Source: an uncultured Verrucomicrobia subdivision 3 bacterium (GTDB lineage Bacteria > Verrucomicrobiota > Verrucomicrobiia > Limisphaerales > UBA11358). Taken from it: 39,755 nt of DNA. Position 1 is the first letter of the stretch, and every line of letters begins with the position of its first letter. Below are positions 1 through 39,755 of this stretch, one piece after another. Location: the NCBI GenBank assembly GCA_903875465.1, contig CAIQWB010000063.1, positions 1 to 39,755 on the forward strand. Direction: 5' to 3'. The translations under genes and the position numbers were made by a program. The notes beneath the pieces were generated by a model. It saw only the letters and a program-made list of their open reading frames with translations, was not told the origin of the DNA and made no database searches.

Positions 1-539
1 ACGAAGTCGTCGTTTTTGTGTCAATTGGTAGGCGCACCGTTTGGTCCGCCTCCTGTTGAGGCGCGGGAACTTGTTTTGGTTTCATCACCACAAGCCCGCC
101 AGACGGTGCGCCTCTTTTCAAGCTGAATCGTTCCGGCTTAGACCACCACCGCCTCAAGCAGCACCTCTTCGATCTGGCTGGCAGCCGCACCTTCCCGCGA
201 ATTGCAGGGCGCGATTGGAATGCCCACTTGGCCTGGTTGCGTTCCCTGGCCAATTCCCGTTCGGACATCGAACGCACCTTTCTCACCACGCTGGCCGACG
301 AGGCCCAAACGCCCATCGCCGAGCCGTGTTGCATTCTGGACTCCTTCTCCACCCCCAACGTGTGCATTTTCTGTAACGGCTCCGTCCACGACAAACCCGC
401 CCAGGCCGGGCGGGACATCGAACTCTGCCGCGAACTGATCAACTGCGGCTACCGTGTCATTGTCATCCGCTAAGAACGCCCTCTCGCCGAGCAAATCGGC
501 ACTCCACCCAAACTTTTTGGCCAACGGGTTTCGGGATAA
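1..539 (+). pseudogene. Decayed C-terminal remnant of a DUF1998/helicase-associated protein
   Basis: Reading frame 3 carries a stretch ending in CILDSF..PNVCIFC.GSVHD...RDIELCRELINCGYRVIVIR. This resembles the C-terminal nuclease-like tail I recall from DEAD/DEAH helicases and DUF1998 proteins such as those of DISARM-type systems. The frame is stopped by TAA at 471-473, exactly where a Tyr codon would normally follow VIR. Beyond that stop the same frame continues with family-like sequence (ERPLAEQI...KLFGQRVSG) to TAA 537-539, so 471-473 reads as a nonsense mutation. A second in-frame stop lies at 57-59 inside the folded element at 30-113. The 5' part is outside the window. The family name rests on remembered motifs; the decay is directly visible. 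Confidence 0.55.
30..113. repeat. 84-nt palindromic element folding into a three-way junction
   Basis: Bases 30-44 and 99-113 are inverted repeats matching at 14 of 15 positions; the one mismatch would be G-U in RNA. Between them lie two further stems. CGCCTC 47-52 pairs perfectly with GAGGCG 58-63 around a 5-nt loop. CGGG-aa-CTTGT 64-74 pairs with ACAAG-CCCG 90-98 with a 2-nt bulge. Nearly every base outside the loops is paired. It lies in the decayed helicase-like gene and contributes one of its stop codons, so it could be an inserted palindromic repeat (REP- or MITE-like). I see no clear target-site duplication, and other copies cannot be sought from this window. Confidence 0.5.
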
Positions 540-937
540 ATTATTTTTTAATGAGAACAGTCGTGGTCACTGGGAAGTCTAAAGGCACCCGATCGGAATT
601 TGAAGGAGTATGAAAACGGTACATAGAAGCGATCTGAGGCTAATTTTTGGTGCGCTTTCTACTCCAGGGAATTTAATAACCAGGGCGCAAGGCACTTTAA
701 ATCCGTATGAACAAATGGCTGGACGGTTAAAGTTTTCTGGTTAGGGCAGGTTCGATTAGAGTGCTGCAAATGCCGGTGACCAGCTCAGGTGGGCCTTAAT
801 TCCTTTGATGTTTAATTGCCCCTGATTGACGCAATTTATACCCTCCCAAGTACATTTTTCCTGTTTAAGCTATTTTTAAATCATGTGTCTGAAGATATTT
901 AATTTTTTACCGAATGGTTTTGGTTGGAGTAGTGGCC
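540..937. other. Intergenic region ahead of the locus, no convincing gene
   Basis: This 398-bp stretch is AT-richer than its surroundings. It contains one 44-codon ORF (610-744) without recognisable homology, rejected as a gene. Its notable content is the tandem operator-like repeat at 806-846 and an AT-rich leader (about 860-912) running up to the first gene. Confidence 0.6.
806..846 (+). promoter_or_regulatory. Tandem 21-bp direct-repeat operator, unit 1
   Basis: There are two half-sites offset by 21 bp: TGATGTTT-N6-CCCTGA at 806-825 and TGACGCAA-N6-CCCTCC at 827-846. The second is a near-ideal match to the consensus shared by six sites in the window; the first keeps TGA.G and CCCT. The site ends 91 bp before the preferred ATG at 938. 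Probable target of the XylR-type regulator encoded at 24257 (inference). Confidence 0.6.
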
Positions 938-3232
938 ATGAATGATGGAGCTTCAACTATAGAAAGTCGAACTGGAATGGAGGATGGCAAGGAGTTCATT
1001 GCCTGGCTAGCTGCCAACCATTGCGCCTGTCGGGTTGTATTCAACCGCTACGATTTTGAGCGGGGCAACTTGCTTACAAACCGCTCGGAACATGTCCTTG
1101 GGACAAAAACGATGGCGGTGCGATTGCCTGAGTCAGAATGGCAGACATCCTGGCAGGCAGCTCTTTCGGCAGGTCAGGGGGCGGGTGAAGTGGCGGTGCG
1201 TTTTGAATGTCGGGCCGGGCAGCTCCGGCAAGCGGCGATAGCAGTTGAGCTGGTTTTTGATCGTTGGTCCGCCCTCAATTATGTCTTGATGCCAGCGGCG
1301 GCATACGATGGCAACCGCTTCCTGTCCCGGAAAATTCCCTATTCGCCGAAGTTATATTTTGTGCAGGACATCGGCAAAGACAACCCGCCTATTATCAGTG
1401 ATGTCCCGCGCTTAAATGCCGGGGAGGGGGTGTCGCGCATTCAAGAGCGCAGTGGCAGTCTGGCCGTGCCAGCCATCGGATTTCAAAATCAACGGTCAGG
1501 ACGGGGATGCTTAATATTCACCCGGCAGGGCAATGGATTGGGCGATTATGGTTTAAGTATTGAGGAATCCCGCCGGCGCGATCAAGCAGTTATCACGGTG
1601 ACCAGTCCGTTGGTCCGTGAATTGAATAGTTACCGCATCTGTGACCGGGATTTTCCATCTGAGGACCAACCGCATGATTTCAAAGCGGGCGAGGTGATGG
1701 AAATCAGTTTCCGGCTGGTGTTTTTTGATGCCCCGCACCCGCAGGATTTATTTGATCGATTGGCCACGGAACGGACAGCTGAGGGGACACCCAAAACCAA
1801 GATGCCGGTGATGCCCTTTTCCGCTTGTTTTGAATTGCAGGAGGAAAAGTTTAACCGGCATAATTTTGTGGCCAAGCATGGCTATTATTCCGTTGGTCCG
1901 CGCCAGAATTTTTTACAGGACTGGCAGATTGGCTGGACCGGTGGGATGATTAGCACCTATCCTCTGCTGTTCGCTGGCGGGCGCCAGACCCGAAAAAATG
2001 TCCTCCGCAATTTTAAATGGTTGTTTCCAGCGGGGATTGCCCCCTCCGGTCTCTTTTGGGATGCGGGCAGGAATGGGACCGAGTGGTTTGGCGGGGATAT
2101 TCGCAAGCCGCATACCGGTGAATGGCACCTGATCCGTAAAAGTGGTGACGCAGTGTTTTATATCATCAAGCAATTCAGGTTGATGGAACAACTTGGGATA
2201 ATGGTGGATCCCGCCTGGCAGCAAGGATTAAAGGGGGTTTGCGACGCCTTGGCAAAACTCTGGCAGAAAAACAAGCAGTTCGGCCAGTTTGTGGATTCAC
2301 TTACGGGGCAGATTTGCGTGGGGGGATCGACCAGTGGAGCAATTATTCCCGCAGCGCTGGTTCTGGCGGCAGATTATTTCAAGGTGCCAAAATATCTGCG
2401 GGTGGCGGTGGCGGCAGCCGAGAAATTTTATCAGGAATTTACGATCAAAGGTTTGAGTTGCGGTGGTCCGGGCGACGCGTTGCAAAATCCTGATTCGGAA
2501 TCGTGGTATGCATTAATTGAAAGTTATCTGGCTTTGTACGAGGCCACAGGTAAGCGATTCTGGTTACAACGGGCGATGGAGACATCCCGGCAATTCTCCT
2601 CGTGGGTGGTGGCTTATGATTTTGAATTTCCCCCTAAATCAACCTTTGCCTGGGCAGGCATTCGGACCACTGGCGCGGTCTATGCGAATACGCAGAACAA
2701 ACATGCCGCGCCTGGACTTTGCACGTTTTCTGGACTGGGCCTGTTAAAGTTATTTCGGGCCACGGGTGACAAATTTCACCTTGAATTGCTGCGGGATATC
2801 GCCTTTGGACTGCCCCAATATCTGCCACATCCCCAGCGGCCCTTGGGCCAGGCAAAGCCAGGCTGGATGTGTGAGCGCGTCAATCTCACTGATTGGGAGG
2901 GACCGGAGCGCATCGGTGAAACACTGGAGATGACCACGTGGGCCGAAACCGCGCTCATGCTGACGACGATTGAGATTCCGGGCCTCTACGTGCAACCGGA
3001 CCAAAGTCTGGTGATGGCATTTGACAATATCACTGCGGAAATCGATGCCGAAACCGACGGCGAATTATCGGTGCACATCCACAACCCCACACCAGCCGCA
3101 GCGGCCGTGCGAGTGTTCGCCGAAAGCCGACACGAAGCCGGCAGGGTACTTCCCGACAATTATTTGTTGGACGGAAGGATTGAATGCCTGCTGCCCGGTG
3201 AGTCAAAAACTCTTAAATTCTTGAAATCATGA
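938..3232 (+). CDS. Putative alpha/alpha-toroid glycosidase-like protein, family unknown
   Basis: I do not recognise a named family. The 764-residue protein has a beta-rich N-terminal half to about residue 310. A helical, aromatic-rich half follows, with repeated motifs typical of (alpha/alpha)6 barrels: GWTGGMISTYPLLFAGG near 335-350, WFGGDIRKPHTGEW near 382-397, ESWYALIESYLALYEATGK near 517-535. A small beta domain closes it. This build recalls toroidal glycosidases and lyases, but catalytic residues cannot be named. I prefer ATG 938 because GGAG lies 8 bp upstream at 926-929; an in-frame ATG at 914 lacks this. There is no signal peptide, so it is probably cytoplasmic. As the first gene of a seven-gene operon containing GH43, GH29 and a transporter, it is probably a catabolic carbohydrate enzyme. 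Confidence 0.6.
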   Translation: MNDGASTIESRTGMEDGKEFIAWLAANHCACRVVFNRYDFERGNLLTNRSEHVLGTKTMAVRLPESEWQTSWQAALSAGQGAGEVAVRFECRAGQLRQAAIAVELVFDRWSALNYVLMPAAAYDGNRFLSRKIPYSPKLYFVQDIGKDNPPIISDVPRLNAGEGVSRIQERSGSLAVPAIGFQNQRSGRGCLIFTRQGNGLGDYGLSIEESRRRDQAVITVTSPLVRELNSYRICDRDFPSEDQPHDFKAGEVMEISFRLVFFDAPHPQDLFDRLATERTAEGTPKTKMPVMPFSACFELQEEKFNRHNFVAKHGYYSVGPRQNFLQDWQIGWTGGMISTYPLLFAGGRQTRKNVLRNFKWLFPAGIAPSGLFWDAGRNGTEWFGGDIRKPHTGEWHLIRKSGDAVFYIIKQFRLMEQLGIMVDPAWQQGLKGVCDALAKLWQKNKQFGQFVDSLTGQICVGGSTSGAIIPAALVLAADYFKVPKYLRVAVAAAEKFYQEFTIKGLSCGGPGDALQNPDSESWYALIESYLALYEATGKRFWLQRAMETSRQFSSWVVAYDFEFPPKSTFAWAGIRTTGAVYANTQNKHAAPGLCTFSGLGLLKLFRATGDKFHLELLRDIAFGLPQYLPHPQRPLGQAKPGWMCERVNLTDWEGPERIGETLEMTTWAETALMLTTIEIPGLYVQPDQSLVMAFDNITAEIDAETDGELSVHIHNPTPAAAAVRVFAESRHEAGRVLPDNYLLDGRIECLLPGESKTLKFLKS

Positions 3233-3262
3233 AACGATTTCTCGCAAGCAGTGGTGGCTAGG

Positions 3263-4795
3263 ATGAATTACCACAATCCAGTAATTCCGGGTTTTTATCC
3301 CGACCCCAGCGTTTGCCGGGTGGGTGAGGGTTTTTACCTGGTTAACAGCAGCTTTGAATACTTTCCAGGGGTGCCGATCTGGCACAGCCGAGATTTGATT
3401 CACTGGCGGCAGTTGGGCCATGTGCTGACCCGGCGTAGTCAATTAGAACTGGCCGGGGTGCGGTGCTCCGATGGGATTTACGCGCCAACGCTGCGCTATC
3501 ACCAGGGCTTTTTTTATATGATTACGACGCTGGTCAGCTCCGGAACCTACCGGAATTTCTGGGTGATCGCCACGGACCCGGCGGGGCCTTGGAGTGATCC
3601 GGTTTGGTTTGACCAAAGCGGCATTGATCCCTCGTTGTTTTTCGACGAGGACGGCCGGGTGTATTTTCAATCCAATCGCGGGATGACTTTCAAAATGGAG
3701 CGGGCCATTTATCAAAGCGAAGTTGACCTTCCGTCCGGCAGGCGCCTGACCGAGCCGGTCATCATCTGGCGGGGCAGCGGCGGAAGTTACGTTGAGGGAC
3801 CGCATATTTATAGGCGGGAGGGCTGGTATTACCTCCTGACCGCGGAAGGGGGCACGAGTTATGGTCACATGGTGGCGGTGGCACGGAGCCGGAATATTTG
3901 GGGTGACTTTGAAGCCTGCCCGCACAACCCAATTCTATCCAACCGCCATGCCTATGAGAATCTGCACGGTACGGGGCACGCCGACCTAGTGCAGGCGGCG
4001 GACGGCACCTGGTGGATGGTGCATCTGGCCTTTAGAAAAACGGTAGGCGATGTGCATACCCTTGGCCGGGAGACGTGTCTGACCCCGGTAACCTGGTGTG
4101 GGGGCTGGCCCATCGTGAATCATACCGGCACCACGGCCGAAGCCATTGAGGCGACCACCCTCCCCCTCCATCCGTGGCCAGAGGTGGACGGACGCGATGA
4201 TTTCGACACGCCAGTACTGGGGATGGTGTGGATTCAGTTGCGCAATCCGGAGATGAATAATTACTCACTGACAGATCGACCAGGATTTTTGCGATTGCGA
4301 GGCGTGGCCACCAGTCTTTTTGATCTGGCTTCGCCCACCCTCGTCGCCCGCCGGCAGCAACATTTTGAATTTACCGCGGGCACCCGCCTGGAATTTGAAC
4401 CCGGCACTCCTCAAGAAGAAGCTGGGATGGCTTTGCTAATGACCAACGAGCATCATTACGACTTTTGCGTGACAAGCCGGGCGGGCCAGCGGGTGCTCCA
4501 AGTACGATATCATTTGGAATTAATCTGGCAAACGGCGGTGGAGATACCACTGACTTCGGGGCCATTAGACTTGAAGATTACAGGTTCGCGCGAGCATTAT
4601 CGGTTTTCATTTTCCCAGTCAGGTCAAGATTTTCGTGAAATTGCCAGGGTCAACACGCGTTATTTGGGCACAGAGGTTACGGGCGGTTACAATGGCGTGG
4701 TGATCGCCCTGTATGCCACCGGGCATGGCGGAGTTTGCTCGAAGCCTGCGGATTTTGACTGGTTTGATTATCAGCCGCAAGGAGGCAGCGAATGA
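3263..4795 (+). CDS. GH43 family beta-xylosidase / alpha-L-arabinofuranosidase
   Basis: An inverting glycosidase of family GH43, with a five-bladed beta-propeller in the first ~310 residues and a C-terminal concanavalin-like beta-sandwich (about 325-505). This two-domain build is typical of XynB-type enzymes that release xylose or arabinose from short oligosaccharides. The catalytic triad is visible: base Asp14 in YPDPSV, pKa-modulating Asp122 in GIDPSLFFD, and acid Glu178 in VEGPHIY. ATG 3263 is preferred because family members begin almost directly at N-PVI-GFYPDPS; a GTG at 3251 would add four residues. It has no signal peptide, so it likely acts in the cytoplasm on imported oligosaccharides. 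It begins 30 bp after the preceding gene and overlaps the transporter gene by 4 bp (ATGA). Xylose versus arabinose specificity cannot be decided by eye. Confidence 0.9.
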   Translation: MNYHNPVIPGFYPDPSVCRVGEGFYLVNSSFEYFPGVPIWHSRDLIHWRQLGHVLTRRSQLELAGVRCSDGIYAPTLRYHQGFFYMITTLVSSGTYRNFWVIATDPAGPWSDPVWFDQSGIDPSLFFDEDGRVYFQSNRGMTFKMERAIYQSEVDLPSGRRLTEPVIIWRGSGGSYVEGPHIYRREGWYYLLTAEGGTSYGHMVAVARSRNIWGDFEACPHNPILSNRHAYENLHGTGHADLVQAADGTWWMVHLAFRKTVGDVHTLGRETCLTPVTWCGGWPIVNHTGTTAEAIEATTLPLHPWPEVDGRDDFDTPVLGMVWIQLRNPEMNNYSLTDRPGFLRLRGVATSLFDLASPTLVARRQQHFEFTAGTRLEFEPGTPQEEAGMALLMTNEHHYDFCVTSRAGQRVLQVRYHLELIWQTAVEIPLTSGPLDLKITGSREHYRFSFSQSGQDFREIARVNTRYLGTEVTGGYNGVVIALYATGHGGVCSKPADFDWFDYQPQGGSE

Positions 4796-7389
4796 ACCGC
4801 TGGCATACGGCATTTTTTGGAGGCGGGCTGCTCGCGCTGGTGCTGCTGGTCAATGGTCCGGCTTGGGCCCAGTCGAATCAAGAGAGCTTTGGGTTCTTCC
4901 GGCGGGAACAGGCGCTGCCGATGGAGCGGGCAGGACGTTTTTTGGGGCAGTCCGACGGGCGGTTGCTGGTGGGGGGCGGTCTGGACGCCAGCGGCAACCC
5001 CAGCGACGACGTTCTGGTCCAGACAGATTCGGGTTGGAAATCATTTAAATTGAGGGAACCGCTCGCATTTTGCGGTTTTGTCAGTGGCACTTTGCTTGAA
5101 GGATCAGAAACCCGCAGTCGGCTATTTTTAATCGGTGGATTCACCAAGGGCGGACTGAGCCGCCAGGTTAGTGAGCTGGAGTGGCGGCATGGTACTTTGC
5201 GACAAAGCGAATTGCCGGCATTGCCGGAAGCGGTTGCGCTTGCGGGCGCGGGCTTTTTCGAGGACCAGGCCAAAAAGCAATTGTACGTTGTGGGTGGTAC
5301 AACAGCGACAAACGCCAGCACCGTCTCACATAAATTATGGCGGCACAGCTTTGGGGATCCGGCAAAGCCAGGTTGGGAGGAATTGCCTTCACAGCCCGGG
5401 GTGGGACGGCTGTGTCCCGGGGTCGCCTGCTTTTACAATGATTTGCTGGTACTGGGCGGGTTTACCGTAACGACTAACGCAGGTAAAACGATTTATACCC
5501 CCACCCGTGCCGCTCAAGCCTACCGTTGGGAGGTGATTGACGGGACGACATTCACTGGTTGGCGGGATCTGACCCCATTGCCGGAGGCGGTTGCCGCCGC
5601 AGCAGTGTTCATGACCGGGCAGGTGCATGCGGGCGTGGCGGGTGGTTTTACCCAGTCCATCATCGGAAACCTGGGGGAAATGCAGACTGGCGTGGGCACC
5701 TCTACCATTCAGATTTACCATGACGTGACGGATACCTGGGTGCGAAAAGGCGAGTTGCCGGAGGCGCTGACGGCGGCGACCGGTCTTCATGATGGCAAAT
5801 TAACCCTGCTGGGAAAGGCTGCAAACGGGGCCACGGTGGCCTATGACATGACCATTCAACGGCGGGTAAAAAGCCTTGGCTGGCCTGATTATGTGGGTTT
5901 GTTAACCTACTTTAGCTTGGTGGCGTTTGCGGGGATGTATTTCAGCCGCAAACAAACTGGCAGTGCTGGGTTTGCGCTGGGCGATCGGAAAATCCCCTGG
6001 TGGATGGCGGGCATCAGCATGTTTGCCAGTGCGGCGAGCAGCATTAGCTTCATGGCCATCCCAGCTCTGGCCTTCCGGACCAGCATGCTGTGGGCGCTGC
6101 CCGCCCTGATGCTGATACCGCTGTTCTTTTTGGAAGCCTATGTACTGTATCCATTGATTCGCAAACTGGAAATCACCTCAACTTTTGAATACTTGGAGCG
6201 CAGGTTTCATCCCTCGCTACGTTATATTGCCAGCGCACAAGCCATGGCGTTACAGACGTTTGGTCGCATGAACATGGTATTGCTGCTGCCGGCACTAGCC
6301 ATCGCGGCGGTAACCGGGATGAGTGTGTTTGCAAGCGTGCTGTTGATGGGGGGGGTGACGACGGTTTATTCCGCCAAGGGTGGTATGCGGGCGGTGGTGG
6401 TCACGGAAGTTATTCAAGGCATCACAATGGTGCTGGGCATCAGCCTTATTGTAATCATGGCGATCACAGGTCTGCCTCATGGTTGGAGCAGCTTTGTGGA
6501 GGTGGGCACGCGCTTCCACAAGTTTGATCTGGGCATCTGGAGCCTGGACTACACGATGCCGGTTTTGTGGATCCTGATTTTAACGCCCTTGTTCAACAAA
6601 CTGGCCTTTGCCGCCGACCAGCCGACGGTGCAACGGGTGTTTGCGACGCCGCTGAAGGACGTGCGCAAGCTAGCCCTCATGTTTTTGTGCTTCAGTGTTT
6701 TTATTTCTTTCGCGGTGAATTTTGCCGGAATCTCCGTGTTTGCATATTTTCACCAGCACCCAGACGAACTGGACCCCGCCATGACCAACGACCAGATTAT
6801 ACCGCTCTACATCGTGCAGCGACTGCCAGTGGGGCTTGCTGGGTTGATCATAGCCTCCTTGTTTGCAGCGGCGATGTCGGCGCTGGCGGGGAGCATGAAC
6901 AGTGTGGCCATTTTATTCACCGAGGATTATTATGCCAAGATCAAGGAAAGCATTTCGGACCGGGAGCGGTTGCTGACGATGCGGATCGCCTCGTTGGTGG
7001 CGGGTACGGTGGCCACCCTGTGCGCACTCTATATGGGCACTATGAGCTTGCGGTCTTTATTTCAAACGTGGAACGAGCTCTTTGCCATGCTCGGCGGGGG
7101 GTTTCTCGGAGTTTACATCTTGGGCACTTATACGCGTCGAGCCAACGCTGTGGGCGCTTTTAGCGGGGCGCTGGCGAGCATCGGGGTTGCATTATGGTTG
7201 AAGTATGGCACCCCGGTGCACTGGTATTTTTACACACCCGGAGCGGTCATCGCCTGCGTGGTCATTGGCTACACGGTAAGCCTCTGCACACCACCGCCCC
7301 AGCACAGCCTGGCCGGCCTGACGATCTTTGACATCAAACGCGATTTGAACCGGACATCACCTGCCCCCAAAAACTCAAAAATAATATGA
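4792..7389 (+). CDS. Kelch-domain / sodium:solute symporter (SSS) fusion transporter
   Basis: This 865-residue protein has a signal-like N-terminus (about 1-27, ending AWA). A Kelch-type beta-propeller follows (about 30-355) with repeated GG motifs such as LLVGGG, LIGGF, VVGGTT and VLGGF. A full SSS transporter (about 365-845) comes next, opening GWPDYVGLLTYFSL and containing GDRKIPWWMAGISMFASAASSISFM, here split by residues, a segment characteristic of Na+-coupled sugar and sialate symporters. The propeller resembles the cyclically permuted mutarotase (YjhT-like) family, so it may bind or mutarotate the sugar outside the membrane (inference). This is the only transporter gene in the window and likely the route of product uptake. 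A strong GGAGG precedes the ATG. Start and stop overlap both neighbours by ATGA, implying translational coupling with GH43 and GH29. Confidence 0.88.
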   Translation: MNRWHTAFFGGGLLALVLLVNGPAWAQSNQESFGFFRREQALPMERAGRFLGQSDGRLLVGGGLDASGNPSDDVLVQTDSGWKSFKLREPLAFCGFVSGTLLEGSETRSRLFLIGGFTKGGLSRQVSELEWRHGTLRQSELPALPEAVALAGAGFFEDQAKKQLYVVGGTTATNASTVSHKLWRHSFGDPAKPGWEELPSQPGVGRLCPGVACFYNDLLVLGGFTVTTNAGKTIYTPTRAAQAYRWEVIDGTTFTGWRDLTPLPEAVAAAAVFMTGQVHAGVAGGFTQSIIGNLGEMQTGVGTSTIQIYHDVTDTWVRKGELPEALTAATGLHDGKLTLLGKAANGATVAYDMTIQRRVKSLGWPDYVGLLTYFSLVAFAGMYFSRKQTGSAGFALGDRKIPWWMAGISMFASAASSISFMAIPALAFRTSMLWALPALMLIPLFFLEAYVLYPLIRKLEITSTFEYLERRFHPSLRYIASAQAMALQTFGRMNMVLLLPALAIAAVTGMSVFASVLLMGGVTTVYSAKGGMRAVVVTEVIQGITMVLGISLIVIMAITGLPHGWSSFVEVGTRFHKFDLGIWSLDYTMPVLWILILTPLFNKLAFAADQPTVQRVFATPLKDVRKLALMFLCFSVFISFAVNFAGISVFAYFHQHPDELDPAMTNDQIIPLYIVQRLPVGLAGLIIASLFAAAMSALAGSMNSVAILFTEDYYAKIKESISDRERLLTMRIASLVAGTVATLCALYMGTMSLRSLFQTWNELFAMLGGGFLGVYILGTYTRRANAVGAFSGALASIGVALWLKYGTPVHWYFYTPGAVIACVVIGYTVSLCTPPPQHSLAGLTIFDIKRDLNRTSPAPKNSKII

Positions 7390-8795
7390 AAAGAAATCTG
7401 CTTTTGTTAGCGTTATTAGGGGTGGCGTTTTTTTCCTGGCAACTCCAGGCCGGCGAACCCGCTGAGACCAAGGAACAGCGCGATTCACGCATGACTTGGT
7501 GGCGCGAGGCAAAATTTGGACTTTTTATCCATTGGGGAGTCTATTCCGTGCCCGCCGGCTATTATCGTGGCAAGTCCGTGGCCGGCAACGGCGAATGGAT
7601 TATGAACAAAGGTAAAATCCCCATGGCGGAATACCAGCTATTCGCCAAGGATTTCAATCCGGTCAAGTTCAATGCTTACGACTGGGTAAAGGCCGCCAAA
7701 GAAGCGGGAATGAAATATATCATAATTACCGCGAAGCACCACGACGGCTTTGCGATGTTTGACACCAAGGTTAGCAAGTGGAACATCGTCGACGCCACAC
7801 CTTACAGTAAAGATGTGCTGAAGCCGCTCGCTGAAGCGTGTCGGAAATACGGCGTCAAGCTGGGCTTCTACTATTCACAGGCGCAGGATTGGAATAACGG
7901 CGGCTCAACCGGGGTGCCGAGCGGTACCAACGCCGCCCCGGGTTGGGATACAGCGCAAAAGCACGACATGGATGATTACATTGACAACATCGCCATCCCC
8001 CAAGTGAAGGAAATCTGTTCGCACTATGGCGAGTTTCCCGCCGTCATCTGGTGGGACACACCGCGCAACATGAACACCAACCGTGCCCAAAAGCTTTACG
8101 ATGCCGTGCATGCGCTTCGACCGAGCATTATTTTGAACAACCGGCTAGGCGGCGGCTATAATGGCGATACCGAGACTCCGGAGCAGCATATTCCGCCCCA
8201 AGGTTACCCGGGGCGTGATTGGGAAACTTGCATGACGATGAACGGCACTTGGGGGTACAAGAAGGATGACAATAACTGGAAATCCACCGAGACACTTATC
8301 CGCAATCTTTGCGACATTGCCAGTAAGGGTGGTAACTATTTGCTCAACATCGGGCCGACGAGCGAGGGGCTCGTTCCGCAGCCAAGCCTCGACCGGTTGG
8401 CCGAAATCGGCAAGTGGATGAAGGTGAACGGAGAGGCGATTTATGGCAGCGGCCCCACGCCTTTTGGGGCTGAGGCTGGCAAGTTTAGTGACACTGAGAA
8501 AGACAAGGACGGCACGCCTAAATTCATGGCGAACTGGGATTGGCGTGCGACAACAAAACCGGGGAAAATTTTCCTCGAAATCTTCCAATGGCCGACAAGC
8601 AGGCGGTTTGTCCTGCCCGGTCTGCTCAGCAAGGTGACCGATGCGACATTGGTCGCGACCGGTCAAAAATTAGCCGTCTCGGCATCCTCTGCTGGTATGA
8701 CGCTTGATTTGCCCGCAGAGGCGCCGGATAAAATCGCCTCTGTCGTGCGGTTGGAACTCGCGGATACCTCGCCGAAGGTGGAATCTACCAATTGA
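7386..8795 (+). CDS. GH29 alpha-L-fucosidase, secreted
   Basis: A retaining exo-alpha-L-fucosidase of family GH29. A signal peptide is clear (about 1-22, cleavage after LQA). The (beta/alpha)8 catalytic domain spans about 30-370, with the diagnostic WWREAKFGLFIHWGVYSVP near 38-56, AKHHDGFAMFD, and the nucleophile region AVIWWDTP with Asp224 as the predicted nucleophile. The SKGGNYLLNIGPTSEG motif ends the barrel, followed by a short beta-sandwich. The acid/base residue is poorly conserved in GH29 and is not assigned. The start codon overlaps the transporter stop (ATGA). Secretion implies that terminal fucose is removed before import. A length of 469 residues is normal for the family. Confidence 0.93.
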   Translation: MKRNLLLLALLGVAFFSWQLQAGEPAETKEQRDSRMTWWREAKFGLFIHWGVYSVPAGYYRGKSVAGNGEWIMNKGKIPMAEYQLFAKDFNPVKFNAYDWVKAAKEAGMKYIIITAKHHDGFAMFDTKVSKWNIVDATPYSKDVLKPLAEACRKYGVKLGFYYSQAQDWNNGGSTGVPSGTNAAPGWDTAQKHDMDDYIDNIAIPQVKEICSHYGEFPAVIWWDTPRNMNTNRAQKLYDAVHALRPSIILNNRLGGGYNGDTETPEQHIPPQGYPGRDWETCMTMNGTWGYKKDDNNWKSTETLIRNLCDIASKGGNYLLNIGPTSEGLVPQPSLDRLAEIGKWMKVNGEAIYGSGPTPFGAEAGKFSDTEKDKDGTPKFMANWDWRATTKPGKIFLEIFQWPTSRRFVLPGLLSKVTDATLVATGQKLAVSASSAGMTLDLPAEAPDKIASVVRLELADTSPKVESTN

Positions 8796-8875
8796 GCCTG
8801 GCACCATGAAAATTCAAAACATTAATATCTGGAACCCGGACAGAAATTGCCTGAGATGGCTGATGACCGGGGGTA

Positions 8876-10525
8876 ATGGCAACCGCTGGCGACTTTGATT
8901 TTATGGTTCAGGCGCATAACCCCATTATCACTGGTTTCAATCCCGACCCCTCGGTTTGCCGGGTGGGGGAAGATTATTACATTGCCACGTCGACCTTCGA
9001 GTGGTTTCCGGGAGTGCAAATCCATCACTCGCGCGATTTGGCCCATTGGCGATTACTCGGAAGGGCACTGGATCGTGTCTCGCAACTCGATATGCGCGGC
9101 TGCCAGAATTCCGGCGGCATCTGGGCACCGTGCCTGACGCATGCGGACGGAAAATTTTGGCTGGTTTACACCAACGTTCGTCATCACATGAGTGGGGTGG
9201 TGATGGACACCCCTAATTATCTTGTCACCGCCACAGAAATTGAAGGACCATGGAGTGAACCGGTCTTTCTTAATGCGAGTGGTTTTGATCCTAGCCTTTT
9301 CCACGATGCCGACGGCAAAAAATACGTGGTGCAAATGCAAATGGGTGAGGCGGTCACGCCAGTGCGCTTCGACGGAATTATTTTGCAGGAGTTCGACACG
9401 GGGCGGATGAAATTGGTTGGCGAGCCTAAAAAAATCTGGCCCGGCAGCCCGATTGGCATCACCGAAGGACCGCATTTGCTAAAAAAAGACGGCTGGTATT
9501 ATCTTATTACCGCAGAAGGCGGCACGGCGATGCGCCATGCCATCAGTGTCGGTCGCAGCAAATATCTTTGGGGGCCATACGATTTACATCCGCAGAATCC
9601 CCTTTTGACCGCGTTTCAACAAGCGCACCTTGATTTGAAATCCGCCGGCCACGGCTGTTTTGTGGAGACGCAAAACGGCGAATGGTTCACCGTGCATCTG
9701 GCCCATCGGCCACTCCAGCGCCCCGGCCGGCTGGTGCTTGACCGCGAGGAAAACAAATCCGCGCCGCTGGGGCGGGAGACTTGCCTGCAAGGGTTGTGCT
9801 GGGGGGAGGACGGCTGGCCTCGGCTCGCGCAGGGTGGCAATTCGCCAGCGGAAGTGGTGGCGGTCAATCTGCCGCCGCAAGCATGGCCAGCGGACCCGTT
9901 ACGGGATGATTTCGACGGTCACCGGCTCAACCGTCATTTTCAAACTTTGCGGGAACCTTTGGAGGAAAATTGGGCCTCCCTGAACCGTCGGCCAGGCTGG
10001 CTGAGTTTACGGGGACGTGACTCGCTGGCTTCGACCTTTGACCAGAGTTTAGTGGCGCGGCGATTGCAACATTTCCAGGCGGCAGCGGAGACCTGCCTGG
10101 CATTTCAACCGAGCCACTTTAAACAGGCTGCGGGTTTGGTAGCCTATTATGACCGGTTGCATTACCACTATTTTCGCGTGACAGCGGCCGGACCGGGCAA
10201 GATCAAACTGGGCGTGATCTCCTCAGAAAATACCAAGACCAGCAGGTTGGAAGTGGCCGAATTACCCATCGAAGCGGGGCAGGGCCTCCGTTTGCGCATG
10301 GACATGGATCATGCAGAACTACGGTTTGCATGGTCGACGGGGGCATCGCGGCGCGGAGGGAGCTGGGAAAGCGTTGACCAAGTGTTTGAGGCAACGATGC
10401 TAGGCGACTGGGTTTCACCGCACAGTAATTTCACTGGCACTTTCTGGGGCGTTTGCTGCCAGGATTTGCTCGACCGCTCCATTTGGGCAGCATTTGATTA
10501 TTTTGATTATCAACCCCGGGTGTGA
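8876..10525 (+). CDS. GH43 family beta-xylosidase / alpha-L-arabinofuranosidase (second)
   Basis: A second XynB-like GH43 with propeller (about 10-320) and C-terminal beta-sandwich (about 340-545). Numbering from ATG 8876, the triad is Asp24 in FNPDPSV, Asp138 in GFDPSLFHD and Glu197 in TEGPHLL. It shares the SRDL.HW, GRETCL and FDYFDYQP motifs with the first GH43 but is clearly diverged, suggesting different linkage or sugar preference. An in-frame ATG at 8903 would still give a complete enzyme. No signal peptide. The 80-bp gap before it is the longest inside unit 1 and contains no operator repeat, so it is probably co-transcribed. Confidence 0.9.
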   Translation: MATAGDFDFMVQAHNPIITGFNPDPSVCRVGEDYYIATSTFEWFPGVQIHHSRDLAHWRLLGRALDRVSQLDMRGCQNSGGIWAPCLTHADGKFWLVYTNVRHHMSGVVMDTPNYLVTATEIEGPWSEPVFLNASGFDPSLFHDADGKKYVVQMQMGEAVTPVRFDGIILQEFDTGRMKLVGEPKKIWPGSPIGITEGPHLLKKDGWYYLITAEGGTAMRHAISVGRSKYLWGPYDLHPQNPLLTAFQQAHLDLKSAGHGCFVETQNGEWFTVHLAHRPLQRPGRLVLDREENKSAPLGRETCLQGLCWGEDGWPRLAQGGNSPAEVVAVNLPPQAWPADPLRDDFDGHRLNRHFQTLREPLEENWASLNRRPGWLSLRGRDSLASTFDQSLVARRLQHFQAAAETCLAFQPSHFKQAAGLVAYYDRLHYHYFRVTAAGPGKIKLGVISSENTKTSRLEVAELPIEAGQGLRLRMDMDHAELRFAWSTGASRRGGSWESVDQVFEATMLGDWVSPHSNFTGTFWGVCCQDLLDRSIWAAFDYFDYQPRV

Positions 10526-10544
10526 GGCCCAGACCAAGCTGCAC

Positions 10545-12269
10545 ATGCGTTTCATACTCGACATGGTTCACCATAATCCAGGTGAGCCTCCATTTGCCAC
10601 CAAGTTTGGTGATCCGGCCCATTTGCGGGATTACGGCTTTAACGGACAGGTTTTCAAGCATATTAACTGTGTGGCGACCTACGAGGCCACGGGAGTCGAC
10701 TGTTTCCCTGCCGGCACCCCGGAACGCGCATGGCTGGAAGCGTTCACCCCCCAGATAGAGCAGGAGATTCTCCGGGCCAAAACGCATGGGCTGCAGGTGT
10801 ACTACCATTTGGATCTTTTTGTTCTGCCGCGGCGATTACTGGAATATTTCCGCAGTGAAATTTGCGATCCGCAAACCGGACGCATATTGCTGGAGCGACC
10901 CAGGACGCTGGAGTTGCATACGGTGCTGTTTGATGAACTGGCGCGGCGATTTCCCCTAGTGGATGGCTATATTATACGGGTGGGGGAGACCTATCTTTTC
11001 GACACGCCACATCACGCTGGGAACAGTCCCATACCGCGCATTGGTCCGGCCTGGACACCTGATTATCTTTACGAGGAGACTCTCGCTGGCCGGGAACCAG
11101 CAGACGCCCGCTGGACTCAGCAGCAGGCAGATGCTTATGTGGTATTGCTCCGCTTTCTGCGCCAAGAAATCTGTGTGCGCCATGGTAAACAATTGTTTTT
11201 CCGGACTTGGGATATTTTTCCGGATAAACTGCATGCCCGCGTAGATCATTACCTGCAAGTGACAAATGCTGTCGAACCACACCCTAAGCTGGCCTTCTCC
11301 ATCAAACACACCGCCTTGGATTTCTGGAGGCGAGTGAAAGTCAATGACTGTTTGCGGCAAGGCCGGCACCCACAAATCGTCGAGGTTCAATGCCAGCGGG
11401 AATATGAGGGAAAAGGGGCATATCCAAACTATGTGATGGCCGGGGTCATCAATGGATTCGCGGAAAATGCCATTAAAACAGGCCTGAAAGACCTGCTCGG
11501 CCACCCGGGCATCCTCGGGGTTTTCGCCTGGTCCCGTGGTGGTGGCTGGTATGGTCCTTATATTAAACATGAATTATGGCCGGATTTGAACGCTTATGTT
11601 CTGGCACAGTTTGTCAATAATTCGAGCCGGACAGAAGCGGTGATTTTTCAGCAATATGCGGAGGAACGTTTGGGGCTGCGAGCCAGGTCGGTCCGGGATT
11701 TTCGCGAATTGTGCCTGCTGTCAGCACGTGGGATTTTGCTGGGGCGGCACTGTGCGGCTTTTGACCAGGCGTTGGGAGAGTCGGTGTTGCCCACCGCTTG
11801 CTGGATGCGGGATGATCGATTGGGGGGACGTCAGCAATTGGCGCCGGTGTTGGATTATTTGGCTAACCACCGGGCCGATGCGGCGGCGCTGGCGGAAAAA
11901 GCAGAGGCGGTGCGACTGTGGGAGCAGATTGAGACGCTCGCAAAACGGATAATATGGCCAAATGTGCAAACCGGGGAAGCAGTAAAAATTTCTGCCACCT
12001 ATGGCCGCGTGCTGTTCAGCATCGTACACCAAGGCTGGCGGGCGCTGATTGCGGGTGAGCGCGGGCACCGCCAAGAATTTAATGATGCCGCCAGCCGCTA
12101 TGCCGCCGGTTGGCAAGAATTCCGTGCGCTGGCCGAATCAACCTGGTGTGCCTCACTCTATGAGGGGACATATTTTAATTTGCCCGGCACCCCGGACGTG
12201 CCGGGAATGGACGCTTCCCTGGAATATTATCGCGTGGTATTTGGCGAACCGCAGCATCCTTTAAAATGA
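10545..12269 (+). CDS. GH67-like (alpha-glucuronidase-like) TIM-barrel protein
   Basis: A 574-residue cytoplasmic protein without a signal peptide. The central segment (about 220-350) reads like the barrel of GH67-type enzymes: FFRTWDIFPDKLHA, then KLAFSIKHTALDFWR, then the acidic-aromatic stretch IVEVQCQREYEGKGAYPNY, which recalls the EVQ...QEY.G segment of alpha-glucuronidases. A helical C-terminal region follows. If correct, it would remove glucuronic acid or a methylated form from oligosaccharides already cleaved by others. I infer this from motif resemblance only; catalytic residues are not verified. ATG 10545 is chosen because the upstream in-frame ATG at 10494 would overlap the GH43 gene by 32 bp. 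Its stop overlaps the lyase start by ATGA. Confidence 0.5.
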   Translation: MRFILDMVHHNPGEPPFATKFGDPAHLRDYGFNGQVFKHINCVATYEATGVDCFPAGTPERAWLEAFTPQIEQEILRAKTHGLQVYYHLDLFVLPRRLLEYFRSEICDPQTGRILLERPRTLELHTVLFDELARRFPLVDGYIIRVGETYLFDTPHHAGNSPIPRIGPAWTPDYLYEETLAGREPADARWTQQQADAYVVLLRFLRQEICVRHGKQLFFRTWDIFPDKLHARVDHYLQVTNAVEPHPKLAFSIKHTALDFWRRVKVNDCLRQGRHPQIVEVQCQREYEGKGAYPNYVMAGVINGFAENAIKTGLKDLLGHPGILGVFAWSRGGGWYGPYIKHELWPDLNAYVLAQFVNNSSRTEAVIFQQYAEERLGLRARSVRDFRELCLLSARGILLGRHCAAFDQALGESVLPTACWMRDDRLGGRQQLAPVLDYLANHRADAAALAEKAEAVRLWEQIETLAKRIIWPNVQTGEAVKISATYGRVLFSIVHQGWRALIAGERGHRQEFNDAASRYAAGWQEFRALAESTWCASLYEGTYFNLPGTPDVPGMDASLEYYRVVFGEPQHPLK

Positions 12270-14872
12270 ACTCATTTATCAGCGGACTAGCCGCACTTGG
12301 CCTGGGCATCGCGATAACCGGCACCCAGGCGGCGGAAATCCCTCGCCACCTGGCGGGTGAACTGGATGCGGAAACGGTTCTAAACGGTGCGTATCCCTGG
12401 CCTCCCTCACCCGCCGTAACCGTCAGCAATGACGCGACAGGGTTTGCCCGGGAACGATTGTCCGTAGTGCCGCCGGCGGGGGTGCATCCGCGCATTCTCA
12501 TCAGCCCGGCGGATCTGCCAGACTTGCGGCGGCGGGTGGCCGGTTCTACGATGGGCAAGGCTCTGCTGGAGAATTTGCGGTCCCGGGTCAGGATGGCCAT
12601 CAAAACGCCCGGGGAATGGGGTGCGCGCTTTTACGATGCCCTGGCAGCGGGAGATTTGGGGGGCGCCCGGCAACTGTTGGCGGAAAAAGGCGGCAAGCCG
12701 CCCAGCATCGGGCATTACCAACCCTTCATCGAAGCCTTTGCACTGGAGGCTTTGGACGCACTAATTGCCAAAGATGAGGTTCGTGGACGGAAGGTCGGTG
12801 CGGCGCTGGCCAATTACGCCGTCCTGGCCGAGCCGGCGGTCGAGCAAGCCCTCGGTCAGCCGTTGTCGGATGATGTATGGCGGGTCAAACTCAACGGTCC
12901 GGTAACTGGGGACTGGAGCAGTGACCAGGGATTGCGCGAGCTGGTGGGGTACGAGATTTTGGGTTATACCTATGATTTTGCCTACAATTACATGACGGAG
13001 CCGCAACGGGCGCAGGTAAGGCAGGTGATTGCACGAGTCACGAATGGTGAATTGTGGCTGGGCGCGCGGCTGCCCCATCATTTCCGCAATTGGAACTGGG
13101 TGGCGGTTGGGCTGAGCCAGCCATTGCTGGCGCTGGCGATAGAAGGCGAGGAGGGGTATGATCCGCGCATTTTCCGGATGGGGGAGGAGATCGCACATGA
13201 TTATTTTACTTACGGCATTTCGGAGCAGGGAAGTTCCACGGAGGCCGTGGGGTACACCCAATTTGGGCTGGTCTGGGCGAATCCATTTGTGGTGGCGGCG
13301 GCCCGGCGCGGGGACACGCTACTGACACAAAATCATATGCGCGGCATGATCGACTGGTATCTGCATACCATGGAACCCGCAGCCCTGTGCCAGCGATCAG
13401 CGACGGCCGCCCTGGATGCCGAGCAATTGCAGCGCGGCCTGTCTCAGTTGTGGACCAGCCATGGCGACGGTGGGGACGAGGGTCCCGCCATATGGACTAT
13501 GGCGATGTGGAAGTATTTTTATCCGACCGACCCAAAGATTGACTTGCTCTGGCGGGTGGTGGTTAACAACGGCCCGGGCAAAGCTTTCACCGGCAATTTT
13601 CATACCATCGAGGCACTCTTATGGGCAAATGACGCGCCAATCAGTCTCGCACCGGAGGCGGTGCAAAAGTTAAATTTACCGTTTGCTTTTTTTGATCCCA
13701 TGCGCAGTTCACTGATTGCACACAGCGGCTGGGACACCAATGCGGCGGTGTTGCAATTTGAGTGTCGCACAGACGCCGTGGGAGGGAGCCATGAGCACGC
13801 TGACCGGGGCGCCTTTACCTTTTCCGCCTTGGGACGGCCATGGGCCAAGGACAATTTTCGTTCGGTGGAGACGCGGCACCATAATTGTATTTTGATAGAC
13901 GGTTTGGGCCAGGGTTTCTGGCCGGGCCCAGGCAAGTGGCTGGGGTTGGCGGACGAAGGGTGGGGGATGGTGGCGGCTTGCGATGCGAAGGATTGTTATG
14001 ATTGGTGGTGGCCCAAGGAAATTCGCACCGAGGATCCGCAAGCCTTTGAGCGGTTCCACTATTCCCGTTGGGAGAGCTTCTTAGGCGACGCCCGCGAATT
14101 TCGGCGCGAATTCCCTGGGTTTGTGCCAATACACGACCCGCGGCCCTCGGTGGTTGCGCACTGGCAGGGCTTTGCCGAACATGACCCGCGCATGTGGGAC
14201 GAGGACAGCTGGCCGGTGAGGCTGCCGCACAATCCGGTGCAGCGCGCTTTTCGCACGGTGGCTTTCGTGCGGAGCCCTCATCCATACCTGCTGGTGGTAG
14301 ATGATATTCAGAAGGACGCGCAGGAGAGGTTGTACGAATGGTTGATGCAGACCGGGATGAACACAGCCCTGGCACGGCAGGCGGGGAACGATCTGATCTT
14401 ATGCGACGCCACGGTACCGCTGGATGAAAATGGGGTGCCGCGTCCCCGCCGGGGTGACCGTGAATTGCTGGTGCGGGTGCTGAATTGCGGTTTGCCGGCC
14501 CGGCCGGAGGCTTATCAAACACGCCCATCCTTTCGGCTGGAGACCTTTGAGCGGCGAGATACCCTGGTGCCGGAAGCTCCTGCCACCGTGCTGGCGGGGG
14601 CGCGCACCTTTGGGCTGGACAAGCGGTTGGTGATCAGTAGTCGTGCGGTCGCACCTGATTTCCGGATTTTATTATGGCCCTTGCGGGAGGGGGAGGCACT
14701 GCCGGAAACGCAGTGGAACCGAGCGCACACCCAGTTGACGTTGCGGGCTGTGGACGTCCATGACACTATTTACTTGGGTGCTTTGGCCAGCGGCCGGACG
14801 CAACTGCGGATGGACCGTCACGGGCAAGCCCCGGTGGCAATCCAGCCGGGTACTGAAGATATTTCAAAGTGA
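12266..14872 (+). CDS. Heparinase II/III-type polysaccharide lyase, secreted
   Basis: An 868-residue secreted enzyme with a signal peptide (about 1-22, ending TQA). A helical toroid domain spans about 150-430. The heparinase II/III-like beta-sandwich that follows contains the diagnostic HEHADRGAF (His509, His511, Asp513), followed by GRPWAKDNF. In the toroid, STEAVGYTQFG (Glu326, Tyr330) lies where related lyases hold the catalytic or substrate-binding Glu and Tyr. Such enzymes cleave uronic-acid-containing glycans by beta-elimination, leaving a 4,5-unsaturated uronate. The precise PL family is uncertain. A related, longer lyase lies at 16757. Unsaturated products would suit the GH105 hydrolase encoded in unit 2. 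This is the last gene of unit 1; its TGA forms the first bases of the next operator repeat. Confidence 0.85.
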   Translation: MNSFISGLAALGLGIAITGTQAAEIPRHLAGELDAETVLNGAYPWPPSPAVTVSNDATGFARERLSVVPPAGVHPRILISPADLPDLRRRVAGSTMGKALLENLRSRVRMAIKTPGEWGARFYDALAAGDLGGARQLLAEKGGKPPSIGHYQPFIEAFALEALDALIAKDEVRGRKVGAALANYAVLAEPAVEQALGQPLSDDVWRVKLNGPVTGDWSSDQGLRELVGYEILGYTYDFAYNYMTEPQRAQVRQVIARVTNGELWLGARLPHHFRNWNWVAVGLSQPLLALAIEGEEGYDPRIFRMGEEIAHDYFTYGISEQGSSTEAVGYTQFGLVWANPFVVAAARRGDTLLTQNHMRGMIDWYLHTMEPAALCQRSATAALDAEQLQRGLSQLWTSHGDGGDEGPAIWTMAMWKYFYPTDPKIDLLWRVVVNNGPGKAFTGNFHTIEALLWANDAPISLAPEAVQKLNLPFAFFDPMRSSLIAHSGWDTNAAVLQFECRTDAVGGSHEHADRGAFTFSALGRPWAKDNFRSVETRHHNCILIDGLGQGFWPGPGKWLGLADEGWGMVAACDAKDCYDWWWPKEIRTEDPQAFERFHYSRWESFLGDAREFRREFPGFVPIHDPRPSVVAHWQGFAEHDPRMWDEDSWPVRLPHNPVQRAFRTVAFVRSPHPYLLVVDDIQKDAQERLYEWLMQTGMNTALARQAGNDLILCDATVPLDENGVPRPRRGDRELLVRVLNCGLPARPEAYQTRPSFRLETFERRDTLVPEAPATVLAGARTFGLDKRLVISSRAVAPDFRILLWPLREGEALPETQWNRAHTQLTLRAVDVHDTIYLGALASGRTQLRMDRHGQAPVAIQPGTEDISK

Positions 14873-14910
14873 CGCAATTCCACCCCTCCGCGATGCAACA
14901 TAGCCCCTAG
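14870..14910 (+). promoter_or_regulatory. Tandem 21-bp direct-repeat operator, unit 2
   Basis: The half-sites are TGACGCAA-N6-CCCTCC at 14870-14889 and CGATGCAA-N6-CCCTAG at 14891-14910, offset by exactly 21 bp. The first begins at the stop codon of the preceding lyase gene. The site ends 101 bp before the pseudopilin start at 15012. The remaining intergenic bases contain a small perfect hairpin (14966-14981) without a T-run. Confidence 0.65.
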
Positions 14911-15011
14911 TGGCAGCGGAAGGCCGGAGGCAGAATGCGTTGAATAAATCTGCGCGGCAGTTCGACCACCCTGACGGGTGGCGGTTGGCCGAGCAACTAT
15001 TTTAATGCCGG

Positions 15012-15806
15012 ATGAAAACCAACCAACTTCCGCGGGGGAGCCAAGCTTTCACCTTGATTGAACTGCTGGTGGTAATTGCCATCATCGCGATTCTGGCGGC
15101 CATGCTGCTGCCCGCCCTAGCCAATGCCAAGCAAACGGCCCTGCGCACCCGCTGCCTGAGCAACGTTCGCCAGGCGGGCTTGGCAACTACGATTTATGCC
15201 TCGGAAACGCAAGACTCCCTGCCATATGGGTACGTGCTGGCTGGAGAAGCATCCCAAAACAGCAATCCCTCCACAGGGAATTGCTGGACGAACTTCATCT
15301 TTTCACTGGGATTGAAGGACAAAGCATCAATCCAAAAGTTTTATTCCTGTCCGGCCGCCTCGGCGCAACTATCGAAAGGGAACGATCCGCGCACCTACGC
15401 GGCCAATGCAAACATTAATTGGTACGACGGCGCCAACGGCACTTATGCGTTGAAAAAAATCACAACGCCGCTAAAAGCCTTTGGCACAATGCTCCTGGTG
15501 GATTCCGGGGCGGCCAACAATGGCGCCACACCGCCCATCAGCAGTTACCGCACGATGGTGGAGGGAATGGATTATGCCCCGTTGTTTCCGCATTTCGGGA
15601 AGACCTTTCATGAGATGGTTTCCAATCCCGGGAATAATTATTATAACTATGCCTCCGGGTCCGCGGCTTTTGCCTTTTTCGATGGTCACGCCGATATCCG
15701 CAAGCCGGACTATACAGCCTCCAATCCGGCGTTTGCCCCGGTGTTACCTTCGCAGACCTCCAGTTTGCAGACGGCCTTGTACAAGCAATTTTGGGACGGA
15801 CAATGA
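15012..15806 (+). CDS. PVC-type pseudopilin (prepilin N-terminal cleavage/methylation domain)
   Basis: This 264-residue protein begins with a class III signal. A short basic leader ends in A12, followed by [20 protein letters not shown], with Glu17 at mature position +5, as needed for prepilin peptidase processing and assembly. A globular domain follows, ending in [15 protein letters not shown], the DG-containing tail common to this PVC family (H-X9-DG type). Such proteins are numerous in Verrucomicrobiota, Planctomycetota and Lentisphaerota and are thought to form short pseudopili or surface structures. As the first gene of an operon of carbohydrate enzymes, it may help secretion or glycan capture (inference). 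It overlaps the esterase gene by ATGA. Confidence 0.88.
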
Positions 15807-16753
15807 GCGATTCCTTGGCCCAAAAATTTTCCAGATTGCTACTGAGCGCCACGCTACCGTTCGGCACCTTGTTACACGCGCCCGCGCCCGGAGAAATCAT
15901 TTGCAACCAGACTGCGCCCGGAGGCTTGAAAATGTATTACTTCCCGCCAACGAACGCGAAGCCGGAGCATTCACAACCGGCGGTATTGTGGATCCATGGC
16001 GGGGGGTGGGCGGCAGGCAGTCCCGAATCGTTTTTTCCAATGGCGCGTTACACGGCGGCAAGAGGCGCCGCGAGTTTCGTGGTCCAGTATCGTTTGGTAA
16101 ACTCGGGCGGGGCGACGATGGCGGACAGCATCGCCGATTGCAAATCCGCGGTGAGGCATCTGCGCGGCCACGCGGCGAAGTTAAAGATTGATCCCCATCA
16201 GATTGCGGTGGTGGGGGAATCTGCCGGTGGTCATTTGGCAGCGGCAATCATGCTGGAGGGATTTAATAATCCAACGGATGATTTGGGCATTAGTGCGCGG
16301 CCTGATGCGCTGGTATTGTATAATCCGTGTCTAGATCTGGGGGCAAGTCCCTTCACCCGATTGCTGCCCAGTCCTTCGGTTGGGTCCGCGACCAGCCTGC
16401 AGGAACTGGCGGACAAGTATTCACCACTGGCGCACGTTCGTCCAGGTCTGCCGCCAACAATTTGCATTCATGGGGAGTCGGACACGGTGGTGTCGCCGGA
16501 CCAGTCTCGCCGGTTCTCCGCGGCGATGCAACGTGCTGGCAATCGTTGCGACCTGATCCTGTTGCCCGGGATTCCGCATGCTTTTTTGATTCCCGCTTAC
16601 AAGTGCTCCGAAGCAGTCGTGGTGAATGCCTTGCGGCTGGGAGACCAATTTTTGACATCGCTGGGATATTTTAAAGGGGAACCGATCCTCACGGTTTCAG
16701 ATCCACCAGCCTGGGTGGCGAAATGGCCGCCCGCGCCCGTAGTAGCGCATTAA
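15803..16753 (+). CDS. Alpha/beta-hydrolase fold esterase (acetylxylan-esterase-like)
   Basis: A 316-residue serine hydrolase with all expected elements: oxyanion-hole motif HGGGW starting at His65, nucleophile Ser140 in GESAGG, Asp227 in HGESDTVV and His259 in GIPHAF. The order and spacing match the BD-FAE / acetyl-esterase group that removes acetyl or feruloyl groups from plant polysaccharides. The N-terminus (about 1-35) is hydrophobic and may be a signal peptide, though not a strong one. ATG 15803 overlaps the pilin stop codon as ATGA and follows a GGGACGGA stretch. It would expose acetylated glycan to the lyases encoded next to it. Confidence 0.85.
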
Positions 16754-16756
16754 ACC

Positions 16757-19700
16757 ATGAATTTATTCCGCCTTTTGGTATTTGCAACCGCCCTGATGAC
16801 CTTTTTTGGCGGGCCACGACTGTGGGCGCAGACCGCGCCGCTGCCTGTCCCGCCACAGGATCAGGGCTTGCCATACACCCGCTCCGCCGAGACCCGGGCG
16901 ACGGAACGAATCAAGGACACCACCGCCGTGCTGGCAGGCAGCAGATATGCCTGGGTGCATGGTTTCAAGGTGCGGCTGGATGAGGCAGACTGGCGGGCGG
17001 AAGCCGTGCTGCAGGATGGCAAAGTTTATGTCCCATTAGCATTTGCCGGGGTGCTGACCTTGCGGGAGTTCAAGCCAGCGCCGGCACCCACCTATCTGCA
17101 GGACCGTTGGGTTTATACACTGGCTATTCCCCGGGTGGCCCCGTCGGTGGTGATGCTGGGTGGCAAACCTTTTGTAGACCTGGCGGAAGAAGCCCGGCAG
17201 CGTGGTTTCAAAACCTGCGTGAATACGCGGGGATTGCTGCTGGTGGGAGATCATGACCGGTCCTTTGGCGCATCCGAGTCCAACCTGCTGGACTGTGTCA
17301 TAACGTTGTTTGACACACCGGAAAAATTTGCCGACCCGGACATTGCATTGCGCTGGATTCCCACACTCCATCGCCAGGGGGCGTGGACAAATTATGTTAA
17401 AGTCACACCCGCTGAATTGCGGGTTTATTCCGGTCCTGAAACAGCCTGGTCGACGACCCCACAAACGCAATACGACTATAGTGGTTTTAATAAAAAGTTG
17501 TTGGGTTCCCGGGTGCCGCCGCCCGGGGTCTATCCGCGCGTGTTATTCAGTCCGCAAGATGTCCCAATGCTGGCGGCCCGGGTTAAAAGCACCAAAATCG
17601 GCCAGAAATCCCTGATTGAGATACAGTACCTGCTTGAACACAGTTGGTGGGACACCAACACCAGCGATGGCCGAGTCTTTGAAAAATTAGCCGCCGGCAA
17701 TCTAGCCGGGCTGGACTGGCCAACGGATGTGGCCCCCCAGCAGGTGGCCACCATCAATACTGCGCAAATGTTTCAAGGGGAAAAAGCAGGGATATTTAAT
17801 ACCCACATCGCCTATGTGCCGGAATGTCTGGCGGATATGGCGCTCTATTGTCTTTTGACCGGGGACAATACGCACGGCCGTCAAGCAGCGGCAGCGATTG
17901 CCAATTATTACCGGCTGCGCGAACCTTTGATTGACCAATGGAACGCTCTGAGCGACTCCGAATTTGGGAGCGATCCACTGGACGGCAATGGCGCGGCCAC
18001 TTCCTGGCGCGGCATGCACGGTCTGGTGGCTCATATGAATCTTGGGCTGGCCCTAGACTTTGGCGGGAAATGGATGACGTCGGGAGAAAAAGAGCTTATG
18101 TGGCGGGTGATTGCCAAAGCCACTTATGGCCGGCGTGCCTACGGTGAGGACACAACGGTTCGCTTTCGCGATGTGAACTGGGTGGGCTGGGACCTGCCGC
18201 AATTTATTGCTCTCACCGCCATTGAAGGCCAGCAGGGATTTGACCGGGAGGCTTGGGAAGCGGGCCGGGACACGTTGCGGGCATTTTGCGACTGGGGGAT
18301 TGATTATGCGGGCGTGGTGTTTGAAAGCAATGGGAAAACCCCGGGCAGTTTTCAATTCATAACGCTATCCATGATTTCGCTGGCACGCCGTGGGGAAAAC
18401 TTTTTTGGTCATCCGCACTGGCGCAAACTGCTGGCCGGCCAAGTCCAAATGACTTCCCCGAGCGGACGGGTAACCGTTAACAGTGGCACCCAATACGAAC
18501 CCTACAGCCGGCAGTTTCTTTCACTGCAACTCACAGATGAATTCAAAGCGCTTTATCCCCATGAACGTCTGGCGGACTACCTTCTCACCAAGGCGACGGA
18601 GCCGCCGGACCAGATGGTGAATGAATACAATCGTGGTTGGGTGATCCAAAAATTCGATCCCGTCGACTATCACCGGGCGGTTCCGGAAATCAAGCGCCTC
18701 CGCCTGCCGAGCCCGATGTATCCCGGTTTTGTGCCCGGGGTGTTGTACGATGCCGATTTTCAGCCCACTCGGCGGACCGATTTGCACCTGCCGCTGGATT
18801 TTAACGCCCCAGTTCAGGGGGTGTTTTCCAGTTACAGTGATCGCACTACAAATGCCGTGTGGATCAACATGATGGTGCGTCCCAACCATTATTTGGGGGC
18901 GGGCCACCATCATGCCGACGCGGGGATGTTTCATTTCTCCGCCCTAGGGGTGGACTGGTTTACCCAATCGCCGTTTGACCAAGTATATGACGGAAAGTAT
19001 TACAATCTGGTGCAGGTAGACGGCGAAGCGGAGCCTGTTTCAATGGCGGAGGATCACATCTTGGGATGGAACGCCGCAGCCCGGTATCTGGGCGGGGCAG
19101 TGACGTCGGAAGCGGCGTCTGGCAGCGCCGACATGACTTATGCCTACAGTTATCGCTGGTTGACCCAGCCTCCGCAGGAATGGAGCGACCACCTGAAAAG
19201 TATGGGCTGGGAAGCGGAACCGTCGCTCGCTGTTCAAAAAATCTTTGCCGGTACGGCCCGCTATAAAATGCGGCCTTGGTGGTTGACCTATAATTACGCC
19301 AATTACATGCCTACCTGTCGCGCCTTGTTTAATCCAATGCAACGGGTGTTTCGGACGGTAGCGCTGGTGCGGGGAGCCCGGCCCTATGGCTTGGTAGTGG
19401 ACGATTTGAAAAAGGACACCGGGTCACACTTGTATCAATGGGTCGCTATGCTCAGTGGCGGGGCCTGGCGAACGGATGCGTCTGGTCTGGCACCGAATCA
19501 AGCCGTGCTGGCTTACCGTTTAGGCGACCCGGATCCCGCTGCAAGCGAAGCGCCACCTGGCATCGCGCCACAGTCCGGCGAACCGCTGCTGCTGGTTTGC
19601 GCCTTGGGGCTGACAGATAGTGGTGATCCCGCCCGTTCACTTATTCAGGTCGAACGCGTCGCGGGACCGGCGGATCGCAATGGCAAACCGCAATTTTACA

Positions 19701-19930
19701 ACCGGCTGGTGATTAATCATCAGTCGTCGTCCGCGACTTTCAGGGTTCTACTGCTCCCCTTCCGCGCTGGCGATGGGGTGCCCGTCGTTACCACTGACGA
19801 CGCCCCTAACACAGTGACGGTGGTGGGATGGAAAGGGCAGTCAGATACCCTCCAATTTATCACGGATGCGGGTCAGCGCACGCATGTGCGGGTGCGTCGC
19901 TCGGGCAGGGAAATATTTTCATCGCCGTGA
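16757..19930 (+). CDS. Large heparinase II/III-type lyase with N-terminal stalk domains
   Basis: A 1057-residue secreted protein with a signal peptide (about 1-24, ending LWA). Residues about 50-230 hold two short beta-rich modules with repeated KVRLDEADW / KVYVPLAF and LGGKPFVDLAE patterns, resembling copper-amine-oxidase N-like stalk repeats. From about 250 (GVYPRVLFSPQDVP) to the end it parallels the lyase at 12266, which starts its enzyme part with GVHPRILISPADLP. It carries the heparinase motif GAGHHHADAGMFHFSA (His717-719, Asp721) and conserved PYGLVVDD.KKD. It is thus a paralog with an added surface-binding region. It starts three bases after the esterase stop and shares a GTGA overlap with the downstream hydrolase. 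Confidence 0.83.
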   Translation: MNLFRLLVFATALMTFFGGPRLWAQTAPLPVPPQDQGLPYTRSAETRATERIKDTTAVLAGSRYAWVHGFKVRLDEADWRAEAVLQDGKVYVPLAFAGVLTLREFKPAPAPTYLQDRWVYTLAIPRVAPSVVMLGGKPFVDLAEEARQRGFKTCVNTRGLLLVGDHDRSFGASESNLLDCVITLFDTPEKFADPDIALRWIPTLHRQGAWTNYVKVTPAELRVYSGPETAWSTTPQTQYDYSGFNKKLLGSRVPPPGVYPRVLFSPQDVPMLAARVKSTKIGQKSLIEIQYLLEHSWWDTNTSDGRVFEKLAAGNLAGLDWPTDVAPQQVATINTAQMFQGEKAGIFNTHIAYVPECLADMALYCLLTGDNTHGRQAAAAIANYYRLREPLIDQWNALSDSEFGSDPLDGNGAATSWRGMHGLVAHMNLGLALDFGGKWMTSGEKELMWRVIAKATYGRRAYGEDTTVRFRDVNWVGWDLPQFIALTAIEGQQGFDREAWEAGRDTLRAFCDWGIDYAGVVFESNGKTPGSFQFITLSMISLARRGENFFGHPHWRKLLAGQVQMTSPSGRVTVNSGTQYEPYSRQFLSLQLTDEFKALYPHERLADYLLTKATEPPDQMVNEYNRGWVIQKFDPVDYHRAVPEIKRLRLPSPMYPGFVPGVLYDADFQPTRRTDLHLPLDFNAPVQGVFSSYSDRTTNAVWINMMVRPNHYLGAGHHHADAGMFHFSALGVDWFTQSPFDQVYDGKYYNLVQVDGEAEPVSMAEDHILGWNAAARYLGGAVTSEAASGSADMTYAYSYRWLTQPPQEWSDHLKSMGWEAEPSLAVQKIFAGTARYKMRPWWLTYNYANYMPTCRALFNPMQRVFRTVALVRGARPYGLVVDDLKKDTGSHLYQWVAMLSGGAWRTDASGLAPNQAVLAYRLGDPDPAASEAPPGIAPQSGEPLLLVCALGLTDSGDPARSLIQVERVAGPADRNGKPQFYNRLVINHQSSSATFRVLLLPFRAGDGVPVVTTDDAPNTVTVVGWKGQSDTLQFITDAGQRTHVRVRRSGREIFSSP

Positions 19931-21531
19931 AAGCCCGCCTGTCAATTGCAATGCGACTGCTATTTTGGCTGGCCCTGAACGGTCTGGCGAGAGGAGCGGA
20001 ATATCAATTTTCGGTGGCCGTTGGCGGTGGTCATGCTGATGCTCGGGCATTTCTTTGGATTCCACCCGACTGTCAGCGCGTGCGTGGTTTGCTACTGGGG
20101 CAGCAGGTGATTTTGGAGAAATGCGTGGGGGATGATCCGATCATTCGCGGCGCCTGCGCGCGGGCGGGGTTGGCAATTGTCCTCTGTTATGACACACCAC
20201 TGGGGTATTTTGACTATAGTCAGGGGGCGGACAAACAGTTGCAGGACCTGCTTAATAACCTGGCCGCGGAGTCGGGCTACGCGGAAATTGCCAGGGCGCC
20301 CGTGCTGCCCTTTGGACATTCGGGCAACGCCATTTTCGCCTGGAACATCGGCTACTGGAATCCTGGGCGGACCATTGGGATAGTCACCTTGCATGCGGCA
20401 GCTATTCTGCCGCCAGCCTGGGATCCCACAGCCACGCCCAATGGCATTCCTGTGCTCGCTGTCAGCGGGGAATATGAATCTTGGGGCAACCCGAATGAAC
20501 CCCTGGACAAACACTGGCGGTGGTTGCGCAGCAGTTTGCTAAATTTGCGTGGACAATATGATGAGGCGCTGGTGAGCGAACTGGTCCAGCCTGGGGCTTC
20601 GCATTTTTCCTGGGATGAGCCGCTGGCCCGGCAGGTCGCCGGGTTTATTGAGTCGGCAGCTGCGGCCCGGCTCCCGGCAGACTCTGCCATATCTCGTCTG
20701 CGGCATGTGCCATTGAATTCCGGTTGGCTGACGGACATCACAATGATGACCCCCAGTCGCTTTCCGCCGACTGCCGAGATGTATTTCATGGGAGACCGCA
20801 CCCTGGCTTTCTGGCATCTGGATCAGCAATTGGCACTAGGCATTGAACATTACGGCGACGCGGACAAGCGCAAAGCCGACCAGCGACTGACCTTTGTGCA
20901 AGATGGGCAGGCCGTCATGCCCGCCTGGATGCCCACTTTGAAATTCGAACCAAAGGCGGATGGGGTGAGCGTGCAGGTAGCGGCGGATTTTCTGCGGCAA
21001 ACCCCGGACGGGGTGCTCGGCAGTGGCCAGCCCCTGGGGCAGGGCCAGGGTCCGATTCAGTTTCGGTTGATAGGGGGCTTGGGGGGCGGCGGCGAGCAGT
21101 CCGGGCCGGACGAGTTCAAAGTGCATTTTGACAATTTTGGGATTAATCCCCGCGCGGCCAATCTTATGATCATGGCCTTTCACCAAGGGGATGATCACTT
21201 CAAGTATGCTGAGCAGCCGGCCCAGATCCTCTTCCCTGAAATCCTGACCAACGGCACCCCGCAAAGCATCACCTTTGAGCATCTTCCGGACCTTCAGCGT
21301 AGGATCGTGTCCGTGCCATTGAAAGCACGATCCAATTCTGGTTTGCCGGTGGAATTTTTCGTGCGGCAGGGCCCGTGCGAAATCCACGGCGACCGGCTGG
21401 TGTTCACGCCCGTGCCGCGGCGCAGCCGATGGCCGGTCAAAGTAACCATAGTTGCCTGGCAATATGGCCGGATGACCGAGCCGGCCGTACAAAGTGCCGC
21501 GCCGGTGGAGCAAACCTTTTGTCTGGAATAA
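19927..21531 (+). CDS. Secreted alpha/beta-hydrolase-like protein with C-terminal beta domain
   Basis: The protein has 534 residues if started at GTG 19927, which overlaps the upstream stop as GTGA; an ATG at 19951 gives a cleaner signal peptide (MRLLFWLALNGLARGA). The N-terminal ~250 residues look like an alpha/beta hydrolase: RVRGLLLGQQV, nucleophile elbow FGHSGNA with Ser132, and GASHFSW with His226. The C-terminal half is beta-rich and Gly/Pro-rich and not recognised. The N-terminal half is related in layout to the protein at 34180 (AEYQFSVAVGG versus AEYTYTNNYYG, then VRGLLLG versus VRGVVVS), so the locus encodes two copies of this hydrolase type. It may be a carbohydrate esterase; the substrate is unknown. 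Confidence 0.7.
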   Translation: MKARLSIAMRLLFWLALNGLARGAEYQFSVAVGGGHADARAFLWIPPDCQRVRGLLLGQQVILEKCVGDDPIIRGACARAGLAIVLCYDTPLGYFDYSQGADKQLQDLLNNLAAESGYAEIARAPVLPFGHSGNAIFAWNIGYWNPGRTIGIVTLHAAAILPPAWDPTATPNGIPVLAVSGEYESWGNPNEPLDKHWRWLRSSLLNLRGQYDEALVSELVQPGASHFSWDEPLARQVAGFIESAAAARLPADSAISRLRHVPLNSGWLTDITMMTPSRFPPTAEMYFMGDRTLAFWHLDQQLALGIEHYGDADKRKADQRLTFVQDGQAVMPAWMPTLKFEPKADGVSVQVAADFLRQTPDGVLGSGQPLGQGQGPIQFRLIGGLGGGGEQSGPDEFKVHFDNFGINPRAANLMIMAFHQGDDHFKYAEQPAQILFPEILTNGTPQSITFEHLPDLQRRIVSVPLKARSNSGLPVEFFVRQGPCEIHGDRLVFTPVPRRSRWPVKVTIVAWQYGRMTEPAVQSAAPVEQTFCLE

Positions 21532-22424
21532 TGACCAACATAGCACCATCCATGGCTGAAATGCTGCCATTTCCTGGGAAATTAAACCTCGGAGTCCGCG
21601 CGCACGATTTTGGTCCTGGGCCCGCTGACCATCTGGCGGAACGAATTGCCGCCGCTGGTTTTGGCTGTGTGCAACTGGCCTTGAATAAAGCCATCGCCGG
21701 CTTGCAATTGGAGGCGGGCGATTTGACGCCATCACTCGCCCGGGAAATTGGCGACGCCTTTCGTCGGCATGGGGTGAAAATTGCCGTGCTGGGCTGTTAC
21801 ATCAATCCCATTCACCCGGAGATGCGCACCCGCGCCCGTCTTCTTGAATTTTTTGTCGATCACCTCAGGATAGCGCGGGATTTTGGCTGCGGGTTGGTGG
21901 CGCTGGAAAGTGGCTCGGTGAATGCTGACTATTCCCCGAATCCAGCCAACCAAGGATCGCTGGCATTTCACGAATTGCTGGTGAGCCTGGAATGGGTCCT
22001 CGCGGCAGCCGAAGCTGCGGACGTGACCGTGGGGTTGGAAGCTGTGGTTGGACACACGGTCTCCAGCGCCACGACCATGAAGCGGGTCCTGAAAACGCTG
22101 GGGTCCCGTCACCTCAAGGTGGTGCTCGACCCCGTCAACCTGCTGAGCACGTCCCTAGCACCACAACACCAGCGGATGCTCGCCGAAGCCGTCGACTTGC
22201 TGGGGGCCGACATTTCCGTGGTGCACGCGAAAGATTTTATCCTGACAGATGGGGTCCTGCAAACCCGGCCGGCCGGCCATGGCCAGCTAGGTTATGGCCC
22301 GATTTTGGAATTTATCCGGCATCAGGCCCCCGGCCTGCCAGTGCTGCTGGAAGAAGCAACTGAAGCGACAGCACCGGGCTGTGCCCGCTTTTTAAACCAA
22401 CGCTTTGAGGAGATAATTTTATGA
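21531..22424 (+). CDS. Sugar phosphate isomerase/epimerase-type TIM-barrel protein
   Basis: A 297-residue cytoplasmic protein of the xylose-isomerase-like TIM-barrel superfamily (AP endonuclease 2 fold). The metal and substrate ligands expected for this fold are visible: Glu126 in ALESGS, Glu170 in GLEAVVGH, Asp200 in VLDPVN, His232 in VVHAKD and Glu274 in LLEEAT. Family members isomerise or epimerise keto- and aldo-sugars or inosose-type compounds. Here it likely converts an imported monosaccharide or unsaturated-uronate product into central metabolism (inference). The start is fixed by the TAATG overlap at 21529-21533 with the upstream gene, and its stop overlaps the GH105 start by ATGA. 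Confidence 0.85.
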   Translation: MTNIAPSMAEMLPFPGKLNLGVRAHDFGPGPADHLAERIAAAGFGCVQLALNKAIAGLQLEAGDLTPSLAREIGDAFRRHGVKIAVLGCYINPIHPEMRTRARLLEFFVDHLRIARDFGCGLVALESGSVNADYSPNPANQGSLAFHELLVSLEWVLAAAEAADVTVGLEAVVGHTVSSATTMKRVLKTLGSRHLKVVLDPVNLLSTSLAPQHQRMLAEAVDLLGADISVVHAKDFILTDGVLQTRPAGHGQLGYGPILEFIRHQAPGLPVLLEEATEATAPGCARFLNQRFEEIIL

Positions 22425-24241
22425 GTGAACCATTGGCCACCGCCGAGTTGATCGCAGGCAAATTGATTCGCGATACCCCGTTTGCCTATCGCCTTGAGTT
22501 GCCACAAGCCCATCCGGTTTTTGACCGGATGCATTTTGTCGATTTTGCCCGAACTTTTGGTGCCGGACGGCCCGCCATGGCTTACGCCTGCACCCGGCTG
22601 ACGTCGGCGGTGGAAAAGACCATCAAGATCCAAATTGAGCATACCGACACCTGCTCCATCTGGCTGAATGGACAGGAGGTATATTCGCTTGGTGGCGAGC
22701 GGCAATTAAATTTGCGACGCGACGAGCGCAGTTTTGAGATGGCCCATGAATTTCTGGCCCATTTGATACCCGGGGCCAACACGCTGCTGGTCAGATCCGA
22801 GACGGCTGGCGGCGAATGGCGCATCCTGCTACAGCCCCCCAGTAACAAGGGCGCGGTCTTGAATGGAGTGACTCCGCCTTCCATCGGATTGCACGGGGTG
22901 GCCAACCTTGATGAGAAAATTACCACGTTGACGAACTGGCTGGTCTTGGGACCGTTTCCGCGCGAACAGCGAGATTTGGACAGTCAACTCGCAGGGGAGC
23001 GACAATTTGTTTTTGGCAAAATGCATGCCGGGCTGGCGGGCTCAGTGACTTGGACCATTCCCAAGGTAGAAGTGCTGGGTGGTTTGTTAAATCCCAAGCC
23101 GTGGGGGACGAATTATCATTGGAACTATCACAACGGAGGCACCGCCTGGGCCATGCAACTCCTGGCTGAGGCAACGGGCCGACGGCAATATGCGGATTAT
23201 GCAAGCCAGTTTTGCGACTTTCACCTGGAGGGCATCCCTTTTGTGGAACACCAGGTCAAGACCTTGAACGCCGTCGAATCGGCCAACCACTGGATCATTG
23301 ACACCCCACTGCTGGATTTCACCCTTGCCCCCTCGCTGCCGTTTCTTCACCGCTTGCGTTTGGAGGCGGAATTTCCCAATCGCGCACTTTACGAGCAATG
23401 GATCGCCCGCATGATCGAGTATGCGCGCCGGGAGCAAATCCGGCTGCCGGGCAGCGGGATATATACCCGAACCACCCCCGTGAAATTCACCACTTGGACG
23501 GATGACTTGTTTATGGGCATTCCATTTTTAATGCAAGCGGCTGCCTATACTTCAGAGGAAGCCTTGCGGCGGGAATTTCTTGATGACGCAGCTTTCCAGA
23601 CGGTGGCATTCAATTCCCAAGTCTGGGATGAGGCGGCGCAATTATATATGCATGCGTGTTATTCGGAACGGCGGGTGAAACTGCCGCACTGGTCGCGCTG
23701 CAACGGTTGGGCCATCTGGGCGATGAGCGAGGTGCTGCAGCAACTGCCGGCGGGGCACCGGCTCTTCCCAGCAATCCTCCGGCAATTTCAAGTCCACGCC
23801 GCCTCCCTTTTGCGCTGGCAGGCGACGGATGGTTTTTGGTTCAATGTCCTGGACCGGCCGGATTCACGCAAGGAGGTTTCCGGCACGGCCATTTTTGTCA
23901 TGGCGCTGGCCAGGGGCGTGCGCCAAGGCTGGCTAAGCGATCCGGCATACCTGACGGCGGTCCGCCAGGGCTGGCGTGCCCTCACCAGCCGTATTGAGGC
24001 GGATGGCACAGTGCATGATATTTGCGCGGGCACCATGTGCACCGAGGACGAGGAGTATTACATGCAAAGACCTTTTTACGATGATGATACCCACGGTCTG
24101 TTCGCGGTTTTGTTCGCAGCGATTGAAATGGACCGGTTGGAGAAAAATAAAGGTCGTGTTTTCTCCGCGAATGGGGCAAATTCGACCGTAGTTCCAAAAC
24201 CCGCTGGCGAATATCAATCCCCGGCGCTCATTAGCCATTGA
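22421..24241 (+). CDS. GH105 unsaturated glucuronyl/galacturonyl hydrolase with N-terminal extension
   Basis: The C-terminal ~400 residues are an (alpha/alpha)6 barrel of the GH105 (YteR-like) family. The diagnostic motifs are TWTDDLFMGIPFL, with Asp361 as the predicted catalytic acid, WSRCNGWAIWAMSEVL from Trp424, and SGTAIFVMALARGVRQG. These enzymes hydrate the 4,5-unsaturated uronate left by polysaccharide lyases, so it is the natural partner of the two heparinase-type lyases. Residues about 1-200 form a beta-rich extension (ending TNWLVLGPFP) not found in the usual 350-400-residue members. There is no signal peptide, so it is probably cytoplasmic. Confidence 0.87.
   Translation: MSEPLATAELIAGKLIRDTPFAYRLELPQAHPVFDRMHFVDFARTFGAGRPAMAYACTRLTSAVEKTIKIQIEHTDTCSIWLNGQEVYSLGGERQLNLRRDERSFEMAHEFLAHLIPGANTLLVRSETAGGEWRILLQPPSNKGAVLNGVTPPSIGLHGVANLDEKITTLTNWLVLGPFPREQRDLDSQLAGERQFVFGKMHAGLAGSVTWTIPKVEVLGGLLNPKPWGTNYHWNYHNGGTAWAMQLLAEATGRRQYADYASQFCDFHLEGIPFVEHQVKTLNAVESANHWIIDTPLLDFTLAPSLPFLHRLRLEAEFPNRALYEQWIARMIEYARREQIRLPGSGIYTRTTPVKFTTWTDDLFMGIPFLMQAAAYTSEEALRREFLDDAAFQTVAFNSQVWDEAAQLYMHACYSERRVKLPHWSRCNGWAIWAMSEVLQQLPAGHRLFPAILRQFQVHAASLLRWQATDGFWFNVLDRPDSRKEVSGTAIFVMALARGVRQGWLSDPAYLTAVRQGWRALTSRIEADGTVHDICAGTMCTEDEEYYMQRPFYDDDTHGLFAVLFAAIEMDRLEKNKGRVFSANGANSTVVPKPAGEYQSPALISH
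24172..24191 (+). promoter_or_regulatory. Possible single operator half-site ahead of the regulator gene
   Basis: TGGGGCAA-N6-CCGTAG lies inside the 3' end of the GH105 gene, 65 bp before the regulator start. It matches the shared half-site at the key G, GCAA, C and T positions and is close to the copy at 36356. No partner lies 21 bp away on either side. It may mark weak autoregulation or be chance. Confidence 0.25.
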
Positions 24242-24256
24242 TAAGCCGGCAATCAA

Positions 24257-25441
24257 GTGAAACCGAAGCAGAAACGCATCGCCCTGATCGGGCTGCCGGT
24301 TTTTCAATCAGTTAACAACCTGAGCAGCGTGGCGGTGGCACGGCACGCAGAGGAGACGGGCCGCTGGCGGTTTGTTTTTTCAGCGGAAGCCTCGGTAAAG
24401 GCCTTCAAATTTTTGCGGACACTCGATTGTGACGGTGCCATCGTACGCATTATGTCCGAGGCCATGCGACGCGAGGCCAAGAAGATTCACTTTCCAGTGG
24501 TGAATATTTCCTCGTGGCTGGCGGATTCCGGAGTGCCCACTGTGCGGCATGATTTCCGGGCGGTTGGCCGGCTGGCGGCGGAACATTTGCTGGAAAAGGG
24601 ATTTCGCCGTTTCGGGTGCGTGATTGTGCCCGGGGGCAGCTATATTCAGGACCGGTGCGCGGCATTTCTGGAAACAGTCCGTAATCGCGGCTGCCAACCC
24701 GCCTTATTTCATTTGCGAACAGAACAGCCTTTTCTTTCGCAACCCATCGCCCCGGAGGAACGGCGGCGGTTTGCAGACTGGGTACGAACTTTGCAGCCGC
24801 CAGCCGCAATTGCTTTAATGGATGACTGGGACGCCCCGACCTTAATGACCGCCTGCCGGGAATCCGGACTGGAAATCCCCCGGGATGTGGTGATGATAAC
24901 CACCGGCTGCCATAGTGAGGTGCTGCCGCTCTGTCCGGTGCCCCTGAGCGCGGCACAAGAAAACCAAGAATTACTGGGCCGTTTGGCGGTAGCGTGTTTG
25001 GATGATTTGATGTCGGGCAAACGCCTGGACAATTTCACCATGACGGTTCCTCCGCTGGGAGTGGTGGAACGGGTTTCCACCGCGACGATGGCCATTGAAG
25101 ATCGCGAGGTTGCCCATGCGGTGGAATTTATCCGCGCCCATGGTTTTGAGCCAATCAATATCTCCGACGTGCTCGCCCGGGTGAATATCTCACGGGTCAC
25201 CCTCGAGCGGCGGTTCCGGCAGGTTACCGGCGAAACGCCGCACGCCTATCTCATTCAGCAGCGGATCCGCCGAGCGCAGGAATTGCTCATGCAAGACCCG
25301 GCGCCGAGTTTGCAAGAAGTCGGCCGACAATGCGGCCTCCTGGACCGCCGCCGATTGAACCAGGTATTTCGCCAGGCGACCGGTGTTTCCCCAACCGCCT
25401 GGCGGGAGCGTTCCCAGCCGGCGCGCGGGAAAAGCGATTGA
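24257..25441 (+). CDS. XylR-type AraC-family transcriptional regulator
   Basis: A 394-residue regulator with the architecture of E. coli XylR. A LacI/periplasmic-binding-like sensor domain (about 5-275) contains EHLLEKGFRRFGCV and the linker MTVPPLGVVERVST. It is followed by two AraC helix-turn-helix units (about 285-385) with INISDVLARVNISRVTLERRF and PSLQEVGRQCGLLDRRRLNQVF. The sensor binds a sugar, but its N-terminal pocket residues differ from what I recall of the xylose regulator, so the ligand is not assumed. The start is GTG 24257. It is the last gene of unit 2, next to the catabolic genes. AraC-family dimers typically bind two direct half-sites about 21 bp apart, which is the arrangement found upstream of all six units here. 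Confidence 0.9.
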   Translation: MKPKQKRIALIGLPVFQSVNNLSSVAVARHAEETGRWRFVFSAEASVKAFKFLRTLDCDGAIVRIMSEAMRREAKKIHFPVVNISSWLADSGVPTVRHDFRAVGRLAAEHLLEKGFRRFGCVIVPGGSYIQDRCAAFLETVRNRGCQPALFHLRTEQPFLSQPIAPEERRRFADWVRTLQPPAAIALMDDWDAPTLMTACRESGLEIPRDVVMITTGCHSEVLPLCPVPLSAAQENQELLGRLAVACLDDLMSGKRLDNFTMTVPPLGVVERVSTATMAIEDREVAHAVEFIRAHGFEPINISDVLARVNISRVTLERRFRQVTGETPHAYLIQQRIRRAQELLMQDPAPSLQEVGRQCGLLDRRRLNQVFRQATGVSPTAWRERSQPARGKSD

Positions 25442-25481
25442 ACGGCCCGCCAAATTCAGTCACACCCGCCATTTGGCGTTG

Positions 25482-25522
25482 TGAAGCAAGATTAGCCCCT
25501 CGCGCCGTAAAACTCCCCCTGT
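25482..25522 (+). promoter_or_regulatory. Tandem 21-bp direct-repeat operator, unit 3
   Basis: The half-sites are TGAAGCAA-N6-CCCCTC at 25482-25501 and CGCCGTAA-N6-CCCTGT at 25503-25522. A plausible -10 hexamer TAATAT lies at 25530-25535, just downstream of the proximal half-site, where an activator bound here could contact RNA polymerase (inference). The site ends 97 bp before ATG 25620. Confidence 0.6.
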
Positions 25523-25619
25523 TCTCGCATAATATTTGGGCTAATGTTTCCCAATTCACATGAATAAAGCAGCCGGTCCACTTCGCTGTTGGATTGCCGT
25601 GAGGGAATTCAAATTTTAC

Positions 25620-28600
25620 ATGCTGATAAAAGTGCCTGTCCGCAGACGTTGCTCTCGGCCGGTTGCCTTGATTGCAGTCATGTTTTGGTTTTGCGGGTTA
25701 TGTTTTTGTGATCCCAACCGGCTAGCCAGCCAGACCGTGGTTGATGCGGGAACCACCTTTAGTTTTACTGCAAGCCGTGTGGCGACCAATTACGCCTGGC
25801 GTCTCGATGGTACCCAGGTGAGTACCAACGGCATTGTGGGCACGAATGGGCCGACTTTTACTTACGCTCCCGGCTGGTTTGATGTCGGGACCCATGAACT
25901 GGCCTGCTATCAGACTCTTACTGGCGGCGGGACATCGAATATATTCTGGGAAGTAAGGGTGCGGATTCCACTGCCCGCTAGCGGCACTAATTTCTATGTG
26001 GCGACCAACGGTTCGGACAGCAATCCCGGCACCCAATCGGCACCCTTTCTGACACTGGAGCAGGCCCGGAACACCGTACGAGCCCTGGCGCGACCGCTCC
26101 CGGTTGGTGGCGTCACGATCTGGTTGCGGGGCGGAACTCATTGGCGGACCAACAGTTTCAGCCTAACCAGCCAGGATTCCGGCACCCTGGCGACCCCGGT
26201 GGTTTATGCCGGCTACCCTGGGGAAACGGCGGTCATTTCCGCGGGAACGCCCATCAGCGCCGGCGCCTTTGTGCCCCTTAACACCAGTCAAACAAACCGA
26301 CTGCCCGCTGGAGTGAGTCCGACGAACATTTGGGAATTGGACTTAGCCAGTGCAGCCATAAAACACCGGGGTCCGTTCCCGGCCCATTTTGGCACCTGGG
26401 TGACAACCAACATTTATGGGGCAGGGGGATCGGGGGGAAGCAGTTCCGGCGGAATTTGCGATTTGTTCTACAACGAACAACGGATGTGGCTTTCCCGTTA
26501 CCCCAGCCATAAGCTCACCAATGATAATCTGAACACCCCCTATTTATTGATGGAGGGCGTGGCGAGGACCGGTGCCGGCAGTACCAATTACCTTAACAAT
26601 CCGGGTATCTATACCAATAGTGCGGGCATAGCCGTGCCGGTGGGCTGCGCCTTTCATTATTATCCCTCAAATGCCACCGAGGTAGCCCGGTGGCAGTCCG
26701 CGATAACCAACGGTGGAGCCTGGGTTTCGGGCTTCTGGCGGGTGGACTGGCAGAATGACGCCTTGCAGATATTGGGTGTCGACCTGACAAACCTAGTTAT
26801 CGAAATTACCAATACTTTATCGGTTCAGGGTGGCATTGGTTACAAATATAATCAACCGTTGGGCAGTCTTGCTGAGCGCTATTGGGTCATGAACCTGTTG
26901 GAGGACATGAGCCAGCCCGGGGAGTGGGCCATTGATTTCAAGCGTGGCAAAATTTATTTTTACGCTCCGGGTCCGCTGGCGAATGGCAGTGTGGTGATTT
27001 CAGATTTTGCCGCGCCGGTAGTTCAACTCATGCAAACGACGAATGTGGTTTTGCAATCGCTTACAATTGAGGACGGGCTGGCCCAGGGGGTTCTGGTGAC
27101 CAACGGGGTTAACAACCTCATTCTTGGGTGCACGCTGCAGAACATGAACAACTACCCAGTGGACCTTAATGGCGGCTACACCAACGGGGTGCTCGACTGT
27201 CAGCTGCAAAATATGGGCGGTGGCGGGGTGTTATTGCACGGGGGAAACGCTTCGAGTTTGCCCCGTGTGGCTGCTGGTAATTTCGTGGTGAACAACATCA
27301 TCACCAATTCCGGGGTCATTGCCCGGGTTTATAATACCCCGGTGGACGCGGGGGGCAACGGCGCGGGCAGCCCGGGCACTAATGTTGTGGGTATGCGGAT
27401 CGCGCACAATCTGCTCACTGTCATGCCCCATCTAGGAGTGCTGCATGGCACAACCTGGGATGCGAGGATCGAATACAATGAACTGGCCGACTTTGGGCAA
27501 ATCTCCAGCGGGATTGGCGGAGTATATGGCTACACTTATTTCGCGAGCAGTGGCAACAATTACTTTCGTTACAATTACGTCCACGACAGTCCATTGGAGG
27601 ACGGCATTACCTTCGACCAGGATCACCGCGCGGCCCACGTTTATTGCAACCTCGTCAACCTTACGAACCCTCGCACCGGGGAACAACAGTGTTTTGGGAC
27701 CGAAACTGGCTCGCAGGCGACGGCCGGAGAGCAACAATACCTCGACCATTATAACAACCTGGGTTTGAACGCCAACAATGGTTTGGTGGTGGTATCCCCG
27801 ACCGGATCGGTTATTGAGGAGAATGGCATGTACAACTGCACCACCCCGTACACGTGGGAACAAATAGTGGTGGGCGCGGGTAGTAACACATTTTTAGCCT
27901 CCAGTGCCGCAGTCCTTCAATCTGGGCCCAATCTGGCCTACGCTAACGATCCTGGATTTGTGAACCTGGCTAGAAATGATTTTCGTCTCGTCCCCAATTC
28001 GAGAATTTACGCAGACATGCCGTTGTTCACAACGCTGCCCATGGAGATGATGGGGCTTTATAATGATGAGACCCGCACCAACGCACCTGGATACAGTCCT
28101 TACATAATGACCGCCCCCGCGACAGAACTGGGGCCCGGTTCCGCCACGGTTAATGGCAAGCTGGTTTATCCCCAGTTTGGGGTTAATACGGCGGTATTTT
28201 TATTTTGGGGGACTAATGATGGGGGTGCCAGCCCCACCAATTGGTCCAACACCAGCATGCTGGGTAATTTGGGAGCCGGTGGACTAAGTACCAATCTGAC
28301 TGGCTTGGCAAACACACCTTACTATTATCGATTTTTTGCCATGAATCAATACGGTCAGGCGTGGTCCTCCGCCACTGCTAGCTTTACCCCTTACGCAACG
28401 GGACACCCATCCACCATCCTATTTTGGCGGGGCGATGGTACGAATAATGTTTGGAATGAGCAGGATGGCAACCATCTCGACTGGATGGCGGCTGGGGTGG
28501 CGGCTGACTTTTGGGATGGTGACGCGGTAACATTTGATGACTCTGGTTCCGCCATGCCGCCGATCAATTTGACCGCTACGGTTCAACCAGCCGCGCTGGT

Positions 28601-30998
28601 TTTTGCGGCCACGCAAACCTACACCCTGGCGGGTACCGGGAAAGTATCTGGAATGGCCAGCCTGACCAAAACGGGTTCCGGCACGCTGGTCGTTCTGACC
28701 ACCAACGATTACACCGGCCCAACGATGATTAATCGGGGTAATCTGCAACTCGGCAACGGCAGTATCTCCGGCAGTTTGGGTAGTGGCGCGATTACCAACA
28801 ATGCTGTGCTTTTGTTTAACCAATCCGGTAATACTAAGCTCAACGGACTGATTGCGGGCACAGGCGGTGTGGAAAACGCGGGCACTGGTACGTTGACACT
28901 GCTCGCGAACAACAGTTACTCGGGCGGAACAACCGTTTCCGCAGGCACGGTGTCAATCGCCTTGGATGCAAATCTCGGGGCCCCAGGTGGTGGGCTGGTG
29001 CTCAATGGCGGCACTCTGCAAATCATTTCCGGCGGCATCTTCAACCTAAACGATCGGCCGGTCTGGCTTGGCACAAATGGCGGGACCTTTAACCTCGCCA
29101 ATATCTTGACCATTACGAACCCTATAAGCGGACCAGGCTCCCTGGTGTTAAATAGCGGCACCCTGATTCTGGCAGCGAGCAATAATTATGCTGGCGTAAC
29201 GGTACTGAACGGAGGGCTATTGCAGGTGGATAATGGATCCGGGAACGGATGCGTGCCCGGTAATATTCTACTTGCCGGGGGCAGTCTATTGTTTGCGCGA
29301 CCAAATGATTTCCCCTCCCCCGGACTTATCGCTGGCAGCGCTACCAACAGCACAATCAATAACACTGGCGGCGGCGGGCAGTTGACCCTTAACTTTGCCG
29401 GCGGAGTCAACAGCACCAATTTGTTTGGCACGATTTTCAATTCCGCGAGCAACGCACTTATTTTAAGCGGCGGCGTCAACGCACTGCCCAATTTGGGCAC
29501 CGACCTGCGTAATACGGGCGCCAACCAGACCTTGGTGCTTACGAACGGTTACTGGTTCACGCCTCGTATCGGTGCCAATGGTGGCCCATATATGCTTGGA
29601 ACCAATATCATTGCCGCCGCCACTCTGGAAACGAGTGGTGCCCGCGGGGTAAAAGGTGTCTGGCTAATTCAAAATGGCGGGACGCTTCGGCTAAACTCAA
29701 CCCACTATCCAGGCGCGGTCAACGAGAACCGGTTTGACTTTGGCAACGGCGGGATGCTGCCAGGTGAAACTGCCGCCATTACGATTGCCCCCGGCGGCAT
29801 TTTGGACATATGGGCCTCGCAATATGACGGACTTTCCTTGGGACAAAACATCGCGGGTGGAACGGTGTCCATCGTCCAAAACGGTGGCACCTCGCTGATT
29901 GGTGTGAATGGCAGTTCCGGCAATCAAAACCTCCTCTTCAACGCGGCAGGGACCAATGGCATCACTGAATACGTTTTAAACGCAGGCTGTTTGAAAATCG
30001 CCGGCACAGTTTCGGCGAATGTGACTGTAGCGGGTGGCACCAATTTGTTTCTCTTTAATGGAGGGACGCTGACGGTAAGCACCTTCAATGCCACCAATCT
30101 GTGGATGGTTCCCACCAACACACTGGTAAACCAGGGTGGAACCCTGGCCCCCGGCGGAATTGGGATGGCTGGGCGGACGATGATCCAAGGGAACTACGTG
30201 TGCTCAAACAGGACCTCGCTCGCCATTGATCTCGGCGGGACGAACCTGGCGACCGCATTTACCAATGCTGTGAAAGATTACGATTGTGTAATGGTGAGTG
30301 GTAACACGTTTTTAAACGGTGGACTGGTGGTCAGCCTCATGAATGGTTTTGTTCCTGCGGCAACCAATAGTTTTACGATCCTAACCAATGGCGGGGTATT
30401 GAGCGGAGCATTTACGAACGTCCTCAATCATCGGGTGCGGGTAATAAATGACAACGGGGCGAGCTTTCAGGTGCGAGCCTCGGCCGGAAGTCTGGTTTTG
30501 ACGAATTTCCAAAGGTTGCTGGCCAGTTTCACGGCCAGTGTGACCAATGGCCACGTCCCTGTCGCCGTGGACTTTATGGACACTTCCACGGGCAATATCA
30601 CCAACCGAAACTGGAATTTCGGGGATGGCACCTTGACTAACACACCTGCTACCTGGGTGAGCCACAATTTTGGCAGCATTGGCAACTATACGGTGACCCT
30701 AACTGTCAGTGGCGAAGCGGGCACCAATGCCATGAGTCTGGGGTTCGTGGTTTTCGCTCCACTGCAATCCCCGGTCATCACCGGGGTTCAAGCAATCCAA
30801 GGCCAGCTTTGGCTGCAGGGCACGAACGGCCCTGCGCTGGGATATTATCTGGTCCAGGTCGCGACAAATCTGGCTTTGCCACTCACCCATTGGGTGACTC
30901 GGGCAACGAACCAGTTCGATGTAACCGGCGGTTTTAACTTAGCCATGCCATTGGACCGGAGCTCGATGCCCACCTTCTTCCGGCTTTATGTGCCTTGA
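25620..30998 (+). CDS. Giant secreted beta-helix / PATR / PKD protein
   Basis: A 1792-residue protein from ATG 25620. An in-frame ATG at 25560 adds 20 residues but gives an unusually long n-region; the 25620 start gives a normal signal peptide. The order is: Ig-like module (about 35-120); right-handed beta-helix region (about 123-800) opening NFYVATNGSDSNPGT and containing DSGTLATPVVYAGYPGE, resembling GH141-type enzymes; fibronectin-like module (827-927); autotransporter-associated beta-strand repeats (about 1005-1600, such as LTKTGSGTLVVLTTNDYTG); PKD domain (about 1630-1710, NWNFGDGT); and a C-terminal domain ending FFRLYVP. The beta-helix part parallels the protein at 31084 (SQPGEWAIDF versus DQPGEWAVDF). 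It is probably a surface glycan-active or glycan-binding protein. Composition is Asn/Thr/Gly-rich. Confidence 0.8.
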   Translation: MLIKVPVRRRCSRPVALIAVMFWFCGLCFCDPNRLASQTVVDAGTTFSFTASRVATNYAWRLDGTQVSTNGIVGTNGPTFTYAPGWFDVGTHELACYQTLTGGGTSNIFWEVRVRIPLPASGTNFYVATNGSDSNPGTQSAPFLTLEQARNTVRALARPLPVGGVTIWLRGGTHWRTNSFSLTSQDSGTLATPVVYAGYPGETAVISAGTPISAGAFVPLNTSQTNRLPAGVSPTNIWELDLASAAIKHRGPFPAHFGTWVTTNIYGAGGSGGSSSGGICDLFYNEQRMWLSRYPSHKLTNDNLNTPYLLMEGVARTGAGSTNYLNNPGIYTNSAGIAVPVGCAFHYYPSNATEVARWQSAITNGGAWVSGFWRVDWQNDALQILGVDLTNLVIEITNTLSVQGGIGYKYNQPLGSLAERYWVMNLLEDMSQPGEWAIDFKRGKIYFYAPGPLANGSVVISDFAAPVVQLMQTTNVVLQSLTIEDGLAQGVLVTNGVNNLILGCTLQNMNNYPVDLNGGYTNGVLDCQLQNMGGGGVLLHGGNASSLPRVAAGNFVVNNIITNSGVIARVYNTPVDAGGNGAGSPGTNVVGMRIAHNLLTVMPHLGVLHGTTWDARIEYNELADFGQISSGIGGVYGYTYFASSGNNYFRYNYVHDSPLEDGITFDQDHRAAHVYCNLVNLTNPRTGEQQCFGTETGSQATAGEQQYLDHYNNLGLNANNGLVVVSPTGSVIEENGMYNCTTPYTWEQIVVGAGSNTFLASSAAVLQSGPNLAYANDPGFVNLARNDFRLVPNSRIYADMPLFTTLPMEMMGLYNDETRTNAPGYSPYIMTAPATELGPGSATVNGKLVYPQFGVNTAVFLFWGTNDGGASPTNWSNTSMLGNLGAGGLSTNLTGLANTPYYYRFFAMNQYGQAWSSATASFTPYATGHPSTILFWRGDGTNNVWNEQDGNHLDWMAAGVAADFWDGDAVTFDDSGSAMPPINLTATVQPAALVFAATQTYTLAGTGKVSGMASLTKTGSGTLVVLTTNDYTGPTMINRGNLQLGNGSISGSLGSGAITNNAVLLFNQSGNTKLNGLIAGTGGVENAGTGTLTLLANNSYSGGTTVSAGTVSIALDANLGAPGGGLVLNGGTLQIISGGIFNLNDRPVWLGTNGGTFNLANILTITNPISGPGSLVLNSGTLILAASNNYAGVTVLNGGLLQVDNGSGNGCVPGNILLAGGSLLFARPNDFPSPGLIAGSATNSTINNTGGGGQLTLNFAGGVNSTNLFGTIFNSASNALILSGGVNALPNLGTDLRNTGANQTLVLTNGYWFTPRIGANGGPYMLGTNIIAAATLETSGARGVKGVWLIQNGGTLRLNSTHYPGAVNENRFDFGNGGMLPGETAAITIAPGGILDIWASQYDGLSLGQNIAGGTVSIVQNGGTSLIGVNGSSGNQNLLFNAAGTNGITEYVLNAGCLKIAGTVSANVTVAGGTNLFLFNGGTLTVSTFNATNLWMVPTNTLVNQGGTLAPGGIGMAGRTMIQGNYVCSNRTSLAIDLGGTNLATAFTNAVKDYDCVMVSGNTFLNGGLVVSLMNGFVPAATNSFTILTNGGVLSGAFTNVLNHRVRVINDNGASFQVRASAGSLVLTNFQRLLASFTASVTNGHVPVAVDFMDTSTGNITNRNWNFGDGTLTNTPATWVSHNFGSIGNYTVTLTVSGEAGTNAMSLGFVVFAPLQSPVITGVQAIQGQLWLQGTNGPALGYYLVQVATNLALPLTHWVTRATNQFDVTGGFNLAMPLDRSSMPTFFRLYVP

Positions 30999-31006
30999 GA
31001 CTCATC

Positions 31007-31047
31007 TGACGCAAATCCATCCCCTGAAGACGCAAAAAAACCTCTTA
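31007..31047 (+). promoter_or_regulatory. Tandem 21-bp direct-repeat operator, unit 4
   Basis: The half-sites are TGACGCAA-N6-CCCCTG at 31007-31026 and AGACGCAA-N6-CTCTTA at 31028-31047, in an 85-bp gap. The proximal copy is weaker in its second box. A possible -10 (TAGATT) is at 31057-31062. The site ends 36 bp before the start codon at 31084. Confidence 0.6.
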
Positions 31048-31083
31048 CGCTGCTCCTAGATTGCCCGCACTCTTGCATCAAAA

Positions 31084-33240
31084 ATGAACCGCATTACTGC
31101 CCGAAATACTTTGATCGCAATGTTGTTCACACTTGCGCAGGCAAAATCTGTCGCTGGCCTGGAACTCTTTGTCACCTCCACTGGCAACGACCGGCAGGAT
31201 GGCAAATCATTGACGACCGCCTTTGCCACGATCGCCCGCGCGCGAGATGAAATCCGCCAGTTCACCGCCGTTGGTAATTTGCCAGCCGGCGGAGTTACCG
31301 TTGAGATAGCAGGGGGGAAATATCCCTTCACTAATACGCTGATGCTAACCGCCGGCGACTCTGGAACCGCTGCCTCCCCGATCATTTACCGAGCGTGGCA
31401 AAACCAAACAGTGGAAATAATTGGCGGACGGGTGCTTAAACTATCGGAGTTCAGTGCCGTTAACACCGAGCCATTGCTCTCGCGACTAGACCCGGTCGCC
31501 CGAGGCCACGTGGTTTATGCCAAGATTGATGCGTTGGGATTGCAACATGCCGGTCCATTCCCGCCCGTATTCAGTGACAGCGGCGGGCTGTTTGAATTGT
31601 TTTGGAATGGCCGGCGACTGCCACTTTCCCGCTGGCCCAACACCGGCTGGACCACCATGAAGCGGGCCATAAGCAACGGGGACGCACACAATCCTGGTAT
31701 GTTTGAATATCGTGGGGACCGGCCGGATCGTTGGCTGCATAATCCAGATATTTGGCTTAAAGGCCAGTGGCGGGTTCCCTGGGAAGATCCGGCAATCCGG
31801 GTGGCGCGCATTGACCCGGACAACCACACGATCAGTTTTGCAGCTGGGCTGCCGGCTGGCATCGGCAACAAGTACAACCGGCCGGCCGGTAACGGGCAGG
31901 AACCCTGGTGTGCGGTGAATTTGATGGAAGAAATCGATCAACCCGGTGAGTGGGCGGTGGATTTTTCGACCCAAACACTGTTTTTCTGGCCACTGGCTCG
32001 CGATGGTGAACTGATGGTTTCCCAATTGGACCGCCCCTTGATTTTGTTGCAGGGCGCGGCCCATATTCAATTGATTGGACTCACCCTCGAGGCCTCACTG
32101 GGGGATGGACTAGTGGTGGAAAACGGTGAATCAGATTTGATTGCGGGCTGCACGCTGCGAAATCTTGCGCGGCGCGGGGTCGTTTTAAACGGCAGGCGCA
32201 GCGGCGTCCAGAGCTGTGATATGTATGAGTTGGGCGAGGGATGTGTTTATGTCTCCGGTGGGAACAAGTCAGACCTCACGCCCTCGGAAAACTTTGTTGT
32301 CAACAATCACCTGCATAATTACGCGGTCCTCAAGGCCATGTATTCGCCGGCCGTGGATGTGGGCTTTGGCGGCCTGCCCAATGGCGCCGGGTTCACAGAT
32401 GCAGTCGGAATTCGCGTGGCCAACAACCTCATTCACGACGCCCCGCGGGATGCGGTGCTCGTCTCGGGCGAGGATAATGTATTTGAGTACAATGAGATTT
32501 ATCATTGTGGCTTCGGCTCGGGTGATGTGGGGGCGTTTTATTCCTGGCTGGACTGGACGATTCGAGGGGTGGTTATCCGCTACAATTTCATCCACGACAC
32601 TGTGGGTGGGGTCAATCCCGACGATGGAGCGGCGGGGAATCTCGTTTTTGGCAACGTGTTTGCCGGGCCGCGCACCGGGGTATGGATTGCCTCTGGTCCT
32701 GATCATCGGGTTATCAATAATGTGTTTATCAAGGACCAGGGTCCCGTTTTTGGCATGGATGACCGGGGCGAGGCGCGTGGTTATGCCACCAATTCCCGGC
32801 TGCATTCAGCGGTACTGGCCATTCATCCCCAGAAAAGCCCATGGGCTGAGCGATTTCCAGAAATGACGAATTTGCTGGCCAGTCATCCCGAGTTGCCTCT
32901 CCGAACCAAGTTTGAACGCAACCTGATTGTCCTGCAATCCGGCGGTCCCATCCAATTGAAAATGAGCGGAGCACGCCTGGCTGACACCAATCTGTTTGTG
33001 GCACGGGATAATTATGTCACCGCGACTGATCCAGGTTTTTTAAATGCCCCGTTGGGTGACTATAATTTGAAGGCTGATTCAAAAGTATTTCAGGAAATAC
33101 CGGGTTTTCAGCGTATTCCATTTGAGGAAATTGGCTTGCATCTCGATAGCTACCGCCGGGTGCTGCCGCCCGAGGCCAAAACTGGCCGATACCCAGTGAA
33201 TACTCCGGGAAAGGCCGGCGACCGAAATTTCGGCACTTAA
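31084..33240 (+). CDS. Secreted right-handed beta-helix protein (GH141-like)
   Basis: A 718-residue protein with a signal peptide (about 1-25). From residue 27 (LFVTSTGNDRQDGKSLTTAF) it follows the layout of GH141-type and related beta-helix enzymes: a GG.Y.....L.L...DSGT..SPIIYRAW segment, then DQPGEWAVDF near 285-294, then helix turns rich in V-NN-I and EYNEIYHCGFGSGDVGAFY. GH141 includes alpha-fucosidases and xylanases, either of which would fit the locus, but the family call is from memory of motifs and the catalytic residues are not assigned. It is a close structural relative of the N-terminal half of the giant protein at 25620. It appears monocistronic, with its own operator. Confidence 0.75.
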   Translation: MNRITARNTLIAMLFTLAQAKSVAGLELFVTSTGNDRQDGKSLTTAFATIARARDEIRQFTAVGNLPAGGVTVEIAGGKYPFTNTLMLTAGDSGTAASPIIYRAWQNQTVEIIGGRVLKLSEFSAVNTEPLLSRLDPVARGHVVYAKIDALGLQHAGPFPPVFSDSGGLFELFWNGRRLPLSRWPNTGWTTMKRAISNGDAHNPGMFEYRGDRPDRWLHNPDIWLKGQWRVPWEDPAIRVARIDPDNHTISFAAGLPAGIGNKYNRPAGNGQEPWCAVNLMEEIDQPGEWAVDFSTQTLFFWPLARDGELMVSQLDRPLILLQGAAHIQLIGLTLEASLGDGLVVENGESDLIAGCTLRNLARRGVVLNGRRSGVQSCDMYELGEGCVYVSGGNKSDLTPSENFVVNNHLHNYAVLKAMYSPAVDVGFGGLPNGAGFTDAVGIRVANNLIHDAPRDAVLVSGEDNVFEYNEIYHCGFGSGDVGAFYSWLDWTIRGVVIRYNFIHDTVGGVNPDDGAAGNLVFGNVFAGPRTGVWIASGPDHRVINNVFIKDQGPVFGMDDRGEARGYATNSRLHSAVLAIHPQKSPWAERFPEMTNLLASHPELPLRTKFERNLIVLQSGGPIQLKMSGARLADTNLFVARDNYVTATDPGFLNAPLGDYNLKADSKVFQEIPGFQRIPFEEIGLHLDSYRRVLPPEAKTGRYPVNTPGKAGDRNFGT

Positions 33241-33244
33241 TTTA

Positions 33245-33285
33245 CGCTGCAAATTGACCCGTCCTTGCAGCAAAATCACCCCTTG
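33245..33285 (+). promoter_or_regulatory. Tandem 21-bp direct-repeat operator, unit 5
   Basis: The half-sites are CGCTGCAA-N6-CCGTCC at 33245-33264 and TGCAGCAA-N6-CCCTTG at 33266-33285, offset by 21 bp, in the 88-bp gap after the beta-helix gene. Both keep the G..GCAA box and the C-rich box. The site ends 43 bp before the pseudopilin start at 33329. Confidence 0.55.
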
Positions 33286-33328
33286 GATGGCGAAGTGCGA
33301 ATGAATAAATTTCAGTAATCCAAATTTT

Positions 33329-34165
33329 ATGAGATCCAACAGAGTTTTCAGGCCGGCCAATGCGTCAAAGGCGGTCAGCGGATTTACGCTTATAGAATTG
33401 CTGGTGGTAATCGCCATCATCGCCATTCTCGCGGCGATGCTTTTGCCGGCATTAGCCAAGGCCAAGGAAAAGGCACTGCGCATCAAATGCGTAAGCGGCA
33501 TGCGGCAAATGTCCCTGGCGGCGCACATGTACGCCTCTGACAATAATGAACGCCTCTGTCCAACCTTTGTCATGAGTGGTCGGAATGGCACCTATCAGGA
33601 TCCAGGCGGGGCCTGCACTGCGCTCTGGCAAAGTTATGTGGGGTGGAAGGGGGCCAGTCTGGCAGGATTTGCCGAGTGTCCGGCGGCGTTTGAGCGCTTG
33701 AAAAACTTTGGCGTTTACACCAATCTGCCTTCCTACGCTGGAAACCGCTTCATCCCCTGGACGCCCCAGGATGTCAATCCAGATGAATTCATTACGAGTT
33801 ATACGGTTGTAAAGAAGCCCTCGGATGGATGTCTTATGGCCTGTGCCGGGGCTATTCAAAAGCAGGGTGATGGCAGCGTGCTATTCGCCGGCTGGGTGGA
33901 CGGGAACAACGCTGGATATTATCCGCTTTGTCCGCATGGTGGGCGCCAGCTTGGCACCATCACCGGCGGCTTTGCCGCCAATCAGGGTAATTACTTTAAA
34001 GACGGTACAGGTGTGATTGCGTTTTTTGACGGGCATGCCGAAAGCCGCAAGCCGGACCCCCAGGGAACAAGTGACGGCATGATTCCACTTATTCGGCCCG
34101 CCAACAGCAATGACGGCGGATCTCCCTGGGCCAAATTCTGGTGCGCTGGATTAAGCGGTCATTAA
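33329..34165 (+). CDS. PVC-type pseudopilin (second copy)
   Basis: This 278-residue protein has a prepilin leader cleaved after Gly18, then [20 protein letters not shown] with Glu23 at mature +5. The globular part ends [15 protein letters not shown], the same tail as in the pseudopilin at 15012. The hydrophobic helix is almost identical between the two, while the globular domains differ, suggesting different surface binding partners. It heads a two-gene unit with a hydrolase-PATR fusion, just as the first copy heads unit 2. No clear Shine-Dalgarno sequence precedes ATG 33329. Confidence 0.88.
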
Positions 34166-34179
34166 TTACGCATTTTCAC

Positions 34180-36321
34180 ATGCGCTTGTTCTTAAGTGAC
34201 CAGCTGATTTTCAGGGCCGCTGGTTGGAGACGTTGCGCCATAATGGGGATTATCACCATGTTCGCTGTGGGAGCACCACGGGCGGCCGAGTATACCTACA
34301 CCAATAATTATTATGGCACGCCTTACACTAATAGCATTTACTTTGATGGCACTCTGCCAGCCGGTCAGGTCCGCGGTGTGGTCGTTAGTTTTAATTATGG
34401 TGCCACTGTATATTATAATGCAGCGTGGCGAAATTTTGCCAAGGACCGCAGGCTGGCTTTGTTACTAATGTTGAACCAGGACACCCTGGGTGTCCCCGCC
34501 TATATTCCGGATGGTTTGGCGATCCTGTCGAACACCCTTGCTTCCGTTGCCAGCGACTGCGGTCATGCAGAGCTGGTTGCCAACACCCTGCCCATGGTTT
34601 TTCTGGGCGTGTCGCGAGGTGGCACGTCTGGAGCGATTAATTTTGGCTGGGCCCTTGGTGCCAACCGGACGGTCGCCTGCCTGGCTTACCACGGCGATTC
34701 TTTCAATTACCTGACCTCGCCAAGCGCCGCGGCGGCCAGGGCCATCCCGGTGCTTTATTCAATGGCGCAGAATGATTCGGGCCCCTACCGCCAAACCGAT
34801 ATTGAAACCTCCGTGCGCACCAGGAACCCCACAACCTTGAAAGGTACCATCCCCGCGACGGTTTTTGGTTTCCGGCCAGCGGACGGTTTATTTTGGACCA
34901 CTACCATCCAATACGCGGCGTCGCACGCTTCGACCGGGGATGATACCTATCCCTTGCAGTGGCTGGGGCGCGTTTGGGATCTCCGCTATAATTCCACCAC
35001 TCCCGGAATGCTCAATACGATTACGAATGCCAACTGTTTGGGGGCAACGTACAAACTGCTTAACGGTGCTTCCAGTTCGGCCTATTTTGCGGCTTGTACA
35101 ACGATTGGTTTTCAGCAGCAGGATACTAATATTTGGATTCCGGTCACCGGGGCGAGCGAATGGGTTGCGGCCAGCGCCCTGCCCCAAACCGGTGTCGTGC
35201 TCAATATTGATTCGGCTTTCGCATCCATTTACATCGCTCCGGAGAATATTCTGGGCCGGAATTTCATTAATCAGGGGACCATCCTATTCACGGGTGCAGG
35301 AATCATCGGCCTAGACAACAGTGGCGGTGGAAATCCGGATTACTTTGCCATGACGGGTGGCACCTTGATTTTGCAGAATGGTGTGACCTTGCGGAACGGA
35401 GCCAATCAAGGTGGGGTTTGGACCAATAATCTCGCGAGCTTGTCGATTGATGCGACCTCGACCTTTGATTTGTGGAATGGAAACCCGGTTTATGTCGATG
35501 CCCTAAAGGGTGCGGGAAACGTCATCATTTCGCTGAATACTGGTGTGAATTGGGCAGGGGCCAGGAGTCTGACGGTGGGTGTTAACAATGGTTCGGGTAC
35601 TTTCAGCGGACTAATCAACGGCAATGCCAGCAGCGATGGCGGTGCGTTGAGCCTCACAAAAGTGGGTGCGGGCATACAATTGCTCAGCGGCATCTGTCAT
35701 TACTCTGGTCCAACTTTGATTCAGGCAGGAACCTTGGGTCTTAGTGGGACCAATAATGCCACAAGTAGCTTGGAGGTTGCTTCGAATGCCGCCTTTCAGC
35801 TGGTTGGAGGTGTGGTTGCAGGTGGCAGGCTGCATGTTGCAGCCGGAGGCAACCTGTCCGGCTACGGGGTGGTTAGCAACCTGGTAGTCAACGACGGCAC
35901 CCTGTTCGTGACAAACGGGGTGTTGAGGTTGACGGGAATGGTGACCAACAACGGCACCATGTGCTTCGCTGGCGGGGCGCTCCTCCTGGCGAGCAACAGC
36001 ACCTTTATCAACAATGGCGTGCTTGACCTGATGACAGGCGCCCAAACCCTGCCGGCCAAGTTCGTCAACCACGGCACAGTGCTGCTCCGCTCGGCGATTC
36101 AAATTAAGCAGGCTTCCTTGGGCAGCGCTGGCTTTCACGCAAGTATTCAAGGATATCCCGGGCATGATTATCAATTGCAGCGCGCAGACGCTCTCCAACC
36201 GGGATCGGGCTGGACCAATGTCGCACCCCTGCAAACTGGTACCGGCTCGGTGCTCACGTTTAATGATTTTAACCTTGGAGGCGGGGCTCGTGCTTTTTAT
36301 CGCATCGTCGTCACGCCTTGA
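34180..36321 (+). CDS. Alpha/beta-hydrolase fused to PATR beta-helix and C-terminal domain
   Basis: The protein has 713 residues from ATG 34180; an upstream in-frame codon at 34141 would overlap the pilin gene by 25 bp, and ATG 34243 is also possible. A signal peptide ends near PRAAEYTY. Residues about 45-290 resemble an alpha/beta hydrolase with nucleophile elbow GVSRGGTSG (Ser145) and a candidate His249, related to the protein at 19927. From about 330 a beta-helical region follows with a PATR-like repeat (LTKVGAGIQLLSG, then HYSGPTLIQAGTLGLSG). The end (GYPGHDYQLQRAD ... FYRIVVTP) resembles the C-terminus of the giant protein at 25620. It may be a surface-displayed esterase; the substrate is unknown. 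Confidence 0.72.
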   Translation: MRLFLSDQLIFRAAGWRRCAIMGIITMFAVGAPRAAEYTYTNNYYGTPYTNSIYFDGTLPAGQVRGVVVSFNYGATVYYNAAWRNFAKDRRLALLLMLNQDTLGVPAYIPDGLAILSNTLASVASDCGHAELVANTLPMVFLGVSRGGTSGAINFGWALGANRTVACLAYHGDSFNYLTSPSAAAARAIPVLYSMAQNDSGPYRQTDIETSVRTRNPTTLKGTIPATVFGFRPADGLFWTTTIQYAASHASTGDDTYPLQWLGRVWDLRYNSTTPGMLNTITNANCLGATYKLLNGASSSAYFAACTTIGFQQQDTNIWIPVTGASEWVAASALPQTGVVLNIDSAFASIYIAPENILGRNFINQGTILFTGAGIIGLDNSGGGNPDYFAMTGGTLILQNGVTLRNGANQGGVWTNNLASLSIDATSTFDLWNGNPVYVDALKGAGNVIISLNTGVNWAGARSLTVGVNNGSGTFSGLINGNASSDGGALSLTKVGAGIQLLSGICHYSGPTLIQAGTLGLSGTNNATSSLEVASNAAFQLVGGVVAGGRLHVAAGGNLSGYGVVSNLVVNDGTLFVTNGVLRLTGMVTNNGTMCFAGGALLLASNSTFINNGVLDLMTGAQTLPAKFVNHGTVLLRSAIQIKQASLGSAGFHASIQGYPGHDYQLQRADALQPGSGWTNVAPLQTGTGSVLTFNDFNLGGGARAFYRIVVTP

Positions 36322-36355
36322 TATTGCGGTGGGCATTTTTCTAATAAAACCAAGA

Positions 36356-36396
36356 TGAAGCAAATTGCACCGTAGGCGACGCAAAATAGGCGCTTA
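36356..36396 (+). promoter_or_regulatory. Tandem 21-bp direct-repeat operator, unit 6
   Basis: The half-sites are TGAAGCAA-N6-CCGTAG at 36356-36375 and CGACGCAA-N6-CGCTTA at 36377-36396. The A boxes are strong, the second C-rich box is weak. The site ends 97 bp before ATG 36494, about the same distance as in units 1, 2 and 3. Confidence 0.55.
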
Positions 36397-36493
36397 CTTT
36401 TTAGGCGTTCATGGCGTCTCATTCCTCATAATAATCTCAAAAAGCCTGAACCCCGAGCTTGTCAACTGGCCCGGCGAGGCTTCTCGAATAAAT

Positions 36494-38188
36494 ATGTTGA
36501 AACGAAAAACACCGGTCTTATTCGCCGTCCTTCTGGCGGGATTATCCTCCCTGCATGCCGAAATCCGGCTGCCACACTTGTTGGCCAGCCACATGATTTT
36601 GCAGCGCGAAAACGCAATACCAATATGGGGCTGGGCCGCCCCAGGCGAGAAAGTCACGGTGACATTTGCCGGCCAGACCTGCGTTACCAACGCCGCGTCC
36701 GACGGCCGGTGGTTTGTGCGGCTCGATCCCCTCGCCGCCAGCGACAAAGGGCGGGATCTAGTGGTGTTGGGCATGTCCGGCCGCGTTATTTTATCGGATG
36801 TGCTGGTAGGCGATGTATGGCTTGCCGGGGGCCAATCCAACATGGGCTTTCCTTTGAATTCCGCTAACAATGCGGTGGAGGTCCTCCCGCAGTCTCACGA
36901 TCCACAATTGCGCTTTTTTAGTGTGGAGCGCAAAACGGCCGCCGCTCCGCAGGCAGATTGCGAGGGCTCGTGGGCAGCTTCCGCACCTGACACCGCCAAA
37001 AATTTTTCCGCCGTGGCATATTTTTTCGCCCGGGAAATTCGCCGGGATCAGCATTGTCCAGTGGGTGTGTTGCAGGCTCCGTGGGGAGGAACCGATATTG
37101 AGACCTGGATCAGTTTGGCCGGTCTTAAGCAAAATCCACCCGTCATCAAGACCCTTGACCGCTGGAACGAGGCGGTGGTCCAGGCCGCAAAAATCCAAGC
37201 ACTTCCGGAACTTAAAGCCACATATGAGCTGAATTTGCAACACTGGCAGGCCGAGGTCGCTCCCGCTTACAACCTCGCCTTGAAACAATATAACGCTGAC
37301 AAGTCTGCTGGTCGTGCGGTTGGTGCCAAGCCGCAACCCCCAAGCGCGGAACCGTCCAATCCTGATCCCATGGGCCTTCCGAGTCCCTCCCGGCGACCGT
37401 CCACGCCCACGGTTAATTTCAACGGCATGATCGCCCCGCTGGCACCCTACGCCCTCCGCGGGATTATTTGGTACCAAGGGGAAAACAATGGCAGTGCCGG
37501 CCTGGCTTATCGCACGTTGTTTCCCAGGTTAATTACGGATTGGCGGCAATACTGGCAGTCCGCCGGATTTTCCAGCGGCGCCGATCTGCCATTTTTATAT
37601 GTCCAACTGCCTTGCAATGGGGCGGACCCAGTCCCAGTGGCCCAAAGCGGCTGGCCCTGGTTGCGGGAGGCGCAACTCCTTAGCCTTAGTTTGCCCCGCA
37701 CGGCCATGGCCATCACCATTGATGTGGGCAATCCAAACGATGTGCATCCGGCGGACAAAATCGATGTCGGTGTGCGGCTTGCGCTAGCAGCTAAAAAGCT
37801 TGTTTATCAAGAACCCGTTGTCGGCTCCGGTCCTTTGTATCAGGATTTTTCGTTCGAACCCAACGGTCAACTGCGGGTTCGTTTTACCGAAACGGGTGGG
37901 GGCTTGACTGTCGGACAGTCACCCTGGCGAGCGCCGGGGGTCGAACCTTTTCCGCTGGATAAAATCATTGGCTTCTATGTGGCAGGGGACGATAAACGCT
38001 GGGTGGCTGCTGAGGCTCGGATTGATAACGACTGCGTGGTAGTTTGGAGTCCGCAGGTGCCCCATCCCGTGGCGGTGCGCTACGGCTGGGCCAATTCACC
38101 CCGCTGTAATCTCTACAACCGCGCCGCTTTACCGGCCTCGCCCTTCCGCACCGACCAATGGCCCGATACCCAGGGTAGAACCAATTAA
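36494..38188 (+). CDS. Sialate O-acetylesterase-type SGNH hydrolase, secreted
   Basis: A 564-residue enzyme with a signal peptide (about 1-22, ending LHA) and the opening IRLPHLLASHMILQRE typical of the 9-O-acetylesterase family. SGNH blocks are visible: nucleophile Ser115 in AGGQSNM, Glu330 in IIWYQGENN, and Asp416/His418 in DVHPADK. The family is often found in plant-glycan loci, where it removes acetyl groups from xylan or pectin side chains rather than sialate, and that fits here. ATG 36494 is chosen over an in-frame start at 36365 because it gives a proper signal peptide. Residues about 270-310 are a Pro/Lys-rich insertion. The downstream gene starts 11 bp after its stop. Confidence 0.88.
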   Translation: MLKRKTPVLFAVLLAGLSSLHAEIRLPHLLASHMILQRENAIPIWGWAAPGEKVTVTFAGQTCVTNAASDGRWFVRLDPLAASDKGRDLVVLGMSGRVILSDVLVGDVWLAGGQSNMGFPLNSANNAVEVLPQSHDPQLRFFSVERKTAAAPQADCEGSWAASAPDTAKNFSAVAYFFAREIRRDQHCPVGVLQAPWGGTDIETWISLAGLKQNPPVIKTLDRWNEAVVQAAKIQALPELKATYELNLQHWQAEVAPAYNLALKQYNADKSAGRAVGAKPQPPSAEPSNPDPMGLPSPSRRPSTPTVNFNGMIAPLAPYALRGIIWYQGENNGSAGLAYRTLFPRLITDWRQYWQSAGFSSGADLPFLYVQLPCNGADPVPVAQSGWPWLREAQLLSLSLPRTAMAITIDVGNPNDVHPADKIDVGVRLALAAKKLVYQEPVVGSGPLYQDFSFEPNGQLRVRFTETGGGLTVGQSPWRAPGVEPFPLDKIIGFYVAGDDKRWVAAEARIDNDCVVVWSPQVPHPVAVRYGWANSPRCNLYNRAALPASPFRTDQWPDTQGRTN

Positions 38189-38199
38189 AACGATTTGAT

Positions 38200-39552
38200 A
38201 TGACCCAAAAGCTTCTTTGGCTGGCGCTATGGCTGGGCTTGGCCACCGAAAATGCTTTATCCGCCAAACCGGTCGTTTTCTGGGCACCCGACAGTGTTGA
38301 ACCTGGCAACATGGTGCTGCTTTATGGCGGCGGGCTGGAGGCAACGGCCCGCGTGGTGGCAAGCCGTCTGGCTGATGGGGCGACCGGACGTCCAGGTTTC
38401 CCCACCTCTCCACCGGAACCAGGTCAGGCTTGCCCGGCCATCCAGGCGACGGATAATTCCCTCAAGTTTCAATTGCCGGACAGTTTTTATCCAGGATTGT
38501 TTCAAGCCACCGTTCAAAATGGAGCGTCCGTAAGTACGCCCATAATCTTGAACCGGCCGGAATTGTGGTTTATGCAACCGGCACAACTCAAGCCGGGTTT
38601 GACCCAAAACCAAGCACCGCCCGGGGCGCTGGTGCAAATCATTGGCAAAAACTTCCTGCTACCGCACGACATTGGCCGCCCCCGCGTGGTGCTGCACACG
38701 GCTGACGGCGAGTGGGTTGACTTGACGGTGACCAATGCGGAACGATTTTCTTTGTTTGCCCGGCTGCCCGGGGAACTGATCCCGGGGCGGAGCGACCTTT
38801 GGATTCATAATGGCTTTGGCGGCCCTGGGGGCTGGGGTGGGCCGTTGACGGTGCAAATCAAGGTTCCTGACGTCTGGCCGGACCGCGAGTTTAATGTCAA
38901 AGCCTTTGGAGCATGCGGCGATGGGGTGGCCGATGACACGGCCAGCCTGCGCGCCGCTTTGGCGGCGGCTGGCGGCTACGGCGGGGGGGTGGTTTACTTG
39001 CCCTGGGGCACTTACCGGTTGACCAATTACCTTGTCCTTCCCGAGCGTACCATCCTGCGCGGTGAGAATCGCGACAGCACGGTGCTCCAATGGCCGGTGG
39101 ACGAGCCCCATTCCCCGGCGGATTTTTCTCCCGGTGCGATGTATGGTATTTCCAGATGGGCGGTGGAGGACTTGACCATTATCGTCCGCAAGGTGGACAC
39201 CCTGTTCACCGGCCTGTCGGCCAATACCGACCTGCCGCCGGAATTAAAATCCCTCCGGCCAAAGGAATCCCGCGATGTGTTTTTCCGCCGCGTGAACTTT
39301 CAGCACTGGCTGATGTGCAGTCATCCTGATCGTGAGCTGGCTCTTTGGAATGTGGTCACAAACGCCGCTGGGCGGATCGTTAAGCCAAGTAAATTTGATG
39401 GTGACGGTGCGCACATTCTTCGAGTCAACGGTGTGGAGAATTTTGAGCTGAGTGACTGCCTGGCCCAGGGGGGACAAATTCATCTGCGCAATCTGGTCAA
39501 TGCCCGGGAAACGGGGAATTTATTTGGGAATGAGCTTCTTCGACGTTTGTAA
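38200..39552 (+). CDS. Pectate-lyase-3-type beta-helix protein, 3' end cut off by an ISL3 element
   Basis: 450 residues are present, with a signal peptide (about 1-21, ending LSA). Two IPT/TIG-like modules follow (about 23-110 and 125-225, with LKPGLTQNQAPPGALVQIIGKNF). A pectate-lyase-3 beta-helix domain starts at about 229 (FNVKAFGACGDGVADDTASL, then GGGVVYLPWGTYRLTN). The helix is broken off: after NLFGN the last codons (about 39532-39552) appear to come from the end of an insertion sequence, giving a short false tail and a TAA. The beta-helix lacks its later turns and C-terminal cap, so the product is probably non-functional. When intact it would probably have acted on a uronate- or pectin-like chain (inference). 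Confidence 0.75.
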   Translation: MTQKLLWLALWLGLATENALSAKPVVFWAPDSVEPGNMVLLYGGGLEATARVVASRLADGATGRPGFPTSPPEPGQACPAIQATDNSLKFQLPDSFYPGLFQATVQNGASVSTPIILNRPELWFMQPAQLKPGLTQNQAPPGALVQIIGKNFLLPHDIGRPRVVLHTADGEWVDLTVTNAERFSLFARLPGELIPGRSDLWIHNGFGGPGGWGGPLTVQIKVPDVWPDREFNVKAFGACGDGVADDTASLRAALAAAGGYGGGVVYLPWGTYRLTNYLVLPERTILRGENRDSTVLQWPVDEPHSPADFSPGAMYGISRWAVEDLTIIVRKVDTLFTGLSANTDLPPELKSLRPKESRDVFFRRVNFQHWLMCSHPDRELALWNVVTNAAGRIVKPSKFDGDGAHILRVNGVENFELSDCLAQGGQIHLRNLVNARETGNLFGNELLRRL

Positions 39553-39755
39553 TGGGTAAATGGGGTTGAAACGGATTTGCTTGGGATGGTAAAGTGACGC
39601 CTGATGATACCGGTAAAGATGTTTCAGCAGGTGTTGGCGCTGGGCAAAGCCTGGCAGGTGGTGCGCATGGATTATCTGGAAAATGAGCAAAAGGTGCTGA
39701 TCCGGGTGGAAGACACCCCAGCCTTGTGGTCGCAGGAAATCTGCCCGCATTGCCA
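39532..39755 (+). mobile_element. ISL3-family insertion sequence, left end (partial)
   Basis: The element appears to begin near 39532 (GAGCTTCTTCGACG...), where the pectate-lyase reading frame stops making sense, and runs beyond the window edge with a transposase gene inside. The exact left inverted repeat and target duplication cannot be fixed without the right end; the boundary is good to roughly 10 bp. Confidence 0.6.
39604..39755 (+). CDS. ISL3-family transposase, N-terminal fragment
   Basis: From ATG 39604 the frame reads MIPVKMFQQVLALGKAWQVV, then MDYLENEQKVLIRVED, ending EICPHC at the window edge. The leading L.LG..W.V segment, the I.VE strand and the first CPHC zinc-finger pair are the usual start of ISL3 transposases. 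An in-frame stop at 39595-39597 fixes the start to 39604 or later. The rest lies outside the window. Confidence 0.72.
   Translation, partial: MIPVKMFQQVLALGKAWQVVRMDYLENEQKVLIRVEDTPALWSQEICPHC

What the first reader, a model, noticed from the sequence alone, without database searches (positions are those of the whole stretch)
938..3232. Unassigned glycosidase-like protein at the head of the operon
It is 764 residues, toroid-like, cytoplasmic, and leads an operon of GH43/GH29/GH67-like enzymes. I cannot place it in a known GH or PL family, so it could be a new activity on the same glycan.
Basis: inference. Interest (0 to 1): 0.6.

Follow-up and report, generated by a model that had tools for sequence, protein, structure and literature searches.

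The report
Unnamed toroid enzyme in sugar-degradation operon
The first gene of a bacterial operon for breaking down a uronic-acid-containing sugar polymer encodes a real, conserved, barrel-shaped enzyme that matches no named family in the libraries searched, probably a sugar-cutting enzyme of a kind not yet assayed.

Summary
A 764-residue ORF (938-3232) heads a tightly packed operon and is under purifying selection. Q itself matches no Pfam or NCBIfam family, and its 36-row profile finds no solved structure by sequence below E 0.5. AlphaFold (pLDDT 92.8) gives an N-terminal beta-sandwich and an (alpha/alpha)6 toroid, the domain order of PL27. The family is patchy in its phylum, inferred to be Verrucomicrobiota (23 of 387 genomes with strong matches), occurs in Streptomyces, and has a sister group reaching Bacteroides beside GH88 and GH43. 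Three acidic residues (D519, E521, E646) are the deepest-conserved charged positions and lie at one end of the toroid. Operon partners: two GH43s, a GH67/GH138-fold protein, two lyase-like proteins, GH88, GH29 and an SSF transporter. I read Q as a cytoplasmic exo-enzyme of an unnamed six-hairpin family, most likely a carboxylate-based glycoside hydrolase for oligosaccharides of a uronate-bearing glycan. A lyase or dehydratase is the main rival. CAZy/dbCAN could not be queried, so an existing CAZy family without a solved member is not excluded. Activity is inferred, not shown.

The parts
938..3232 (+). Unassigned enzyme Q, 764 aa, first gene of the operon
926..929 (+). GGAG, likely ribosome-binding site 8 nt before the ATG at 938
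   Evidence: sequence, by eye
1022..1729 (+). N-terminal beta-sandwich domain (residues 29-264)
   Evidence: secondary structure of the model
1292..1318 (+). Conserved loop PAAAYDGNR (residues 119-127) in the N-terminal domain; P119 in 43 of 43 and 20 of 20, N126 in 43 of 43 and 15 of 20
1817..2974 (+). (alpha/alpha)6 toroid domain (residues 294-679)
2135..2137 (+). R400, 43 of 43 in the family, 10 of 20 in the sister group
2492..2500 (+). D519-S-E521; D519 in 43 of 43 and 19 of 20, E521 in 63 of 63; candidate catalytic carboxylates
   Evidence: codons checked
2696..2704 (+). N587-K-H589; family 100% and 93%, sister group N 10 of 20, H 10 of 20
2873..2875 (+). E646, 43 of 43 and 17 of 20; third candidate catalytic carboxylate
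   Evidence: codon checked
3251..4795 (+). GH43 with GH43_C2 domain, no signal-like N-terminus
4792..7389 (+). Kelch plus sodium:solute symporter fusion
7386..8795 (+). GH29 alpha-L-fucosidase family, signal-like N-terminus
8876..10525 (+). Second GH43 with GH43_C2 domain
10494..12269 (+). P2: TIM-barrel protein with GH67/GH138-like fold, no Pfam match; the true start is probably the Met 17 codons in
12266..14872 (+). P3: oligoalginate-lyase-like, signal-like N-terminus
16757..19930 (+). P4: second lyase-like protein, aligned with P3 (29% identity) in the profile
22421..24241 (+). GH88 (unsaturated uronyl hydrolase family)

Best explanation
Q is a cytoplasmic, exo-acting enzyme of an unnamed protein family in the six-hairpin (alpha/alpha)6 class. 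It most likely hydrolyses a terminal glycosidic bond in small oligosaccharides that the SSF symporter imports after secreted lyase-like proteins and GH29 trim a uronate-bearing, xylose/arabinose- and fucose-containing glycan. A pocket at one end of the toroid, possibly capped by the conserved PAAAYDGNR loop of the N-terminal domain, would hold the terminal sugar. Two of the carboxylates D519, E521 and E646 would act as general acid and base, and R400, N587, H589, W333 and W668 would bind the sugar. Shown by computation: the gene, its conservation, a confident predicted fold, the conserved residues and the neighbours. Inferred: hydrolysis, exo action, the role of each residue, the substrate and the order of steps.
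For: High-confidence model with beta-sandwich plus toroid. Among the 50 VIA rows most are sugar-active enzymes: MmpH Z 24.3, GH76 21.6-23.5, PL27 23.1, cellobiose and N-acylglucosamine 2-epimerases about 21-22. Foldseek's long alignments over both domains include, besides PL27, GH94 phosphorylases, GH116 and a bacterial glucoamylase, all with low TM scores. The sister-group profile matches GH76 mannanase sequences at E 8e-10. D519, E521 and E646 are conserved in 43 of 43 family members and in 19, 20 and 17 of 20 sister-group members; R400, N587 and H589 are less deep. They lie at or just before the first helix of a hairpin, that is, at one end of the barrel (read from the helix list). Nine close-orthologue loci keep an SSF-kelch gene in 8, GH43 in 7, P2 in 5 and a P3-like gene in 4, within five genes of Q. 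P2 has a GH67/GH138-like fold. GH88 occurs in 15 of 23 genomes with Q against 7.5 expected.
Against: No activity data. Toroid folds also serve lyases, dehydratases, epimerases and others; the VIA list also holds a terpene synthase, a thioredoxin-domain protein and a phage tail protein at Z 20.8-22.7. The VIA row with the widest cover, PL27, is a lyase. The Asn/His/Tyr/Arg set conserved in the family would also suit a uronate lyase. In 31 divergent family loci the neighbours are mixed: P2 homologues in 3, a GH43 homologue in 2, a GH29 homologue in 2, a GH88-like protein in 1, so the window's substrate cannot be carried over to the family. The P2-Q linkage count is circular: every one of the five linked genomes supplied a row to the P2 profile, and 13 of 20 genomes with P2 have no strong Q. 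Co-occurrence with GH88 is not corrected for genome size or enzyme richness.
Confidence: 0.5

Rival explanations
1. Q is a beta-eliminating enzyme: a PL27-like exo-lyase that removes a cap from a uronate, or a uronate dehydratase like the former GH154, making the 4,5-unsaturated end that the operon's GH88 then hydrolyses.
For: PL27 (5no8) is the top Foldseek hit (E 1.7e-10) and is aligned between model residues 11 and 682 (Z 23.1, 469 residues, rmsd 6.9). PL27 has the same order of domains, N-terminal beta-sandwich then (alpha/alpha)6 barrel (PMC8377490, passages). GH88 is in the operon, and in Bacteroides finegoldii the sister protein is next to GH88. Two GH154 proteins were found to be dehydratases, one of them shown to prime its product for GH88 (PMC12269599, passages and section 9). 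Tyr123, Arg400, Asn587 and His589 are conserved in the family.
Against: The A1 profile finds no PL27 chain at E up to 10, although that copy holds one. The NNW motif of GH154 is absent from Q; the family consensus has an N-R-x-N-W stretch where Q reads N-R-H-N-F. The deeply conserved residues are carboxylates, which lyase sites on anionic sugars rarely use (recalled). A GH88-like gene was next to Q in 1 of 31 divergent loci.
Confidence: 0.22
2. Q already belongs to an existing CAZy family that has no Pfam or NCBIfam model and no solved structure, so it is new only to my libraries.
For: CAZy/dbCAN models were not available here; many CAZy families lack Pfam models (recalled).
Against: Q itself has no match in Pfam, NCBIfam or solved chains worth the name. 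The 8 paper searches named no such family, but they were few and not aimed at every CAZy family.
Confidence: 0.2
3. Q is a sugar epimerase or isomerase of the N-acylglucosamine 2-epimerase type.
For: 2-epimerases superpose on the toroid at Z about 21-22. Weak GlcNAc_2-epim matches in 3 of 36 family members and 4 of 19 sister members. The sister-group profile reaches probability 82.6 with 2-epimerases over 101 columns.
Against: The family profile itself gives probability 1.4. The deepest-conserved charged positions are carboxylates, with one recurrent His, H589. Epimerases of this type lack the N-terminal beta-sandwich (recalled).
Confidence: 0.06

Closest known systems
PL27 L-rhamnose-alpha-1,4-D-glucuronate lyase (BACCELL_00875, PDB 5no8)
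   Same: Same domain order; top Foldseek hit; structural alignment reaches into both domains
   Different: No sequence match at E up to 10 with the 36-row profile; rmsd 6.9 over 469 residues, TM about 0.3, so the domains are placed differently or are only analogous
GH127 beta-L-arabinofuranosidases
   Same: Nearest named family by sequence: 13 of 36 members match weakly (best E 7.7e-5) and 8 of 19 sister members (best 6.4e-7); the combined Q plus sister profile reaches probability 94.6 over 183 columns
   Different: No Pfam match for Q; the alignable part stops before the conserved Cys residues of GH127, and Q has no Glu-x-Cys or Cys-Cys
GH76 alpha-1,6-mannanases and MmpH
   Same: Toroid superposes at Z 21.6-24.3; the sister-group profile matches GH76 chains at E 8e-10 over about 74 positions
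   Different: No adjacent Asp-Asp anywhere in Q; extra N-terminal domain; family profile probability 2.0, sister group 77.4, against a thin 5-sequence GH76 set
GH88/GH105 unsaturated uronyl hydrolases
   Same: (alpha/alpha)6 toroid (recalled); GH88 partner in the operon; sister-group profile probability 90.5 over 135 columns
   Different: Family profile probability 11 only; Q has no Pfam GH88 match
Former GH154 uronate dehydratases
   Same: Would fit beside GH88 and lyases
   Different: Asn-Asn-Trp motif absent from Q; no sequence match in solved structures, though I did not check that this copy holds a GH154 chain

Membership tests
Six-hairpin (alpha/alpha)6 glycosidase fold class | Toroid of six helical hairpins | tested here: met
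   Model pLDDT 92.8; of the 998 chains that Foldseek ranked and VIA re-aligned, 969 score Z 5 or more, best 24.3 over 310 residues
GH127 | Pfam GH127 catalytic domain over cut-off | tested here: not met
   Q has no match; 13 of 36 family members match at E 0.1 or better, best 7.7e-5
GH127 | Glu-x-Cys and Cys-Cys zinc/nucleophile residues (role recalled) | tested here: not met
   Conserved in 27 of 30 of the GH127 set; no E.C and no CC in Q
PL27 | N-terminal beta-sandwich then (alpha/alpha)6 barrel | tested here: met
   family description from passages of PMC8377490. Other families seem to share this order (GH94, GH116 and a glucoamylase)
PL27 | Detectable sequence similarity to 5no8/5nok | tested here: not met
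   A1 profile, no hit at E up to 10; only the sister-group profile reaches E 0.0013 over 76 positions
PL27 | Beta-elimination of a rhamnose cap from glucuronate | not testable with these tools
   Needs enzyme assay
GH154 (uronate dehydratase) | Asn-Asn-Trp motif | tested here: not met
   No NNW, N[NHY]W or NW in Q (relatives not scanned); residues from section 9 of PMC12269599
GH154 (uronate dehydratase) | Catalytic Tyr and Arg residues in place | not tested
   No structural superposition with a GH154 chain was made
GH88 | Pfam GH88 over cut-off | tested here: not met
   No match for Q; 5 of 36 family members weakly, best 8.6e-4
GH76 | Adjacent catalytic Asp-Asp | tested here: not met
   No DD in Q; motif taken from PDB titles of inactive variants
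N-acylglucosamine 2-epimerase family | Sequence profile match and catalytic histidines | tested here: inconclusive
   Profile probability 1.4 for the family, 82.6 for the sister group over 101 columns; histidine positions not compared structurally
Any CAZy family without a solved member | dbCAN/CAZy profile match | not testable with these tools
   No dbCAN library here

The most novel reading that the evidence does not exclude
Q and its sister group form a new carbohydrate-active enzyme family whose founding activity opens a bond next to an alpha-linked uronate. In the window's lineage it works with P2, itself possibly a new GH67/GH138-fold family, in a Verrucomicrobiota pathway for a glycan whose structure is not yet known.
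Probability: 0.3. Interest if true: 0.6.

Novelty: new variant of a known kind. Interest (0 to 1): 0.42.

Why it matters
If the assignment holds, Q gives an assayable founder for an unnamed family found in Verrucomicrobiota, Streptomyces and, through its sister group, Bacteroides. The operon narrows the substrate to uronate-bearing oligosaccharides with xylose, arabinose or fucose. The same operon offers a second protein without a family (P2), so one set of assays could define two families.

Tried and rejected
Rejected on evidence: membership of GH127 (no zinc/cysteine motif), GH76 (no Asp-Asp), GH88, GH154 (no NNW). Led nowhere: PHROGs (none), viral contigs (12 pattern matches, no relative), Rfam and tRNA scans (none), sigma-70 scan of 500-3400 (0 found, 2.4 expected in shuffles). 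The main PL27 paper is not held. The GH76 set from this phylum had only 5 sequences. GH173, a new family met in a paper (PMC8810776, passages), is of clan GH-A and unrelated. I considered C595 as a GH127-like metal ligand; it is not conserved in the sister group. A likeness in relative position to the 2-epimerase histidines was a guess and is not used. Model coordinates were not in the Python box, so distances between D519, E521 and E646 were not measured; the N-terminal domain was not folded or searched alone. Families absent from the VIA list are not excluded by that.

Rows dropped: the neighbour scan of divergent loci used 74 of 113 listed proteins, trimmed to fit the residue limit; the sister group 73 of 73. 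Loci L121, L144 and L163 dropped out because the simple gene caller did not keep Q there. L150 repeats L052, and L148 is a second piece of the L147 contig, so neither was counted. The partial match G439 was left out of the co-occurrence count. In this mended version the odds of the novel reading went from 0.35 to 0.30, because all five linked genomes turned out to have supplied rows to the P2 profile.

Full report
Gene and operon. The frame is open from 914 to 3232, and 938 is the likelier start because a GGAG stands 8 nt upstream. By the listed starts, GH43 follows after 18 nt, then an SSF-kelch symporter and GH29 in overlapping frames. After an 80-nt gap come a second GH43, P2 and P3; then a pilin-like protein, an esterase-like protein, P4, P5, a xylose-isomerase-like TIM-barrel protein, GH88 and a regulator with a periplasmic-binding-protein sensor and AraC helix-turn-helix. 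By eye, Q, both GH43s, P2 (from its internal Met) and GH88 lack signal-like N-termini, whereas GH29, P3 and P4 have them.

No family match for Q. Pfam gives only a match at E 0.23, NCBIfam none, phmmer against solved chains nothing below E 0.85. Among its 36-row alignment, members match weakly: 13 GH127, 5 GH88, 3 the 2-epimerases, 2 GH76, 2 GH47; two carry GDSL domains. NCBIfam gives acetylxylan esterase AxeA1 in 2 of 36 (best E 0.0015) and aceric acid hydrolase in 1 (E 0.075). The profile finds no solved chain below E 0.55; the next are unsaturated glucuronyl hydrolases at 0.66.

Distribution. One copy in its own genome. Of 97 relatives 13 match at E 0.001, and 9 of 49 genomes of the genus, 6 of them strongly. 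Of 387 phylum genomes 48 match; 23 of these are strong (E below 1e-60, my count) and one more is partial. Seven plasmid records match: two Streptomyces over 93% of Q at 33% identity, and five weaker, partial ones, among them Bacteroides finegoldii.

Sister group. Distant matches form a sister group whose profile aligns with A1 at probability 100 (E 7e-49 over 593 columns; E 2e-46 with a second alignment). In B. finegoldii this protein, annotated hypothetical, sits between GH88 and GH43. Its Pfam matches are GH127 in 8 of 19, GH76 in 4, 2-epimerase in 4, GH88 in 1. By profile it matches solved GH76 chains at E 8e-10, PL27 at 0.0013 and unsaturated glucuronyl hydrolase at 0.0021. In profile-profile comparison it reaches 94.2 with GH127, 90.5 with GH88, 82.6 with 2-epimerases and 77.4 with GH76, each over part of the length. 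The family itself reaches 68.7, 11, 1.4 and 2.0. This is the pattern of a common fold class, not of membership.

Fold. AlphaFold gives mean pLDDT 92.8 with a beta-sandwich (29-264), a toroid (about 294-679) and C-terminal strands. Foldseek's first hit is PL27; GH94 phosphorylases, GH116 and glucoamylase follow with alignments of similar length, all at TM about 0.2-0.3. VIA-align lists MmpH (24.3), GH76 (21.6-23.5), PL27 (23.1), 2-epimerases (about 21-22), and also a thioredoxin-domain protein (22.7), a phage tail protein (21.3) and a terpene synthase (20.8). PL27 has the widest cover (469 residues between 11 and 682, rmsd 6.9); 7tkv also reaches into the first domain.

Residues. Across 43 family members and 20 sister members, E521, W556, G579 and W668 are invariant. 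D519 is 43 of 43 and 19 of 20, E646 43 of 43 and 17 of 20, N126 43 of 43 and 15 of 20. R400, N587, H589 and C595 are strong only in the family. By the model's helix list these toroid residues lie at or just before the first helix of a hairpin, at one end of the barrel (inference).

Neighbours. In nine close-orthologue loci, within five genes, SSF-kelch is present in 8, GH43 in 7, P2 in 5, P3-like in 4. L049, on a short contig, also has P2 next to Q. In 31 divergent family loci the neighbours are mixed: P2 homologues in 3 (L132, L133, L140), a GH43 homologue next to Q in 2 (L141, L143), a GH29 homologue in 2 (L118, L142), a GH88-like protein next to Q in 1 (L139). Of 387 genomes, 23 have strong Q, 20 have P2 and 7 have both (1.2 expected, p 5e-5; without the own genome p 3e-4). 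In five of the seven the genes lie 0.2 to 7.3 kb apart (coordinates). But all five supplied rows to the P2 profile, which was collected from Q neighbours, so this count cannot stand as independent evidence; 13 of 20 genomes with P2 have no strong Q. GH88 is in 15 of 23 genomes with Q against 7.5 expected (p 0.001) and in 12 of 24 sister-group genomes against 7.8 (p 0.05), uncorrected for genome size or enzyme richness.

P2 and the lyase-like proteins. P2 models at pLDDT 83.5 as a TIM barrel with helical tail. Its best matches are GH67 alpha-glucuronidases (Z 19.4-20.5) and GH138 (18.3-19.2), above the next group at about 16. There are no sequence matches (E 0.54 at best). The P3/P4 profile matches oligoalginate lyase at E 1e-6 and dermatan-sulfate epimerase at 1e-4; heparinase-type chains only at 0.05 and above. 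Together these point to a uronate-bearing glycan.

Reading. Hydrolase is preferred because the deepest-conserved charged residues are carboxylates. Lyase/dehydratase is kept because the domain order is that of PL27, because GH88 is present, and because two GH154 proteins, once filed as hydrolases, turned out to be dehydratases (PMC12269599, passages and section 9). The sequence shows which families this is not; only an assay can say what it does.

Noticed in passing
10494-12269: P2 has a GH67/GH138-like fold but no Pfam match; 20 of 387 phylum genomes hold it at E 1e-30. It may be a second unnamed family.
   Followed up: partly
4792-7389: Fusion of an N-terminal kelch domain to a sodium:solute symporter, near Q in 8 of 9 close loci; in five of them (L048, L050, L051, L052, L054) it is a more distant copy (38-40% identity) just upstream of Q.
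   Followed up: no
12266-14872 and 16757-19930: Two lyase-like proteins that no Pfam model recognises.
   Followed up: partly
24257-25441: Regulator combining a periplasmic-binding-protein sensor with an AraC helix-turn-helix, the arrangement recalled for the xylose regulator XylR.
   Followed up: no
L036, L037 and L008: Divergent relatives of Q carry GDSL-type esterase domains, C-terminal in L036 (and by alignment L037), N-terminal to the Q part in L008.
   Followed up: no
15012-15806 and 33329-34165: Two proteins with prepilin-type N-terminal methylation motifs inside a sugar-degradation cluster.
   Followed up: no
19828-21531: 567-aa protein P5 without a Pfam match at E 0.01, with homologues near Q in L051, L053 and a sister-group locus L158.
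   Followed up: no
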